Source of the DNA: Caulobacteraceae bacterium
GTDB taxonomy: Bacteria > Pseudomonadota > Alphaproteobacteria > Caulobacterales > Aquidulcibacteraceae
DNA length: 64,000 nucleotides
Assembly (NCBI GenBank): GCA_009773335.1
Contig: WRPF01000004.1
Coordinates: forward strand, 1 to 64,000
Direction of reading: 5' to 3'
Position 1 is the first letter of the stretch. Every line of letters begins with the position of its first letter. Positions 1-64,000 of this stretch are shown piece after piece. Both the position numbers and the translations under genes were made by a program. The notes beneath the pieces are model-generated. The model made no database searches. It was given only the letters and a program-made list of their open reading frames with translations, and had not been told where the DNA came from.

Positions 1-719
1 CCGCGCTCCGGGCCGCACGCGCCAGCGTCGTCGCGCGGCGCGCTGATTTGCAGCGCGCGCGTGTGTCTGCGGGACGCGGCGGCGCACGGGCGCAATCGGC
101 GACACCCGTCCGCAGTCCGTCCGCTGGGCGCGTCTTACGCATCCTGCAAGAAAGTCAGGGCGTGGTCGCCGTCGGCGCACCGCTCCTTGAGATGGGCGAT
201 CCCTCCGACCTTGAAGTCGTCGCTGAGTTTCTGACCCAGGACGCCACGCTCATCCAGGCCGGCGCCTCCGCGACTTTGGAGGGATGGGGCGGCGATCAGC
301 CGATCGCCGCGCGCGTCACACGGGTCGAGCCCTATGCACACACGAAGATCTCCGCGCTGGGCGTCGAAGAACAGCGGGTCAATGTCATCCTCCGGCTCGC
401 CGATCCGACAACAGCGCCGGCGCTTGGACACGGGTTCCGGCTCGATGCACGCATCATCGTCAACGAATTGCCCGAAGCCGTGCGTGTGCCGACCGACGCC
501 TTGGTGCGCAACGGCGCCGACTGGGCCGTATTCCGGATTGAACGGGGGCGAGCGCGGCTCACGCCTGTGCGCGTGGGCGTCGGCGACGACCATTACCGCG
601 TCATCCTTGATGGACTGAGCGTCGGCGATCGCGTGATCTTGTTCCCGGGTGACTCGCTTTCGGATGGCGATCAAGTCCGCGCCGGGACGCAAGGGACCGG
701 AGCACGCGCTCGGCCCTAG
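1..719 (+). CDS. RND efflux periplasmic adaptor (HlyD/membrane-fusion family), C-terminal part
   Basis: The reading frame is open from base 3, so the N-terminus lies outside the window. The visible part reads like the C-terminal half of a membrane-fusion protein: a lipoyl/barrel-sandwich return strand (SPSAGRVLRILQ), then a beta-barrel segment (LEVVAEFLTQDATLIQAGA) and a membrane-proximal domain ending near GDSLSDGDQV. Such adaptors bridge an inner-membrane RND pump to an outer-membrane channel in the periplasm. The pump and channel genes are presumably upstream, beyond the window. The stop overlaps by 4 bases the stop of the convergent metallo-hydrolase gene. Family assignment is fairly sure; the substrate is unknown. 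Confidence 0.75.
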   Translation, partial: ALRAARASVVARRADLQRARVSAGRGGARAQSATPVRSPSAGRVLRILQESQGVVAVGAPLLEMGDPSDLEVVAEFLTQDATLIQAGASATLEGWGGDQPIAARVTRVEPYAHTKISALGVEEQRVNVILRLADPTTAPALGHGFRLDARIIVNELPEAVRVPTDALVRNGADWAVFRIERGRARLTPVRVGVGDDHYRVILDGLSVGDRVILFPGDSLSDGDQVRAGTQGTGARARP

Positions 720-2293
720 AGGCGTCCCTTCAGGTCGCGCAAAATCTCTTCGCGGGCGGCGTCGTCGGCGGCGGCTTCGAGTTTGTCCTGCAGCGCCGAC
801 AAGAATTCCGCCCGCGCATTGTGCCAGTCCAGGCGCGACACCGCCTTTGGTTCAAGACGCGGCGCCGGTCCGCTCTCGCGTTCACCGGTGCTCGCTGCCC
901 GCAGGCGATAGCTCTGATCAAGCTCCGCGACCAGAATTTTGCCATCCGCCGCCTTCGACTCGACCAAGCGTCGCTTCAGGCCCGTTAGATTCTGCGGTTC
1001 ACCATGCGCAAGGAAGATCGATCCTTTCACAGGACCGCGCGCCTTCACCCAATTGACGAGACCAATCGCATCGGCGTGACCGGAATAGACATCCAGCGAC
1101 CGCACACGCGCTCTAACCTTGATCTCGTCGCCTTGGATACGAACCCGTTGCCTCCCCTCTTGGAGGAGGCGCCCGAGCGTGCCGATAGCTTGAAAGCCAA
1201 CGATCAGGACCGTCGCCTCTTCTCGCCACAATAATCGCTTCAGGTGGTGACGCACGCGGCCCGCATCGCACATGCCGCTCGCGGCGATAATGACGTGCCA
1301 ACCTTTGAACCGCTCGATGGCCCGGCTCTCCCCGACACTCTCTGTGTATTGCAGCCAGCGTGACTGGCGCAGCTTGCCAAACGGATGCTGGCCATCGTCG
1401 AGACGGCCGTGCTCCAGAAAGACCTCGCTGGCGCGGATGGCCAAAGGCGAATCGAGAAAAATCTGTCCCGGCGGCGCCTCGCCCGCTTCCATCAGTTCGA
1501 GAAGATCGACGATAAGTTCCTGCGTGCGCTCGACGGCAAACGCAGGGATGAGCAAAGGACCGCCAGCGGCATGCGCCGCGCGCATTTCCTCGGCGAGGGC
1601 TTTACGGCGCTCGGCTTGCCCTACCATGCGGCGCTCGACATCACCGTAGGTGCTCTCAACGATCAGATGATCAATGCCGACCGGCCCCTGGGGATCGTCG
1701 GCGTACTCTCTGCCTCCAGGGCCGATGTCACCGGAAAAGCAGATCCGCTGTGTGGCCCCGTCTTCAGTGAGTTCGAGCTCAACCGACGCCGCCCCGAGGA
1801 TGTGGCCGGCATTCCACCATTGCGCCCGCACACCGGGCGCAATCTCGCGCCAAGCTTTCAACGGGGTGGATCGAAACAAGCTAAGCGTCTCTTCGGCATC
1901 GGCCTTGGTGTAGATGGGTGTAACCTGTTGTCCGCCCCGGCGCTGATTGCGCCGATTGAGCGACTCCACTTCCATCTCCTGAATGGCGCCCGCGTCCGGC
2001 AGCATCACGCGGCAAAGCTCGATCGTCCCTTCAGTCGCATAGATCGGCCCATTGAACCCCTGCAGCGCTAATTTGGGCAGCAACCCGCTATGGTCGATAT
2101 GGGCGTGGGTGAGGAGCACGGCGTCGATCTCCTCCGGCCGAAACGGAAATCGCTCATAGTTCAGCGCTTTGAGCGTCTTCGGCCCCTGAAACAGACCGCA
2201 ATCGACCAGCACTTTGGCCGGCCCCATCTCCACCAGCGCACATGCGCCGGTCACGCAACCGGCCGCGCCAAAGAAATGCAATCGTGCGCTCAC
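716..2293 (-). CDS. MBL-fold metallo-hydrolase with beta-CASP and RNA-specificity domains
   Basis: The protein has about 525 residues. The N-terminal metallo-beta-lactamase fold carries the metal-binding motif LTHAHIDHSG. A beta-CASP insertion (SGMCDAGRVRHHL) and a C-terminal RNA-specificity motif (VYSGHADA) follow. This is the order seen in CPSF73-like and RNase J-like exo/endoribonucleases, which act on RNA in the cytoplasm. I start it at a GTG because GGAGG lies 6 bases upstream; a TTG four codons earlier overlaps that Shine-Dalgarno. Bacterial members of this non-RNase-J clade are often stand-alone, and their RNA targets are mostly unknown. No operon partner is visible: the neighbour on one side is convergent and the gap upstream is about 140 bases. 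Confidence 0.85.
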   Translation of the reverse strand: MSARLHFFGAAGCVTGACALVEMGPAKVLVDCGLFQGPKTLKALNYERFPFRPEEIDAVLLTHAHIDHSGLLPKLALQGFNGPIYATEGTIELCRVMLPDAGAIQEMEVESLNRRNQRRGGQQVTPIYTKADAEETLSLFRSTPLKAWREIAPGVRAQWWNAGHILGAASVELELTEDGATQRICFSGDIGPGGREYADDPQGPVGIDHLIVESTYGDVERRMVGQAERRKALAEEMRAAHAAGGPLLIPAFAVERTQELIVDLLELMEAGEAPPGQIFLDSPLAIRASEVFLEHGRLDDGQHPFGKLRQSRWLQYTESVGESRAIERFKGWHVIIAASGMCDAGRVRHHLKRLLWREEATVLIVGFQAIGTLGRLLQEGRQRVRIQGDEIKVRARVRSLDVYSGHADAIGLVNWVKARGPVKGSIFLAHGEPQNLTGLKRRLVESKAADGKILVAELDQSYRLRAASTGERESGPAPRLEPKAVSRLDWHNARAEFLSALQDKLEAAADDAAREEILRDLKGRL

Positions 2294-2431
2294 GCCGACC
2301 TCCAATGATCTTGTTCACCCAATGACCAGCCCCCTTTGCTACGGGAGCATTTTTCGCCACGGCTCCGGCCAGGGCACACCACGTCGATTGATTTCCACAC
2401 CCTCATGCAAGGCGGCGGGCTCGACGATTGA

Positions 2432-3142
2432 TCAGTCGTCATCCTCGCGCCCTTCTCCAGAACTGGCGCTACGGTGACAGCTCGCACAATTTTCGAAGTT
2501 CCGGATGCCTTCTTCCCAGTGCAAGGCACGGATTTGGTCGGGCCGGTGTTCGTGGCAGCTGAAGCACGTGTACCGACTAAAGTCATTGTTCACGTGGCAA
2601 CTTGAACACGGCACGTCATGTGGCCCGTCGAGAGCGAAGAACCGGTCATGGTCAAATGTTGCAGGACGCCAGCTCTCCTGACTGTGGCACGTACTGCAGT
2701 TTGCGCCCATGTTGCGATGAAGCGCATTGGAAGGCGGCGTGTGACAGCTTGAACACTGCTCTCGCGTCGCGACATTCAAGAGTTCGTGGGAAAACGTGAC
2801 GCGCCCGCTGGCGCGCGTGCTCGCCGTCAGATGCTCAGTATGGCACGACAGGCAATTCTGCGACGTCAACGCCTGGTGAAATGGCGGTCTCGCATTGGAT
2901 CGCGCGATTGGAGCGCCAGAAGTCGTTCGAAGCCCGATGTCGGCGGCAGCGTGGCAGGTCGTGCAACGCTCTGGCGTGGCGCCTCGAAAAGGTACGTGGC
3001 AGGAGGAGCATTCCGTCGCAAGATCGGCGTGCGCCGCGCTCAGCGGGCCCGGGCTGATCATGTGCTGCGGGTAAACGAAGATGAGGCCAAGCAACGCGGC
3101 GAGGTTGGCCGCGATGATGAGCAAAATCCAGCGCCCTTTCAT
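2432..3142 (-). CDS. Membrane-anchored multihaem (8 CxxCH) cytochrome c
   Basis: About 236 residues. A single N-terminal hydrophobic segment (LLIIAANLAALLGLIFVYP) should anchor or export it. The mature part contains eight CxxCH haem c motifs: CSSCH, CTTCH, CLSCH, CSSCH, CSTCH, CSSCH, CFSCH and CASCH. It resembles cytochrome c3/NapC-NrfH-type electron carriers facing the periplasm. The ATG start overlaps the stop of the upstream membrane protein by 4 bases, so the two are translationally coupled. With the reductase and the b-type membrane protein it should form a path from NAD(P)H through flavin and 2Fe-2S, membrane haem, and multihaem c to an unknown periplasmic acceptor. The tail is acidic (EGREDDD). 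Confidence 0.85.
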   Translation of the reverse strand: MKGRWILLIIAANLAALLGLIFVYPQHMISPGPLSAAHADLATECSSCHVPFRGATPERCTTCHAAADIGLRTTSGAPIARSNARPPFHQALTSQNCLSCHTEHLTASTRASGRVTFSHELLNVATREQCSSCHTPPSNALHRNMGANCSTCHSQESWRPATFDHDRFFALDGPHDVPCSSCHVNNDFSRYTCFSCHEHRPDQIRALHWEEGIRNFENCASCHRSASSGEGREDDD

Positions 3143-3717
3143 CGCCACCCCCAATACCAGAACACAGCGATGATGTGCGCGAGAGCGAGAACCGCGAAGG
3201 CGAGCGTGATCGGAAAGTGGACGACGCGCCACTGCTTGACGACATCAAACGTCAGACTATCCCAGTAGGTGCTGTCTTCCAGTTCTTCTTGCGAAAGCCC
3301 CTCCTGCTCCAATCGTTTTCGCGTTTCCTCGAGACGCTTGCGCGCGCGCTGCAATAAGAACTTGCCCGTTAGACCACTGCCGACATTGATCAGCATGGCC
3401 CAGACCGCGAGCCATCCCAGGATCGCATTGAAGTGAACGCCGGCATGGACAAGCACGAGGAGCGATCCAGCCCAGGCCATCCGCTCGTGCAGCCGCAAAA
3501 GGTCCACCGGTTTGCCAGAGCTGATCAGCTTGCGCTTTCGCAGCGAATACCCGAACGATCCAATGATCAGCAGGACGCCTGGAATGCCGAGGTAACGGCC
3601 GATCCACACCGCCTTCAGCAGATGCAGCGCCAGATCGAGCAAGAGAGCCGTCGCCGCCAGCGCAACCAGCGCCAGCAGAAACGGAAGCACTTCTCGACCC
3701 AGAACGCTGCCCCTCAT
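3139..3717 (-). CDS. Cytochrome-b-like transmembrane protein (ferric-reductase-like)
   Basis: About 192 residues with four or five hydrophobic helices (for example FLLALVALAATALLLDLALH and GIPGVLLIIGSFGYSL) and histidines placed as possible haem b ligands: LRLHERMAWAGS, VLVHAGVHFNAI, WRVVHFPITLAFAVLALAHI. A charged soluble stretch (RKRLEETRKRLEQEGLSQEE) lies between helices. It is the middle gene of the operon: it starts 5 bases after the reductase stop and overlaps the multihaem cytochrome gene by 4 bases. The likely role is transmembrane electron transfer between the cytoplasmic flavin/2Fe-2S reductase and the periplasmic cytochrome. I chose the ATG nearest the upstream stop; an upstream in-frame start lies inside the preceding gene. 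Confidence 0.7.
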   Translation of the reverse strand: MRGSVLGREVLPFLLALVALAATALLLDLALHLLKAVWIGRYLGIPGVLLIIGSFGYSLRKRKLISSGKPVDLLRLHERMAWAGSLLVLVHAGVHFNAILGWLAVWAMLINVGSGLTGKFLLQRARKRLEETRKRLEQEGLSQEELEDSTYWDSLTFDVVKQWRVVHFPITLAFAVLALAHIIAVFWYWGWR

Positions 3718-3722
3718 GCCGG

Positions 3723-4967
3723 TCACGCCTCCAGAACCAAGGCGGACGTCGGCACGGACACACACAGAAGGCAGTGACCGTCGCGCACTTCATAATCGGG
3801 CTTTTGCGTTTCGCGAACCGAACCAGAGACAATGTTTGCTTCACAGGTTCCGCAACTTCCGGAGCGACACCCCGAGTCAACCTCGACGCCATTGCGCTCA
3901 GCGAAATCGAGCAATGAGGCGTCCTGGCCATTCCAAATGATCGACCGGCCGGCTCGCCGAAAACGAACGTCAAAGGGCCCTGCCTCTGGCGCCGAAACTG
4001 ACGGTCGCAATGATGCTGGCCCAAAAGCCTCCGTCCGAATGTCACTTGTCGGTATTCCCCACGCCCGAAGCGCAGGCACAATGCTCTCCATCATTGCCGG
4101 CGGCCCGCACACATAGAAGGTGTGGGCGACCCCATCAGGCAACGTGCGCTTCAGGAGATCGATGTCGACGCGCCCGACCGACACGTGGAGTCCTTCGCCA
4201 TCAGACGGTGACGGCGTGTCGTAGAGGACGTGAAGGCGAAAGTTTGGGTGGGACTGAGCAAGTTCTTCCAGCGTCGTTCTGAACGCATACACGGCGCCAT
4301 TTTGCACGCCGTAGAAGAGGTGGAGTGTGCGGTCGGGCTGCTCGGCGAACGCCCACAACAGCATACTCAGCATGGGCGTGATGCCGATGCCACCAGCAAC
4401 AAGCACGGTAGCCCGGCTCGGGTCCGCATCGAGGAAAAACTGCCCCGCTGGCGCCTTCACTTTGATGATGTCGCCGACCTGCACCCGGTCGTGAAAGTAG
4501 CTGGAGCAGATGCCTGGCGGCGCATTTGGAAACGCGGCGGGCGCTGCCGCCCGCTTGATTGTAACGCGATAGTTCGCCGGATCGGGGCGGCTGGAGAGCG
4601 AATAACATCGCGTGATTGGCCCTGAGAGTCCGCCATCCCCGATCAGAGGCGAAGGACCTCCTGGCGCCGAGAATGTCAGGAACTGACCCGGCTTGAAGGG
4701 CGGCAGTGGAGCCCCGTCAACGGGTTCAAAATAGAACGAGCATTGTGTCCGCGCATCATCTTCGAACGCGCGCCGGGTTATCCGAAAGTTGCGCCAATAG
4801 GGCCACGCGGGAGATGAGGCGTTTGCAGGCGTGGACGGCGCATCTGCCGAAAGGGAATTGCGCCAACGCCAGACAGACACGCCGATTCCGCAAATCAACT
4901 GCAGCAGAAGGACAAAGACAATGAGGAAAAGAAGCTGGAGCGTCGTCATGCCGACCGGCATCGACAT
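3723..4967 (-). CDS. Ferredoxin-NAD(P)H-reductase-type flavoprotein with C-terminal 2Fe-2S domain
   Basis: About 414 residues. An N-terminal membrane helix (LQLLFLIVFVLLLQLICGIG) precedes a flavin-binding barrel with RCYSLSS, an NAD(P)-binding domain with GGIGITPMLSML and CGPPAMM, and a plant-type 2Fe-2S ferredoxin domain (CRSGSCGTC, with the last cysteine pair at CLLC). The fusion resembles the reductase modules of oxygenases and of nitric oxide dioxygenase-like hybrids. It should take electrons from NAD(P)H and pass them to the b-type membrane protein encoded next. The start is uncertain: in-frame ATGs lie at 4967, 4961 and 4949, and a TTG at 5018 is less likely. It is the first gene of the operon, divergent from the lipoprotein gene across a gap of about 250 bases. 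Confidence 0.85.
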   Translation of the reverse strand: MSMPVGMTTLQLLFLIVFVLLLQLICGIGVSVWRWRNSLSADAPSTPANASSPAWPYWRNFRITRRAFEDDARTQCSFYFEPVDGAPLPPFKPGQFLTFSAPGGPSPLIGDGGLSGPITRCYSLSSRPDPANYRVTIKRAAAPAAFPNAPPGICSSYFHDRVQVGDIIKVKAPAGQFFLDADPSRATVLVAGGIGITPMLSMLLWAFAEQPDRTLHLFYGVQNGAVYAFRTTLEELAQSHPNFRLHVLYDTPSPSDGEGLHVSVGRVDIDLLKRTLPDGVAHTFYVCGPPAMMESIVPALRAWGIPTSDIRTEAFGPASLRPSVSAPEAGPFDVRFRRAGRSIIWNGQDASLLDFAERNGVEVDSGCRSGSCGTCEANIVSGSVRETQKPDYEVRDGHCLLCVSVPTSALVLEA

Positions 4968-5224
4968 TCCGAGAGCGGAGCCGCGGCTTGCGCGTTCATT
5001 TTTTACCTCGCCCAGCAATGCGAGGGAGAACCCAAAAAGCCCGCGCTGTCGTTGATCTCGCTCAAGGCCGGAACCTCAGTCACGGTCCAAGCTTCGTAGC
5101 GAATAACGGTTGGGTAACGCGTGTGTTCCCCGGGGGCCGCGATACCTCGATGAAGCACCACGCGAGGTCGTTTGGCGCTTGTTAGGCAACCGCCCATTGC
5201 CGACGGGACGCGCAGGAGCACAGC

Positions 5225-5770
5225 ATGACAACAGGCATCGCCGACGCCGACGCGTCCACTCCCCCTGTGGCTGGCGAGCAGACAGAGTGTGCCGGTAGTC
5301 GCATCGCGACGCGAGAATGGCGCCCGCTTCTCCAAGCAGCCCCCTTTCTCGTCGTCAGCATGATGTTGATGGCATGCTCGCCCCAGCCCTCGCCGCCCAG
5401 CGCGGACCAGATGACAGCCGCAGAGTCCACGCAAGCCGAGGCGTCACTTGCTCGTGTCGAGGCAAGCATCCTGACCAGAACGGGGCTGACCGAGAATGAC
5501 ATTGATGTTTCCTGGAACGCTGGGCAATTCACCGTTGCGATCATCAACAGTCCGCTGAACAACGGCGAGCACAGCGTGCGAAACACTCAGGCCTTGGACA
5601 TCGTCAACGCTCTGGCAAGCGCCATTTCAGGATTGCCCGAGTTCGCTGCGGCAACTGGCGCTCACGTGAATTACATTGATCGCCCCGTCGGCGGCGGGGA
5701 AGAGCGCCTCATCGACGGGATCGATTTCCGAAAGGACGCATCCGGGCTTTTCACTCTACACACGACGTGA
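5225..5770 (+). CDS. Putative lipoprotein of unknown function
   Basis: 181 residues. AGGAG sits 6 bases before the ATG. A hydrophobic stretch (LLQAAPFLVVSMMLMACS) ends in a lipobox-like LMAC, so the protein is probably a lipid-anchored envelope protein. An unusual 30-residue polar leader precedes the signal-like segment. The mature part (about 135 residues) has no recognised motif. It is divergent from the redox operon, and the gap between them probably holds both promoters. I do not recognise the family. Confidence 0.6.
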   Translation: MTTGIADADASTPPVAGEQTECAGSRIATREWRPLLQAAPFLVVSMMLMACSPQPSPPSADQMTAAESTQAEASLARVEASILTRTGLTENDIDVSWNAGQFTVAIINSPLNNGEHSVRNTQALDIVNALASAISGLPEFAAATGAHVNYIDRPVGGGEERLIDGIDFRKDASGLFTLHTT

Positions 5771-5985
5771 GGCAACCTGCTCAACCGGCATCGGCGCGCC
5801 TTGGGCGTTTCACTCCAAGCAAGCTGCAAGTTTCGCGCACCTGGCGATGTGACGCCGCCAGGCCAGCACGCGCGCCTGTTTCAATCATCGACAACAGACT
5901 CATGTGCGGGCGGATGCGCCGGGTTCCCCGAAATGCGCGGGCACTAAAGAATTGGTCCCAGATCGAAATCAGCGTGACCTGACCG

Positions 5986-6573
5986 CTACGTTCGGGCGAA
6001 CGCTAACAAGGGTGCCATATCACCGGCGTCGGCGGCCTTGAGCGCACCAACATAAGCCTGACGTGTCTCCGACGCCGCCACGATCGAACCTCGCCCCCAG
6101 GTGAAGCGCTCCTGGCCCAGCCGCAGCGCGAGGAGATCGGCGGCGAGTCGCGACCAGCGGCCATTGCCGTTCGGAAACGGATGGATGGCGACAAGCTTGT
6201 GATGGAAGCGCACAGCGATCTCGTCGGGCGGATAGGTCTGGTGCTCGACCCAATAGCGCGTGTCATCGAGCGCCTGGCGCAGCGCGATTTCGATCGTCCA
6301 ATGATCGACGCCGAGATTGCGCGCGCTGGTTCGGTATTTGCCTGCCCAGCGCCAGACGTCGCCGAACATCCGAAGATGCAGGCGGCGCAGGAACACTTCA
6401 TCGAGCGCGTCCCGCTTGCGCGACAGCGCCCAGCGTTCGCCGGCAAGCACATTGAGCGCTTCAGCCTCGTTCAGTTCGTGCCGGAGCGCGACATAGCTGA
6501 GTTTGAGGTCGAGACGCTCTTCTGGCGTCAGAGGCGTCGCCGCATCGTCGGCCTGAAACGGATCGTCGCTCAT
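5986..6573 (-). CDS. Mobile mystery protein B, Fic-domain toxin-like protein
   Basis: 195 residues. The Fic core motif reads HPFPNGNGR, followed by WSRLAADLLALRLGQERFTWG, as in mobile mystery protein B. Fic enzymes transfer AMP or related groups from nucleotides to target proteins. In the general motif the fifth residue is Asp/Glu (metal ligand); here it is Asn, which I believe is usual in this subfamily. The start was set at an ATG 5 bases after the stop of the HTH gene, giving a two-gene operon. The A/B pair is found on mobile elements and is read as a toxin-antitoxin-like addiction module. A decayed second copy of its 3' end lies at about 47.1 kb. Confidence 0.85.
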   Translation of the reverse strand: MSDDPFQADDAATPLTPEERLDLKLSYVALRHELNEAEALNVLAGERWALSRKRDALDEVFLRRLHLRMFGDVWRWAGKYRTSARNLGVDHWTIEIALRQALDDTRYWVEHQTYPPDEIAVRFHHKLVAIHPFPNGNGRWSRLAADLLALRLGQERFTWGRGSIVAASETRQAYVGALKAADAGDMAPLLAFART

Positions 6574-6578
6574 GCCCG

Positions 6579-7031
6579 TCAGCCCCAGAGACGCTTGCCG
6601 CCAGCCTTGGCGATGTCGGCGGTGAGCGCCTCCAGCATTTCGCGCTTGTCGCCGGCGCGCACGCCTTGGGCTTCCAACTCCATGGTGTGGAGGGCGGCGG
6701 CGAGTTCTTTCTTCGCCGCCGCTTTGGCCGCCTCCTCGACCATCGCATCGAGGCTCTTGTTGGGGACCAGCGCATAGACGAGCGTGCAATCAAGCGCTTC
6801 AGCGGCGCGCCTCAAGGTGGCAAGCGTGATGGCGCCTTTGGCTTCGTTCTTCTCAAGCTCGGAAAGGCTTGCGGGACGGATGCCGAGGCGGCGGGCCAAT
6901 TGGGCGCCGGTGAGGCCCAGGGCGTCGCGAAGGGCGCGGACCCAGCCCATGGGGGGAGCGGCCCCAAGGCCGGCAAAGGCTTTGAGGCGCTCGTCGAGCC
7001 GACGGCGGGCCAGGGTTTGGGCGGCTTTCAC
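6579..7031 (-). CDS. Mobile mystery protein A, XRE-type DNA-binding protein
   Basis: 150 residues starting with GTG. The N-terminal Cro/C1-type helix-turn-helix (ALGLTGAQLARRLGIRPASL, then SELEKNEAKGAI) is followed by ALDCTLVYALVPN, the signature of mobile mystery protein A. A helical Ala/Lys/Glu-rich tail follows. It is the first gene of the A/B operon and probably represses its own promoter and restrains the Fic partner. Upstream are two copies of GGTTATAGCCT 33 bp apart; the nearer one contains TATAAC on the coding strand, so repressor and RNA polymerase would compete there. Confidence 0.85.
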   Translation of the reverse strand: MKAAQTLARRRLDERLKAFAGLGAAPPMGWVRALRDALGLTGAQLARRLGIRPASLSELEKNEAKGAITLATLRRAAEALDCTLVYALVPNKSLDAMVEEAAKAAAKKELAAALHTMELEAQGVRAGDKREMLEALTADIAKAGGKRLWG

Positions 7032-7065
7032 AGGGTATGACCTTATCTACCAGTCGTTTAAAGTA

Positions 7066-7109
7066 GGTTATAGCCTGTCATTACGCAATCCCTTGTATGG
7101 TTATAGCCT
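7066..7109 (-). promoter_or_regulatory. Promoter and probable operator of the mobile mystery A/B operon
   Basis: GGTTATAGCCT occurs at 7066-7076 and again at 7099-7109, exactly 33 bp apart (about three helical turns). Each copy with one flanking base (AGGTTATAGCCT) is a nearly perfect palindrome around TATA. On the minus strand the nearer copy gives TATAAC, a good -10 about 35 bases before the GTG. The arrangement fits a dimeric HTH repressor overlapping its own promoter. Confidence 0.55.
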
Positions 7110-7558
7110 AATATTAGTTCGGTCTGGGCGTCGCCGCCTGCGGCGGCCGGGCGCTTGTGCTGACGCACGAAGCCGCGCCGCTTTGCCCGTCGAAGGGGCG
7201 CGTCTTCGCCCTCCGGGCGGCGCTCCCTGACGCGGGTCCCCTGCCATCGTGCGCGCCGGCGTCAAGGGACGGCTTCGCCTCTTCGCCCTGGACGCCGGCT
7301 TGCGCGCGATGGCGGCGCGGAAGGTGTCGGGACGTGGGAGCCACGTCCCGGTTCATTCGACCTCGCGCCCTGCTCGGGCGGAGGTCGAACATGGGAGCAT
7401 GGGCTGGTTCAAAGCGCAGAGAATGCTCGTCGGCGCGTGCATTGATAAATTTGGGCTGGTGGCCTCGTCCTGGCGGGGGCGTTTGGCGCTCGAACGGCCC
7501 GCTAGGCCGCCGTTGCGGCAACCTGTCGAATCCGGCATAAAGGAAACGATGGTGACAT
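7110..7558. other. 450-bp non-coding region with two strong hairpins before the LexA-CBASS operon
   Basis: No convincing gene is present. Two consecutive inverted repeats stand out. The first is CGGGACGTGG at 7328-7337 with CCACGTCCCG at 7341-7350 (10 bp, 3-base loop). The second is TTCGACCTC at 7356-7364 with GAGGTCGAA at 7381-7389, with an inner CGCCC/GGGCG pair (14 bp with one bulge). A shorter CGGCC/GGCCG pair is at 7495-7509. The block GGCCGGGCGCTT at 7145-7156 also occurs before ssb (34129-34140). The region should hold the CBASS operon promoter. It could be a structured leader, a small RNA or a single-strand promoter. Confidence 0.5.
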
Positions 7559-8221
7559 ATGGCGTTTCATACCATGGCTCCTAACCGGAAAGTAAGCGCC
7601 GCCGCCGTGGCGGAGGCGATCTCGCGGCTCCTCGCCGAGACCGGCCAGCCGCCGACCATCGAGGAATTGCGCGAAGCGCTCGATGTCGGCTCGACACGAA
7701 CGGTGCTGCGCTACCTGCTGGAGCTGGAGGAGGCCGGCGTCATCGAGCGCTGGGCAGGCGCGCGCGGCCTGCGCCTCATCCGTCAGCCGGGCATTGGCGA
7801 TCAAACGATCGAAGTCCCGCTCCTCGGCGAAGCGCCCGCGGGCGCGCTGATGGACGCGATCGAGAACCGGCTCGGCTCTGTGCGCATCGCCCGCCCCCGG
7901 CGCGATCGGGAACAGCTCTTCCTCCTTCGCGTCCGCGGCGATTCCATGAACCAGGCGGAAGTCAGCGGGCGGCTCATCGAGGATGGCGATCTCGTGCTCG
8001 TGCGACGCGCCAGCGCCGCCAATCCCGGCGACATCATCGTCGCGCTGGTGGATGGCCAAGCGACGATCAAGCGTCTGAAGCTTGGACCGCATTACGTCGT
8101 CCTGCGCCCGCAATCCTCCAACCCGGCCCACACGCCGATCATTATCGAAGGCGAGATCGCCATTCAGGGCGTCGTCATCGACGTCATCAAGCAAGGCGAG
8201 GCGGCCCTATGGCAGGATTGA
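7559..8221 (+). CDS. LexA-family S24 self-cleaving repressor, first gene of the CBASS operon
   Basis: 220 residues. The N-terminal winged helix resembles LexA (PPTIEELREALDVGSTRTV). The C-terminal S24 peptidase domain has the Ala-Gly cleavage site (GEAPAGAL, about residues 94-95), nucleophile serine in RGDSMN (about 129) and general-base lysine in GQATIKRL (about 171). All parts for RecA-stimulated self-cleavage are therefore present. The gene overlaps the HNH-SAVED gene by 13 bases, so it belongs to the same transcript. The inference is that it represses this operon and releases it on DNA damage. The start is ambiguous: ATG at 7559 or 7574. An ATGGT/ACCAT inverted repeat spans 7549-7575 and could be the operator if the later start is used. 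Confidence 0.85.
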   Translation: MAFHTMAPNRKVSAAAVAEAISRLLAETGQPPTIEELREALDVGSTRTVLRYLLELEEAGVIERWAGARGLRLIRQPGIGDQTIEVPLLGEAPAGALMDAIENRLGSVRIARPRRDREQLFLLRVRGDSMNQAEVSGRLIEDGDLVLVRRASAANPGDIIVALVDGQATIKRLKLGPHYVVLRPQSSNPAHTPIIIEGEIAIQGVVIDVIKQGEAALWQD

Positions 8222-9399
8222 ACGCTGCACCGGCATCGGCGAGCGCTGCCCCGCTGTCGCCCGTCAAACACATCTCGCGCGGCATCCGTCAGGCGACGCA
8301 GCTCATCCTCTATGGGATCGCGGCGGGACATTGCCAGCTGGAAGGGTGTCGCACGTGTCTTACGGCGCATCACGTTGATCAGACGCCGGGGAACTATGGC
8401 GAGAAGGCACACATCGTGGCGTTCCGCAAAAAGGGCCCGCGCGGCGAGACAATCGACGCGGTCGAAGACATCAACGGCATCGAGAACCTGATGCTGCTCT
8501 GCGCGCCTTGCCACAAGAAAATCGACGATCACCCAGACGACTATCCGCGCGAGCGCCTGCTCGCAATAAAGCGCGACACCGAAGCGTTCGTGCGCGCAGC
8601 GATGGCGCAGCGCGATGATCTCAGGACCCATGTGATCACGTTCGCCGCGCCGATCCACGGTAAGCCTGTCGGCATCAGCGATCAGCGCGTGCGAGAGGCC
8701 CTTCGGCCGCGCTACGCAGCCTCGCAGGATTTCACGCGCATAGACCTGAACGGCATCACCGTCGGCGACACTGACGCTTTCTACGCGGCCGCGCAGGCGC
8801 AGCTCGTGCGTTCGATTGCCGACCTTCAACGTCATGGCGGCCCACTATTGCAGACGGGACACGCATCGCTTTTTGCGCTCGGGCCGATTCCCCTCCTCAT
8901 CAAGCTCGGCGCGCTCATTACCGACAAGGTCGACGCCGATTTCTTCCAGCGCCACCAGGAAGAGGACTGGGCGTGGAAACCGTCGGGCCCGCCGATCCGC
9001 TTTGAAATTGCCCTGCCGGCCGCGCCGGACGCCGCCGCGCCGGTGATCGCCGTGCTGTCGCTGAGCGGCACCGTCAATCGCGCCGACCTTCCCGCTGATC
9101 TCGCCGCCTCGCCCAACGTCTTTGAAATGAGCCTGGGCGATCGCACGCCAGACCGCACGTTCCTGCGTACGCGCGACGACCTTGCAGCCTTTCGCAGCGC
9201 TTGGATCGGCCTGCAAGCCGAAGTCTCGCGCCTGATCGGCGTCGGCACCGCAATCCATCTCATTCCGGCCGTTCCGGCGCCGGTCGCGGTGCTATGCGGC
9301 CGCGCCCGTCATCCGAAGGCGCAAGGCAAACTCGTCGTCTACGATCTCCGCCGCGATCTCGGCGGATACCAACGAATCCTGGAGGTGTCCCATGACTAA
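8209..9399 (+). CDS. cap5: CBASS effector: HNH endonuclease fused to SAVED domain (Cap5-like)
   Basis: 396 residues. The N-terminal part carries zinc-type cysteines and an HNH core (EKAHIVAF, then ENLMLLCAPCHKKIDDH), a betabeta-alpha-metal nuclease. The rest (about residues 170-396) matches a SAVED sensor domain with its repeated hydrophobic strands (APVIAVLSLSGTVN, GTAIHLIPAVPAPVAV). In CBASS, SAVED binds the cyclic oligonucleotide made by the CD-NTase and switches on HNH cleavage of DNA, killing the infected cell. The gene starts inside the LexA gene and ends 8 bases inside the CD-NTase gene, so four genes are tightly coupled. Confidence 0.85.
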   Translation: MAGLNAAPASASAAPLSPVKHISRGIRQATQLILYGIAAGHCQLEGCRTCLTAHHVDQTPGNYGEKAHIVAFRKKGPRGETIDAVEDINGIENLMLLCAPCHKKIDDHPDDYPRERLLAIKRDTEAFVRAAMAQRDDLRTHVITFAAPIHGKPVGISDQRVREALRPRYAASQDFTRIDLNGITVGDTDAFYAAAQAQLVRSIADLQRHGGPLLQTGHASLFALGPIPLLIKLGALITDKVDADFFQRHQEEDWAWKPSGPPIRFEIALPAAPDAAAPVIAVLSLSGTVNRADLPADLAASPNVFEMSLGDRTPDRTFLRTRDDLAAFRSAWIGLQAEVSRLIGVGTAIHLIPAVPAPVAVLCGRARHPKAQGKLVVYDLRRDLGGYQRILEVSHD

Positions 9400-10282
9400 C
9401 GCTGACCAGCGCGTGCGCGCGATCCTGCAGACAGAGCGTCTGACCGAGCAATCGCCAGAGATGGCGCCCATCCGCACCGAGCGCGAGCGCGTCAAATCTC
9501 TGCTCACGGAGGCCTTTGGGGCGAGCGGCGTTTCGATGCGCGACGGCGGCTCCAAGGCCAAGAACACGATGCTGAAGCGCGATCACGACCTCGACATGCT
9601 CTACTACGCACATGCCGACAACGACCGCGTCGGCGGCACGCTCAAGGACATTTACGACAACGTCCTTGGTGTTCTGGCGTACCACTATGACTTCACACCG
9701 GGCACGACGGCAGTCCGTCTTTTCGCCAAGGGACGCGCGCGCACCGGCCAAGGCCTCCGAATCGACGTCGTCGCCGGCCGCTTCGTAGAGGGCTCCAGCG
9801 GCAACGTTTTCCTGCACCAGGCGGACGGCGAGAAATCCAGGCTAATGACGAACCCAGACGTGCACATCGCTCATGTGCGTGATTTTCACAGCCATGAGGC
9901 CGTCTGCGCATGCAAGCTTTGGCGTGTTGCGAACGGGGTGCGGGTCAAGCAATTCGCGTTCGAACTGCTCTGCATCGACCTTCTGGAGGCGCGGCGCGGG
10001 ATGGGACTGTCGGCCCAGGTCGCCGCCGTGCTGAAAGACATCGGCCGCATGCAATCGGCGCCGGCCATACGTGATCCCGCGAACAGCGGCAACAATGTCT
10101 CGAAACTGCTGACCGGCGCTTCGTGGGCCGATCTCCAGGCCGCAGCCGACCATTCCGTCAGCCTTTTCGCCACGCACGGCTGGGAGGAGATCATTCCCGC
10201 AACCGTCGACGTCGTCGATGCGCCGGCCGTAGCGCGCGCTTCGGTAAGCACCGGCACCGGTACCAAGCCCTGGAGCTGCTAG
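9392..10282 (+). CDS. CD-NTase (cGAS/DncV-like nucleotidyltransferase) of CBASS
   Basis: 296 residues. The nucleotidyltransferase signature GGSKAKNTMLKRDHDLD (about residues 52-68) gives the GS motif and the first two catalytic aspartates (66, 68); the third is in LRIDVV (about 125). The C-terminal half is helical, as expected for the cGAS/DncV fold. On phage infection such enzymes make a cyclic di- or trinucleotide that activates the SAVED effector encoded just before. The clade and product cannot be told by eye. The C-terminus is a long Ala/Thr/Gly-rich tail ending in Lys-Pro-Trp-Ser-Cys, of interest because E2-like partners attach CD-NTases through their last residue. Confidence 0.88.
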   Translation: MTNADQRVRAILQTERLTEQSPEMAPIRTERERVKSLLTEAFGASGVSMRDGGSKAKNTMLKRDHDLDMLYYAHADNDRVGGTLKDIYDNVLGVLAYHYDFTPGTTAVRLFAKGRARTGQGLRIDVVAGRFVEGSSGNVFLHQADGEKSRLMTNPDVHIAHVRDFHSHEAVCACKLWRVANGVRVKQFAFELLCIDLLEARRGMGLSAQVAAVLKDIGRMQSAPAIRDPANSGNNVSKLLTGASWADLQAAADHSVSLFATHGWEEIIPATVDVVDAPAVARASVSTGTGTKPWSC

Positions 10283-10288
10283 GTCCGG

Positions 10289-10993
10289 ATGATTGAGCCG
10301 TGGTGGAAGGCGAATGCGGAAGAGAAAGCCAGTGTCGGCGCAGCTCTGCAGCGCCATGCGCCGCTTATGCGGCTTGTCGAGGAAGACGATAGCCTCGTTG
10401 CGCGCGGGCCTTTCGATCTCATGCACGATGGGCAACTGCTCGCGCGCTTCCTGATCGAGGTTCATTTCGAGCCGGAGACGTCGGCGACGGCGCACGCCAT
10501 CATCGAAACAGGCGGCCGAATCCCGCGCGAACTCGACCGGCACATCAACACCAACGGCACGTGCTGCATCGGCGTCTACGGTGAATGGGAGCTCACCAGT
10601 GCCGACACAAGATTCAGTACGTTCCTGACTGGCCCCGTGCGCGATTTCTTCCTCAGCCAGCTACATTTCGAAGCGCACGGCGTCTGGCCTTTCGACCAGC
10701 GCGCGCATGGCCTGCCCGGCATGATCGAGAGCTATGCCGAACTGCTGGGCGTAGGCAATGACGAGGACATCGTCGCAGACACGCTCGCCTATCTCCGTCT
10801 GGTGGAAACAAAAGGCCATTGGCATTGCCCGTGCGGTTCGGGCGCCCCGCTCCGGAGATGTTGCCGCGCACGGCTCGCGGCGCTGAAGGAAAAGTGGAGT
10901 CTTGCTGGCGTGGAGAAGCTGTGGGGCCACTATCTCAAGCTCAAGCAAGCACTCAAATCGGACGGAAAAGAGCACCAATTCTCCAAAACGTGA
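10289..10993 (+). CDS. E2-like CBASS accessory protein (short Cap2) with SEC-C zinc motif
   Basis: 234 residues, starting 6 bases after the CD-NTase stop. The central part looks like a ubiquitin-E2/Bil-type fold: a strand-rich region, then HINTNGTCCIGVYGEW, where Cys92 or Cys93 is the likely catalytic cysteine. The C-terminal CPCGSGAPLRRCC is a SEC-C zinc-binding motif. There is no E1 domain, no E1 gene and no JAB protease gene nearby, so this would be a type II-short CBASS. Known E2 partners prime CD-NTases by covalent attachment of their C-terminus. The E2 assignment rests on position plus a weak motif; the SEC-C motif is clear. Confidence 0.65.
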   Translation: MIEPWWKANAEEKASVGAALQRHAPLMRLVEEDDSLVARGPFDLMHDGQLLARFLIEVHFEPETSATAHAIIETGGRIPRELDRHINTNGTCCIGVYGEWELTSADTRFSTFLTGPVRDFFLSQLHFEAHGVWPFDQRAHGLPGMIESYAELLGVGNDEDIVADTLAYLRLVETKGHWHCPCGSGAPLRRCCRARLAALKEKWSLAGVEKLWGHYLKLKQALKSDGKEHQFSKT

Positions 10994-11071
10994 GGAGACA
11001 CCCGGTCGCCATGCCGAAGAAAATGGCGGGGTCAGTTCCGACCTGCGAAGGCGCGGCCGGCGGCACGGACA

Positions 11072-11389
11072 TCAGAACAAGTCGCGCTGACGTTCGTCCG
11101 GGCGGCGCGTGCGCTTGATGCGTTTGGGCTGCGGGCGCGCCTTCGCCATGGCGGCGATGCGTTTTGACCGTTCGCGCTCCTGTTCGAACTTGCCGCGTCC
11201 CGCAAACTGCATCAGCGCATCCTCCAACTTGCCGAGATCGGCCTTCCTCCAGAACACCATGTTGCGGACAATGACCGGCGCGGGAAAACCCGGAAGGTTG
11301 CTCCGGCGCGCGCGCCAGAGCGTGGCGAGGCTCACGCACAAATCGCCCGCCACCACCTTCTGCGGCACAAGATCAGGCGAGACCTTCAT
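11072..11389 (-). CDS. Small HTH (AlpA/MerR-like) protein at the end of the trb operon
   Basis: 105 residues. An excisionase-like winged HTH (DLCVSLATLWRARRSNLPGF, then VFWRKADLGKLEDALMQF) is followed by a highly basic tail (RPQPKRIKRTRRPDERQRDLF). It overlaps the trbI gene by 4 bases, so it is co-transcribed with the mating-pore genes, in the position where Tn4371-type ICEs carry a small gene of unknown role. It may act as a transcription factor of the transfer region or help excision. It is convergent with the CBASS operon across 78 bases. Confidence 0.6.
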   Translation of the reverse strand: MKVSPDLVPQKVVAGDLCVSLATLWRARRSNLPGFPAPVIVRNMVFWRKADLGKLEDALMQFAGRGKFEQERERSKRIAAMAKARPQPKRIKRTRRPDERQRDLF

Positions 11390-12486
11390 CGTCTCCGGTC
11401 TTCCCGGTAAGGCCGCAACTGAATGTCGCGCGTCACCAGCAGGCGCACTGACCCCCCAGCACGGATGCGGATGGTGGGTCTCACACTGAGTTCGCGATCG
11501 ACGATGCGGCCGCCCGTGCGCGCGGCCTCGGACGCGGCCGCATCGCCAACGCTTTGCGCGAGCGAGTCTTCGTCATCGTCCTCTGCGTTATCGGCGATCA
11601 CGCTGATGATGGCGGAAAGCCCAATGGCGCCGGCGAGACGATCCAGGTGATTGTCGACGCGGTCGCGCAGACCTGCGGCGCCAGTCGGATCGCTCCCCTC
11701 CATGCCGCGCAAGGAAATGCTCCAGCCATTGGGAAAGATGAGCCGGTTCCAGATGAGCACGAGCCGGCGTTCGCCATAGGATGTATCCGCGTCATAGGTC
11801 CCGATCAGCCGCGATCCCTGCGGGATCAGCAGATGCGCACCGGAGACACTGTCATAGACATTGGCCGTCACCTGCGCGATGGCGCGGCCCGATTGCTCAG
11901 AATTGAGTTCGGTGATGAGCGCGGCCGGCACCACTGCGCCCGCCATCAGCTCATAGCGGGAGCGCGGCGGCACGAGCCGCGCATCGAGACGCGCTTCACC
12001 TTCATCGGCAGCCACAGACGCCGTGGTGCGCGTGCGCCCGTCAAAGATGATCGGCGAAGCGCGCGCCAAAGCTTGCGGGTCGGGCGGCGCGGCGCGCACA
12101 CTTGTATCGCCGCCGCCGCGGGGCGGACCAGACCACGCCGCGTCCGCGGGCGGCTCAAGCGTTGCGCTTTGCGGCGGACCGTTCTCGCCCCAGAGCATGT
12201 CCCGCGGCGCATCGAGTTCGGCACGCGGCAGATCGCCCGCTTCATATTGACCGGATGCGTTGCGGATCGATTCCGGCGGCCCGCTCGCCGCCGCTTGCGC
12301 GTCGGCCTGGCGCACCTCGCGCTCGGGGCGTGCGCTCAGACCGATGAAGAGCGCCAGCGTGACGATGGAGGCGGCGATAATAGCGCCGGCCATCAACACT
12401 TTGCGCGACAGCCGACGCGGACTTGGCGGACGCGCGCGGATCGACAGATCGGGCGCCGGCGGTGGCGTCTCATAGGCGACGGTCAC
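11386..12486 (-). CDS. trbI: TrbI/VirB10-like type IV secretion protein
   Basis: 366 residues. A short cytoplasmic tail, one membrane helix (VLMAGAIIAASIVTLALFIG), a long Pro/Ala-rich periplasmic linker and the conserved VirB10 C-terminal barrel (GSRLIGTYDADTSYGERRL, FPNGWSISL, DRVDNHLDRLAGAIG) give the usual order. It spans the envelope and links inner-membrane ATPases with the outer-membrane core of the conjugation pore. It overlaps trbG by 4 bases. Confidence 0.9.
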   Translation of the reverse strand: MTVAYETPPPAPDLSIRARPPSPRRLSRKVLMAGAIIAASIVTLALFIGLSARPEREVRQADAQAAASGPPESIRNASGQYEAGDLPRAELDAPRDMLWGENGPPQSATLEPPADAAWSGPPRGGGDTSVRAAPPDPQALARASPIIFDGRTRTTASVAADEGEARLDARLVPPRSRYELMAGAVVPAALITELNSEQSGRAIAQVTANVYDSVSGAHLLIPQGSRLIGTYDADTSYGERRLVLIWNRLIFPNGWSISLRGMEGSDPTGAAGLRDRVDNHLDRLAGAIGLSAIISVIADNAEDDDEDSLAQSVGDAAASEAARTGGRIVDRELSVRPTIRIRAGGSVRLLVTRDIQLRPYREDRRR

Positions 12487-13367
12487 GGACGACCTCCGAG
12501 GCGCGCCCGCCGGCGCTGCGTCGGCGCGCCTTCGCGTTCGATGCGCACGATCGCGGGCGCGCGCGTGCCGAGACGCAGTTCAGCCACATCGAAGATGCGA
12601 TCGACCATGTAACGCTGGCCCTGCACGCGATAATTCACGAGCTCAGCGCCTTCGCCGGTGATGACGAAGAGCGGCGGCAGATCGCTCGATGCGACCGCTT
12701 CCGGCATTTCAATCCAGGTACGTCGGCCGTCATCGAACACCCGCGTCGGCATCCAGTTCGGCCTGCCGCCCCGCACGGTGCGGACGCGATAACCGAAATG
12801 GAGCTGATCGACGCTCGCCATCCGCGCTTCTTCCTCAGCGGGATAACACCAGGCGATTTGTGCAGAATAAGCAGAGCCTGCCTGCGCGATCGCTTCGATC
12901 GTGTAGGTGCGCCGGTCGGTGACGAGAACGATATTGGTGCGGAGCCCCGTCGTCTGCGGCTTCACCAGCACAATGGTGCGCCCATCGATCTCGGCTTCCG
13001 CGCTGGTCTCCTGCACCATCCAGCGCGATGTATCGCCGGCGGCGACATCGCCCAATGTTTCGCCGGGTTCGAGCAGGATGGCGGAGATAAAACTGGGACT
13101 GGTGTAGAGCTCGTAAATGGCGCCTGGCGCATAGGTGTAGATCTGACGCGCCTGCGTGAAGCTCGTTGTTTCGGGCCGCTGGCGCGCTGCTTCATTAGCG
13201 AGCGCGAGCAATTCGGCTGGCGTGGGTTCGCGCCGGCCGCGGCGGGGCGCCTCCAATACGGCGGCGCTCAAGGCGGGACATTGATCGGCGCTCACCTCCT
13301 GCGCCATGACCGTTGGCGGCGACAGCAGCAGCGCCAGCGACAGACTCGCGAACAGGAAACGCATCAT
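12483..13367 (-). CDS. trbG: TrbG/VirB9-like type IV secretion protein
   Basis: 294 residues. A cleavable signal peptide (MMRFLFASLSLALLL, then SPPTVMAQE) precedes two beta domains with IYELYTSPSFISAILLEPGE and IVLVTDRRTYTIEA, typical of VirB9/CagX. It is periplasmic and part of the outer-membrane core complex with TrbI. Adjacent genes overlap by 4 bases on both sides, indicating one transcript. Confidence 0.9.
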   Translation of the reverse strand: MMRFLFASLSLALLLSPPTVMAQEVSADQCPALSAAVLEAPRRGRREPTPAELLALANEAARQRPETTSFTQARQIYTYAPGAIYELYTSPSFISAILLEPGETLGDVAAGDTSRWMVQETSAEAEIDGRTIVLVKPQTTGLRTNIVLVTDRRTYTIEAIAQAGSAYSAQIAWCYPAEEEARMASVDQLHFGYRVRTVRGGRPNWMPTRVFDDGRRTWIEMPEAVASSDLPPLFVITGEGAELVNYRVQGQRYMVDRIFDVAELRLGTRAPAIVRIEREGAPTQRRRARLGGRP

Positions 13368-14047
13368 CGCACCCGGCTCCAGCTGAATTCAGAAATGAGA
13401 AGTCCGAGCGGATTGGAGGCGATCTCATCGGCCGTGCGCGGGCGGCGCGTCGTGACGGTGAAGACGCCGCTATAGGCCTCGCCGTCGGGCGAGCCTGTCG
13501 CATTGGTCTCGCGTTCGATCCAGGACACTTCCCAGGAACGATCCGAGCGCTGGATGATGGAGCGGATATGCACGGTGCGCCCGACGCGCCCGAGACTGAG
13601 GAAGGGATCGTCCGCGCGCGCGATCTCGGTCAATTGCGCCGCCGCCTGCGGCGTCAGGAATTTGTATGCTTCCAGCCAATTCTCGCGCAGCACCACGCCA
13701 TCGGTCGGCAATGCACGTACGAGACGCACGAAACGGCCAAGATGATACGCGGTCTGCGCTTCGTTCGCGCGCCACTCGCCGCTTGCAGCGCGCACATTGA
13801 GGACCTGACCTTCGGGCGAGACTTCGACGACATGCACGAAGGTGCGGCTCTGCAGCGCGACGATCGTGAGCGCGAGCGCAAGGCCTGCGGAGAGGAGAAG
13901 TCCCGCCATCGCCATCAGACGCCAGGCGCGCGCGGAAATGACCGCCGCACCCATGCGCCGGTCCCATTCCTGGCGCGCGCGCTTATAGGGCGTGTCGGGC
14001 TCGTCGCCGGCATAGGATTGCGCCGGCGTCGTGAACGGCGTCCTCAT
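13364..14047 (-). CDS. trbF: TrbF/VirB8-like type IV secretion protein
   Basis: 227 residues. A short cytoplasmic N-terminus and one membrane helix (LMAMAGLLLSAGLALALTIV) precede a periplasmic NTF2-like domain (FVRLVRALPTDGVVLRENW, SWEVSWIERE). VirB8-type proteins nucleate assembly of the pore at the inner membrane. The gene overlaps trbL and trbG by 4 bases each. Confidence 0.88.
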   Translation of the reverse strand: MRTPFTTPAQSYAGDEPDTPYKRARQEWDRRMGAAVISARAWRLMAMAGLLLSAGLALALTIVALQSRTFVHVVEVSPEGQVLNVRAASGEWRANEAQTAYHLGRFVRLVRALPTDGVVLRENWLEAYKFLTPQAAAQLTEIARADDPFLSLGRVGRTVHIRSIIQRSDRSWEVSWIERETNATGSPDGEAYSGVFTVTTRRPRTADEIASNPLGLLISEFSWSRVR

Positions 14048-15084
14048 GTACTACTTCCTCCAGATGGCGGCGTTGCAGGCGGCGGCGGCGGCGGCGGCTT
14101 CATGCCGGCATAGTCGATGGCGGGCCTTGCAGCGCCTTGAGGCCCGCCGCCGCTTGAGAAGCGGCGACCCGCCGATTTCGCCGCGCCGCCAATCATTCTT
14201 GCGCCGCCAACGGCGAGTTTCGTGGCGTTGGAAACGAAGGCTGTCGCACCGGCGACGCCAAGCACGGTGGTGACCGCGGCGGCGCCGGCGACAGCCGGTC
14301 CCGCCAGATGCGGCTGTCCCTGGACGACCTCGCTCGCGAGAATGGGCGCGAACCAGGCGAGCGCCAGAACGGTGGCGCCGAACAGAAGCACATTGAGCAC
14401 GCCGCCGGCGTCGAGCGTGAACGTCGCGGGCAATGTGTTGACGAAGGTGATGGAGACGGAAGCGACGAAGGCCAAAACGAAGAGACGCATGGCCGAGCCC
14501 ACTACCCAGCCGAGCGGGCGCTCCGCCACCCAGGCGGTGCCGTTGAACACGCCCCAGGGCAACGCCACGAACGCGACAAGACTTCCGAGCTTGAATGCAA
14601 TCAGCACCACGAAGAGCTGCAGCGCCAACACGAAGAAGCCGAGCATGACGAAGAACGCCGCGAGGAAGATCGTCATCATCGCAAAGAAATCGGTGAGGAT
14701 GTTCATGCCTTCGGCGAGCGCGGCGGTGCGACCGAAAAGCTCAACGCCGATCTGCCCGACGCGGCCGGGATTGTGCAGCTCCGCCATGGTGAGCCCGCCC
14801 CCACCGGCGCGCAGGCCAAGCATGGCGCCCGATTGATTGATCGCGGTGGCGAGGAAATTCCAATTGTTGATAAGGAAGGCGAAGAATGAGACGAACAGCA
14901 CCTTGCGGAAGAAGGGCGCGAGCGGCGCCTCCTGCGCCAACGCCCATTGCGCGCCCGCCAGTACGATCGAAATGACGATCAGCGCGTTCAAGACATAGGT
15001 CACATCGCCCTGGATCAGACCGAAGCCGGAATTGGCGACGGCTAGAAACTGATCGAGGAAGGAATTGACCGATGACGGATCCAT
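14044..15084 (-). CDS. trbL: TrbL/VirB6-like polytopic membrane protein
   Basis: 346 residues with several membrane helices (for example VLNALIVISIVLAGAQWALA and FFAMMTIFLAAFFVMLGFFV). The C-terminus is a low-complexity Gly/Pro-rich tail with a run of seven prolines, encoded by a GGC-rich run at about 14080-14100. It forms the inner-membrane channel of the mating pore. It lies 15 bases after trbJ. Confidence 0.88.
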   Translation of the reverse strand: MDPSSVNSFLDQFLAVANSGFGLIQGDVTYVLNALIVISIVLAGAQWALAQEAPLAPFFRKVLFVSFFAFLINNWNFLATAINQSGAMLGLRAGGGGLTMAELHNPGRVGQIGVELFGRTAALAEGMNILTDFFAMMTIFLAAFFVMLGFFVLALQLFVVLIAFKLGSLVAFVALPWGVFNGTAWVAERPLGWVVGSAMRLFVLAFVASVSITFVNTLPATFTLDAGGVLNVLLFGATVLALAWFAPILASEVVQGQPHLAGPAVAGAAAVTTVLGVAGATAFVSNATKLAVGGARMIGGAAKSAGRRFSSGGGPQGAARPAIDYAGMKPPPPPPPATPPSGGSST

Positions 15085-15099
15085 TGCGCGGCGCCTCGC

Positions 15100-15819
15100 T
15101 CAGAACGCTGTGCGCGCGGGCGTTAGTGTCCCCGACGTCTCTGTCGGGAAAGCGCGCCGTTGAATCTCGCGTGCGCGCTCCTCGCGCGCGATCCTCTCCA
15201 GGCGCTCGGTTTCGAGCGCGCGGCCCTGCGCAATCAGCAGCGTGTGAATCTCCGCAAGCTGCGACGCCTGGATGCCCAAGAGCTGATTGCCAGCCTGGAT
15301 AGCGCCGGTCTGCCCTTCCGAACTGCCGGAAGATTGCAGCGCGCGATCGATGGCGCCTTGCGTGCGTGCGATCGAAGCCGCGGCGCGCGCTTCGGCCGCC
15401 ATCGCACGTTCAAGGCTGCGGCGGCTTTCCGCCATCCATTGGTCCGACTGACCTAGAACCTCATCGAGGTCGTAATTCTCCCAGGTCTCCGGATAGAGGG
15501 TGCGCAAATCCTCGCCAAGCTGGCGGGCCTCGAACGCGACGCCCTGCACGCTTTGAAAGAGCGCGCGGGCTTCTCCGATCGATTGCGAGAGCTCCGGCGA
15601 GAGTTGCAACGGATTCTGGCGCAGCATCGCGGTCGCTTGCTCAATCTGCTGCACCTGGTTGCGCAATTGCTGCACCATGTGCGTCACCTGCGTGATCGAC
15701 TGTGCAAGATTGGCAGGATCAATAACCGGGATTTGCGCCGATGCCGGCGGCGTCGGCTGCACGCCAAGCATCAGGCAAATCGCCAAGGCGGCCAGTCCAG
15801 TTCTCGTTCTCCGTTTCAT
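15100..15819 (-). CDS. trbJ: TrbJ/VirB5-like periplasmic pilus-associated protein
   Basis: 239 residues. A signal peptide (TGLAALAICLMLGVQP, cleaved near SAQ) precedes a long helical, Gln-rich region (ITQVTHMVQQLRNQVQQIEQ) and a second coiled-coil stretch near the end. VirB5-type proteins sit at the pilus tip and aid contact with recipient cells. The gene lies between trbE and trbL as in Tn4371-type ICEs. Confidence 0.85.
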   Translation of the reverse strand: MKRRTRTGLAALAICLMLGVQPTPPASAQIPVIDPANLAQSITQVTHMVQQLRNQVQQIEQATAMLRQNPLQLSPELSQSIGEARALFQSVQGVAFEARQLGEDLRTLYPETWENYDLDEVLGQSDQWMAESRRSLERAMAAEARAAASIARTQGAIDRALQSSGSSEGQTGAIQAGNQLLGIQASQLAEIHTLLIAQGRALETERLERIAREERAREIQRRAFPTETSGTLTPARTAF

Positions 15820-15828
15820 ACGCGCCTC

Positions 15829-18321
15829 CTATTCTGCAGCGATCGAGACTTTGGGTTGATCAGGTATTTGCGGGGATGTGCGCGCCTTGAAGCGCCGCAC
15901 CGCATCGGCGGCTTCGCGCTGTCGGCGCAGGTCGAGCCACGCTTCGGCAAAGGCGCCCGCGCCCTCATCGGCCAACACACGATCCATCAGCGCGTGATCT
16001 TCGGGGCGGGACGCGCCGACAAAAGCGAGCGACGCAGGGCCAAGGCCCAATTCGAACAGCCGGCAGCCGTCGCGGCTGACGAGGTAATAGTCGCGCTTGG
16101 GCGTCGCGCTTGCGATGAGATCGATCTGGCGGCCGTTCAAACCCAAGGCGGCGTAAAAGGCGCGCGAATGCGGTTCGCGCGCCCGGTCGTTCGGCAGGTA
16201 AATGCGCGTCGGGCAGGCCTCGATGATGGTGGAGGCGATGGACGAGTGCTCGACATCGGCCAGTTCCTGGCTTGCAAACACGACGGCGACGTTGCGCTTC
16301 CTGAGCGTCTTCAGCCAATCCTGAATTTGCGCTGCGAAGAACGCGTCCTTGAGGAACAGCCAGGCCTCATCGAGCACAAGCATGGTCGGGCGCCCGTCGA
16401 AGCGCTTCTCCAGCGCATGAAAGAGCGCGCCGAGCACAGCGCCCGCCGCTTCAGGGCGGCGCAGCACATCATCCATCTCGAAGGCCTGCACGGCCCCATA
16501 GCCCAATGTCGATCGATCATGGTCGATGAGCCGGCCGTGCGCGCCGCCTTGCGTGAAGGGATGAAGCGCGGCGCGAACATCCTGGTTCTGCATCAACGCC
16601 GCAAACAAAGTCAGCGTCCGGTCCTCGACCGGCCGATCGGCGAGCAATTCCAGAACGCGCCACACCTCCGTGCGCACTTCAGGCGTCACGCTCACATTGG
16701 CCGAGGCGATGAGACCGACGAGCCAGTCCTGCGCCCAGGCGCGTTCGTCCGGCTCATGCACACATTCAAGCGGCTGCAACCCCAGCGCATCGGCGTCCCC
16801 AAGATCGAAGAAGTCGCCGCCGAGGCCGAGAATGGTGGCGCGGCACGAGCGCCCCTTGTCGAACAGATAGATCTGCGCGCCCGCGGGATGACACGACGCA
16901 TAGCGCAACCATTGCGCCGCGAGCGTTGCGAGAAGCACCGATTTTCCCGCGCCGGTCGGGCCAACGATCATTGTGTGACCGACATCGCCGACATGGAGAT
17001 CGAGCCGGAACGGCGTTGCGCCATCCGTCGCCGTGAGCATGAGCGGCGGACCGTTCAGATGCGTATTGCGATGCGGCCCCGCCCAGACAGCGCTGAGCGG
17101 CAGCAAATGCGCGAGACTGGGCGACAGGAGGATCGGCCGGCGCGCGTCCGCATAGGCCTGTCCCGGCAGCGAGCCGAGCCAGGCTTCGACGGCGTTAACG
17201 GATTCCACCTGTGTGACGAAGCCCAGGCCATCGGCGATCTGTTGAATCTGGCGCACCGCATCGTCGGCCATATCCTCGCTTGCATCGGCGACGGTGATGG
17301 TGAGCGTGGCGAACCCGGCGCTGACAGCATCGGCGCCAAGCTCCTGCAGCGCGGTGTCGGCGTCGGCGGCCTGGTTGGCGGCGTCATTGTCGACGAGCAG
17401 CGCCTCCTCTCTGAAGAGCGCTTCGCGCAGCAAGGTCAGAAGGCCCTTGCGTTTCGAGAACCAACGCTTGCGTGTTTTCTCCAGTTCGCGGCGCGCCTCC
17501 TCCCTGTCGAGCGGAATAAAGCGGCTCACCCAGCGATAGGAGATCGCCAGCCGATTGAGCGCATCAAGAAATCCGGGCTCCGTCTCTGTTACGAAGCTGC
17601 GCACCGAAATGACGCGCAGATGATGGCGCCCAAGGCGCGGCGCGAGCCCGCCCACGAGCGGCGCATCGGTCAAGAGCGCGTCCAGATGAAAAGGCGTGTC
17701 GGGCTTGGCGACGCGATGGGGACGATCAGAGACACAATCGTGCAGATAGGTCAGCGTCTCCTCGTCACCCAGCCAACGCGCTTCGGGCGCCAAAGTCTCC
17801 ATCAGCGCCAGAATCTGATCTGTCTCGTTGGTGAAGCGGTCGAGATGCTGGCGATAATCGACAGACGACGCCGTCGCGCCCGCGCCCTCCTGCGCGCCTT
17901 CAAACAGAAAGCTCTCCAGCTTGGTTTGACGCTCAGCCGGCGGAAGCCAGGTCAGCGTGAAGAAATAAGCGCTCTCAAACCGCGCGCCCGCGGCCTCGAA
18001 TACGGCGCGGCGCTCTTCATCGATGAGCCACGACAAGGCGTCCGGCCATACCGAGTCCGGATAGCCCGGCGCAGGCGCGCGGCGCGCCTCGACATGAAGA
18101 CACCAGCCGGAACCCAATCGGCGGAACGCGTTGTTGAGCCGCGCGGACGCGCCCATCAATTCGGAGGCTGTCGAGGAATCGAGATCGGGACCGCGAAACG
18201 CCATGGTGCGCTGGAAGGCGCCGTCCTTGTTCAGGACCACGCCCGGCGCGATCAACGCAGCCCAGGGCAGGAAATCGCTGAGTTGCGTTCCGGACTTCTT
18301 GTAGGGGCGCAGGTCCATCAT
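15829..18321 (-). CDS. trbE: TrbE/VirB4-like conjugation ATPase
   Basis: 830 residues, full family length. The C-terminal ATPase domain has Walker A GPTGAGKSVLLATLA and Walker B PTMLVLDEAWLFL; the N-terminal half matches the CagE/TrbE/VirB family. It powers pilus assembly and substrate transfer at the inner-membrane cytoplasmic face. Long reading frames on the opposite strand here are GC-driven shadows. The start overlaps nothing; trbD ends 12 bases upstream. Confidence 0.92.
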   Translation of the reverse strand: MMDLRPYKKSGTQLSDFLPWAALIAPGVVLNKDGAFQRTMAFRGPDLDSSTASELMGASARLNNAFRRLGSGWCLHVEARRAPAPGYPDSVWPDALSWLIDEERRAVFEAAGARFESAYFFTLTWLPPAERQTKLESFLFEGAQEGAGATASSVDYRQHLDRFTNETDQILALMETLAPEARWLGDEETLTYLHDCVSDRPHRVAKPDTPFHLDALLTDAPLVGGLAPRLGRHHLRVISVRSFVTETEPGFLDALNRLAISYRWVSRFIPLDREEARRELEKTRKRWFSKRKGLLTLLREALFREEALLVDNDAANQAADADTALQELGADAVSAGFATLTITVADASEDMADDAVRQIQQIADGLGFVTQVESVNAVEAWLGSLPGQAYADARRPILLSPSLAHLLPLSAVWAGPHRNTHLNGPPLMLTATDGATPFRLDLHVGDVGHTMIVGPTGAGKSVLLATLAAQWLRYASCHPAGAQIYLFDKGRSCRATILGLGGDFFDLGDADALGLQPLECVHEPDERAWAQDWLVGLIASANVSVTPEVRTEVWRVLELLADRPVEDRTLTLFAALMQNQDVRAALHPFTQGGAHGRLIDHDRSTLGYGAVQAFEMDDVLRRPEAAGAVLGALFHALEKRFDGRPTMLVLDEAWLFLKDAFFAAQIQDWLKTLRKRNVAVVFASQELADVEHSSIASTIIEACPTRIYLPNDRAREPHSRAFYAALGLNGRQIDLIASATPKRDYYLVSRDGCRLFELGLGPASLAFVGASRPEDHALMDRVLADEGAGAFAEAWLDLRRQREAADAVRRFKARTSPQIPDQPKVSIAAE

Positions 18322-18333
18322 CGCAGCGCGCCC

Positions 18334-18606
18334 TCACGATCCGAAATAATGAGGCTTGGCCATGTGACGCGGCCAGGTGTCGAGAAACCACGGGTCGCGC
18401 GCAGCGGCCCAGGCGGCGGCGCCCTGCAGCACAGCCCATAGAGGAAAGGCGATGAACGGCTGTTGCAGACCGAAGCCGATCGCGGCCCCAACGGTCGCGT
18501 TGAGGATGGCGAAATTGCGCGGCACGCCGCCCATCAGGATCGGGCGCGTGAGCGAGGTCCGCAGCGGGATGCGATAGCCTTCGGGCTCTGAATCGGCGAG
18601 CGACAT
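18334..18606 (-). CDS. trbD: TrbD/VirB3-like inner-membrane protein
   Basis: 90 residues. The N-terminal motif YRIPLRTSLTRPILMGGVPR is typical of VirB3/TrbD, followed by hydrophobic helices. It works with the TrbE ATPase at the inner membrane. It lies 3 bases after the pilin gene. Confidence 0.88.
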   Translation of the reverse strand: MSLADSEPEGYRIPLRTSLTRPILMGGVPRNFAILNATVGAAIGFGLQQPFIAFPLWAVLQGAAAWAAARDPWFLDTWPRHMAKPHYFGS

Positions 18607-18609
18607 GTC

Positions 18610-18924
18610 TCAGATCACCGCGCCGCCGGCGAAGCCGAAGAAGTCGAGGAAGAACGAGACCGCCGCGAACATGATCGCGATTCCGAGGCCCACGAAGGCG
18701 AGCTTCCTCACCCCGCCGCCGCCTTCCGAGAAGATGATGGTGACGCCGGCGATGACGATGGCGATGACAGCGGCCGCGCGCGCGACAGGACCGGTGATGG
18801 AATCGACGATCTGTTCGAGCGGCCCTTCCCATGGCATCCCGGAACCGGCGGCATAGGCCGGCGCGGCCAATGCGAGCAGTGCTGCGGTGATTGCAGCGAT
18901 GCGTGTAAGATGTGCTGACTTCAT
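18610..18924 (-). CDS. trbC: TrbC/VirB2-like pilin
   Basis: 104 residues. A signal peptide (ITAALLALAAPAYA) and two hydrophobic helices separated by a Gly-rich turn (FSEGGGGVRKLAF) give the standard TrbC/VirB2 prepilin. It is the main subunit of the conjugative pilus. Its start overlaps the end of trbB by 4 bases. Confidence 0.88.
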   Translation of the reverse strand: MKSAHLTRIAAITAALLALAAPAYAAGSGMPWEGPLEQIVDSITGPVARAAAVIAIVIAGVTIIFSEGGGGVRKLAFVGLGIAIMFAAVSFFLDFFGFAGGAVI

Positions 18925-19862
18925 GCTCCCTCTCCTCGGATGTCGTCCGCCTCCAGAATTTCGGTGATGACGCGCCCGCCTTCGCGGCGGGCGATGAAGA
19001 CGATGATGTCGACCGCGCTGGCGATGAGACGCTTCGGCGGCGTCGCGCGCGCCTCCATGCAGAGGTCTTCCAGACGCATCAAAGCGTCGGCCGCGGAATT
19101 GGCGTGCAGCGTCAGCAGCCCGCCTGGATGACCGGTGTTCCAGGCCTTGAGGACTTCAAGCGCTGCGCCATCCCGCACTTCCCCAACGACGATGCGATCG
19201 GGGCGAAGCCGCAAGGTCATCTGCACCAGATCGCGCATGCTGATCGGCGGATCGGTACGTTTGGTGAGAAGCTGAACAGCGTTCGGGCTTCCACATTGGA
19301 GTTCAGCGGTGTCTTCGAGAATGACGACGCGGGCGTTCAGAAACGGCGCTTCCGCCAGAAGGGCGTTCAACAGCGTCGTCTTGCCCGAACCCGTGCCGCC
19401 CGCGACGATGATGTTGCGCTTGGCGGCGACCGCGGCGGCCAGCATTGCGGCCTGAGCGGGCGTTGCGATGCCGCCCGCAACATAATCGGCGAGCCTATAG
19501 ACGGCGCGCGGTCGCTTGCGGATCGCAAGCACGGGCGCATCGACCAGCGGCGGCAGCAAGGCCTGCACGCGCGCGGCGCTGTCCGGGAGGATCGTCTGCA
19601 AGGATGGATGCGCCTCGCCGACGATCTCGCCCGCCTCATGCGCCAGGAGACGGATCGCTGCTTCACGGTCCTGCGGCGAGAGCACGTGCGGCGTTGCAAT
19701 GAGACCAGCGCCAATTCTGTCGAGCCACAGGCGCCCGTCCGCATTGATCAGCGCTTCCACCACGTCCGGCGCGTCGAGCGCCTCGGCGATCGCGGGCCCC
19801 AGCGCACGCGCAAGCGCAGATCGCCGGCGCGCCGTCACGAGCGGAATGGCGCCAGCGTTCAC
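18921..19862 (-). CDS. trbB: TrbB/VirB11-like traffic ATPase
   Basis: 313 residues. Walker A GGTGSGKTTLLNALLAE, the Asp box (ARVVILEDTAELQC) and the His-box region (GHPGGLLTLHANSA) are present. VirB11-type hexamers energise pilus assembly and substrate passage. It overlaps the ribbon-helix-helix gene by 4 bases upstream and trbC by 4 bases downstream. Confidence 0.92.
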   Translation of the reverse strand: MNAGAIPLVTARRRSALARALGPAIAEALDAPDVVEALINADGRLWLDRIGAGLIATPHVLSPQDREAAIRLLAHEAGEIVGEAHPSLQTILPDSAARVQALLPPLVDAPVLAIRKRPRAVYRLADYVAGGIATPAQAAMLAAAVAAKRNIIVAGGTGSGKTTLLNALLAEAPFLNARVVILEDTAELQCGSPNAVQLLTKRTDPPISMRDLVQMTLRLRPDRIVVGEVRDGAALEVLKAWNTGHPGGLLTLHANSAADALMRLEDLCMEARATPPKRLIASAVDIIVFIARREGGRVITEILEADDIRGEGA

Positions 19863-20314
19863 GCCCGTACCTCCTCAGTGTGGTCCACCACGGCGACCGC
19901 CTGCGCGGACTCCAGAGAGAACGCCGCGCCCAGGGATTTGCCTGGCGCCAGCGCCTGCGCCACGAAATCGAGAAAGCGTTCGAAGCGCGCCTCGGCGCTG
20001 GCGGCAGCGTCTTCTTCCAAATGCTCGTCGATCGGCGGATTGTGCTCCAGCCAGACGCGCACAAAGAGCAACACGATCTCCTTGAGGATGAGACCTTCGC
20101 CGATCACCTTCTCAAGCCGCGCATCGACGCGGGAAAGCTGGCGGCGCGCGCTTTCCTCGATGACGGCGTTGGTGGCTTCGCCGCGTTCGAGCCGGGCTTT
20201 GAGCGCCTCAAGCACGATGCTCGATTCCGAGCGATGCTGGTCGCGGGCGACCTTGCGCACCTTGGCGTCGAGATTGGGCGGCAGATAGACGGTGAGCTTG
20301 CGCGCGGCCATCAC
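19859..20314 (-). CDS. Ribbon-helix-helix (CopG-like) protein between traG and trbB
   Basis: 151 residues. The N-terminus (ARKLTVYLPPNLDAKVRKVA) is a ribbon-helix-helix DNA-binding fold; a long helical C-terminal part with a hydrophobic stretch (LILKEIVLLFVRVWL) follows. Such a gene is usual at this place in Tn4371-type ICEs and may regulate the transfer operon. It begins directly after the traG stop and overlaps trbB by 4 bases. Confidence 0.75.
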   Translation of the reverse strand: MMAARKLTVYLPPNLDAKVRKVARDQHRSESSIVLEALKARLERGEATNAVIEESARRQLSRVDARLEKVIGEGLILKEIVLLFVRVWLEHNPPIDEHLEEDAAASAEARFERFLDFVAQALAPGKSLGAAFSLESAQAVAVVDHTEEVRA

Positions 20315-22321
20315 TCAGATCCCCTTGGCCTGACGCCGGCGCCGCGGCGCTTCGACTGGAGGCGCCTGAGATGCGGCAGCGGGCGGCGCGGCCGCGACGC
20401 TCGCCGGATGCGGCAATGCCGCGCCGTCCGCGTCGCGAAACGCGGCCATGGCAGCGTCGGAAATCTTGGTTAATCGCGTCGCGGCCTGCGCGAAGAGATC
20501 GGGCTGGTCGGCGAGCGGGCGAGACATGGCGGGCTTCGCCTTCGGTGACTTCACCACCTGCGGAATGACGCCCAGCGGGCGTACGTGCGCCCAATCATGT
20601 GTCGTCGTCAGTGTTGAACGGTTCCACGAGGCAGGACGAAGTCGCTCAACAAAGACGGGCTCCTGATCGAACTTGAGCTTCTTGGCGCGGATGGGTTTGG
20701 CGCCGGAGACGAAGATGAGCTCTTCATCGCGCGGCAGCGCGCGGACATCGGCGGGCAGAAGCAGCGGACGGCGCTCCTCGCGGATTGTGGTCGAGCCTTT
20801 GCGCCAACCGAGGATCGATCTCGGACGCGTGTGCGTTTCGCTCTCGCGCAATTCCCAGACTTCGCCCGCCATCTCGGCGATGCGCTTGGCGGTGTCAGTG
20901 TCGGCGGCCGAGAACGCGGTGACGACATGGACGTTATCCAGGATGACATTCTCGCGGCCATAGGCCTTGGTCAGATGGTTGAGACTTTGCGTCACCAGAA
21001 AGGCCTTCAGGCCATAGCCCGCCATCGCGCCCATCATCGTCTCGAAGAAGGGCATGCGGCCGAGCATGGGAAATTCGTCGAGCACCAGAATGAGGCGGTG
21101 ACGCTTGGGCCGCCCTTGCGCATCCTTCTCCTGATGCTCCATCAGCGCGCGGGCGAATTGATTGATGACCAGGCGTAAGAACGGCATCAGCCGCAGCGCG
21201 TCCGACGGCGGCGGCTGCAAATAGAGCGTGACCGGTTTCGGCCCACACATCAGATCACCGATGCGAAAGTCGGATGTCGCCGTGTTGCGTGCGACGATTT
21301 CATCGGCGAACAGGCCGAAGAAACTTTCCGCCGTCGCCTTGACCCCGCTCTGAACACGCTCCTCGCCAGCGAGAAAGGATTCCGCAGCGTGCAACACTTC
21401 GGGATGCACCTCCGGCTGGTTGGTCGCCGGATTCAGCCGATGCAGCGTCGACTTCATGATTTGCGCGGTCGCGTCCAGGTCACGCAACTTCTCGCGCACC
21501 ACCGCCAGCGTCTTGCGTTCCGGCGGCTCGGCATAGAGCACGTGCAGGATAACGCCGACGAGGATCGTCTTGGCCGAACGGTCCCAGAAGTCCTGATGGC
21601 GGCCATCGCCTTGCGGATCGATGAGGATCTCGACGATGTTCTGGACGTCACGGACTTCGTTGGGTCCCTTGCGCACTTCGTGCAGCGGGTTGAACGAGGC
21701 TGAATCCAACCGTGTGGGCGCGAGGCGTAAGACCGGCCCCAGAGTCTCGCGAAAGCCTGCCGTGCCAGGAAAACGATGGCGCGCATCACCATCGGCGAGT
21801 TCGCCTTTGACATCGAGCACGAGCGCCGAATGCGGCCACGCCAGAAGCGTGGGCACGACCTGACCTCTGCCCTTGCCCGACCGCGAGGCTCCGATGAGGA
21901 GCTGATGTTCGGGCCCGTCGAAGCAGAGGATGTCGCGCCCGAATTTGCCGAGCACGGCGCCCGTATTGGCAAAGAGCCCCGCGGCCTTCGCATCGTTCGC
22001 CCCGCCCCATGCCTTGGCGCCGAAGGGCTTGACGGCGAGTTGGCCGCGCGCGGCGACGGCAATGGGCAGGAGCGCGAGCACGAAAGCGCCGAACACGATG
22101 AGGCGCGCCACGGAGAATGGCCTGGGAAACGCTTCCGCATGCGCGCTGGTCCAGGCCAGAATCGCCCACGGCGCATAGACTGGCTCATCGCCGAGCATCA
22201 TGAACGGCGCGCCGAGCGCACGCTGATGGGCGAACACGTCGGCAATGAAGGCGGTGGCGAGCCAAAGCCCGGTGAGCGCGATCAGCGCCGAACCTAGCAA
22301 TGCGATTCCCGCCCGCTGCAT
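20315..22321 (-). CDS. traG: TraG/VirD4-like conjugative coupling protein
   Basis: 668 residues. Two or three N-terminal membrane helices precede a RecA-like ATPase with Walker A GASRSGKGRGQVVPTLL and Walker B LILVLDEFPMLG. The coupling protein brings the relaxase-DNA complex to the mating pore. It is the first gene of the operon that runs to trbI and the HTH gene, about 11 kb. The promoter should lie within the 340-base gap upstream. Confidence 0.92.
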   Translation of the reverse strand: MQRAGIALLGSALIALTGLWLATAFIADVFAHQRALGAPFMMLGDEPVYAPWAILAWTSAHAEAFPRPFSVARLIVFGAFVLALLPIAVAARGQLAVKPFGAKAWGGANDAKAAGLFANTGAVLGKFGRDILCFDGPEHQLLIGASRSGKGRGQVVPTLLAWPHSALVLDVKGELADGDARHRFPGTAGFRETLGPVLRLAPTRLDSASFNPLHEVRKGPNEVRDVQNIVEILIDPQGDGRHQDFWDRSAKTILVGVILHVLYAEPPERKTLAVVREKLRDLDATAQIMKSTLHRLNPATNQPEVHPEVLHAAESFLAGEERVQSGVKATAESFFGLFADEIVARNTATSDFRIGDLMCGPKPVTLYLQPPPSDALRLMPFLRLVINQFARALMEHQEKDAQGRPKRHRLILVLDEFPMLGRMPFFETMMGAMAGYGLKAFLVTQSLNHLTKAYGRENVILDNVHVVTAFSAADTDTAKRIAEMAGEVWELRESETHTRPRSILGWRKGSTTIREERRPLLLPADVRALPRDEELIFVSGAKPIRAKKLKFDQEPVFVERLRPASWNRSTLTTTHDWAHVRPLGVIPQVVKSPKAKPAMSRPLADQPDLFAQAATRLTKISDAAMAAFRDADGAALPHPASVAAAPPAAASQAPPVEAPRRRRQAKGI

Positions 22322-22661
22322 GAGCGAATGGCCTCGACCGACGCGCAGGCCTATCCCGCGCCTGTGGATGAAGGGTCACGCTGACCTCGCCGCGCCGTGA
22401 ATCCGATGCGCGCATTGCGTGCATGCGGCCAAAACTCAGATCGGCGACGATTGGTGCAGCCGATTCACAATCCGGCCGCCGCGCACGGACTCAATGCACA
22501 CGCATGATGCTTGGCGTGCAACCGGTTCACCGTCTGCGGCGTTTCCGCGCAGCGGCGTTTGCACGGTGCGTGCGCGATGGAATTAGCGCGTGTGGCGAGT
22601 TGCACAAACACGCGCGCCGATCTTGCGCGCGATGCAAGAGCGCGAGCGGCTTTCGTGCGCT
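22322..22661. other. 340-bp non-coding gap between traG and the Lrp gene, with an inverted repeat
   Basis: No gene is seen. GCGCGTGT at 22586-22593 and ACACGCGC at 22608-22615 form an 8-bp inverted repeat with a 14-base loop. TTGCAC-like words recur (ggcgTTTGCACGG, gaGTTGCACAA, and inverted in gcGTGCAAcc). The region should contain the traG-trb promoter and could bind the Lrp-type or ribbon-helix-helix regulators. Confidence 0.4.
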
Positions 22662-23189
22662 CTAACTCTGTTCGCGTAAAGAGAGCAAAGGATGCGGGCC
22701 CTTCTCCTTGGCCGTGCGCAACCCCGGCGCCACATCCACAGATTTGATGAAGCCGTTCTCGGGATCGAGACGCTCCCGCAAAGCGTCCCAGGCCGATACC
22801 GATGGCAATGCGGTCTTCAGGATATAGTCGAAACGGCCGGCGATGCTGTGCGCTTCGATGACTTCCGGCGTCTCGCGCAACGCCGCTTCGAAGGCCTCGC
22901 GCCGTTTGTGCGCCCGGCGACGCAACTTGATGCTGACCCAGAGCATTGACCAGCAATCGAACATGGCCTCTTCCGCGACCGCGACATAACCCTTGATCGC
23001 GCCGCCCTCTTCCAGCCGGCGCACGCGCTTCAAACATCCGCTCGGCGACAAGCCCAATGCGCGCGCCAGCGCCTGGTTCTGAATGTGCGCGTCTTCCTGC
23101 AAACGGCGGATGAGTTCGAGATCGACAGGGTCGAGGCGCGCCCCGTTCGGGGCGAACAGCGGCGGCGTAACGGACCGCCGCCCGGTCAC
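22662..23189 (-). CDS. Lrp/AsnC-family transcription regulator
   Basis: About 175 residues. The N-terminal HTH (DPVDLELIRRLQEDA, ALARALGLSPSGCLKRVRRL) and C-terminal RAM-like domain (EVIEAHSIAGRFDYILKTAL) match Lrp/AsnC proteins. I start it at GTG 23189, with the purine-rich GGGGTAGAAG before it; a much longer frame to 23636 would run through the parB leader and is unlikely. It is divergent from parB and upstream of traG, so it could control transfer or maintenance genes in response to an amino acid or similar ligand. The ligand is unknown. Confidence 0.8.
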   Translation of the reverse strand: MTGRRSVTPPLFAPNGARLDPVDLELIRRLQEDAHIQNQALARALGLSPSGCLKRVRRLEEGGAIKGYVAVAEEAMFDCWSMLWVSIKLRRRAHKRREAFEAALRETPEVIEAHSIAGRFDYILKTALPSVSAWDALRERLDPENGFIKSVDVAPGLRTAKEKGPHPLLSLREQS

Positions 23190-23311
23190 GCTTCTACCCC
23201 GCCCAAGCGTTCGGTCAGCGCATACGCCATCTTCACGTCCCCACAGCGCCCACTTTCGGTTGAGTCTTTCTCGCCGGCCACCCGTTCGCTGCTGAGACCT
23301 GACCCGAATCA

Positions 23312-23450
23312 GCCGGGGCCGCGCGCCGCGACCTCCGCACATCGCCCGCGCGGCCGTCCGCGTCGAGGGACGCTGACGCTCTGAAGCCCTCGACCCGGCC
23401 GGCTTCTGGCGCGGGCCAGGAGGAAAAAGGTCGCGACGCGCGGCCCCGGC
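23312..23450. repeat. Long nested inverted repeat before parB, possible single-strand promoter
   Basis: Three nested pairs build one large hairpin. The outer arms are 23312-23334 with 23428-23450 (23 bases, one mismatch). The middle arms are GCCCGCGC at 23344-23351 with GCGCGGGC at 23409-23416. The inner arms are GTCGAGGG at 23362-23369 with CCCTCGAC at 23387-23394. The structure ends 39 bases before the parB ATG. A fold this large is not a simple terminator. Confidence 0.75.
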
Positions 23451-23489
23451 GGACCGAGGCGTCCGCCGCTCACCTTCTGGAGCAATCCC

Positions 23490-25412
23490 ATGACAACCGA
23501 AATTCTCGACACCAGCACCGAGACGCAACGCGCCTGTTTCGTCGCGGTCAGCAAACTCGTCGTGCATGAAGATAATGTCCGCCGAACCGACAAGCGCGCG
23601 GATATCGAGGCGCTCGCCGCCTCCATCGCTGCACATGGCCTCCTGCAGAATCTCTCCGTCGTGCGCGCGGAAGACGGCCGCTACGCCGTGGTCGCGGGAT
23701 CACGCAGGCTGGCGGCGCTCCGGCTTCTCATCAAGCAGGGCAAGCTGGCGCGCGATTTCGCGGCGCCGTGCACGATCATCGAGCCGGAACTGAGCGCGGA
23801 GGCGTCGCTCGCGGAAAACGTCCAACGCGTCGCCATGAACGCCATGGACGAAATGGAAGCCTTCGCACGCCTTGTCGATGACGGCATGAGCGTTGAAGCC
23901 ATTTCCGAACGGTTCGGCGCAAGCGTACGTCACGTCGAACAGCGCCTCGCCTTGGGACGCCTCTCGCCGAAGATCCGCGCCGCCTACCGCAAGGGCGACC
24001 TCACGCTCGATGTCGCGCGGGCCTTCTGTCTCACTGACGATCACGGCGCCCAGGAGCGTCTGTTCAAGCAGGTTCCGAAGCCGGTCACCCATGCGCCCAG
24101 CATCCGCAACGCGCTTTCAGGCGGTCGCGCGCCCGCCACTGACCGACTGGCGCGCTTCGTTGGGCTGGAAGCGTATGAAGGAGCGGGCGGCCGGATCGTG
24201 CGGGACCTGTTCGAGAATGAGGTCGCCTTCCTCGAAGACGGCGAACTTCTACAGCGCTTGGCCGCGGAGCGCATCGAAGAGATGCGCGAAACCCTGGCAT
24301 CCGAAGGCTGGGCGTGGGTCGAGGCGCAATTGCACCACGCGCAGATCGAAGGCTGCGCGAGCGAGCGCGTGCGCCCGCGCGCACGTTCGCTGACACAGGA
24401 AGAGAGCGAGGGCATTGCGGACCTCGAAGCCGAAATCGAAGCGCTCGACAACGAGCTTGAATCCGATTCCGACAATGAGGCGCTGTGGGCCGCGCGCGAC
24501 GCGGCGGAGGCGCGGCTCGATGCACTGCGGGAGTCGCACCAGAGCTGGGACAAGGCGGAGATGGCGCATGCCGGCGCCGTCGTCACCATCGACCGCAACG
24601 GCGAGCCCATCATCACCCGCGGTCTCATCAAGCGCGGCGACCTCAAGGCTGTTCGCAAGCTGCGCTCGGTCGAGTCAGATGCCACACCCGATACCGACGA
24701 TCCTTCGTCCGAAGCGGCGCCGAGATCGCCGTCCCTGCCGAAATCGCTTGTCGAGGGACTGACCGCAGCACGCACGCGGGCGCTGCGCGCTGAGCTATCC
24801 GGCCGTCCCCATGTCGCGCTCGCCCTCACGGTGCTGGCGCTCATGCACCGGAGTGCGGCGCGCGCCGGCGTGCCGGGGCTCGCCATTGCGATCTCGCCAG
24901 TCGGGTTCGATGACGACGATCGGTTCGAGCAAGCTCGCACCGAAGCATCGACCGCTTATGCGGACGCGGACCTCGCCCGCCTTGCGGATGAGCCCGCCGA
25001 CAAGCTGCTTGAACTCCTCGCTCTCTTCATCGCGGAGGCTGTCGACGTCACGCATGACGGCGCTTCGCTTTCGGCGGACCGCACGCAAGCGACCTCGGAC
25101 GAACTTGCAGCCGTACTAGATCTCGACATGAGCCGCTATTGGGAGGCGTCGAGCGAATTTTGGGAGAAGGCGCCCAAGGCGTTCACGCTTGAAGCGCTTT
25201 CAAACGCGCCGGCCATGGCCAAGCTCACCGAGCGAGCGCGGAAACCGAAGATCGCCGCCTTCGCAAAGATGAAACGCACCGATCTCGCCCGCGTGGCGGT
25301 GCGCCAGCTCAAGGACTGGCTGCCCGATGCGCTGATCACGCCGCCGCGCCCCGGCGCATTGGTCGTTACATCAGCCGGGCACAGGGCGCTCGCTGAAGCC
25401 GACGCCGCCTGA
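23490..25412 (+). CDS. ParB/RepB/Spo0J-like partition or leading-region protein
   Basis: 640 residues, ATG with CTGGAGCA before it. The N-terminal ParB domain (VHEDNVRRTDKRADIEALAA, AAHGLLQNLSVV, VVAGSRRLAAL, LAENVQRVAMNAMDEMEAF) is followed by an HTH region (MSVEAISERFGASVRHVEQR) and an acidic, coiled-coil middle. The long C-terminal half has no recognised domain. Such ParB-like proteins are common on plasmids and ICEs and may act in partition, as nuclease or as SOS/defence modulators in the recipient. No parA lies next to it. The gene is followed by ardC. Confidence 0.85.
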   Translation: MTTEILDTSTETQRACFVAVSKLVVHEDNVRRTDKRADIEALAASIAAHGLLQNLSVVRAEDGRYAVVAGSRRLAALRLLIKQGKLARDFAAPCTIIEPELSAEASLAENVQRVAMNAMDEMEAFARLVDDGMSVEAISERFGASVRHVEQRLALGRLSPKIRAAYRKGDLTLDVARAFCLTDDHGAQERLFKQVPKPVTHAPSIRNALSGGRAPATDRLARFVGLEAYEGAGGRIVRDLFENEVAFLEDGELLQRLAAERIEEMRETLASEGWAWVEAQLHHAQIEGCASERVRPRARSLTQEESEGIADLEAEIEALDNELESDSDNEALWAARDAAEARLDALRESHQSWDKAEMAHAGAVVTIDRNGEPIITRGLIKRGDLKAVRKLRSVESDATPDTDDPSSEAAPRSPSLPKSLVEGLTAARTRALRAELSGRPHVALALTVLALMHRSAARAGVPGLAIAISPVGFDDDDRFEQARTEASTAYADADLARLADEPADKLLELLALFIAEAVDVTHDGASLSADRTQATSDELAAVLDLDMSRYWEASSEFWEKAPKAFTLEALSNAPAMAKLTERARKPKIAAFAKMKRTDLARVAVRQLKDWLPDALITPPRPGALVVTSAGHRALAEADAA

Positions 25413-25438
25413 TCCCCACCGCCTCATCCCATCCTCAC

Positions 25439-25470
25439 GCGCCGCCGGACCACCGGCGGCGCTCTTGTTT
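25439..25470 (+). terminator. GC hairpin with T-rich tail between parB and ardC
   Basis: GCGCCGCCGG at 25439-25448 pairs with CCGGCGGCGC at 25453-25462 (10 bp, loop ACCA), followed by TCTTGTTT. It looks like a modest intrinsic terminator after parB, but it ends only 6 bases before the ardC ATG. It might instead act as an attenuator or as part of a structured promoter, like those before parB and ssb. Confidence 0.5.
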
Positions 25471-25476
25471 GGAGCC

Positions 25477-26379
25477 ATGAAACCCATGACCCTTCATACC
25501 AAGATCGACGCCCAACGGCGCGACATTGCGTTGGAAATTACCACCAAGATTCTTACCGAGTTGGAACGGGGCGTCATACCATGGCGCAAACCTTGGGATG
25601 GCGCGCGCACGGGGCTTGCGCTGCCGCGCCGCGCCACCGGCGAGAATTATCGCGGCGTGAACGTCATCATGTTGTGGAGCGCCGCCGTCGCGAAGGGCTA
25701 TGCGTCGCCCTACTGGATCACGCTGCGCCAAGCGAACCAGATCGGCACCCATGTTCGCAAAGGCGAGCGCGGAGAAATGGTTGTCTATTACGGCCAGGCG
25801 AAAAAGACGCGCGACATTGGCGCCGGCGAAAAAGTGGAAGACAGCTTTCGCTTTCTGAAGTTCTTTACCGCCTTCAACGCTGAACAGATCGACGGGCTTC
25901 CCGAGAGGTTCTTTCCGGGTCCAGTCGAGACAGACGTTTTCCCAATCGCCGCGCATGAAGCATGGTTCGCCAAACTCGATATCAAGCGTATCCTGACCCA
26001 GGACATCGCCTGTTACATTCCATCCAAGGACGTGATCGGCATGCCGCCTCTGGCGGCGTTCGATTCAGCGGATCACTATGCAGCGACGCTGAACCACGAG
26101 GCGGTCCATGCCACCGGCGCCGCGCATCGCGTCGGGCGCGACATGTCCAAGCGCTTCAGCGCGCATGCGCTCGCAGCGGAAGAACTCGTCGCCGAGATCG
26201 GCGCCTCGATCCTTGGCGCGCACCTCGGGCTGCCACCGGATCATCTCAGCGATCATGCCTCTTACGTCCGCCACTGGATGAAACTGCTGAAGGACGACAA
26301 GCGCGCGTTTCTGTCAGCGGCGGCCCAGGCGCAAACAGCGGTCGATTGGTTGTTGAACAAGAGTTCGCCGGCCCTCTGA
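25477..26379 (+). CDS. ardC: ArdC-like antirestriction protein (ssDNA-binding plus zincin metallopeptidase)
   Basis: About 300 residues; starts possible at 25477 or 25486. The N-terminal DUF1738-type ssDNA-binding domain (RDIALEITTKILTELERGVI, then PWRKPW) precedes a zincin-like peptidase domain with the metal motif HEAVHATG (HExxH) and a third ligand region (EELVAEIGASILGAHLG). ArdC proteins enter recipients early in conjugation and protect incoming DNA from restriction. It follows parB and lies in the maintenance/anti-defence stretch of the ICE. Confidence 0.92.
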   Translation: MKPMTLHTKIDAQRRDIALEITTKILTELERGVIPWRKPWDGARTGLALPRRATGENYRGVNVIMLWSAAVAKGYASPYWITLRQANQIGTHVRKGERGEMVVYYGQAKKTRDIGAGEKVEDSFRFLKFFTAFNAEQIDGLPERFFPGPVETDVFPIAAHEAWFAKLDIKRILTQDIACYIPSKDVIGMPPLAAFDSADHYAATLNHEAVHATGAAHRVGRDMSKRFSAHALAAEELVAEIGASILGAHLGLPPDHLSDHASYVRHWMKLLKDDKRAFLSAAAQAQTAVDWLLNKSSPAL

Positions 26380-26432
26380 GGTACGCTGGATGCGGGTTTC
26401 TGATGAAGGTATATGCCCCGCGCAATGCGCAC

Positions 26433-26460
26433 GAGGCCCTCTCCCGGTTGGGAGGGCCTC
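26433..26460. terminator. Strong hairpin between ardC and the HNH/protease genes
   Basis: GAGGCCCTCTCCC at 26433-26445 pairs with GGGAGGGCCTC at 26450-26460 through 11 bp with one bulged T and a GGTT loop. No T-run follows. It probably insulates ardC from the next transcription unit, whose promoter begins about 20 bases later. Confidence 0.5.
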
Positions 26461-26478
26461 CTGGATCATCGGCCCTCC

Positions 26479-26487
26479 TGCTATAAT
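26479..26487 (+). promoter_or_regulatory. Perfect extended -10 promoter placing the start site on the HNH ATG
   Basis: TGCTATAAT (26479-26487) is a perfect extended -10 element. Transcription would start about 7 bases downstream, at about 26493-26495, which is the ATG of the HNH gene itself. No Shine-Dalgarno sequence lies between the -10 box and the ATG. This predicts a leaderless mRNA. Confidence 0.6.
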
Positions 26488-26492
26488 GACGT

Positions 26493-27239
26493 ATGGGCCC
26501 CGAATCGACTCAGCTTCCCGATCACGGCGCTCGGCCTTGCTACCTTTGCGGGGCGGCACTGCGTCCGCCAACGAACAACGATCACGTCCCGCTGCGAGGG
26601 TTGATCGCACCAGCCATCACGCAACGGCATAATCTCGACCGCTTGCTCACGATCCCGGTGCATCGCGCCTGTAACTCCGCGTATTCCCGGGATGAGGAAT
26701 ATTTCCTAGCCAGCCTTATCCCGTTCTCTCGCGGATCGACGGCCGGAGACGCGATCTATCGGAAGTATCTCGACGACTTCGCCAAGGATACGCGCAAGGC
26801 GAAGCTCATGCGCAAAGTCTTACGCGAGTTTGATGCCGCGCCGAGCGGGCTGGTCATTCCCGGCAAGGTGGTGAAGCGCCAAGATGGCGCACGCATCTCC
26901 CGCGTCGTGTGGAAAATCGTGCGCGGGCTGCATTTCCATCATCACGGCACGATCATGCCGGACGGCCTGAATACCAATGTAACCATGACCGCACCGGGTG
27001 AACGCCCGCCCGAGCCGTTCTTGCAAGTCAAGGACTTGCCGGACGATGTCACACACGGGCGCTATCCAGGCATCTTCGACTATCGCTTCCGCTGCTTCGA
27101 TGTCGATGAAGGCAAGCTGCATTATTGGGGGATGCTGCTCTGGGATAAAATCATCATCACCGTGGCGTTCCACGATCCGTGGACGTGCGATTGTGAAAAG
27201 TGCGTCGCGGCACTTGCGGCGCTGCCGTCCGCCGCATGA
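26493..27239 (+). CDS. HNH-type nuclease-like protein, partner of a serine protease
   Basis: 248 residues. The N-terminus has a zinc pair CYLCG (Cys16, Cys19), then NNDHVPLRGL and HRACNSAYSRDEEYF, the layout of an HNH endonuclease. The remaining 170 residues match nothing I know; they include a His-rich patch (GLHFHHHGTIM) and a late zinc-like CDCEKC. The ATG overlaps the start of no other gene, but its stop overlaps the protease start (ATGA), so both are made together. In this setting, between ArdC and other defence genes, a two-gene anti-phage function is likely, though unproven. Confidence 0.65.
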   Translation: MGPESTQLPDHGARPCYLCGAALRPPTNNDHVPLRGLIAPAITQRHNLDRLLTIPVHRACNSAYSRDEEYFLASLIPFSRGSTAGDAIYRKYLDDFAKDTRKAKLMRKVLREFDAAPSGLVIPGKVVKRQDGARISRVVWKIVRGLHFHHHGTIMPDGLNTNVTMTAPGERPPEPFLQVKDLPDDVTHGRYPGIFDYRFRCFDVDEGKLHYWGMLLWDKIIITVAFHDPWTCDCEKCVAALAALPSAA

Positions 27240-28063
27240 CCGATCCGACGCAAATCGATGAGGCCGAGGCGCGGCGCGTTATGGCTGGCGGCCTTGGCCG
27301 GGCCGAACTGGAGTTCGCTACATCGGTCTGTGCACCGCTTTACTGGATCATGCGCGCGGCCGACGGCGGGGTGCGGGTTCGAAACGGCACAGCTTTCTTT
27401 CTCGACGCCGGCCAAGGCGTGTTCGGCGTGACTGCAGCGCATGTGCTCGCCGGGCTTGAGGCGGATCGCGCCGTCAACACCGTGCTGGCCGTGCAACTCG
27501 GTACCGAACTCGTTTTGGATTTCGAAGGCGCGCATGCGATTATCGACCGCAATGACGAACTGGACATCGCGACCTTTCGCATCAGCGCCGCCGAAGTGGC
27601 GAGTATTGGAAAGGCGCCGCTGACTGGAGCGCAAGCGGCATGGCCGCCAGCACCGCCACAACAAGGACGCGGTCTTTATTTCTCCGGTTTCGCCGGAGCA
27701 GGTACGCTGTGGCTGGCGTCGAACGAAATATCCTTCGCCGCTGCGCCCGGGGGTGGTGTTGCCGATGTGGTGGGGCGGCGCGACATTTGGACGGTGTTCA
27801 ATCGTGCCAACTGGATCGACGTAATGGGGGTTGGGATACCGCCGGAGCGCTACGATTTCGGAGGTATAAGCGGCGGGCCAATGATCTCGGTGATCGAGCG
27901 CAATGGTGTGCGATCGTGGGCGCTCGCCGGCGTGATATACGAAGGGCCAAACCCCTCCACTCAGGAAGGAGCTGCTATCGAAGGCTTCGAGACGATCAGA
28001 GCGCGGCGCGCACATTTTATCCGGTCGGACGGAACGCTCGACCTGAGCATGTGGGACGTCTAA
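27236..28063 (+). CDS. Trypsin-like serine protease, partner of the HNH protein
   Basis: 275 residues. The chymotrypsin-fold triad is visible: His69 in VTAAHVLAG, Asp110 in NDELDIATF and Ser212 in GGISGGPM. There is no signal peptide, so it should act inside the cell, unlike most secreted trypsins. The ATG overlaps the HNH stop by 4 bases. Its stop overlaps the convergent nuclease-like gene by 4 bases. Protease-effector pairs occur in defence systems, where the protease cuts and activates a toxic partner; here the HNH protein is the obvious candidate, but this is inference. Confidence 0.75.
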   Translation: MTDPTQIDEAEARRVMAGGLGRAELEFATSVCAPLYWIMRAADGGVRVRNGTAFFLDAGQGVFGVTAAHVLAGLEADRAVNTVLAVQLGTELVLDFEGAHAIIDRNDELDIATFRISAAEVASIGKAPLTGAQAAWPPAPPQQGRGLYFSGFAGAGTLWLASNEISFAAAPGGGVADVVGRRDIWTVFNRANWIDVMGVGIPPERYDFGGISGGPMISVIERNGVRSWALAGVIYEGPNPSTQEGAAIEGFETIRARRAHFIRSDGTLDLSMWDV

Positions 28064-29133
28064 GCCGCGTGGCCAATGTCGCGCCTGAACCAATCGACCA
28101 CATGCGGCGGCATGCCAAGACGCTCAGCAGCCTTTGCAAGCCGAGCGGGCTCTAGCCTGAACTGCGGCGCGGGAATTCCGCGCCGTCCCATCTCGATCAT
28201 CATGTGCGACATGACCGACATGCTTTGCATGATCGCGTCCTTGTCTGGCTTTATCGGCGAGCCCTTGATGAAGGCAAGCGTGGAGATGCAGTTGATCTCA
28301 TCGAAGCGCTCACGGAGCTGCTCGTCGGAGTATCCGGCCATGTAGGGATTGCGCCGATAGTCGAGTTCCCATTTTTCCTGCCGCCGCATCTGCTCCGGAA
28401 TATGGTCGATGGTCGTAAACTTCTGTTCGCGCGGATCGGCGCGGTAGAGCGGCACGCCGTTCCACGACGCCCAGCGGACGAGAAAAAGCTCGGTGACATC
28501 GCGCTTCCATAGCGCGCCCTCAATCGAAGCGCCTTCAATGGACACCATCGGGAACGCGATTTGGCGCTGGATCGTCGCGGCGTGACGCTCGCTGAGGAAG
28601 ATCACCGCATCGATGTGAGGATAGAGCGGCGCGCCTTTCTCCTGCCGGAGCAGGAGATGCTGCACGATGTAGGCAACCATCTCTGGATCATATATTTCAT
28701 GATCCTCATTAGCGAGCACCACCACCTTGACCATGTTCTTGCGCGGGAAATCTTCCTCGTGCGTTTTGAGCTGTTTGTTGGCCTTATGGATGTGGTTCTT
28801 GATGGCGCGGCCAAGCCGGTCCAGGAAGCGGCGCTTCACCTCCTCCGGTTCGTCGATTTGATTGAGGAAGGATTGGATCGGTGCTGAGCCGAGAAATTCC
28901 GGCCAGTCGTCACGTTCGCGCAGTTCGTCCGTTAGATTGTCGATGCGCTCCGAGGCATCTTCTTCAAGGCACTTGAGTTCGATTGCCAGCAATCCCCTCA
29001 GGCATCGATAGTCCACCTTCCGCGCTTCCGGGTGCTGCACGTCATCCATCGCAACCCCGTCGAGAGCCTCGACGAAGAATCGCTCCAGCCGCGGCTTAAG
29101 CTTAGGCACCTTTCCTATGCGCTCGATTCTCAT
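28060..29133 (-). CDS. Unknown protein with possible PD-(D/E)XK nuclease core
   Basis: 357 residues. Near the N-terminus, VDYRCLRGLLAIELKCL has the D...(E)xK pattern of PD-(D/E)XK nucleases. The rest is mixed alpha/beta, with VKVVVLANEDHEIYDPEMVA and HIDAVIFLSERH like strands of a Rossmann-type or restriction-like core. No family is recognised. Its tail is convergent with the protease gene. The upstream gap of 207 bases should hold its promoter. It may be a single-gene defence nuclease. Confidence 0.45.
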   Translation of the reverse strand: MRIERIGKVPKLKPRLERFFVEALDGVAMDDVQHPEARKVDYRCLRGLLAIELKCLEEDASERIDNLTDELRERDDWPEFLGSAPIQSFLNQIDEPEEVKRRFLDRLGRAIKNHIHKANKQLKTHEEDFPRKNMVKVVVLANEDHEIYDPEMVAYIVQHLLLRQEKGAPLYPHIDAVIFLSERHAATIQRQIAFPMVSIEGASIEGALWKRDVTELFLVRWASWNGVPLYRADPREQKFTTIDHIPEQMRRQEKWELDYRRNPYMAGYSDEQLRERFDEINCISTLAFIKGSPIKPDKDAIMQSMSVMSHMMIEMGRRGIPAPQFRLEPARLAKAAERLGMPPHVVDWFRRDIGHAA

Positions 29134-29340
29134 TGTGCGATCCTAGCACTCCGTCGCCGGCTTGATCGATGTGGCTCGGCCTCGGCGTTGCAGGGAGACA
29201 TGCCAGTCGATCTTGTAACGCCAATCGTCTAGATTTTCTGTCAGCCGGGACGTTTCGCCGACAACAGCGGGGGGTCGCCCGCCCGCTCGCTCGCTCGAAA
29301 TGAGGTCCCATCAACTCCGCCGGACATGTAAAGGACAACC

Positions 29341-29970
29341 ATGGCAAGTGATCCCGACACGTTATGGCCAGATTACATCAACGCTCTCGCGCTTGCAGCA
29401 AATGAGGCAGCGCGAAATCTTGGCGTTGAGGATACCATGACCATGGAGGCCATGGAGGCCATGCAGGATCTCGCAAGTGCACTGCACAAAGAAGGCAGCT
29501 TCGCCTTGGCCAAAGACCTTCAAGGGCGCGTCGCTTGTCAGCTTCGAAGCGAAATGGGCGGGACCCATCCAGACGCGCGAGCAGCGCTGTCGAAGCTCGA
29601 GTTAATGGTGCAAACCACTCTAATGCTGAGCACCCTTAGAAGTCCCCCGAAGTCCCCGATCGCCTCTGAGGGTTACAGGTTGCTCGGGGCCTGGAGAGAG
29701 ACCGGCGACCCAATGTCCTGGAACGCGCTGTTTTCCTTCGCAGCCAAGCACATGAATGATGCTGAGCTGGCATCGCTCAGAGCTTTTGTATTCGACTTCT
29801 GGAAAGTCGGTTTGATGATGAGGTCGCCAGGAAGCGAGTCGGAATTTTTCACCGCTGAACTCAAGGACGACATGCAGGAGGCTCAGTTGGAGGCGATGAT
29901 GGAGCGCTACCCCAAACTCCATCAGTATCTCTTGTTCGGGTACACGTTCAACGATGACGATGATGACTAG
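29341..29970 (+). CDS. Hypothetical protein with TPR-like start and acidic tail
   Basis: 209 residues with AAGGACA before the ATG. Residues 55-80 (FALAKDLQGRVACQLRSEMG, then GTHPDARAALSKLE) resemble one TPR/kinesin-light-chain unit, like those in the neighbouring STAND protein. The C-terminus ends in NDDDDD. It is convergent with the STAND gene (13 bases apart). I do not recognise the family. It could be a partner or a fragment of a TPR protein. Confidence 0.5.
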   Translation: MASDPDTLWPDYINALALAANEAARNLGVEDTMTMEAMEAMQDLASALHKEGSFALAKDLQGRVACQLRSEMGGTHPDARAALSKLELMVQTTLMLSTLRSPPKSPIASEGYRLLGAWRETGDPMSWNALFSFAAKHMNDAELASLRAFVFDFWKVGLMMRSPGSESEFFTAELKDDMQEAQLEAMMERYPKLHQYLLFGYTFNDDDDD

Positions 29971-29983
29971 CGCTGCAATCGTC

Positions 29984-32900
29984 CTACGCCTTGAGCGCAC
30001 GGACGCATGCCTCAAGGATTTGAGCCGTAGTCTGCGCTTGCGGGTGATCAGCGCCGAAACTTGCCTTCATAATGGCGAATGAACGCCTGCAGAGTGGTTC
30101 AGCCTCGGCGTGCCGATTTGTGGTTACGAGGAGGACCGCGAGGTTATTGAGGCGGATAGCGACGTTGGGATGATCAGGACCGAAGCTCTCCTCGTCGATT
30201 TTGAGCGCGCGTCGAAGTAACGGCTCAGCTTCTGCCAAGCGGCCAGTCGCGCGAAGAAGCGTCGCGAGGTTGTTCAGGCCCATCGCTACATCGATATCGT
30301 CGAGCGCCAGGCCTTTCTCGGCAATATCGAGCGCGCGTCGCAACAAGGGCTCGGCCTCGGCCAGCCGGTTGGTATCCATCAGAAGCGCCGCGAGATTGTT
30401 TAGGTCACCCGCCACGTCGGGGTGGTCAGTGCCATAGAGTTCCTCATCAATGGCCAGCACGCGCCTCAGCAGCGGCTCGGCTTCGGTGTGGCGGTCGAGT
30501 TTGCAAAGCAGTTGAGCGAGGTGGTTGAGGCGGAGAGCTACCTTGGGGTGGTTAGCCCCGAAAGTCTTCTCGTAAGTCTCAAGCGCTTGTCGATAGAGCG
30601 GTTCTGCTTCGGCGAAGCGATCCGTAGAACTCAGGAGTTCGGCGAGATTATCGTAAGCAGCAGCTACGTTGGAATGGATGGACCCGAAGCTCAATTGCCA
30701 TATCTTGAGCACGCGCCGCAAAATCAGTTCGGCTTCGTTGAAGCGTTGCGTTTGCACGAGGCAGACCGCGAGATTGTTGAGGTCGGTCGCCACCTGCGGA
30801 TGTTGTGAGCCAAAGGCCTTCTCATCAATGGCAAGGGCGCGCCTAAGAAGCGGCTCCGCTTCCCCGTCGCGGTTTGTGGCCAGGTAGAGCGTGGCCAGAT
30901 TGTTGAGAACTGTTGCGACCTTTGGATTCTCGGGGCCAAAGGTCTTCTCATCAATGGCAAGAGCGCGCTTGAGAAGCCGCTCGGCTTCGGCGTGGCGGTT
31001 AGTGTCGCCGCAGAGCACGGCCAGATCGTTTAGGTGGGCGGCTACCTTTTCATGCTCGGGACCGAAGATTTTCTCGCCAATGGCGAGCGCACGCCTCAAG
31101 AGCGGCTCGGCTTCGGCAAATTGGTCTGTTCTGGTAAGCAGGGCTGCCAAGTGTGACAGCGCAAAAGCCACAGCCTCGTTGTCCGGCTCCGCAATCCCCC
31201 GCTCCATGGTGTCGAGGGCATCGCGGTAAATCTCCTCAGCCTCTTCGAGGCGACCCGACTGTTCCAGCAATGATGCAAGATGGATTGAAGCGACCGCCGT
31301 TATCGCATCAAATGCAAATAGGCGTCGCAATGACGCGACACGATTCTCCGCAAGCTGCACGCTTGGTTGTCCAGAAGCGCCGGTGAACTTGAGAAAGTCT
31401 GCTAAAGCGGATGCCAGCTTGTTCTCCTCTACCGACCATCGCTCGGCCTCTCCACAACGCAAGGCGAATGCATGGCAAAGTAGGCGCTCCGGATCGCGGC
31501 CGCGCTCCTTGAGCGGCAGCCAGTAGCTCCACAACGCGCTGTCGCTTCCCGCGTGCAACAAATGGAAGTGATCGAGGTCGAGGAGCAATGCTTCCAGCCG
31601 ATCCCACGCCTCGCCTGCGCGCAATTGATAAGGCAATTCTTCCGCTTGCCGTTCGTCGGGCGGACGCATTTCGAAATAGTCGGCGAGCGAAAGATGCGCC
31701 AACCGCTTCCCTTCGTCGCTGTTGATGTAGCGGCCCCCAACCGCTTGGTTGAGAAAGTCGTGCCCAAACGCCATCCGTCCCTGATGATCGCGTAAGCCGT
31801 CGCCCAAACCGTTTCGCAACGTTGCCCAAACGAGCGGCGACGCGTCAGTGATGGCTAGGATCTCGGTTTCCTCGAGCCCGACGCGGCTGGCCCAGATCAG
31901 CGGCAGCACCTTTGCGACGAAACCAGGTTCGCAATCACCTTCGAGACGCTTAAGTACGCGGTCGAACAGGTCGGCCATGTCACGCGCTTCGCTGTAGTCT
32001 TCCAGCCGCTCGGCCAAGCGAGCATTATCAGCCGAGACGCGCAATTCCTCGAGCACGGTCTTGAGATAAAGGGGCGACCCAGCAAGCTCTGCCGCCGCCG
32101 GTTGCAGGATACGCGCGATGTGTTGCGGCTCCAGCTTACGGCGCCAACGCTTGAGCGTGCCGGCGATGAGGTCCCGCCGCTCCTGTTCGACGAGCGGCTT
32201 AACATCGAGCGGCTCAAAGCCACGGGCCCGCGCCGCGGTCTCAGCCTCGCTTGGAAGGCTCGACGCCAGCCAATGCACTCCGGGCGCGATGGGCAACCAA
32301 CGCAAATTCTGCTCACTCGACAATTTGTCGAGGCCATCGAGCGCGATGAGCATGCGCGAGCCGCTGCGTTTAGCGCTCACACGCGCCTGCGCCAGACGCT
32401 GCGCCAGCGCCGCCGACACATCCATCAACTCGGCTCCGTCGCCGGGCAGAGCGACGCTCTCGCCAGTGGCGTGATTCAGGTGCTCCCAGAGTCTGCGCAT
32501 GATCTGCATTGGATCGGCGCTGTCCGGAGAAGCTCCAAGATAGTGCTCGAACACGATGTGGCTCGGATGCGCCTTGCGCCATGCGTTGATCCAGTTGGCC
32601 ACGAGAGTGGACTTGCCGCTGCCCGAGGCACCCGTGATCAGGAGCGGCGCGGCGTCTTTTGTTTCCATCCAGCGATTGAGATCGCGCATATAGCCATCGG
32701 CGCCGACATGGAGCCGGCGCCGCTCGCGCGCATAGGCCCGGTGCAGGCGCGCGGTCTGTTCGAAGGCGCCGGGCGCATCTGCCTCGGGAAAACGCGCCTC
32801 CAGCAGAGCATCGAGGGCTGCGGCGACCTTCGGCCCGATCTCTGCTGGCCGCGCATAGGCTTCGACTCGCGACGTCCGGCCGATGTACGCCTTGAGATCC

Positions 32901-33736
32901 CCCAGCTTGGCGCGCGCCGCCTCTGGTTCAGCTGTCGCGGCGGCGCGGTCTGCGTCATTGAGCGTCGCGCGCCAATTCCAATTGGGATCGCGCTCGAAAA
33001 AGCATGCGCGCGCCGCGGTTTCGGGATCGGAGAGCACGCCGTGCATGATCTCCAACGCTGTGACACTGGTGCCTTGTGCTTCGGCGAGGACGGGATAGTC
33101 CGCCTTCAATTTGTCCGTGAGCGCCGCCGCCGGCGGGACCCAACCATAACGGTCGCCGAGCAAGCCGATGAAATAAGGACGACAGCGATCGATTTCGGCG
33201 AGCAGAGTCGGCAACGTTTCGCCGCGCTCCTGCTGCTCTCTGGTGATGCCCCACCTGAGATCGACCTCGAACAGCTCCACCCCGCGCGCCCGGTACTTGG
33301 CGCGCAACGCTGGAAACGTCTTGGTCACCAGCTCATTGCGTTCGGTCTGCATGTCGAGAAACGTCGACGACACGAACACGCGCACCGAGCGGTTGCCTTC
33401 ATCGTCGTCCGCCATCTGGCCTGGCGCACGCAACGCGGCGGGCTGGACAGCCGCAGGCTTTCTTGTTGGCGCCAGCGGCGGCGCGACATTCGCGGATGCT
33501 GGCTGGCGCGATTGCCTTTGCGCCTGTGGCACCTTGGGCTTAGTGTCGGCGTCAGAGGTTCGCGATCCCGGCCAGGTGATCCGCAGGAGCAGCGCGAACG
33601 CCAACAATGTCGTCGGCCCTGCCACCAGCAGCGCCCAGTCAGGCGTCTGCGCGATGCTCGATTGCCAGGCATCAAGCCACGCCTGTTGCATCAGCCATTC
33701 GCGGAGCTGGGCCGCCGCTTGTCTGAGCCAGTCCAT
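29984..33736 (-). CDS. Membrane-anchored DUF4062-STAND NTPase with TPR repeats
   Basis: 1250 residues. In order: one membrane helix (about residues 34-54, WALLVAGPTTLLAFALLLRI); a Pro/Ala linker; a DUF4062 domain (VRVFVSSTFLDMQTERNELV, VDLRWGITREQ, FIGLLGDRYGW); a P-loop NTPase (PLLITGASGSGKSTLV, Walker B MLIALDGLDKL); a helical middle; and about ten 42-residue TPR units from about 820 to the end. This is the STAND plan: effector, switch, then sensor repeats. DUF4062-NTPase fusions also occur in eukaryotic NWD1. In a defence island it is probably a phage sensor that kills the host, perhaps at the membrane; the effector may be DUF4062. The closest annotation in genomes would be nephrocystin-3-like TPR protein. 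Confidence 0.75.
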   Translation of the reverse strand: MDWLRQAAAQLREWLMQQAWLDAWQSSIAQTPDWALLVAGPTTLLAFALLLRITWPGSRTSDADTKPKVPQAQRQSRQPASANVAPPLAPTRKPAAVQPAALRAPGQMADDDEGNRSVRVFVSSTFLDMQTERNELVTKTFPALRAKYRARGVELFEVDLRWGITREQQERGETLPTLLAEIDRCRPYFIGLLGDRYGWVPPAAALTDKLKADYPVLAEAQGTSVTALEIMHGVLSDPETAARACFFERDPNWNWRATLNDADRAAATAEPEAARAKLGDLKAYIGRTSRVEAYARPAEIGPKVAAALDALLEARFPEADAPGAFEQTARLHRAYARERRRLHVGADGYMRDLNRWMETKDAAPLLITGASGSGKSTLVANWINAWRKAHPSHIVFEHYLGASPDSADPMQIMRRLWEHLNHATGESVALPGDGAELMDVSAALAQRLAQARVSAKRSGSRMLIALDGLDKLSSEQNLRWLPIAPGVHWLASSLPSEAETAARARGFEPLDVKPLVEQERRDLIAGTLKRWRRKLEPQHIARILQPAAAELAGSPLYLKTVLEELRVSADNARLAERLEDYSEARDMADLFDRVLKRLEGDCEPGFVAKVLPLIWASRVGLEETEILAITDASPLVWATLRNGLGDGLRDHQGRMAFGHDFLNQAVGGRYINSDEGKRLAHLSLADYFEMRPPDERQAEELPYQLRAGEAWDRLEALLLDLDHFHLLHAGSDSALWSYWLPLKERGRDPERLLCHAFALRCGEAERWSVEENKLASALADFLKFTGASGQPSVQLAENRVASLRRLFAFDAITAVASIHLASLLEQSGRLEEAEEIYRDALDTMERGIAEPDNEAVAFALSHLAALLTRTDQFAEAEPLLRRALAIGEKIFGPEHEKVAAHLNDLAVLCGDTNRHAEAERLLKRALAIDEKTFGPENPKVATVLNNLATLYLATNRDGEAEPLLRRALAIDEKAFGSQHPQVATDLNNLAVCLVQTQRFNEAELILRRVLKIWQLSFGSIHSNVAAAYDNLAELLSSTDRFAEAEPLYRQALETYEKTFGANHPKVALRLNHLAQLLCKLDRHTEAEPLLRRVLAIDEELYGTDHPDVAGDLNNLAALLMDTNRLAEAEPLLRRALDIAEKGLALDDIDVAMGLNNLATLLRATGRLAEAEPLLRRALKIDEESFGPDHPNVAIRLNNLAVLLVTTNRHAEAEPLCRRSFAIMKASFGADHPQAQTTAQILEACVRALKA
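30070..31150 (-). repeat. Tandem 126-bp coding repeats (TPR units)
   Basis: Within the STAND gene about nine imperfect repeats of 126 bp encode 42-residue TPR/kinesin-light-chain units with recurring AEAEPLLRRAL, FGPEHP and LNNLAxLL. Their high DNA identity could allow recombination that changes repeat number. Confidence 0.8.
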
Positions 33737-34067
33737 GCTTGCCCCCGCAGTGATGCTAGCAGGCTATCGGATCACGAGAACTGATTTTCACCGTCTCGAC
33801 CCGGCCCCAACAGGCGGCCACATTGCGCTTTGAGGCAGACGTTCATCCCACTCACTCATCCGGCAGGATTGGGCCATCGATAGCGGGATTGTCACAAACG
33901 CCGAACGGCTTGCTCGCTCAATAGCTGCCGTTTGCTCTTAGACGCAAACTCCCAGGCATCCTCACCGCCGGCGCCACCGCGCTCGCCCACGCCGTCGCCA
34001 TGACCGCCCGGCCGGCGGGACGCGCAAGGAGAAAATCGTCTCCCCGCCCCGCTCGCGCGGGCTATCG
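33737..34067. other. Intergenic stretch between the STAND gene and the ssb leader
   Basis: About 330 bases without a convincing gene. It must contain the promoter of the STAND gene, but I see no clear -35/-10 pair. It leads into the hairpin cluster before ssb. Confidence 0.4.
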
Positions 34068-34185
34068 GTTCGCGCGTGCCGCGCGAACGCGGGCCCCACC
34101 ATTTTCACCTTGCGCGGCCCGCCTCAATGGCCGGGCGCTTTAAGCGCCGTCGCGGGCGAGCCCCGCGGCCCCGGGATCAGCCGGG
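34068..34185. repeat. Chain of hairpins before ssb, possible single-strand promoter or leader
   Basis: Consecutive inverted repeats: GTTCGCGCG/CGCGCGAAC (34068-34088, loop TGC); GCGGGCC/GGCCCGC (34089-34095 with 34116-34122); GGCGCTT/AAGCGCC (34134-34148, 1-base centre); GCGGG/CCCGC (34152-34166); and CCCGG/CCGGG (about 34170-34185). They end about 22 bases before the ssb ATG. ATCAGCCGGG is shared with the parB leader. Confidence 0.6.
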
Positions 34186-34207
34186 AACGCTTATCGGAGT
34201 TCTTCTC

Positions 34208-34549
34208 ATGACCAACCGCGTCACTCTCCTCGGCAAACTCGTCGATGCGCCGAAGATCCGCACCATTGAAGTCCGCAATGGCTCGATCGAAATCGTCTCG
34301 CTCTGGATCGAAGCGCCAAGCGGCGAACGCGCCGATCGCTTCACCGTCGAGATCAATTGCCCGAAAGCGGCAGCCTCAGCGAAAGCAATGCGCGCCGGCG
34401 TCAGCGCAGAGATCGCCGGCCAGCTCCGTCACGACCGTTGGAAGGATAAGGCTTCCGGCAAATGGACCGGCAAGGTCTTCGTCGCCGTCGATCCCGGCGA
34501 GGGACATGTGCGCTCGAAAGGAATGGCTGAAACCGCTGAAGCGGCGTGA
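34208..34549 (+). CDS. ssb: Small single-stranded DNA-binding protein (SSB-like OB fold)
   Basis: 113 residues starting at ATG 34208; a longer frame to 34076 runs through the hairpin leader. The sequence begins MTNRVTLLGKLVDAPKIRTI, the SSB opening, and continues with VSLWIEAPSGERADRFTVEI and GQLRHDRWKDKASGKWTGKV, the OB-fold strands. It lacks the long acidic tail of chromosomal SSB. Mobile elements carry ssb in the first-entering region to coat incoming single strands and dampen SOS and defence responses. Confidence 0.75.
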   Translation: MTNRVTLLGKLVDAPKIRTIEVRNGSIEIVSLWIEAPSGERADRFTVEINCPKAAASAKAMRAGVSAEIAGQLRHDRWKDKASGKWTGKVFVAVDPGEGHVRSKGMAETAEAA

Positions 34550-34878
34550 GGCCCGATCGCTGGCGTCGCTTCGGCGGCGCCAGCTTCTCTTTATCTCTGA
34601 GCGAGTTCCATGCCCGCCTCTATCTCACAGCGCGCGAGTACGACGCGCTTCTAAAGCACCAGCACGGCAAGTGTTGTGTGCGTGGCTGCAGGGCGACCGA
34701 AGCGGGCGTGATCTGGGCGCATCCCGCGCGTTGCGCGGGCCGGGCTCTCGTCGCGTCGCGACCGCGCCACGCTGGAGTGAAGCATCGAGCGCAGCGCGGC
34801 CCCTCGGGCGTCGATCCCTGGCACACGAAATTCACAACTGGTGATTTGCAGTCAGCCCTGGCATATGCTACGGCATAG
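34546..34878 (+). pseudogene. Possible remnant of an HNH endonuclease gene
   Basis: 110 codons, overlapping the ssb stop by 4 bases. LKHQHGKCCVRGCRATEAGV looks like the start of a phage-type HNH protein (zinc pair CxxxC plus a following hydrophobic strand), but the His-Asn part is missing and the rest is low in recognisable motifs. It may be a decayed gene fused by chance to downstream sequence. Confidence 0.3.
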
Positions 34879-34899
34879 GCCAACTCGAAGGAGTGAGTC

Positions 34900-35133
34900 G
34901 TGACCGCCGAACGCAGGGTTAAGATATTTAAGAACGGGCGCAACCAGGCCGTCCGGATTCCACGTGAATTTGAGCTTCCGGGTGAGGACGCAGTCATGCG
35001 CAAAGAGGGCGAGCGGTTGGTCATCGAGCCGGCCGCCCCACCGTCACTATTGGCCCTGCTCCGAACGCTGAAGCCAATCGAAGAGGATTTCGCGCCCATT
35101 CCAGACCCAGCGCCGGAGCCGGTAGATCTGTGA
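34900..35133 (+). CDS. vapB: VapB-like antitoxin (AbrB/SpoVT fold)
   Basis: 77 residues. GTG start with AAGGAG 7 bases upstream. The N-terminus RRVKIFKNGRNQAVRIPREF is a typical swapped-hairpin AbrB DNA-binding motif of VapB antitoxins; the C-terminal Pro/Glu-rich tail should wrap the toxin. It overlaps vapC by 4 bases. A perfect palindrome GCATATGC (34861-34868) upstream may be the operator. Confidence 0.88.
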   Translation: MTAERRVKIFKNGRNQAVRIPREFELPGEDAVMRKEGERLVIEPAAPPSLLALLRTLKPIEEDFAPIPDPAPEPVDL

Positions 35134-35534
35134 GCGCTCGCTTTCTCCTCGACACCAACATCGTCTCCGACCTTGTGCGCAATCCGCAGGGCCGCACCTC
35201 GGCGAAAATCGCCGAGCTTGGTGAGGACGCGGTCGCGACCAGCATCATCGTCGCCGCCGAGCTACGATATGGCGCGGCGAAAAAAGGATCGCAGCGCTTG
35301 GCTGAGCAGCTGGAAACGATCCTTGCAGCCATGGAGGTTATTCCCTTGGAGGCGCCCGCTGATGCGACCTACGGCGCGACGCGCGTTGCGCTTGAAGCGG
35401 CAGGCACGCCCATCGGCGCAAATGATCTTCTCATCGCCGCACAAACGCTTGCCCTGGACATGGTTCTCGTGACCAACAACGAGCGCGAATTTGAGCGCGT
35501 AAGCGGTCTTAAAGTAGAAAATTGGTTGCGTTGA
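35130..35534 (+). CDS. vapC: VapC-like PIN-domain ribonuclease toxin
   Basis: 134 residues. PIN-domain acidic residues appear in FLLDTNIVSDL, VAAELRYGA, GANDLLIAA and VTNNEREFERV. VapC toxins cleave tRNA or rRNA and stop growth when VapB is lost. The pair lies 13 bases before the helicase gene, so it may share a transcript with the defence genes and guard against their loss. Confidence 0.9.
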   Translation: MSARFLLDTNIVSDLVRNPQGRTSAKIAELGEDAVATSIIVAAELRYGAAKKGSQRLAEQLETILAAMEVIPLEAPADATYGATRVALEAAGTPIGANDLLIAAQTLALDMVLVTNNEREFERVSGLKVENWLR

Positions 35535-35547
35535 TGGGTAGCTTGGT

Positions 35548-39054
<3,507 letters not shown>

Positions 39055-39082
39055 ACGCGATTTCGGAAAAGACAGTGACTCA

Positions 39083-42000
39083 ATGACAACAGCACCACGG
39101 AAGAAATTAATTGAAGTCGCTTTGCCTCTTGAAGAGATCAACAAGGCGTCTGCACGCGAAAAGTCTATTCGGCACGGCCATCCATCCACCGTGCATATCT
39201 GGTGGGCGCGCCGTCCATTGGCCGCATGTCGCGCCGTAATTTTCGGGCAATTGGTGGATGATCCGAGCGCATGGCCCGATCGATTTCCTACTCCGGAAGC
39301 GCAAGCCGAGGAACGCAAGCGCCTTCACAATTTGATCGCGCGAATGGTCCCCTGGGAGGCTTCGAGCGATGAGGCAATACTAGATGAAGCACGGTTCGAG
39401 ATTGCGCGCTCCGTTGCTTGGGGCATTGGAGAAGAGCCGCCCAAGAAAGCGATCGATGTTCGCGCCTATCTGCAAGCGAAGGCGCCACCCGTCTACGATC
39501 CGTTCTGCGGCGGCGGCTCCATTCCGCTTGAAGCGCAGCGGCTGGGCTTGCGAGCTTACGGCTCTGATCTCAATCCAGTTGCCGTATTGCTCTCGAAGGC
39601 GTTGGTCGAAATCCCTCCAAAGTTTGCAAATGTATCGCCGATCAACCCTGAAGCGCGTGGAAAACGGGAATTGATCGGACGCGCTTGGCGGGGCGCACAA
39701 GGCCTCGCCGAAGATGTGCGCTATTACGGCCGTTGGATGCGCACCGAGGCAGAGAAGAGAATTGGGAATCTATATCCCGCAGCGCGCCTTTCCGACGGAA
39801 ACACCGCGTCGGTGATCGCTTGGATTTGGGTGCGAACAGTCAAGAGTCCCGACCCGGCGGTTGGCGGAGCGCACGTGCCTCTCGCGTCTACGTTCTTACT
39901 CTCGATGAAGGAGGGTCAGAAAGAGTGGATCGAACCGATCGTCGACCGAGCTGCCAATTCCTACACGTTCGCCGTCAAAACTGGGCCACTTTGTCGAGCG
40001 GAAGAGGAGAAGCTGAAACTCGGAACCAAAGCGGGAAAGGGCCAAGCTTTCACCTGCGTGCTTACCGGCTCACCGATTACCCGTGACTACATCCAGGAAG
40101 AAGGAAAAGCTCAGCGCCTCGGAGCGCGGCTGATGGCAATCGTAGCCGAGGGCCCAAGGGGTCGAATCTATCTTCCCACCGACACCCATCACGAGACTAT
40201 CGCAGAGCACGCGGAATCTCTGGACGCGGTTGAGGTAGCACGGACCACATTTCTATCAGGCTCTACTCCTACGAGGGCAATGATAACTGGCGGCGTCTGT
40301 TCGGCGTATGGTCTCGCCACATGGGGGCACCTTTTCACGCCCCGGCAATTGGTGGGTCTTTCTTGCCTTTCAGACCTCGTAGGAGAAGTCCGCTCTAGAG
40401 TAGTGGAAGATGCGCGCCAAGCGGGCATGTCAGACGGCAAACCACTCTCAGACGGTGGCACCGACGCCGCCGCATACGCCGATGCAATCGCCACGTATTT
40501 GGCATTTGCAGTCGACAGAGTCGTCGATCGCAACTCAAGCCTTTGCACGTGGGACACGGGGGCCGCTGGAAAAGCGACCACAGGAGCACCAGGAAATAGC
40601 GCGTCGATCCGCAATACGTTCGCACGACAAGCCCTACCGATGACGTGGGATTTTGCGGAGGGGAATTTGCTGGGAAGTTCATCCGGCAATTTTCTGGACG
40701 CTATCGAGTGGGTCTTAAAGCCGATCGATTACGGCCGAGTGCCCGCCAGTGGCGTCGGGTCGATCACGCACATTGATGCACCAAAGAACAGCTATCCGGT
40801 GCGACCAGTCGCGATCAGTACAGACCCTCCGTACTATGACAATATTGGCTATTCTGACCTCTCGGACTTCTTTTACGTATGGCTGCGCCGCTCACTTGGA
40901 GAACGCGAAGATGGACATAGCGTGTGGCCGGGACTTTTTAGGCGGTTACTCGCGCCGAAGGCGGAGGAGCTAGTCGCGACTCCCTATCGATTCATCCGGG
41001 ATGAGGCGCCCGAATGGGCAGCGGAAGTCCCCAATCTATCAGACCGATGGGCACAAATTTCCACCAAAGATCGCGCCGAAGCGTTCTTCATGCACGGTAT
41101 GAGCAAAGCTCTACGAGCAATGCACAATGCCTCGGATGACAGCACTCCGCTCGCCATCTATTACGCCTTCAAGCAATCTGAATCCTCGAAAGACGGCGTT
41201 ACGTCGGCCGGATGGGCGACATTCCTTCAGGCAATTGTAGACGCTGGCCTCGCGATCGACGGAACGTGGCCTCTACGCACCGAGCTATCCAATCGAATGA
41301 TAGGATCCGGTGCCAATGCGTTGGCATCTTCCATCGTGCTGGTATGTCGAAAGCGCGGCGTAAAAGCGAAACCCGTCGAGCGCGACGAGTTTAAACGAGC
41401 GCTTCGGCGTGAGTTGCCAGAGGCTTATGCTAACATCCGCATAGCCGGCGTTGGTCCAGTGGATATGGCACAAGCCGCGATCGGTCCGGGCATGGGCATT
41501 TTTACCAGGTACGGATCTGTGCTCGAATCTAGCGGCGAGCCGATGTCGGTGAAGGACGCGCTTAAACTGATCAATGAAGTCCGCGATGAGATCGACGACG
41601 AAGGTGACTACGATTTGGAAACGCGGTTTGCGGTCGAGTGGTTCTCTGAGGCGCAGTGGGACGCCAAGGAGAGTGGCCGCGCCATTTTGCTAGCCAACGC
41701 AAAGAACCTAGCTGAATCACAGCTCGAACGCGCGGGCGTGATTGAAGCCAAGAGCGGCAAGACCCGTCTGCGTACGCGTGCGGAAATTGGCGAAGGCTAC
41801 AATCCCGACGACGACAAGACGCCAACCGTTTGGGAACATGCGCAGGCGCTCGCCCATGCCCTGGAGCAAGGCGGTCAAGAACGCGCAGCCGCTCTGCTCG
41901 CGCGACTACGTGACACTGAGAGCGTTCGTGCGCTCGCCTATCGGCTCTACGGCATTTGTGAGCGCAAGGGTTGGTCTGCCGAGGCGCTCGTTTGGAACCG

Positions 42001-42094
42001 GCTCGCCGAAGAATGGCGGCGCATCGAAGACCTTGCCGCGTCCGCGCCGAAGGCGAGCACGGCGGCGCCTGATCTGTTCGGAGATCGGCCATGA
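39083..42094 (+). CDS. DUF1156 DNA methyltransferase (Hma methylase)
   Basis: About 1003 residues, ATG 28 bases after the helicase stop. The N-terminus (HPSTVHIWWARRPLAACRAV) is the DUF1156 signature. YDPFCGGGSIPLEA is the AdoMet site and STDPPYYDNIGYSDL the catalytic DPPY motif, so it should be an N6-adenine or N4-cytosine methylase. These enzymes mark self DNA in DUF499/helicase systems. Its stop overlaps the DUF499 ATPase start by 4 bases (ATGA). Confidence 0.9.
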   Translation: MTTAPRKKLIEVALPLEEINKASAREKSIRHGHPSTVHIWWARRPLAACRAVIFGQLVDDPSAWPDRFPTPEAQAEERKRLHNLIARMVPWEASSDEAILDEARFEIARSVAWGIGEEPPKKAIDVRAYLQAKAPPVYDPFCGGGSIPLEAQRLGLRAYGSDLNPVAVLLSKALVEIPPKFANVSPINPEARGKRELIGRAWRGAQGLAEDVRYYGRWMRTEAEKRIGNLYPAARLSDGNTASVIAWIWVRTVKSPDPAVGGAHVPLASTFLLSMKEGQKEWIEPIVDRAANSYTFAVKTGPLCRAEEEKLKLGTKAGKGQAFTCVLTGSPITRDYIQEEGKAQRLGARLMAIVAEGPRGRIYLPTDTHHETIAEHAESLDAVEVARTTFLSGSTPTRAMITGGVCSAYGLATWGHLFTPRQLVGLSCLSDLVGEVRSRVVEDARQAGMSDGKPLSDGGTDAAAYADAIATYLAFAVDRVVDRNSSLCTWDTGAAGKATTGAPGNSASIRNTFARQALPMTWDFAEGNLLGSSSGNFLDAIEWVLKPIDYGRVPASGVGSITHIDAPKNSYPVRPVAISTDPPYYDNIGYSDLSDFFYVWLRRSLGEREDGHSVWPGLFRRLLAPKAEELVATPYRFIRDEAPEWAAEVPNLSDRWAQISTKDRAEAFFMHGMSKALRAMHNASDDSTPLAIYYAFKQSESSKDGVTSAGWATFLQAIVDAGLAIDGTWPLRTELSNRMIGSGANALASSIVLVCRKRGVKAKPVERDEFKRALRRELPEAYANIRIAGVGPVDMAQAAIGPGMGIFTRYGSVLESSGEPMSVKDALKLINEVRDEIDDEGDYDLETRFAVEWFSEAQWDAKESGRAILLANAKNLAESQLERAGVIEAKSGKTRLRTRAEIGEGYNPDDDKTPTVWEHAQALAHALEQGGQERAAALLARLRDTESVRALAYRLYGICERKGWSAEALVWNRLAEEWRRIEDLAASAPKASTAAPDLFGDRP

Positions 42095-45000
42095 GCCAAT
42101 CCACAAACGCACGCCTTGCTAAGGCGTTCGAAGCATTCACCAGCGGCGCCCAAGCCTTCGTCGCGTCGAAGATGGAGGGAAGCCACGGGAAGAACTGGCG
42201 CCAATACGCCAGCGCCGCGCGCGGTGGTCCCACCAGCGGCCCGCTCGACGCCTACGGCCTGCTAAAGACCATGCTGGACAATTGGCGCGATCTGTTCGGC
42301 GCCGATCTGCCGCGCGCGACGCGCAACCATGTGTCCAACGCCCTCGACGGACGCAACAGCCTCGCCCACGCCACCGGTGACATCTCAGTTGCAGAGGCCT
42401 TGCGCACGCTCGACGCGCTGGCGGAGACGCTCACTGCGATCGGCGCGAAGGCGCCCGCCGCACAAGTGCGCACGTTGCATGATGAGCAGATCAAGGCAGC
42501 CGGCCCGGCGCCCACGCCGGTCAAGGCGCAGCCCGACCTTCTCGATCACGGCGTTTCAAGTAAGCTCAAGCCCTGGCGCGATGTCGCGATACCGCATCCC
42601 GATGTGCTGGAGAGCCGCTTCAAGCAGAGCGAGTTTGCGGCCGACCTCACCGCCGTGGATCTCGGTCTTGCGACCGAGGAGTATCAAGACCCCACCGCCT
42701 TCTATCGCATCACCTTCGTCACCGAAGGAATGAAAAAGGTGCTCTCACTCGCGGCGGAACGCCTCTCCGGCGAAGGCGGCGAGCCAGTCGTCTTACTGCA
42801 AACAGCGTTTGGCGGCGGCAAGACGCACACCATGCTGTCTATTCTGCATATGGCAGGGAGCGCCGATCCGCGCCTCCTACCCGGCCTTGAAGGCATCATC
42901 AGCGACAACGTCGCTGCAAAATGGAAAGCCGCCAAACGTTACGTTCTTGTCGGTACAGGGCTCGGCGCCAAGCAGCGTCAATCGCGTGAGGCCGAACCTA
43001 CGCTTTATACGCCGTGGGGTGTGATGGCGTGGCGCCTCGCTGGGCAAGCGGGCCTCGACATCATGGCCGAAGCCGAGAAAGAGCGCGCAGCGCCCGGTTC
43101 TGAAAAGCTGGTGGAGCTTCTACAAGGCGCAGCGCCCTGCCTCATTCTCTTCGACGAACTCGTGGCCTATGCGCGCGTCCTCGACGATCACGATTTCAGC
43201 CACTTCCTGAACTTCATGCAATCGCTGACCGAAGCGGCGAAAATGGTGCCGGGCGTGTTGGTGGTCGGCTCACTCATCGAATCCGAGATGGAAGCTGGCA
43301 ATCAGCGCGGCATCGATGCGCTCGGCCGTTTGTCAAAAATCTTTGGGCGGGTCCAATCGGGCTGGATTCCGGCCAGCATGAACGAGAGCTACGAGATCAT
43401 CCGCCGGCGCCTTTTTCAGGAGTTGGACGCAGAGGGCACACGCGCGCGCGACGCGACGGTTTCCGCGTTCCACAAGCTCTACCGCGACTCAAAAACCGAC
43501 TTTCCATCCGAGGTGTCGGAAAACGCCTATAAAGACACGCTCGCGCTCGCCTACCCAATCCACCCGGAACTCTTCCTACAACTCTCCTCTACCTGGGGGC
43601 CATTGGAGCGCTTCCAAAAGACGCGCGGCGTTCTCCGGCTCATGGCAAATGTCGTGTACGCGCTCTGGCGTCGTGATGACCAAGCGCCGCTCATTCTCCC
43701 GTCCTCGCTGCCGCTGACTGACGAGCGCGTTCGCGCCAGTGTCCTTGATCCGTTGCAGGGTCAGTACGCCTCCATCCTTGATGCTGAAGTGGAAGGCGAT
43801 CAGGCGCGGCCTCAACAGATCGAGGCGCGCCGGACCGGATATGGACGCACCCAGGCGCTTACGCGCGCGGCGCGCGCCGTGTTTGTTGCGACCGCGCCGC
43901 AAGGTGGCGCCGGCAATGTTGGCATCACCGGTCCGCGTTTGCGCCTCTCCTGCGCCACGCCCGCCGACCAGATCAATGTATTCGGCGACGCACTGCGCGA
44001 GCTGTCAGAGACCTCCGCCTATCTTTATCGTGACGGCGATCGGTACTGGTTCGCGACTACACCGACGCTCAATCGGCTTGCCGCCGAGAAAGCACAAGCG
44101 TTCGACGATCGCGACGTTGAACTCGCCATCGCCAAACTATTGCAAGACGAAGTGAAGCCCCCTGGCGGATTCTCGCGCGTCCATGCTGCAGCCGACGATC
44201 CTACTGGAATAGAGGATGAACGAGGTCTCGGCCTGGTAATCTTCGACGCCCGCGCGCCTCATGCGCGCGGCGGAGAGAGCAAGGCTCTGGTCTTGGCCGG
44301 CGATGTCCTTGAGCGGCGCGGTTCGGGGCAGCGCCTTTATCGCAATGTCCTACTATTCGCCGCCGCCGATGAGGGCCGCTTACCCGAAGCAAAGAACGCT
44401 GTGCGGAAATGGATGGCTTGGCGTGACATTGTAAAAGAAGCTGACGGCTCACTCCAGCTTCCCCCCGCGCAGAAATCGGAAGCGGCGCGTAAGGATGCTG
44501 AAAGCCGAGAAGCGGCGCGCCGCGCGGTTCGCAATGCGTGGACGCAATTGATCGCGCCCGCGAAGGCTGATGGCGCGGGCGCGACGCGTGGCTTTGAACT
44601 GCATTCTTCGCCGATTCAGAATGCGGGTGATCGCAGCATAGCAGAGGCCGCTTACGACAAGGCGCGCCGAGATGACGCCATCGCCGAGAAGCTTGGCGCT
44701 AAAATTCTCGAAAACCGTATCAACGACCTGATCGGCGACGCCGATCACGTCTCCATCGCCGATCTGGTGGATTGGTCAGCCCGCTACATTCACATGAAGC
44801 GGGTGCGCGACGAGACCGTGCTTGCCCGCGCAATTGAAGATGCAGTGGCCGCTATCGACGGCACATACGCGATCGCCGCGCGATATGACGCTGCTACAGA
44901 TCGCTATATCGATGTGAAGTTCAACACAGGTGTATTTGTTGACCTTCGCGCGGGCTCGCTACTTGTCAGGCGCAGTCGCGCGGAGAGGGATATTTCGGCG

Positions 45001-45324
45001 CCACTTCCCACGCCTGGCGGCGACGGCGTCGTGCCCCGCACGACAGGCGGTGGTGGCGTTGGAGAAGAGAAGACGCCAGCAACCGCCCGCGCTCGACCTA
45101 CCAAATTCTATGGTACGGTCACGCTTGATCCAACGCGACCGGGTCCACTCGTCGCCCAGATTGCGCAGTCAGTGCTGGCCGAATTGGCGCGCGCCAGCGG
45201 GGCGACAATCAAGCTGAGCATCGACATTCAGGCGGAGAATCCATCCGGCTTTCCCGAAGACGTAGTTGAAGTCATCCGCGCCAACGCCGAGACGCTGAAA
45301 TTCCGAGAGAGCGGCTTCGACTAA
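42091..45324 (+). CDS. DUF499 ATPase (Hma ATPase)
   Basis: 1077 residues. Walker A QTAFGGGKTHTMLSI and Walker B CLILFDELVAYARVL define an AAA-type ATPase of the DUF499 family. Near the N-terminus a Swt1/HEPN-like segment (DAYGLLKTMLDNWRDLFGAD, SNALDGRNSLAHA) is visible. The C-terminal part is basic. It is translationally coupled to the methylase gene and completes the three-gene system. It is convergent with the GmrSD-like gene, 3 bases apart. Confidence 0.88.
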   Translation: MSQSTNARLAKAFEAFTSGAQAFVASKMEGSHGKNWRQYASAARGGPTSGPLDAYGLLKTMLDNWRDLFGADLPRATRNHVSNALDGRNSLAHATGDISVAEALRTLDALAETLTAIGAKAPAAQVRTLHDEQIKAAGPAPTPVKAQPDLLDHGVSSKLKPWRDVAIPHPDVLESRFKQSEFAADLTAVDLGLATEEYQDPTAFYRITFVTEGMKKVLSLAAERLSGEGGEPVVLLQTAFGGGKTHTMLSILHMAGSADPRLLPGLEGIISDNVAAKWKAAKRYVLVGTGLGAKQRQSREAEPTLYTPWGVMAWRLAGQAGLDIMAEAEKERAAPGSEKLVELLQGAAPCLILFDELVAYARVLDDHDFSHFLNFMQSLTEAAKMVPGVLVVGSLIESEMEAGNQRGIDALGRLSKIFGRVQSGWIPASMNESYEIIRRRLFQELDAEGTRARDATVSAFHKLYRDSKTDFPSEVSENAYKDTLALAYPIHPELFLQLSSTWGPLERFQKTRGVLRLMANVVYALWRRDDQAPLILPSSLPLTDERVRASVLDPLQGQYASILDAEVEGDQARPQQIEARRTGYGRTQALTRAARAVFVATAPQGGAGNVGITGPRLRLSCATPADQINVFGDALRELSETSAYLYRDGDRYWFATTPTLNRLAAEKAQAFDDRDVELAIAKLLQDEVKPPGGFSRVHAAADDPTGIEDERGLGLVIFDARAPHARGGESKALVLAGDVLERRGSGQRLYRNVLLFAAADEGRLPEAKNAVRKWMAWRDIVKEADGSLQLPPAQKSEAARKDAESREAARRAVRNAWTQLIAPAKADGAGATRGFELHSSPIQNAGDRSIAEAAYDKARRDDAIAEKLGAKILENRINDLIGDADHVSIADLVDWSARYIHMKRVRDETVLARAIEDAVAAIDGTYAIAARYDAATDRYIDVKFNTGVFVDLRAGSLLVRRSRAERDISAPLPTPGGDGVVPRTTGGGGVGEEKTPATARARPTKFYGTVTLDPTRPGPLVAQIAQSVLAELARASGATIKLSIDIQAENPSGFPEDVVEVIRANAETLKFRESGFD

Positions 45325-45327
45325 GGC

Positions 45328-46965
45328 CTAACGACCAAGAAATTCCTTGGCCGCGGTTACAATGCGAGCACGACGGCTAACAATGAATTCCTCAACCGCG
45401 TCGTCGCGCAATAGGCTCCGCTGAACGAGGAAATCCCGATCTAGGTCCTCATCGGAAATCGCCGCAAAATACTCCCATGGCGGCTCGTTGCTTTTTCGGA
45501 TGTTACGCAGTTTGCCCAGGAACGCCATGTTGCCAATATCGTCTATGAGATCAGGGAAACGCTCTCGATAGATCGATTGCGGAAAGATGTGGTCGATCTC
45601 TGCCTTGGCCTGCCAACTTAGCGTCTCCCGGCAGACTTTCGGCTGCACGATGTTCAGCGCCAGCTTTTGATTCCAATTCAACATCATCGCGGTGGTGGCG
45701 ATCGAATGATTGGTCTGGCGCCTGCGAATGATGTCCAACAATTTGTCGAGGGGTAGCGCCCGCCCCTTTGCTTCTTGCAGCACTTCTCGAAGATATCGAA
45801 TTCGCGCTTCGGGGCTCTTGCTTTTCAAAAACCCGTTGAAGAGCAGGAAATATAGGAAGGTCCGGATCGGTGCGCGTTGAGAATCTGGAACAGAGAAATT
45901 CTTGAACGAGCTCAGATAATACACGATCGGATAAATCGAGGCGATCGGCTTCAAAAGATCGGCCGAGGCGATACGAACATCCGGCTCGCGACAAAAATCA
46001 AGGGTCGTACGCAAAGCTCCTTCGAAAGCCGGAAACTTTGGCTCCATTGATTCCCAGTGGCGACCGATGGCGTCAACATCGAAGACGACCGGCACATCTG
46101 CATTGACCAACAATCCGCGAATGACAAAGTCTTTGTCCACGCCCAGCGTCCCAAAGGGATCGACGCCCTCGACAAGTATATCGAAGCTCCTGCGCGCACC
46201 GGCCCACTTTGTCTTGATGAGACTAAACATGAGGTCAGAACGAGAAAGCCGCGTCCCGCCCGAATTGACGCGCACAAATATTTCGAGAATTTCGTTGATG
46301 GAGCGAGCCTGGCTTTCGTTGCTGGACCCTTCGTCGATGGTTTCAAGAGGCACGAGGTCGCTCTGCTGAAACACCCATCTGAGACGCCGGATATTGCGAC
46401 GCGCGCGGCTGACTTGATCGCCCTCTAACGCTATTTCCGAGATTGTTCTCTCGATCTCATCGTCCTCGAAGCGCGGGTCCCACTGAAGTATGTCCGACAC
46501 TCGGACCAGGCGTTTTGGCCGGTTTTGCTTTTCGTCATCTCGCCAAAACTCGAAACGATAGCCGCCGACCGGCCCGTCCGCGTCCGCGTCCGTGTCGGCC
46601 GGCCCTGATGTAATATTGAAAAAGAGCCGACGACCGTCGTAGGTGCCGTAAGCACCGATAAGAAGCGATTGCAGCCGCTGCTGGCCGTCCAGCACCATTT
46701 TCAGGCGCGCACCTTTGACCTTCTCTTTCGGCGAAAATGTCATGCCGCGTTGGAAGTCTAAGACGAAATTACGATAGGGGACGGTATGGTACTGCGTCTG
46801 CCACACCAGCAAAGAGCCGAACGGATAGTCGCGCATGATGCTGTCGAACAGCAGACGCGTCTGGTCTTCTTCCCAGACGAAGTCCCGCTGAAGATCAGGC
46901 AGGACCAATTCGCCTTCGCGAATTTGATTCAGCAGATCGGATATGGAAGTTGATCGTGTAGCCAT
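45328..46965 (-). CDS. GmrSD-like DUF262/DUF1524 protein (modified-DNA restriction type)
   Basis: About 545 residues; I start at ATG 46965 with GGGGCAG directly before it, 7 codons inside the longest frame. The N-terminal DUF262 (ParB-like) domain has VLPDLQRDFVWEEDQTRLL and MVLDGQQRLQSLLIG. The C-terminal HNH-like DUF1524 part has EIDHIFPQSIYRERF and NMAFL. Fused GmrS/GmrD proteins restrict glucosylated or otherwise modified phage DNA using NTP. Tail-to-tail with the Hma system, it would cover modified phages that the methylation-guided system cannot. Confidence 0.85.
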   Translation of the reverse strand: MATRSTSISDLLNQIREGELVLPDLQRDFVWEEDQTRLLFDSIMRDYPFGSLLVWQTQYHTVPYRNFVLDFQRGMTFSPKEKVKGARLKMVLDGQQRLQSLLIGAYGTYDGRRLFFNITSGPADTDADADGPVGGYRFEFWRDDEKQNRPKRLVRVSDILQWDPRFEDDEIERTISEIALEGDQVSRARRNIRRLRWVFQQSDLVPLETIDEGSSNESQARSINEILEIFVRVNSGGTRLSRSDLMFSLIKTKWAGARRSFDILVEGVDPFGTLGVDKDFVIRGLLVNADVPVVFDVDAIGRHWESMEPKFPAFEGALRTTLDFCREPDVRIASADLLKPIASIYPIVYYLSSFKNFSVPDSQRAPIRTFLYFLLFNGFLKSKSPEARIRYLREVLQEAKGRALPLDKLLDIIRRRQTNHSIATTAMMLNWNQKLALNIVQPKVCRETLSWQAKAEIDHIFPQSIYRERFPDLIDDIGNMAFLGKLRNIRKSNEPPWEYFAAISDEDLDRDFLVQRSLLRDDAVEEFIVSRRARIVTAAKEFLGR

Positions 46966-47110
46966 CTGCCCCGCCCTTTTTCGCATTTATGCACGATCAC
47001 GTCCTCGCTGCCAGATCGACAGCCGCCGTCGGAAACCGGTTGCGGCTTGGAAGCCAGATCAAGATTAGGTGTAAGCACTGACTCGCCGCCACCGGACCGG
47101 CCAGCGCAAT

Positions 47111-47275
47111 TCAGCTCCGGGCGAACACCATCAACGGCCCGATGTCCCCGCGATCCGCCGCTTGCAGCGCCGCGACATAGGCGCGGCGGGTGTCAGCGAT
47201 GGCGCGAGATTGGCGCTACCCCAAGTGAAGCGGGGCTGGCCGAGGCGAACGGCGAGCAGGTCGGCGGCGAGCCGC
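47111..47275 (-). pseudogene. Frameshifted 3' relic of a second mobile mystery B (Fic) gene
   Basis: Read on the minus strand, the segment encodes RRLAADLLAVRLGQPRFTWG then, one base out of frame, IADTRRAYVAALQAADRGD and IGPLMVFARS before a stop. This parallels the C-terminus of the intact Fic gene at 5986-6573 residue for residue. The HPFxNGNGR core is missing. It is diverged enough not to be a recent copy of that gene. Confidence 0.8.
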
Positions 47276-47517
47276 CGTTTGAAATAAGCGTCACAGAACG
47301 CGGGTATCGGCTCCTCATGGCGCAGGAGATCGAACGGAAACTCCTGGTGCCTGAGCGGGCCAAGATGCGCCTCTCCCGCCTAGGCGGTTGGCGCGAGGCG
47401 ACAGGAAGATTGTCCCACCCGCCCACCCTGGCGCACGCGCCATAGCCGTCGCTTGAGGTCGAGATGCGGGCGTAGCGACTTTCTCTCCGTGTTTTGCCTC
47501 CCTCTGGTTTGGGCGAT

Positions 47518-47561
47518 CCCGGCGGCGAAGCCGCCGGGCCGGGCTCTTGTGAACCGAGCCC
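47518..47561. repeat. Two adjacent hairpins upstream of traF
   Basis: CCCGGCGGC/GCCGCCGGG (47518-47526 with 47530-47538, loop GAA) is followed by GGGCTC/GAGCCC (47541-47546 with 47556-47561). They lie about 140 bases before the traF start and resemble the GC-rich leaders of other ICE genes here. Confidence 0.55.
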
Positions 47562-47702
47562 CTTAGGGTCTCGGCCCTTTGGGCGGCGATCCCTATCGCA
47601 ACCCCCACCCCCCCGCCCTTTCAGGACACGTACCCGGTTCGCGGGCGAGCCTCGAAGGCGCATCCGCTTGCGCGCGCCGGAGGCCGACACATTCTCGGAG
47701 AC

Positions 47703-48197
47703 GTGCGGATAGGAACGCGAACCTGGCTTGGCATCGGTGCGGCGGCGATTGTGCTCTTGGCTGTCGCCTCCGTGAATGCGCGCGACTGGCTGCTCTACAA
47801 TCACACGCCCTCGGTGCCGCCCGGATGGTACGTGCGCAGTTCGGATGAGATCGCGCGCGGCATGCTGGTGACCGTGCGTGCGCAGGACGTGGCGCCGGAC
47901 TACGCCGCGGCGCGCAACTTCACCGATGCGGGCGATCGCTTCATCAAACGCATCGCCGCGAACGATGGCGACAGCGTCTGCGCTGATGGCGACACCATTC
48001 GCATCAATGACCGCACCGTGGCGCACCGTGCGCTGCATGACAGGCAAGGACGCGCACTGCCGCATTGGAGCGGGTGTCGCACGCTTGTCGCCGATGAAGT
48101 TTTCTTGATGGGCGATACGCCAGACAGTTTCGACAGCCGCTATTTCGGACCGGTGCGTGCGGCTGACATCGAAGGCGTCTGGCGGAAAATATTCTGA
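47703..48197 (+). CDS. traF: TraF-like conjugative signal peptidase (S26 family)
   Basis: 164 residues, GTG start. A membrane helix (WLGIGAAAIVLLAVASVNAR) is followed by the S26 catalytic serine region (YNHTPSVPPGWYV) and lysine region (DRFIKRIAANDGDSV); a late box MGDTPDSFDSRYFG also fits. In conjugation TraF matures or cyclises the TrbC pilin. It lies just before the candidate oriT and relaxase, apart from the trb operon. Confidence 0.9.
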   Translation: MRIGTRTWLGIGAAAIVLLAVASVNARDWLLYNHTPSVPPGWYVRSSDEIARGMLVTVRAQDVAPDYAAARNFTDAGDRFIKRIAANDGDSVCADGDTIRINDRTVAHRALHDRQGRALPHWSGCRTLVADEVFLMGDTPDSFDSRYFGPVRAADIEGVWRKIF

Positions 48198-48288
48198 GAA
48201 CCAACGCGGAAACAACAGAAGACGGTGGAAGGCTAGATAAAGGGAGAGTCGTTCTCTACGCCAAGTGGTTGAATGCCATGGCGCAAAC

Positions 48289-48339
48289 GCACCGTGCGGA
48301 GCACAATCGCACAGTGCGCCGCACGGTGCGCGCACTGTG
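48289..48339. other. Candidate origin of transfer (oriT): interleaved inverted repeats before the relaxase gene
   Basis: CACAGTGCGC (48310-48319) pairs with GCGCACTGTG (48330-48339). The 10 bases between them, CGCACGGTGC, are the exact complement of GCACCGTGCG at 48289-48298. Two overlapping stems are possible. The array ends 18 bases before the relaxase ATG, a usual oriT place. The nick site was not identified. Confidence 0.5.
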
Positions 48340-48357
48340 CTGGCGAACATCGCACCG

Positions 48358-49575
48358 ATGACTTCCACGACGATCACCGCACCGGCCTTTCGATTTAGTA
48401 AATTGCTGCGCGACGCCATGCGCGGCGAGACGTTCTCTCCCGGCTCGCGCTTGCGCATTGCGCGCCCGATTGATGCGGAGAGCCTCACCGGCCGCCACGA
48501 AGGACGCGGCCGCAGCAGCGCCGGAGCAACGCCCGCGCTGTCGTCTCAGTTGCAGCAACGCATCGGCTCCTCGCGCAAAGCCGCGAAGGGTTTGGGCAGA
48601 ACCGGCAAGTTCAAGTTTGACCCGCGCCAACGCGCGATCGTGAAGGTCCATTATTTCGGCCATGGCGGAGGCGGCGGCGCAGCGCTCGGCGCCCACGCCC
48701 GCTATGTGGCGCGCGACGCCGCCGCCAAGGCGCCGTCACCGCCGCTGCCCGGCGACGAGGCGCCTGTGAACGGCGAGCGGGAAGTCGAAGCGCCGGCGAA
48801 CGCGCATGCGCGCTATCTGCAGCGCGGCGCCGAACGCTCCGTCTTCTACGATGGGATTGACGATAGCGTGGACGGCGGCGCGCGTGCGGCGGCCTGGGCT
48901 CGCGAGGACCGGCGCCACTTCCGTCTTATCCTCTCCGCAGAAAACGGCGGCAGGCTCGGCGATCTGAGGAGCTACACCCGCGAAGTGATGCGGCGGGCGG
49001 AACTCGCCCTCGGCACCCGGCTGACCTGGATCGCGGTCGACCATTGGGACACGGACAACCCGCACACGCACATCATTCTGCGGGGCCGCCACGAGGATGG
49101 GCGCGATCTTGTCATCCCGCGCGAATATGTGAGCCACGGCTTCCGTTCGGCGGCGCAAGACATCGCCACCGAACGCCTTGGCCCTCGCGGCCGGGACGAC
49201 GCCCGCCTGGCACTGGAGCGGGAAGCGCGTGCGCATCGTCCAAGCCGGCTCGACCGCATGATCGAGGGCCAGCTTGATGCGCAAGGGCGCGTTCGTCTCG
49301 CCCATCTTCAAGCGCCGGACCGATCGCCAGAATTGACCGATGCGCTGAAAGCGCGGGCGCAGGAGCTCAAACGCCTTGGCCTCGCCACCGAGATTGGCCG
49401 CAACATCTTTCAGTTCGAGCCGGAATGGCAGGGCCGCCTTAAGGCGATGGAGCTCCACCTCGATATCCGCAAAGGTCTGGTGCGGTCGCGTACACAGGAC
49501 CTCTCGCGCGGCCTTTCCGACCCGGCGCGGCAAATGTCGAAAGCGCTGAAGCTGCCACCCGGCCTGGATCGCTAG
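48358..49575 (+). CDS. Relaxase (VirD2/DUF3363 family), shorter than usual
   Basis: About 405 residues from ATG 48358; a longer frame to 48265 runs through the candidate oriT. RQRAIVKVHYFGHGGGG, ARYVARDA, HFRLILSAENGGRL and the metal motif DTDNPHTHIILRG place it with the relaxases of Tn4371-like elements, which nick oriT and lead the strand into the recipient. Family members I recall are about 600-700 residues; the distal DUF3363 segment appears missing here. It may be a naturally short or a truncated form. The HUH part is intact. Confidence 0.85.
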   Translation: MTSTTITAPAFRFSKLLRDAMRGETFSPGSRLRIARPIDAESLTGRHEGRGRSSAGATPALSSQLQQRIGSSRKAAKGLGRTGKFKFDPRQRAIVKVHYFGHGGGGGAALGAHARYVARDAAAKAPSPPLPGDEAPVNGEREVEAPANAHARYLQRGAERSVFYDGIDDSVDGGARAAAWAREDRRHFRLILSAENGGRLGDLRSYTREVMRRAELALGTRLTWIAVDHWDTDNPHTHIILRGRHEDGRDLVIPREYVSHGFRSAAQDIATERLGPRGRDDARLALEREARAHRPSRLDRMIEGQLDAQGRVRLAHLQAPDRSPELTDALKARAQELKRLGLATEIGRNIFQFEPEWQGRLKAMELHLDIRKGLVRSRTQDLSRGLSDPARQMSKALKLPPGLDR

Positions 49576-49663
49576 GGCGCACATCGCGCTTGCGCCTTTG
49601 GCGCACTTGTGTTGGCATGTTCGCACCGAGGATCGGCGTCCGCGCAAGCAGGACGACCAGAAA

Positions 49664-50026
49664 ATGAATCCGGGAGCCAACCCGGTCGAACAGCAGCGCC
49701 TCATTTCCCTTTCAGGAAACGGCGCCATGCACTTCAATCTCTTCGACCCATCCCAGCTCCAGGTCTTCCCGACGATCCCGCAGCCGTTCCTTGTCGCGGC
49801 TGCAGTGTTTTTTGCGCTTTGGCTCCTGGTCCGCTGGGGGTCGCCGCTCCTCCTGCTCTACGCGCTGACGCGCGTGTGTGTCGGAGAGTGGGGCCAAGCC
49901 ATGATTGCGGTCGCGTTTGCCGTCCTGATTGAGTTCGGGAACGGCTTTGCATCATGGCTCGAGTGGAACGCGCACGGACGCGAAGCCTGGCTGCGGCGGC
50001 AACAGCGGGATCACGCGCGTCATTGA
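49664..50026 (+). CDS. Small membrane protein of unknown function
   Basis: About 120 residues from ATG 49664. Two hydrophobic helices (FLVAAAVFFALWLLVRW and MIAVAFAVLIEFGNGF) and a basic tail (RRQQRDHARH) are visible. It lies between relaxase and AlpA-like gene, on the same strand. I do not recognise the family; it may have a transfer or exclusion role. Confidence 0.55.
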   Translation: MNPGANPVEQQRLISLSGNGAMHFNLFDPSQLQVFPTIPQPFLVAAAVFFALWLLVRWGSPLLLLYALTRVCVGEWGQAMIAVAFAVLIEFGNGFASWLEWNAHGREAWLRRQQRDHARH

Positions 50027-50143
50027 CCAGCGTTTCCGGATCGTTTCCCGCCATTTCCCGATGTTTCCCGTCATCTCCGGGCGAATCGCTCAGCGAAAGA
50101 TGACGCTCATGGCCGATATGGGCCGAACCATGGAGAGAACACC

Positions 50144-50455
50144 ATGACCGACGTTGCTGAAGAACTCGCGCCAGCTCGCAGACAGATGCCGACTTCGCCC
50201 ACGCCGCTCCGGCAAGCGATCACGCGCCCGCAATTGCGCACGATCGTACCGCTGGGCGACACGACGATTTGGGAAATGGAGCAACGCAACGAATTCCCGC
50301 GCCGCTTCTTCCTGACGTCGCGCTGCGTCGCGTGGGATTTTCAGGAGGTGCAGGACTGGCTGGCTGCGCGCATGCACGCTGCCGAGGAAGGCCGCGTGAA
50401 GCGCGCGCCCACGCCGGATGTCGGCCGACGGCGCACGAGGCCGGTCAGACGTTAG
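50144..50455 (+). CDS. AlpA-like winged-HTH protein, probable excision factor
   Basis: 103 residues. The central LRTIVPLGDTTIWEMEQRNE, FPRRFFLTSR and WDFQEVQDWLAARM form an AlpA/MerR-like winged helix, as in recombination directionality factors. A basic Arg-rich tail follows. It is convergent with the integrase gene, overlapping by 11 bases. It may bind the ACCGTCA repeats and switch the integrase to excision. Confidence 0.75.
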   Translation: MTDVAEELAPARRQMPTSPTPLRQAITRPQLRTIVPLGDTTIWEMEQRNEFPRRFFLTSRCVAWDFQEVQDWLAARMHAAEEGRVKRAPTPDVGRRRTRPVRR

Positions 50456-51707
50456 GATCGTGGATCGCGAGGGTCGATGTCGGCGGGGTCAGAGTTGGCG
50501 TGTACTTCTCGCCCCGCGTCCAGGCATCGACCATATTCGCCCACTCCTGCAACATGTGCCGGCGATGCGGCTCATATTCGGCCTTGTTGTAGACGCCGCG
50601 CGAAGAACGGTTGTCCTCGTGCGCCAGGCACTTCTCGATCCAGTCGCTGTTGAAGCCCGCCTCGTTCAGAAGTGTTGAGCCGGTCCGCCGCAGATCGTGA
50701 ACCGTGAACGGCGTGAGCGGAAGATTTTCCTTTTTCGCGAGTTCGGCGATCGCCGTGGTGACGCGATTGAACGTCGCCCGCGACATCGGCTCATTAGCCT
50801 CATAGCGCGATGGCAAGAGGTAGCGTGAATTGCCGGCGCAGGTCTTGAGCGCGACCATGATGTCGAGCGACTGCCGTGACAGATACACATTGTGCGGCTT
50901 CTTGCGCTTCATCCGTTCCTTGGTGATCGACCAGACCGCATTCTCGAAATCGACCTCGGTCCAGACGGCGTCTTGCAGCTCGCTCTTGCGGACCATGGTG
51001 AGCAGGATCAGCTTCAGCCCCAGGCGGATCGTCGGCAACGTCGCCACGCGCTCAAGCAGGGACAGCATTATCCGGATTTCGCCGGGCGACAGCGCCCGGT
51101 CGCGCACCTCGAATTGTGCGATCGACGCTGGGCCCACCTCATCGGCGGGATTGGCGACCTTCTCACCGTGCAGAATGGCGAAGCCGTAGATCTGCTTGAC
51201 GATGTCGCGCACATGGATGGCGGTGGCCGGGGCGCCGCGATCCTTCACGCGCGCGCAGAGCACGCGAAGATCGTCGGGGCCGATCTCCACTAAAAGGCGG
51301 TTCTTCCATTCTGGATGGATGTCGCGCTCATAGATCGCGCGGCGCATGGCACGGGTACTTTCCGCCATGCGCGCTTGCTTGAAGTAGCGCAGCCCGACCT
51401 CGCCGAACCTGTCGGCATCGACGAGTTTGCGCTTTTCCTTTTGCTTCTTGATGGCCGGCGACTGGCCGACGCTCAAAAGCTGGCGCGCCTCCGCGCACTT
51501 GGTTCTCGCCTCCGACAGCGAGAGACCGCCAGCATCAGGCGCGTACTTGCCAATGGTGAGCGTCTCGCGCCGGCCGTTGAAACGGTAGTCGTACCGGAAC
51601 GTGATGAGGCCCGAAGTGGCCACCAGCGCGTACATACCGTCACGGTCCCCGACCTTATAGATTTTCTCCTTTGGTTTCATCTTCTTGAGTGCAAGGTCGG
51701 TCAGCAC
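50445..51707 (-). CDS. int: Tyrosine recombinase (integrase) of the ICE
   Basis: About 420 residues. An N-terminal DUF4102 arm-binding domain (TDLALKKMKPKEKIYKVGDR) precedes a SAM-like core-binding domain and the catalytic domain with TMVRKSELQDAVW (Arg I), HDLRRTGSTLL (His-x-x-Arg) and AHEDNRSSRGVYNKAEY (His and Tyr). I start it at GTG 51707 because AAGGGG lies 7 bases before it and the protein then opens like its relatives. It catalyses integration into guaA and excision. Its promoter lies between it and guaA. Confidence 0.92.
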   Translation of the reverse strand: MLTDLALKKMKPKEKIYKVGDRDGMYALVATSGLITFRYDYRFNGRRETLTIGKYAPDAGGLSLSEARTKCAEARQLLSVGQSPAIKKQKEKRKLVDADRFGEVGLRYFKQARMAESTRAMRRAIYERDIHPEWKNRLLVEIGPDDLRVLCARVKDRGAPATAIHVRDIVKQIYGFAILHGEKVANPADEVGPASIAQFEVRDRALSPGEIRIMLSLLERVATLPTIRLGLKLILLTMVRKSELQDAVWTEVDFENAVWSITKERMKRKKPHNVYLSRQSLDIMVALKTCAGNSRYLLPSRYEANEPMSRATFNRVTTAIAELAKKENLPLTPFTVHDLRRTGSTLLNEAGFNSDWIEKCLAHEDNRSSRGVYNKAEYEPHRRHMLQEWANMVDAWTRGEKYTPTLTPPTSTLAIHDPNV

Positions 51708-51754
51708 GGGCGGCCCCTTCTGGCGCAATTTTTCGAGTTCTCCAGCCCATTTTT

Positions 51755-51907
51755 ACCGTCAGCAAAAACACCGTCAAGCTTTGCTTTTTATCACGTTATT
51801 TCTTATACTTAGACCACATATGCGCCATGCGCTTGAGTTTGGACGCCTGACGGTATGGGCAAATCTCAGGGTTCGCGCTCGAAGTGATACCGTCAAAAAC
51901 ACCGTCA
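51755..51907. repeat. Five ACCGTCA repeats between int and guaA, probable arm-type recombination sites
   Basis: ACCGTCA occurs at 51755-51761, 51770-51776, 51889-51895 and 51901-51907; its complement TGACGGT is at 51848-51854. They come as pairs 15 and 12 bases apart. The position beside the integrase gene and guaA suits arm sites bound by the integrase N-domain or the AlpA-like factor. Confidence 0.65.
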
Positions 51908-52020
51908 TGTGTTTCCGCTTGGCGGCGAGCCTTGGCGATCGACACCGAGAGTTATTTTGTTGATTTTATGCGTTTTATTTGCTATTCAGCGAATGTCCGC
52001 GAACGACGCCGAACCCTATT

Positions 52021-52045
52021 GAATCATTCCCACTCGATCGTTCCC
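52021..52045. other. Attachment site at the guaA 3' end (right junction)
   Basis: The last codons of guaA (encoding GTIEWE) lie about 320 bases from the integrase start. The guaA 3' end is an established insertion site for genomic islands. The exact core could not be defined because no second copy was found in the window. Confidence 0.5.
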
Positions 52046-53601
52046 GGCGGTTTCGACGTCACGTCGTAGACCACGCGGTTCACGCCCTTCACCTCGTTGA
52101 TGATGCGCGTCGCAGCGCGACCGAGAAAGCTCATGTCGAAGGGGAAGAAGTCGGCGGTCATGCCGTCCGTGCTGGTCACGGCGCGCAGCGCGAGCACGTA
52201 TTCGTAGGTGCGCCCGTCCCCCATCACGCCGACGGTCTTCACCGGCAACAGCACGGCGAACGCCTGCCAGATCTGGTCGTAGAGGCCCGCCTTGCGGATC
52301 TCGTCGAGATAGATGGCGTCGGCGTCGCGCAGGATGTCGAGCTTTTCGGGCGTGATCCCGCCCGGCAGGCGGATGGCGAGACCCGGCCCCGGAAACGGAT
52401 GCCGGCCGACAAAGCGTTCGGGAAGCCCAAGCTCGCGACCGAGTGCACGCACCTCGTCCTTGAAGAGTTCGCGCAACGGCTCGACGAGTTTCATGTTCAT
52501 GCGCTCGGGCAGACCGCCCACATTGTGGTGCGACTTGATCGTCACGCTCGGCCCGCCGATGGCGCTGACGCTCTCGATCACGTCGGGATAGAGCGTGCCC
52601 TGCGCAAGGAAGTCCGCGCCGCCGACGGATTTCGCCTTCTCCTCGAACACGTCGATGAAGAGCTTGCCGATCGTCTTGCGCTTCGCTTCGGGATCGGAAA
52701 CGCCCGTCAGCGCCTCGATGAAGCGCGTACGCTCATCGGCGTGGATCAGCGGGATGTTGTAGTGGTCGCGAAACAGCGTGACGACTTCCTCCGCCTCGGC
52801 CTTGCGCATCAGGCCGTGGTCAACGAACACGCAATGGAGCTGATCGCCTATCGCCTCGTGCAGCAGCACCGCCGCCACGCTGGAATCGACGCCGCCGGAG
52901 AGGCCGCAGATCACACGTCCCCTGCCGACTTGCGCGCGGATGCGGGCGATGGCTTCGTCCTTGAACGCCGCCATCGTCCAGTCACCCTTGCAGCCGGCGA
53001 TCCTGTGCGTGAAGTTGCGCAACAGCTTTGCGCCGTCGGGCGTGTGCACGACCTCAGGGTGAAACATCACGCTGTAGAAGTGGTACTGCTCGTCCACTGC
53101 GATGGCGAACGGCGCGTTCGGCGATGTGCCGACAACGGTGAAGCCCTGCGGGAGTTCCGTGACGCGGTCGCCGTGGCTCATCCACACCGGGTATTTGCCG
53201 CCGACTTCCCAGAAACCTTCAAAGAGCGGGCTGTCGCGCAGAATTTCCACGTCGGCGCGGCCGAACTCGCGGGCGTGACCGCCCTCGACCTTCCCGCCGA
53301 GTTGCACCGCCATCGTCTGCTGGCCGTAGCAGATAGCCAGCACCGGCACGCCGAGTTCAAAGACCGTCTGGGGCGCCCGCGGGCTCTCGCCTTCGATGAC
53401 GCTCGCCGGGCCGCCGGAGAGGATCACCGCTCTCGGGTTGAACCCGGCGGCGAGCACGTCGGCGGCCTTGTTGTAGGGATGGATTTCGCAATAGACGCCG
53501 CTCTCGCGGACGCGTCGCGCGATGAGCTGGGTCACCTGACTGCCGAAATCGACGATCAGGACGCGGTCGTGGTGTGTGGTGGGAGCAGCTGAATGGGCCA
53601 T
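52024..53601 (-). CDS. guaA: GMP synthase (glutamine-hydrolysing)
   Basis: 525 residues, full length. The N-terminal class I glutamine amidotransferase has the nucleophile region [12 protein letters not shown] and the His/Glu pair FHPEVVHT. The ATP pyrophosphatase domain has [16 protein letters not shown]. The C-terminal dimerisation domain ends GTIEWE. It converts XMP to GMP in the cytoplasm. The ICE sits at its 3' end and leaves the protein intact. Confidence 0.97.
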
Positions 53602-53660
53602 GGGCCGAATTGAACTGCGCCGCCTGAATCGTCAACGGGGCCTTGTGTCGAGGCGCCCAC

Positions 53661-54362
53661 CTAGGCGACCGTCCCGAAAATGGCGCCTATGCCCGCAGTG
53701 ATCGCGAGCGCGACGGCCCCCCAGAACACCACCCGCACCACAGGCTTCACCGCCGCCGCCCCGCCCGCCCGGGCTCCGACCGCGCCGAGGATCGCGAGGA
53801 ACACGAGCGCCGCGACGGACACCGCCGGGATCAGCGCCTCCCCGGGCGCGATCAGCACGATCAGGAGCGGCAGCACCGCGCCGACCGCGAAGGTGGCCGC
53901 TGACGTCAGCGCCGCCTGCACCGGCCGCGCCAGGGTGATTTCCGAAATGCCAAGTTCATCGCGTGCGTGCGCGCCGAGCGCATCGCGGGCCGTAAGCTGT
54001 TCGGCGACCTGTCGCGCGAGCGCAGGATCGAGACCACGCCCGACATAGATGCCGGCGAGTTCGTGAACCTCGAACTCGGGGTCGGTCGCGAGTTCCTTCC
54101 GCTCGCGATCGAGATCGGCGTTTTCAGTATCGGATTGCGAGCTCACCGAGACATATTCGCCTGCCGCCATCGACATGGCTCCGGCGACAAGCCCGGCGAC
54201 GCCGGCCACCAGGATGTCGCCCTTCGCTGCATGTGCGGCGGCGACGCCGACGATCAGGCTGGCGGTGGAGACGATGCCGTCATTGGCGCCGAGAACGGCG
54301 GCGCGCATCCATCCGATGCGCGCGACAAGATGGCTCTCAGTGTGGGTGCGCAGACGGGACAT
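53661..54362 (-). CDS. VIT1/CCC1-family iron/manganese transporter
   Basis: 233 residues. The start GWMRAAVLGANDGIVSTASL and the AMSMAAGEYVSVSSQ motif are typical of VIT proteins, with five membrane helices and a cytoplasmic metal-binding stretch. It moves Fe or Mn across the inner membrane. It lies 59 bases upstream of guaA, same strand. Confidence 0.9.
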   Translation of the reverse strand: MSRLRTHTESHLVARIGWMRAAVLGANDGIVSTASLIVGVAAAHAAKGDILVAGVAGLVAGAMSMAAGEYVSVSSQSDTENADLDRERKELATDPEFEVHELAGIYVGRGLDPALARQVAEQLTARDALGAHARDELGISEITLARPVQAALTSAATFAVGAVLPLLIVLIAPGEALIPAVSVAALVFLAILGAVGARAGGAAAVKPVVRVVFWGAVALAITAGIGAIFGTVA

Positions 54363-54483
54363 GCGTGGAGTCCACGCCGGTTCACGCGACCGCGCAAGGC
54401 GCGGATCGCCGCGCCAGATGCAGGACCAGACGCAGAAAGGGCGGATCGACCGAAGCCAACCCGCCCTTCCTTCAGTTCCGGTC

Positions 54484-54504
54484 GCGACGCCTAGGCGGCG
54501 TCGC
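54484..54504 (-). terminator. Probable terminator after the cold-shock gene
   Basis: GCGACGCC (54484-54491) pairs with GGCGTCGC (54497-54504), loop TAGGC, 10 bases after the csp stop. No T-run follows on the minus strand, so it could be a weak or Rho-assisted terminator. Confidence 0.45.
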
Positions 54505-54514
54505 GCACAGCAGC

Positions 54515-54724
54515 TCAGACAGCCGAAAGCTGACCCGCCGACATCTTGCCGGAGCGCTGGTCCTTCTCAAGCTCGAAGGAGATCTTCTGACCTTCCTTCA
54601 GCGTGTTGAAGCCGGCGCGCTCAACGGCCGAAATGTGGACGAACACGTCCGGGCCGCCGTTGTCCGGCTGGATGAAACCAAAGCCCTTGTCCGGGTTGAA
54701 CCACTTCACAGTACCAACAGTCAT
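54515..54724 (-). CDS. Cold-shock protein (CspA family)
   Basis: 69 residues. [20 protein letters not shown] and [13 protein letters not shown] are RNP1/RNP2 motifs of the CSD fold. It binds single-stranded RNA and DNA. The frame runs upstream to 54883, but the CSD start at ATG 54724 is the natural one. A long untranslated leader, common in csp genes, may lie upstream. Confidence 0.95.
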
Positions 54725-55009
54725 TGTAACACCTGGGTAGACATATTGCGCGCAGCGCTGGATGCGTTGCGCGATCAGATCGGGAATGGCAGGGGGAGGG
54801 TCCGGGGCCCGAAGCGTCCGAAAACGCGACAGATCTGGATAACAACCGAACCAAAAACGAGATCGATGAGGGTTGGGTACCACGTCCGCGCCAGATAAGC
54901 AAATGAGGTCAGGTCAACGCGGAAATTGACACGCCGTCGCACAGCAGCACGGGTTCGCAGCCCCCTCGGGACGTGATTGAAGCAGAATGTTCGCCGCCCG
55001 GGACACGTC

Positions 55010-55936
55010 ATGGCCGCTATGGATTCTTACCTCGGCTGGAAGGTCGATTTCGCAACCCCCGCCGGCGCGCCGGCGTTTCTGGGCCCGGATTCGGTCCACT
55101 GGCGCATCTACAAGAACCCGATCGCGCTCGGCGTCGGCGGCGTGGCGGCGGTGCTGCTCGAGTTCGCCGACGCACGCATCCGCTCCGGCGTCTGGGACCA
55201 CTCCACCTACAAGGCCGATCCGATCGGACGCTCGCGACGCACCGGCATGGCGGCGATGGTCGGCGTCTACGGCCCGCAGGACGCCGCGCGCCGCGTGATC
55301 CAGGGCGTGACCAACATGCACGAGCGCGTGTCGGGCGCCACGCCCGGCGGCGATGGCTACCGCGCGCTCGATCCCGAACTGCTCGACTGGGTGAGCGCGA
55401 CAGCGGGCTACGGCTTCCTGACGGCCTATGACCGTTTCGTCAGTCCGGTCAGCGAGGCCGACAAAACGCGCTTCTATGCCGAGAGCGCTCCGGTGGCGCG
55501 GCTCTACGGCGTGCAGAATTCGCCGAAGTCCACGGCCGACTTCATGGCGATGATGGAGCATCTCGCGCCGCGCTTCGAACCGCACCCAATCGTGCGCGAG
55601 TTCCTGTCGATCATCGAGAGCGGCGGCGCGGCGCCCGGCGTGCCGAAGATCGTGCACCGGCAACTGGCGCGCGCCTCGGTGTCGATCCTGCCGCCCGTGG
55701 TGCGCGCAAAGCTGCAACTCGGCAGCGAATACGACCTCAGCCCGATGGGCGCCGCAGCGATCCGCTTTCTCGGCGCCCTCGCCGACCGCGTCGCCATCAA
55801 GGACGCCCCGCCCGCGCAGGCGTGCGTGCGGCTGGGCCTGCCGGCGGATTTTCTCTACCGGAGCGCGGACGCTCAGGCACGGGTGCTGGGTCATTGGCAG
55901 GCGCCACAGGTGGCGGAAGCAACCGCGGCGGAGTAG
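55010..55936 (+). CDS. DUF2236 (MpaB/rubber oxygenase-like) protein
   Basis: 308 residues from ATG 55010. SVHWRIYKNPIALGVGGVAA, STYKADPIGRSRRTG, VYGPQDAARRVIQGVTNMHE and VSATAGYGFLTAYDRF follow the DUF2236/MpaB plan, where conserved His residues bind haem b. Members are putative oxygenases. The substrate is unknown. It is divergent from csp and convergent with the aldo/keto reductase (3 bases apart). Confidence 0.75.
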   Translation: MAAMDSYLGWKVDFATPAGAPAFLGPDSVHWRIYKNPIALGVGGVAAVLLEFADARIRSGVWDHSTYKADPIGRSRRTGMAAMVGVYGPQDAARRVIQGVTNMHERVSGATPGGDGYRALDPELLDWVSATAGYGFLTAYDRFVSPVSEADKTRFYAESAPVARLYGVQNSPKSTADFMAMMEHLAPRFEPHPIVREFLSIIESGGAAPGVPKIVHRQLARASVSILPPVVRAKLQLGSEYDLSPMGAAAIRFLGALADRVAIKDAPPAQACVRLGLPADFLYRSADAQARVLGHWQAPQVAEATAAE

Positions 55937-55939
55937 CGA

Positions 55940-56922
55940 CTACACAAACCCCGTCGGTGCGTGGGGGATGTAGGGCTCCTGCAGGCGCGCGATCTCCTCG
56001 GTCGAGAGCTTCACCTCCACGGCGGCGATGGCGTCTTCCAGATGCCCCGGCTTAGTGGCGCCGACGATGGGCGCGGTCACCTCGGGCTTCGCCAGCAGCC
56101 AGGCGAGCGCGATCTGCGCGCGCGGCAATCCGCGCTCCTTCGCGATTTCACCGACACGGTCGATGACGCGGCGGTCCGCCTCTTCGGTGCGGGCGTAGAG
56201 GAACTTGTCGAAGCGGTCCGTCTCCACGCGCACGGTCTTCGCGTCGGGCTCGCGGGCGAGACGTCCGCGCGCGAGCGGCGACCACGGAATGACGCCGATG
56301 CCCTGGTCTTTGCACAACGGCAGCATCTCGCGCTCTTCCTCGCGGTAGAGTAGATTGAGATGGTTCTGCATCGACACGAAGCGCGCCCAGCCGTTGGCTT
56401 CTGGATGCTGAGCGCCTGCATGAACTGCCACGACCACATGCTTGACGCGCCGATGTAGCGCGCCTTGCCCGCCTTCACGACATCGTGCAGCGCCTCCAGC
56501 GTCTCCTCGATGGGCGCGTCGTAGTCCCAGCGATGGATCTGGTAGAGATCGACGTAGTCCATGCCGAGACGTTTCAGGCTGTGGTCGATCTCGGTCAGGA
56601 TGGCCTTGCGGGAAAGCCCGCGGCCGTTCGGATCCTTCGGCCGCATCGCGCCATGGACCTTCGTGGCCACCACGATCTCGTCGCGCCGGGCGAGCGCCTT
56701 CAGGTGCTTTCCCGTCACTTCTTCGCTCGCGCCGTCGGAATAGACGTTGGCTGTGTCGAAGAAGGTGATCCCCGCCTCGATGGCCTTCTTGAAGTAAGGC
56801 CGGGCCTCCGCTTCCCCCATGGCCCAGGCGTGCGCGCCCTTCGCGCCGTCGCCGTACGACATGCAGCCGAGACAGATGCGTGAGACCTTCAGGCCTGTGT
56901 TTCCAAGGCGGACGAACTGCAT
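55940..56922 (-). pseudogene. Aldo/keto reductase gene with a single-base frameshift
   Basis: The N-terminal two thirds (MQFVRLGNTGLKVSRICLGC, then FFDTANVYSDGASEEVTGKHL, QIHRWDYDAPIEETLEAL, IGASSMWSWQFMQALSIQK) and the C-terminal third (NGWARFVSMQNHLNLLYREE, GVIPWSPLARGRLA, GATKPGHLEDAI) are in different frames. The break is at about 56396-56400, where one G/C appears missing (GTTGGCTTC instead of GTTGGCCTTC). The enzyme would be an NADPH-dependent AKR. It may be a true null or a sequencing error. Confidence 0.85.
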
Positions 56923-57019
56923 GGCATGGGCTCCCGAGCTGGCGCCCAACCCTAACATCCCACTCCCGCAGGGGCGCAAGGAAGGCTAGAAGCTGGGTTG
57001 AGTCGAAGGGATATTTCTC

Positions 57020-58432
57020 ATGCGCAGCCGAGACTGCAAGATCGTGGCGACCCTCGGGCCGTCCAGCGACCCGCCCGAGCGGATGATGATGGTGATCGAG
57101 GCGGGCGTGGACTGCTTCCGCCTCAACTTCAGCCACGGCTCCAAGGACGAGCACGCCAAGCGCGTCGCCACGATCCGCGAAGCCGAACGCCGCATCGACA
57201 CCCCCATCGCCATCATCGCTGACCTGCAGGGGCCGAAACTTCGCGTCGGCGACTTCGTCGATGGCGGCGTCACCCTGCGCTACAACGATATCGTCACGCT
57301 TGAGGCGTCACGCGAGCCGGGCGACGGGTCCATCATCCGCCTGCCGCACCCGGAAATCATCGAGACGCTTGAGGAAGGCGACATTCTCAAGCTCGACGAC
57401 GGCAAGATGCAGCTCACGATCGTCGGCAAGAAGGGCAAGCAGCGCGAAGCGCGCGTCGATTTCGGCGGCGTGCTGAAGAACCGCAAGGGTGTCAACGTAC
57501 CCTCGCGGCGCATTCCGATTTCCGCGCTCACGGAGCAGGACAGGGATCACCTCGCCTTCGCGCTCGATCAGGGCGTGGACTATATCGCGCTTTCCTTCGT
57601 GCAGTCCGCCGACGACGTGCGTGAGGCGCGCGCGCTGATCGGCGACCGGGCGAAGATCATCTCCAAGATCGAGAAGCCCGCAGCGCTCGACGACCTCGGC
57701 GAGATTACGCAACTGTCGGACGCCGTCATGGTCGCGCGCGGCGATCTCGGGGTGGAGCTTCCGCCCGAACAGGTGCCCATCGCCCAGCGCCGGATCATCC
57801 GTGTGGCGCGTATCCTCGGAAAACCCGTCATCGTCGCCACGCACATGCTGGAATCGATGATCGACGCGCCGACGCCCACACGCGCGGAAGCCTCCGACGT
57901 CGCCACCGCCGTCTACCAGGGCGCCGACGCGGTGATGCTTTCGGCGGAGAGCGCGGTCGGGCGCCATCCCGCCAGCGCCGTCGCCATCATGGACCGCATC
58001 ATCCGGGCGGTGGAAAGCGATCCCGATCACTGGTCCAACCTCGCGCGCGACGCAGCTCGCCCCGAGCAGACCACCGCCGACGCCATCGCCCAGTCCGCGC
58101 ACGCGATGGCCGAAGTGCTCGATGCAAGGAAGGTCGTCGCCTACACCGCGACGGGCTCCACGGCGCTGCGGCTTTCCCGCGAACGCCCGCGCTGCGGGAT
58201 CATCGGGATGACGCCGCGCATCGAGACCGCACGTCAGCTCTGCCTCGCATGGGGCGTCACGAGCGTGGTGACGGAGGATGCATCCGACACCGAGGACATG
58301 GTGACGAAGGCGGAGGCATGCGTGCGCCGGCTCGGCGCGGCGGGAAAGGACGATCGCATCGTCATCACCGCCGGCGTGCCGTTCGGACGCCCCGGCAAGA
58401 CGAACATGATCCGCATCGTGCGCCTGGAATAG
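57020..58432 (+). CDS. pyk: Pyruvate kinase
   Basis: 470 residues, GAAGGGA before the ATG. KIVATLGPSSDPPERM (substrate-binding start), ADLQGPKLRVGDF, ISKIEKPAALDDLGEI, VMVARGDLGVELPPEQVP and ATHMLESMIDAPTPTRAE are canonical. It makes ATP and pyruvate from PEP and ADP. It starts 97 bases from the divergent AKR gene. Confidence 0.97.
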   Translation: MRSRDCKIVATLGPSSDPPERMMMVIEAGVDCFRLNFSHGSKDEHAKRVATIREAERRIDTPIAIIADLQGPKLRVGDFVDGGVTLRYNDIVTLEASREPGDGSIIRLPHPEIIETLEEGDILKLDDGKMQLTIVGKKGKQREARVDFGGVLKNRKGVNVPSRRIPISALTEQDRDHLAFALDQGVDYIALSFVQSADDVREARALIGDRAKIISKIEKPAALDDLGEITQLSDAVMVARGDLGVELPPEQVPIAQRRIIRVARILGKPVIVATHMLESMIDAPTPTRAEASDVATAVYQGADAVMLSAESAVGRHPASAVAIMDRIIRAVESDPDHWSNLARDAARPEQTTADAIAQSAHAMAEVLDARKVVAYTATGSTALRLSRERPRCGIIGMTPRIETARQLCLAWGVTSVVTEDASDTEDMVTKAEACVRRLGAAGKDDRIVITAGVPFGRPGKTNMIRIVRLE

Positions 58433-58500
58433 GGGCCTGTTAACGCGGGTAAACCCTACATTCAGGGTCCAATGTTAATTCCCGGCAGGCACAGTGGCAG

Positions 58501-59793
58501 ATGGTCATGATGCCATTTCCGTACCTCCGGGCGCTGCGAACCGCGCGACGTCGGCCTTCGGGCCCGCGTGGATTCTGGCGCGCCACGACCGGCAACGTGG
58601 CGCTGATCGTGGCGTTGTCGATTCCGGGAGCGGCAACACTGGCCTTCGGCGCCATTGATGTTTCCAGCATCATGGGCGACCGCGCGCGTATGCGTTCCAT
58701 CGCGGAGGCCGCTGCGTTGGCGGGCGCACGCAACCTGTCGGTCGCCATGAGCGAGAGCAACGCGCTGGAACAGGCGCGGGCGATGGCGGAGGGTGTCATC
58801 TCGGAGTGGCGCGACAGCCCTTCCCTGACCGTAGCCGCAGAAATCACTGAGCTCCACGGCGGCGTCAAGGGAGTCACGGTTCGCCTCGACGCCGCCCGCC
58901 CTTCGCTCTTCGGCGACCTCCTGCCGCCCGGCGGCTGGCATTATTCCTCTGCGGCGACGGCCTCTTCCGTCGGCATGAAACCGCTGTGCGTACTGGCGTT
59001 CGACGACGCGATGACGAAGAACTTCCTCGTCCAGAACGCTGCAGAAATCCGCGCCCCTGAATGCCTGGTGCACTCGAACGGCGACGTGGAAGTGACCGGC
59101 GGGCGCATCGAAGCCGGCCAGACCCAGGCCGTTGGCGCCGCCACCGGCGACATCACGCCGGATGCAATCACCGATGCGCCGCCCGTCGATGACCCGTTCG
59201 CCGACATCGACATGGCGGTCTCCGGACTGCCGTGCGTCGGCAAAGGCAAGTCGCCGACCGTCGTCGCGATCACCATCGGCGTCTATACAATCAAGCCCGG
59301 CGTGCATTGCGGCGCCATCAGTGTCGGCGGCAACGCGGTCGTCACGCTGGCGCCCGGTGAACACCGGTTCACGCTGGGCTCTCTGGTGATGCGCGGCGCC
59401 GCACGTCTGCTCGGCGACGATGTCGTGCTGATCTTCGACAAGACGTGGGCCACAAAATTCAAGGAAGACTCGGTGATCAACCTCACCGGTCGACGGTCCG
59501 GCGCGCTGGCTGGATTCGTGATGATGGCCGACCGCGGGAACACCCAACGCTTCGAGATCGACAGCACGCACGTCGAGCGTCTCGACGGGGTGATCTACGT
59601 GCCGGACGCCGAACTGCTGATCGGCGGCAGAAGCGACATCGCGCGGCAATCGGACTGGACGGTCATCGTGGCCAATCAGCTCACCCTGTCCGGCAATCCG
59701 CGCCTGTATCTCAACGCCGACTACGGCGCCTCCGACATCACCGCCCCGGCGGGGGTTGGCCCGCGCCGGGACGCAGTGCGGCTGGTCGAGTAG
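58501..59793 (+). CDS. Tad/Flp-type pilus assembly protein (TadG-like N-terminus)
   Basis: 430 residues. FWRATTGNVALIVALSIPGA, then TLAFGAIDVSSIMGDRARMR and SIAEAAALAGARN are the Tad_N membrane anchor seen in TadE/TadG proteins. The long extracytoplasmic part is Val/Gly-rich with repeated beta strands (GGNAVVTLAPGEHRF), unlike the von Willebrand domain of classic TadG. No other tad genes are next to it. It may be a surface protein using the Tad anchor. Confidence 0.75.
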   Translation: MVMMPFPYLRALRTARRRPSGPRGFWRATTGNVALIVALSIPGAATLAFGAIDVSSIMGDRARMRSIAEAAALAGARNLSVAMSESNALEQARAMAEGVISEWRDSPSLTVAAEITELHGGVKGVTVRLDAARPSLFGDLLPPGGWHYSSAATASSVGMKPLCVLAFDDAMTKNFLVQNAAEIRAPECLVHSNGDVEVTGGRIEAGQTQAVGAATGDITPDAITDAPPVDDPFADIDMAVSGLPCVGKGKSPTVVAITIGVYTIKPGVHCGAISVGGNAVVTLAPGEHRFTLGSLVMRGAARLLGDDVVLIFDKTWATKFKEDSVINLTGRRSGALAGFVMMADRGNTQRFEIDSTHVERLDGVIYVPDAELLIGGRSDIARQSDWTVIVANQLTLSGNPRLYLNADYGASDITAPAGVGPRRDAVRLVE

Positions 59794-59820
59794 TTTTCCG
59801 TGCAGGCATGGGATCTCGTT

Positions 59821-59844
59821 CGCCGTCACGCGTGCGTGACGGCG
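59821..59844. terminator. 24-base perfect palindrome after the Tad-like gene
   Basis: CGCCGTCACGC and GCGTGACGGCG flank a 2-base centre (11-bp stem), 28 bases after the stop. No T-run follows. It probably serves as a terminator for the Tad-like gene. Confidence 0.5.
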
Positions 59845-59872
59845 GCATGTGGCATGGCGAACCCCCGCGTTC

Positions 59873-60253
59873 TCAGCCTGACTTACGACAGGCGTCGGTG
59901 AACGCTGGCGCGATCATGCGCAGGGACGGCGGGACCGCGGCGCCCTCCATGCTGCACGGGGCGATGACGCGCACGCGTTGACGCGCGTCCCTGCCCTTGA
60001 ACCGATCGTGAGCGGCGGCGCCCCGGACCGTCGCGCGCCGCAACGCCCGCTCACGCGCCCGTCCCGGCCAAAGGCGGGGTGGCGTCGCGGCTTGTGCGGA
60101 TGCGGCGGACAACGGTGCGGCGGGCGCCCCGCCTCGATCGAAAACACCGAACGTCCGCACCACCGTGCAGACGAGCGAAAGGAGCCAGAGGCAAACCGCC
60201 TCGGCCCATGTCGTCGCTCGCCTTCTGTCGTGTCGTCCGGTGTTCTTCATCAT
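59873..60253 (-). CDS. Small hypothetical protein with one membrane segment
   Basis: 126 residues. A hydrophobic stretch (AVCLWLLSLVCTVVRTFGVF) follows a basic start; the C-terminus RQRVRVIAPCSMEGAAVP, then PSLRMIAPAFTDACRKSG looks like real protein. It may be an envelope protein. Otherwise this 578-base gap (59794-60371) has no feature except the hairpin. Not recognised; moderate doubt that it is a gene. Confidence 0.4.
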   Translation of the reverse strand: MMKNTGRHDRRRATTWAEAVCLWLLSLVCTVVRTFGVFDRGGAPAAPLSAASAQAATPPRLWPGRARERALRRATVRGAAAHDRFKGRDARQRVRVIAPCSMEGAAVPPSLRMIAPAFTDACRKSG

Positions 60254-60371
60254 GCGCCCTGACTAGCACGGGCGGGACGGACTTGGAATATTTTCCTATA
60301 TTACGTTTTTGACAGAAATACCGCCGCCATCCGGACGATACACGTCGCCGGCGGGGACGCCGGCGGTCCCG

Positions 60372-60614
60372 TCAATCCAGCCCGCCCTCTTCCACCGCTG
60401 GCGCTTCCGCGCCTTCCACGAAATCGAGAATATCGCCCGGCTTGCAGTCAAGCGCGGCGCAGATGCGCGCGAGCGTGTCGAAGCGCACGCCCTTCACCTT
60501 GCCGGTGCGCAGCAGCGAGAGGTTGGCTTCGGTGATGCCGATTTCGGCGGCGAGATCCTTCGCGCGCGTCTTGCGCAGCGCAAGCATCACGTCGAGGCGA
60601 ACGATGACGGGCAT
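60372..60614 (-). CDS. Small XRE-family regulator (YozG-like)
   Basis: 80 residues. VIVRLDVMLALRKTRAKDLA, AEIGITEANLSLLRTGKVKG and ALDCKPGDILDF are a compact Cro/C1 HTH. It begins 6 bases after the stop of the DUF2975 gene, the usual partner. It probably represses the pair's own promoter. Confidence 0.9.
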   Translation of the reverse strand: MPVIVRLDVMLALRKTRAKDLAAEIGITEANLSLLRTGKVKGVRFDTLARICAALDCKPGDILDFVEGAEAPAVEEGGLD

Positions 60615-60620
60615 CGGCGA

Positions 60621-61154
60621 CTACACGATCTCGTCGTTTTCCCGCTTCAGCGCGGCGGCCACCTCCACCACGTTGCGCACGACGCGCGAGATGAGCGTGA
60701 GCAGAAGGCCAAGGCCCGCGAGCGCGATGTAGCCGGCGTCCCACTCCGCGCGCATGCCGACGGAGCCATCGACCCACTCCATGATGGTCGGCGCAATGAA
60801 GATGGCGAGCGCGGACGCCGACAGGAGCGCATCGCCGACGCGCCCGAGCATCTGCATCGTCGCGGGGCCCCACACCTCGCCTTTCGCAAGGCGCCCGAGA
60901 TAGCTGCGCGTCTCCGCGAGGCCCCAGATGAGCGCGATGGCCGGCGACGCCTCAAGAAGGTTTCGCGCCGACTGACGCACGGCTTCTCCCATCGAGTAGT
61001 CGGCATCGCGCGCGTTGAAGATGAGCGGCTCGACGATGCCGCTGCCGGCGAGCACCAGAAGCGCGCCGACCAGCAACGCCGTCGCCAGCGGCTCCAGCCG
61101 GCTGGCCTCCGCCGCCGCGCGGACGACCGCATCCTCCCACTTCTGCTTCTGCAT
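60621..61154 (-). CDS. DUF2975 membrane protein
   Basis: 177 residues with four hydrophobic helices (PLATALLVGALLVLAGSGIV, ASPAIALIWGLAETRSYLG, LSASALAIFIAPTIM and YIALAGLGLLLTLISRVV). The pair DUF2975 plus small XRE regulator is a common two-gene unit of unknown function, perhaps a membrane signal sensor. Confidence 0.8.
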   Translation of the reverse strand: MQKQKWEDAVVRAAAEASRLEPLATALLVGALLVLAGSGIVEPLIFNARDADYSMGEAVRQSARNLLEASPAIALIWGLAETRSYLGRLAKGEVWGPATMQMLGRVGDALLSASALAIFIAPTIMEWVDGSVGMRAEWDAGYIALAGLGLLLTLISRVVRNVVEVAAALKRENDEIV

Positions 61155-61181
61155 GGACGCCCCTCAAGCTAGACGGTAACT

Positions 61182-61202
61182 AATTATCGTTACGCAATAA
61201 TT
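61182..61202. promoter_or_regulatory. AT-rich inverted repeat upstream of the DUF2975/XRE pair
   Basis: AATTAT (61182-61187) and ATAATT (61197-61202) face each other across 9 bases, 28 bases before the DUF2975 start, within an AT-rich island. It is a probable operator for the XRE regulator and part of the promoter. Confidence 0.45.
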
Positions 61203-61282
61203 TTGTCAAGCGCCGACCCACCTGGTTAAGGCTCCGTCAACGCCTCGGAGCATGTCATGGTGCGTCAAAGAGATTCGCACGC

Positions 61283-62548
61283 ATGCCGCTGATCACCCAC
61301 GCCCTTCTCTACGCGGGCTACGCGCTTCTGGCGCTGACGACCGGGCTTGCGCTGGCGCAGGTCGGCGGGTCGACGCCGGGCGAGGCGACCATCGGCGCGC
61401 TTGCGCTGTTCTGCGCCCTCGCCATCACGCACGCCGGCCTCTCGGCGGCGCACGCGGCGGGCGCGGTGGGGCGCACCGAGAAGAAGATCAAGACCGACAT
61501 GGACAAGCTGCGCGCCGCGCACCGCGAGGTCGTGGCGGAAATGGACGCCATGGGCGATCGCATCGACCGCATCGACAATGCGGTCACCGAAGTGGCGCAT
61601 CGCGCCGTCGAGCCGCCGCGCGAGCCCGAGATCAAGCTCATCGACCGCATCGTCGACAAGCTCGGCCGGCAGATGGACCAGCGCATCAACGAGATCACCC
61701 GCATCGCCGGCCCCGCGCCGAGCCGCGCGCGCGGCCCCATCGACATGGTGCGCGAGGCGCTCGATGAAAACCGCGTCGAGCTGCATCTCCAGCCCATCGT
61801 CGCGCTGCCGCAGCGCAAGAGCGTGTTCTATGAAGGCTTCACGCGCCTGAAGGACGAGAACGGACGCATCATGATGCCGGGCGATTTCATGCCCGCGGCC
61901 GAGAAGGCCGGCCTCATGCCGCTGATCGACAACATGCTGCTGTTCCGCTGCGTGCAGATCACCAAGAAGCTCGCGCAGAAGGATCGCCGCGTGGCGATCT
62001 TCTGCAACATCACGCCACGCGCGCTGTCGGACGACGCCTTCTTCCCGCAGTTCCTCGATTTCCTGCGCGAGCATCGCGACATGGCAGGCGCGGTGATCTT
62101 CGAGCTGCCGCAGGATGCGTTCGAGGCGCGCACAAGCGTGGAGGCGCGCGCGATGGCCAAGCTCGCCGACCTCGGCTACCGCTTCTCCATCGACAAGGTC
62201 ACGCGTCTCGACATCGACATCGTCGACCTGGAGCGCGCCGGCGTCCGCTACTTCAAGGTTCCCGGCAAACTGCTGATCGACGGCCTGATCCACGAAGGCG
62301 TGCGGCCGAAATCCAGCATCACCCGCGAGATCGCCGCCAACGACGTGGCCGCGGTGTTCATCCGCTACGGCATCGACATCATCGCCGAACGCATCGAGGA
62401 CGAAGCCAGCGTCGCCGACATCCTCGAACTCGAGATCCCCTACGCCCAGGGCCACCTGTTCGGCGCGCCGCGCGCGATCAAGGAAAGCCTGATGGAGGAG
62501 ACGGCGCCGCCGCCGGGGATGTTTGGCAGGGAGCGCGGGGCGGCTTAG
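61283..62548 (+). CDS. EAL-domain protein, TipF-like, probably not catalytic
   Basis: 421 residues. Two N-terminal helices (LLYAGYALLALTTGLALA and TIGALALFCALAITHAGL), a coiled coil (residues 65-105), then an EAL domain (VELHLQPIVALPQRKSVFYE, CNITPRAL, YAQGHLFGAP). The Glu of the EAL triplet is kept in YEGFTRL, but the usual DDFG stretch reads IDKVTRLDID, so metal ligands are missing. This layout matches TipF, a c-di-GMP-binding flagellum-positioning factor of Caulobacter. It overlaps the convergent GmrSD-like gene by 4 bases. Confidence 0.75.
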   Translation: MPLITHALLYAGYALLALTTGLALAQVGGSTPGEATIGALALFCALAITHAGLSAAHAAGAVGRTEKKIKTDMDKLRAAHREVVAEMDAMGDRIDRIDNAVTEVAHRAVEPPREPEIKLIDRIVDKLGRQMDQRINEITRIAGPAPSRARGPIDMVREALDENRVELHLQPIVALPQRKSVFYEGFTRLKDENGRIMMPGDFMPAAEKAGLMPLIDNMLLFRCVQITKKLAQKDRRVAIFCNITPRALSDDAFFPQFLDFLREHRDMAGAVIFELPQDAFEARTSVEARAMAKLADLGYRFSIDKVTRLDIDIVDLERAGVRYFKVPGKLLIDGLIHEGVRPKSSITREIAANDVAAVFIRYGIDIIAERIEDEASVADILELEIPYAQGHLFGAPRAIKESLMEETAPPPGMFGRERGAA

Positions 62549-64000
62549 CTCGTGGGGCTCAAGTCCCACTCAGACGCAAACTTCGCCAGCAACATCTCTT
62601 GGCGTCGCTGAAGAACTTCTGGTGTCCACGTCATCTCGCTCAAAACTTGGCTCGTTAATGCGAAGGGAGAGACCTCCTTCACCATGAAGTATTTTTCTTT
62701 CTTCTTAGAGAAATCGTAGTTCTGGGCCTGCGCATTCTTCTTTCTCGATAGCAGCACAAGATTTGCGACACGATGCACCCACTCATCACGGAGGCGCTTT
62801 TCTGGAAAGGCAGTGCACCAATCGCTTTCGCGTGCCGGCGACTGCGGTAGCACGTGCTCGACAGTTACCGTCTTGTGATCGTAAACGGCACCAGAATCCG
62901 CGACCATTTCGTCAAGCCGTAGAAGTACCGGCAATCGCGTACGCGGGTTTTCATAGAGCGGCCCGTCGAGTTCGGTTAGAACCGACTTCCTATCTGCATC
63001 TGACAGCGCGAGCACAGACGACAATGCCGAGGGCGCGCTTGAGCCCATAGCCTCAAATACTGCCGCGTAACGTCGGTTGCGGGCGTTCACGTCTGCGCGC
63101 GTGATGAACAAGGCATACGCTAACCGTTCTAGCTGGCGCAGAAATTCAGCGACCTCGTCGGGCTGATCCTTGTGGTCAGAAAGAAAGCGGATCGCGGGTG
63201 GCAACCAATCCGCGTTATCAAGACGCTGCAACCTCAATAACCACAGGTTCACCTCCTCCGCTCTTTTCGGAGCCAGAAACCTGCGATTGACGATAACCTC
63301 GAATGATTGAGCATATGGCGACAATGTCGAATCGATAAAGTCCTTGGGCGCCGCAAGCGGCTTCACGTACTCGCGAAACTCTTTGACCAACGACTCCTTC
63401 ATTTTCTGAGGGCGGTAAATCGTCCGAATGTGGCCGAATAACTCCGTAAATCTCTCGCGACCAAGTTGCTCCTCGATGGCTTCCCATGTCTCAGTATAAT
63501 CGTCGCGGTCAGCGGCCTCGATCGCTCCGATCACCTGCGCCTTCAAAATATCGGTCGGTGAAAGATCCAATCCCCGCGCATTCATCACGGAAAATATTCG
63601 GTACGCCGCTTCTTCATCGGAAGCAGAGACCATAACCATATAACATCGCAGCATCAGGTACTGCGCAAATCGCTGCCGCTCTTCAGATGTCATTTCGGAC
63701 AAACGGTCTCGAAGCAGAAGCGTATTCTCTGCGATACGCTTTCTAGGGTCCGAGTCACCGTAAGCTGGTGAGATGTTCAGGGTTGCACCCTGAGATTGGA
63801 CGCGCATCTGAAAGAACTCAGCGTCGCGCTCGCGAGTAGTGAGCCGGTACCTGTCTTTTGTGTTGCTGAGGACGTCACCCGCCTCCCGCACACGCTTGTC
63901 AAGTTGGACCTGCAAGTTCCCTTCTGAGAGGTCGCGAAGTGTAGCCAACAAAATAGTCAAGGTGGTGAGGCGTTGCTGGCCATCTACCACCTGCGCGTCG
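62545..64000 (-). CDS. GmrSD-like DUF262/DUF1524 protein, partial (N-terminus outside)
   Basis: About 485 residues are visible; the frame is open to the window end. DUF262 motif VVDGQQRLTTLTILLATLRD opens the visible part; the C-terminal DUF1524 HNH-like end has VTVEHVLPQSP and HRVANLVLLSRKKNAQAQN. It is a modified-DNA restriction type like the gene at 45.3 kb, but of a different subfamily, and lies outside the ICE. Base composition is lower in GC than its neighbours, suggesting transfer. Confidence 0.85.
   Translation of the reverse strand, partial: DAQVVDGQQRLTTLTILLATLRDLSEGNLQVQLDKRVREAGDVLSNTKDRYRLTTRERDAEFFQMRVQSQGATLNISPAYGDSDPRKRIAENTLLLRDRLSEMTSEERQRFAQYLMLRCYMVMVSASDEEAAYRIFSVMNARGLDLSPTDILKAQVIGAIEAADRDDYTETWEAIEEQLGRERFTELFGHIRTIYRPQKMKESLVKEFREYVKPLAAPKDFIDSTLSPYAQSFEVIVNRRFLAPKRAEEVNLWLLRLQRLDNADWLPPAIRFLSDHKDQPDEVAEFLRQLERLAYALFITRADVNARNRRYAAVFEAMGSSAPSALSSVLALSDADRKSVLTELDGPLYENPRTRLPVLLRLDEMVADSGAVYDHKTVTVEHVLPQSPARESDWCTAFPEKRLRDEWVHRVANLVLLSRKKNAQAQNYDFSKKKEKYFMVKEVSPFALTSQVLSEMTWTPEVLQRRQEMLLAKFASEWDLSPTS

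Follow-up and report, generated by a model that had tools for sequence, protein, structure and literature searches.

A 139-base nested inverted repeat stands shortly before a parB-like gene in the window, by which we mean the whole stretch of 64,000 nucleotides that was analysed, and the question is what such a structure does there. An earlier note, made from the sequence alone, had proposed a single-strand promoter of the Frpo type, from which the strand arriving in conjugation could be transcribed. Early protective-gene expression and second-strand formation in arriving ICEs are little known; passages of PMC4595007 record its authors' view that, in 2015, virtually nothing was known on how transferred ICE DNA becomes double-stranded. 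The results described here suggest that the hairpin probably helps a newcomer element to switch on, or to be copied, before it is double-stranded.

Host element and gene content

The window carries an ICE adjoining guaA, with the following features.

11386-22321, minus strand: traG/trb type IV secretion genes, flanked by the two H1 copies described below (traG, trbI, trbG and trbF-like by Pfam)
23490-25412, plus strand: parB-like gene, ParB_N and HTH_ParB domains, 640 aa
25439-25462, plus strand: short GC hairpin in the parB-ardC gap (10 bp, z -5.3 on the plus strand; terminator-like by eye), with TCTTGTTT after it
25465-26379, plus strand: ardC anti-restriction gene (ArdcN 6.5e-35, MPTase-PolyVal 2.7e-38)
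34076-34549, plus strand: SSB-like gene, weak match (Pfam 25.4 bits for a cut-off of 26; NCBIfam E 3.4e-7, also below cut-off)
48358-49575, plus strand: RlxS-like relaxase gene (NF041267, E 2.5e-58, 198 bits, under the 850-bit cut-off)
50445-51728: integrase (Pfam)

The gene set appears to be of the ICEMlSymR7A type. Within it, traG, trb and the integrase were assigned by Pfam and RlxS below its cut-off, while the TraF-like and RdfS-like genes were named from reading of the sequence alone; the other trb names within 11386-22321 were given by position and reading. An Lrp/AsnC-like gene on the minus strand is divergent and adjoins the hairpin, and after it the plus strand carries parB, ardC, cargo and the SSB-like gene, in this order. 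The 12 closest named relatives of the ParB come from Hyphomonadaceae (8), Caulobacterales (1) and unspecified Alphaproteobacteria assemblies (3).

The earlier note had placed parB-like, ardC and ssb genes together on the same strand, each behind a GC hairpin. The first two have the domains listed above; the ssb gene is a weak match below both cut-offs. As for the hairpins, the one before parB is the subject of this study and the one before ardC is an ordinary short one; the region before ssb (33930-34075) showed no fold above chance (z 0.36 on the plus strand, -0.44 on the minus strand).

Some further loci were noted in passing. The large DUF4062-NACHT-TPR protein encoded at 29984-33736 gave no PADLOC match and is a STAND-like candidate defence gene in the predicted leading region. 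Hma-type defence genes occupy 35548-46986, with an HmaA-like helicase and an HmaB-like methylase (PADLOC) followed by a DUF499/HEPN protein, and a GmrSD-like/HEC-05 gene is found at 45328-46986. Between lrp and parB, 19 bases at 23249-23267 (CCCACTTTCGGTTGAGTCT) do not differ between the window and four of its close relatives, and are perhaps the lrp promoter.

Geometry and folding of the hairpin

The repeat is present at exactly the coordinates first proposed, 23312-23450. As had also been described, three nested stems form a single hairpin, and 39 bases separate its end at 23450 from the parB ATG at 23490. We call the core made of the two inner stems H1.

23312-23334, minus strand: outer 23-bp stem, left arm; pairs with 23428-23450 in 23 consecutive pairs on the minus strand
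23344-23351, minus strand: H1 stem 1, left arm; pairs with 23409-23416, with compensatory versions across clusters
23362-23369, minus strand: H1 stem 2, left arm; pairs with 23387-23394, with compensatory pairs at several positions over 19 clusters
23372-23379, minus strand: apical mini-hairpin 5'-GC-GTCA-GC-3' with a GNNA loop, from the tip-loop survey of copies
23387-23394, minus strand: H1 stem 2, right arm; pairing conserved across clusters
23409-23416, minus strand: H1 stem 1, right arm; pairing conserved across clusters
23428-23450, minus strand: outer stem, right arm; its plus-strand bases can also form a local hairpin, H2 (GTCGC..GCGGC)

Folded as DNA, 23312-23450 reached -60.0 kcal/mol on the plus strand (z -5.7) and -65.3 kcal/mol on the minus strand (z -6.9), and none of 200 dinucleotide shuffles was equally stable on either strand. 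The hairpin is thus real and far beyond chance. The single mismatch of the outer stem is a C.A on the plus strand and turns into a G.T wobble on the minus strand, so that the 23 pairs are unbroken there. With the minus-strand z of -6.9 and the compensatory pairs presented below, a stable stem-loop on one strand before genes, as looked for in an Frpo, is present.

Distribution of H1

Thirty-five parB leaders were gathered: that of the window, three others of the same genome and 31 of relatives. All but G050a and G054a have the double-stem core, which makes 33 leaders, and in G036d, G010b and G012b among these the tip is different. A covariance model, R1, was built from 21 of the 33. At E <= 0.05 it misses six core-bearing leaders, namely G036d, G010b, G012b, G022c, G036c and G029b. 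The window contains two matches.

23340-23450, plus strand: R1 match, 101.7 bits; the window sequence is itself among the 21 that built R1
7239-7352, plus strand: second H1 copy, x-type (35.4 bits, E 0.003 for the window; minus-strand loop GAA)

Searching at E <= 0.01 gave 60 matches, and 35 of the 60 family genomes had at least one. Forty-eight stand before parB, three before ardC and eight past the 3' end of trbI; L227, the sole copy for which none of these genes was found, has a partly decayed stem and tip. The parB or ardC start codon, as estimated from the BLAST match, follows the end of the model match by 1-121 nt. Eight other elements carry an x-type copy; its distance from the end of the trbI match is 359-422 bp, except in G036, where it is 1436 bp and an ORF intervenes. 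The copies at both module ends have the same orientation in the window, G026 and G036. By eye, among the six x-type loci listed, an obvious plus-strand gene follows the x-type copy only in the window and in G036. In the window, the copy at 7239-7352 lies about 200 bp ahead of a four-gene plus-strand group, an S24/LexA-like gene followed by CBASS genes that match a SAVED-HNH effector, a cyclase and an E2 (7239-10993). Because of this position, the CBASS defence operon may have been placed under an H1 entry element.

One genome, G000, carries four H1-parB modules (L009, L042, L043 and L044, on contigs C65, C170, C43 and C243), and therefore probably has several related ICEs or remnants.

Outside this family the structure was scarce. 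The class-level R1 search (E <= 0.001, strict filters), whose thresholds would also miss x-type copies, found it only in its own genome, 1 of the 289 sampled. In other families, no comparable fold was seen in four leaders carried by three plasmids (z -0.9 to -2.3). H1 is therefore not general to parB/ardC leaders. A set of 80 loci with ParB yielded 73 folded leaders, of which 23 were listed, five of them close relatives; among the leaders listed, those of ParB relatives of about 36% identity, mostly Beta- and Gammaproteobacteria, have shorter and different hairpins. Many of the Beta- and Gammaproteobacterial parB relatives (L069-L085) carry another GC hairpin, GCGGCAGGGGC...GCCCTTGCCGC, before parB.

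Two trivial identities were considered and set aside. A dispersed repeat of the REP or MITE kind is not indicated, as a 210-base query matched its own genome at full identity only at itself and its self-complement; the best partial match (E 1.4e-6) was at another parB leader and the rest were at E 0.06 or weaker. Nor is H1 a known RNA family: Rfam gave no match in the window at the gathering score, and none over H1 in 14 loci at E up to 5. We know of no paper describing H1 from a search of the open-access PMC literature.

Conservation of the stems

Pairing was counted on 63 copies grouped at 85% identity into 19 clusters, one copy per cluster; L227 (no apex found), G036d, G010b and G012b were left out. 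At stem 2 position 4 the pair is G-C in 11 clusters, A-T in 7 and T-A in 1, and at position 6 it is T-A in 15 and G-C in 3, with one cluster unpaired. Position 9 is G-C in 12 and C-G in 7, so that all 19 clusters are paired; the stem 2 anchor was placed using positions 0-7, and position 9 onward is independent of this anchoring. Positions 7 and 8 are paired in only 13 and 11 of the 19 clusters, respectively. For stem 1, a perfect helix of at least 7 bp was present in 16 of the 19 cluster representatives vs 8.7% of shuffles, with varying sequences (GCCCGCGC, CGCCTGCG, TGCGTGC, GCCATCG, GCACGCCG). RNAalifold predicted 16 pairs from the 21-sequence alignment, 7 of them changed on both sides. The stems are thus conserved with changed bases in related ICEs, which was one of the checks set for the earlier proposal.

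The 23-bp outer stem, visually the most striking part and prominent in the first description, is not the part that has been kept. It beats all of 40 shuffles in 23 of the 52 non-x copies (48 parB, 3 ardC and L227) and in none of the 9 x-type copies; it is therefore an add-on, the least conserved part of the structure and not its core.

Relaxase gene, predicted oriT and predicted direction of transfer

In ICEMlSymR7A, as described in parts of PMC11963761, rdfS is the first gene of an operon that includes traF-msi107; this gene lies upstream of oriT and rlxS, and oriT adjoins rlxS. RlxS is classed as MOBP1 in the relevant passage of PMC8627217. That of PMC3772185 gives the MOBP nick consensus as (C/T)ATCCTG(C/T) and places a hairpin 5' of it. 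A candidate nick region was found at the corresponding place.

48231-48242, minus strand: nic-like block GGCTAGATAAAG (minus strand CTTTATCTAG^CC) before rlxS; predicted nick between 48233 and 48232

The block GGC(A/T)AGATAAAG recurs with small variations in all of 15 aligned rlxS upstream regions, which were chosen from the closer matches. On the minus strand it reads CTTTATCTTG-CC or CTTTATCTAG-CC, near the MOBP nick, and in several elements a hairpin can be made out by eye 5' of it, which matches the MOBP layout. In the window, the block reads ATCTAG and agrees with ATCCTG at 4 of 6 positions; the fold beside it (48240-48300) is weak, with z of -2.1 and -2.4. Over 48231-48340 the block is followed by further inverted repeats before rlxS, and this stretch is a candidate oriT of the ICE family.

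Since the conserved nic-like block lies on the minus strand before rlxS, the minus strand is predicted to be the one transferred, leading leftwards from about 48.2 kb. The minus strand is also the template of parB, ardC and ssb, which read towards the predicted oriT, and parB and ardC lie on its transfer-gene-facing side. This geometry, in which the predicted transferred strand is the gene template, would be that of Frpo. Apart from the window, an rlxS match occurs on the same contig as H1 for 11 copies (the parB copies G017a-c, G022a-c, G001b, G000b, G000d and G010b, and the ardC copy of G018), and in every one of the 11 the gene precedes rlxS and has its orientation; parB to rlxS distances in shared contigs range from 3.8 to 29.5 kb.

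Possible strand preference and the DNA-type tip

The tip was surveyed in 67 copies, comprising the 60 model matches, the x-type copy of the window and the six leaders missed by R1. On the minus strand it reads GC-loop-GC, and the loops are GNA in 29 copies, GNNA in 29, GNAB in 4 and AAA in 1, with 4 copies lacking the mini-hairpin; 62 of 67 copies thus have GNA, GNNA or GNAB loops. They are closed by C-G, with a single T-G exception. In L214 the mini-stem is flipped, reading GCC-GAA-GGC where others read GGC-GAA-GCC. The plus-strand tip loops are TNC, TNNC or end in TNC, outside the GNA/GNNA/GNAB classes.

RNA tetraloops prefer GNRA. The tip does not follow this rule, because purines and pyrimidines are about equally frequent at the third position of the GNNA loops (15 and 14 copies, respectively). 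GNA triloops are specially stable in DNA, for example in d(GCGNAGC), whose GCGAAGC form occurs in literature listings. Going by the title of a 2002 paper by Nakano et al., d(cGNNAg) and d(cGNABg) are reportedly thermodynamically selected DNA motifs. Only the minus strand offers a regular, DNA-like apical fold.

The outer stem leans the same way. Its transition mismatches comprise 51 A.C vs 21 G.T on the plus strand, for 38.3 A.C expected from composition (p 0.0018), and 10 of 13 clusters lean to the minus strand and 1 to the plus strand, in a count taking one copy per cluster and covering 22 of the 23 copies (L223 was omitted as a near-duplicate). Inside H1, however, the wobbles of 61 copies amount to 73 G.T and 59 A.C on the plus strand, a count in which three copies (L045, L043 and L021) had their apex wrongly placed, and show no bias to the minus strand; they were thus dropped as strand evidence. 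A wider count outside H1 (125 to 237) extends past the structure and was set aside.

Fold energy cannot by itself settle the strand, because H2 folds better on the plus strand (26 vs 4 of 33 with RNA parameters, 17 vs 2 with DNA parameters) and because a partly coding control stretch downstream is biased to the minus strand (28 vs 5 with RNA parameters, 23 vs 4 with DNA parameters). The better minus-strand fold of the long region in 30 of 33 cases (DNA parameters) was therefore discounted. Altogether, with regard to sso-type strand specificity, the tip loops and outer-stem wobbles favour the minus strand, the H1 wobbles are neutral and H2 favours the plus strand; the last two oppose a simple one-strand story.

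Proposed function and alternatives

Compensatory conservation, a DNA-type tip on one strand and a place before the first protective genes, on the strand predicted to enter single, lead us to read H1 as an entry signal. We lean towards the view that it is a transferred-strand structural element of RlxS/trb-type ICEs that starts RNA on the incoming strand, as promoter, primer site or both; such a double role has been proposed for Frpo. H1 would be silent in double-stranded DNA. The minus strand would enter the recipient with oriT, near 48.2 kb, first, and proceed leftwards past ssb, ardC and parB. On entry H1 would fold into two nested stems with an asymmetric bulge, capped by a very stable GNA/GNNA mini-hairpin, and a host or ICE enzyme would begin to make RNA on this fold or right beside it, heading back to oriT. 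The RNA would be the early mRNA of the parB-ardC group, a second-strand primer, or both; the transfer-gene stretch would be served from the copy past trbI. That H1 stands so close to parB and ardC points to a role in expression; the copies past trbI suggest that priming is at least part of the job. Several results speak against this reading, namely the lack of a -35/-10 pair in the window copy (see below), the unbiased wobbles inside H1, the better plus-strand fold of H2 and the biased control stretch, the incomplete pairing of stem 2 positions 7 and 8, the x-type loci with no obvious gene behind them, the narrow distribution, the imperfect nic block of the window with its weak adjoining fold, and the RlxS match under its cut-off.

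The orientation of H1, which is the same before the gene in 51 of the 60 copies, would also suit a cis-acting RNA leader, in which H1, H2 and the pre-start hairpins control translation or termination from the 5' UTR of parB or ardC. H2 folds better on the plus strand, and several of the leaders listed show, by eye, further downstream hairpins extending towards the ribosome-binding region. We nevertheless consider this rather unlikely: the conserved tip is regular on the minus strand and not the plus strand and disregards the GNRA rule, the Rfam searches of the window and the 14 loci were negative, no sigma-70-like promoter was detected in 23180-23500, and most of the listed copies among the eight past trbI have no obvious plus-strand gene behind them. 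This last feature, together with copies at both ends of the transfer module in the same orientation (window, G026 and G036), would rather fit a pure priming site of the sso/ssi kind, which would recruit primase or RNA polymerase for the second strand only, the closeness to parB and ardC being positional; ICEBs1 provides a precedent with an orientation-specific sso downstream of oriT, according to sections of PMC4595007. Yet 51 of the 60 copies stand directly before parB or ardC, and the sole copy with no parB/ardC behind it, L227, is partly decayed, which makes priming alone unlikely.

The divergent Lrp/AsnC gene adjoining the hairpin in the window would agree with H1 acting as duplex DNA, either an operator or a cruciform, to which ParB, the Lrp-like regulator or some other protein would bind for autoregulation of the divergent region. 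The copies before ardC and past trbI are, however, not tied to parB, which disfavours a ParB-specific operator, and the tip spacing varies by one base at constant loop class, as would hardly be expected of a fixed operator. This explanation appears improbable to us.

Within the favoured reading of H1 as an entry signal, the Frpo-type promoter first suggested is sustained in part. The conserved stems, the templating of parB and ardC on the predicted transferred strand and the DNA-like tip agree with it. Frpo is, however, described with -10 and -35 boxes in the part of PMC9849209 that deals with it, and on both strands of 23180-23500, in the window copy, a search by E. coli-type consensus gave 0 sigma-70-like -35/-10 pairs (0.0 in shuffles too). 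Calling H1 a canonical Frpo would thus go too far. More tentatively, H1 could be a new class of single-strand entry element, a DNA-structural signal and not a disguised sigma-70 promoter, that starts RNA at ICE module borders. The double stem, bulge and d(cGNAg), d(cGNNAg) or d(cGNABg) mini-hairpin would then be read only on the incoming strand; the parB/ardC defence-evasion genes would be served first and the rest from the copy past trbI, and cargo such as the CBASS operon could come under H1 control. The conserved structure itself suggests that single-strand promoters or primer sites can do without -35/-10 boxes. As the structure is recognisable by covariance model and offers clear point mutations (tip loop, stem re-pairing), the question becomes testable beyond the F plasmid.

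Comparison with known systems

The H1 tip belongs to the same loop classes as the stable DNA mini-hairpins d(GCGNAGC), d(cGNNAg) and d(cGNABg). These are known from in vitro work, whereas the H1 tip is a conserved natural element.

With ICEs of the ICEMlSymR7A type (rdfS, traF, rlxS, trb), the host element apparently shares its gene set and an oriT, here predicted, beside rlxS, as passages of PMC8627217 and PMC11963761 describe them. These passages do not mention a leading-region hairpin for ICEMlSymR7A; the words 'parB', 'ardC' and 'leading' do not occur in the main text of PMC8627217, nor 'parB' in that of PMC11963761.

The sso1 of ICEBs1 lies downstream of oriT, is orientation-specific and is built of stem-loops, according to portions of PMC4595007. 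H1 is likewise a candidate single-strand origin-type structure on an ICE, downstream of a predicted oriT. It differs by its host group and by being tied to parB/ardC, and the two are likened by description, not by sequence.

Another parallel in layout is with the Frpo/ssi promoters of F, ColIb-P9 and related plasmids, where, in the passages of PMC9849209 and PMC11541004 concerned, a leading-region hairpin precedes the genes and the transferred strand is their template, as is predicted for H1. In contrast to these promoters, the window copy of H1 has no detected -35/-10 pair, and H1 belongs to an alphaproteobacterial ICE family, recurs beyond the other end of the transfer genes and bears a conserved GNA/GNNA tip.
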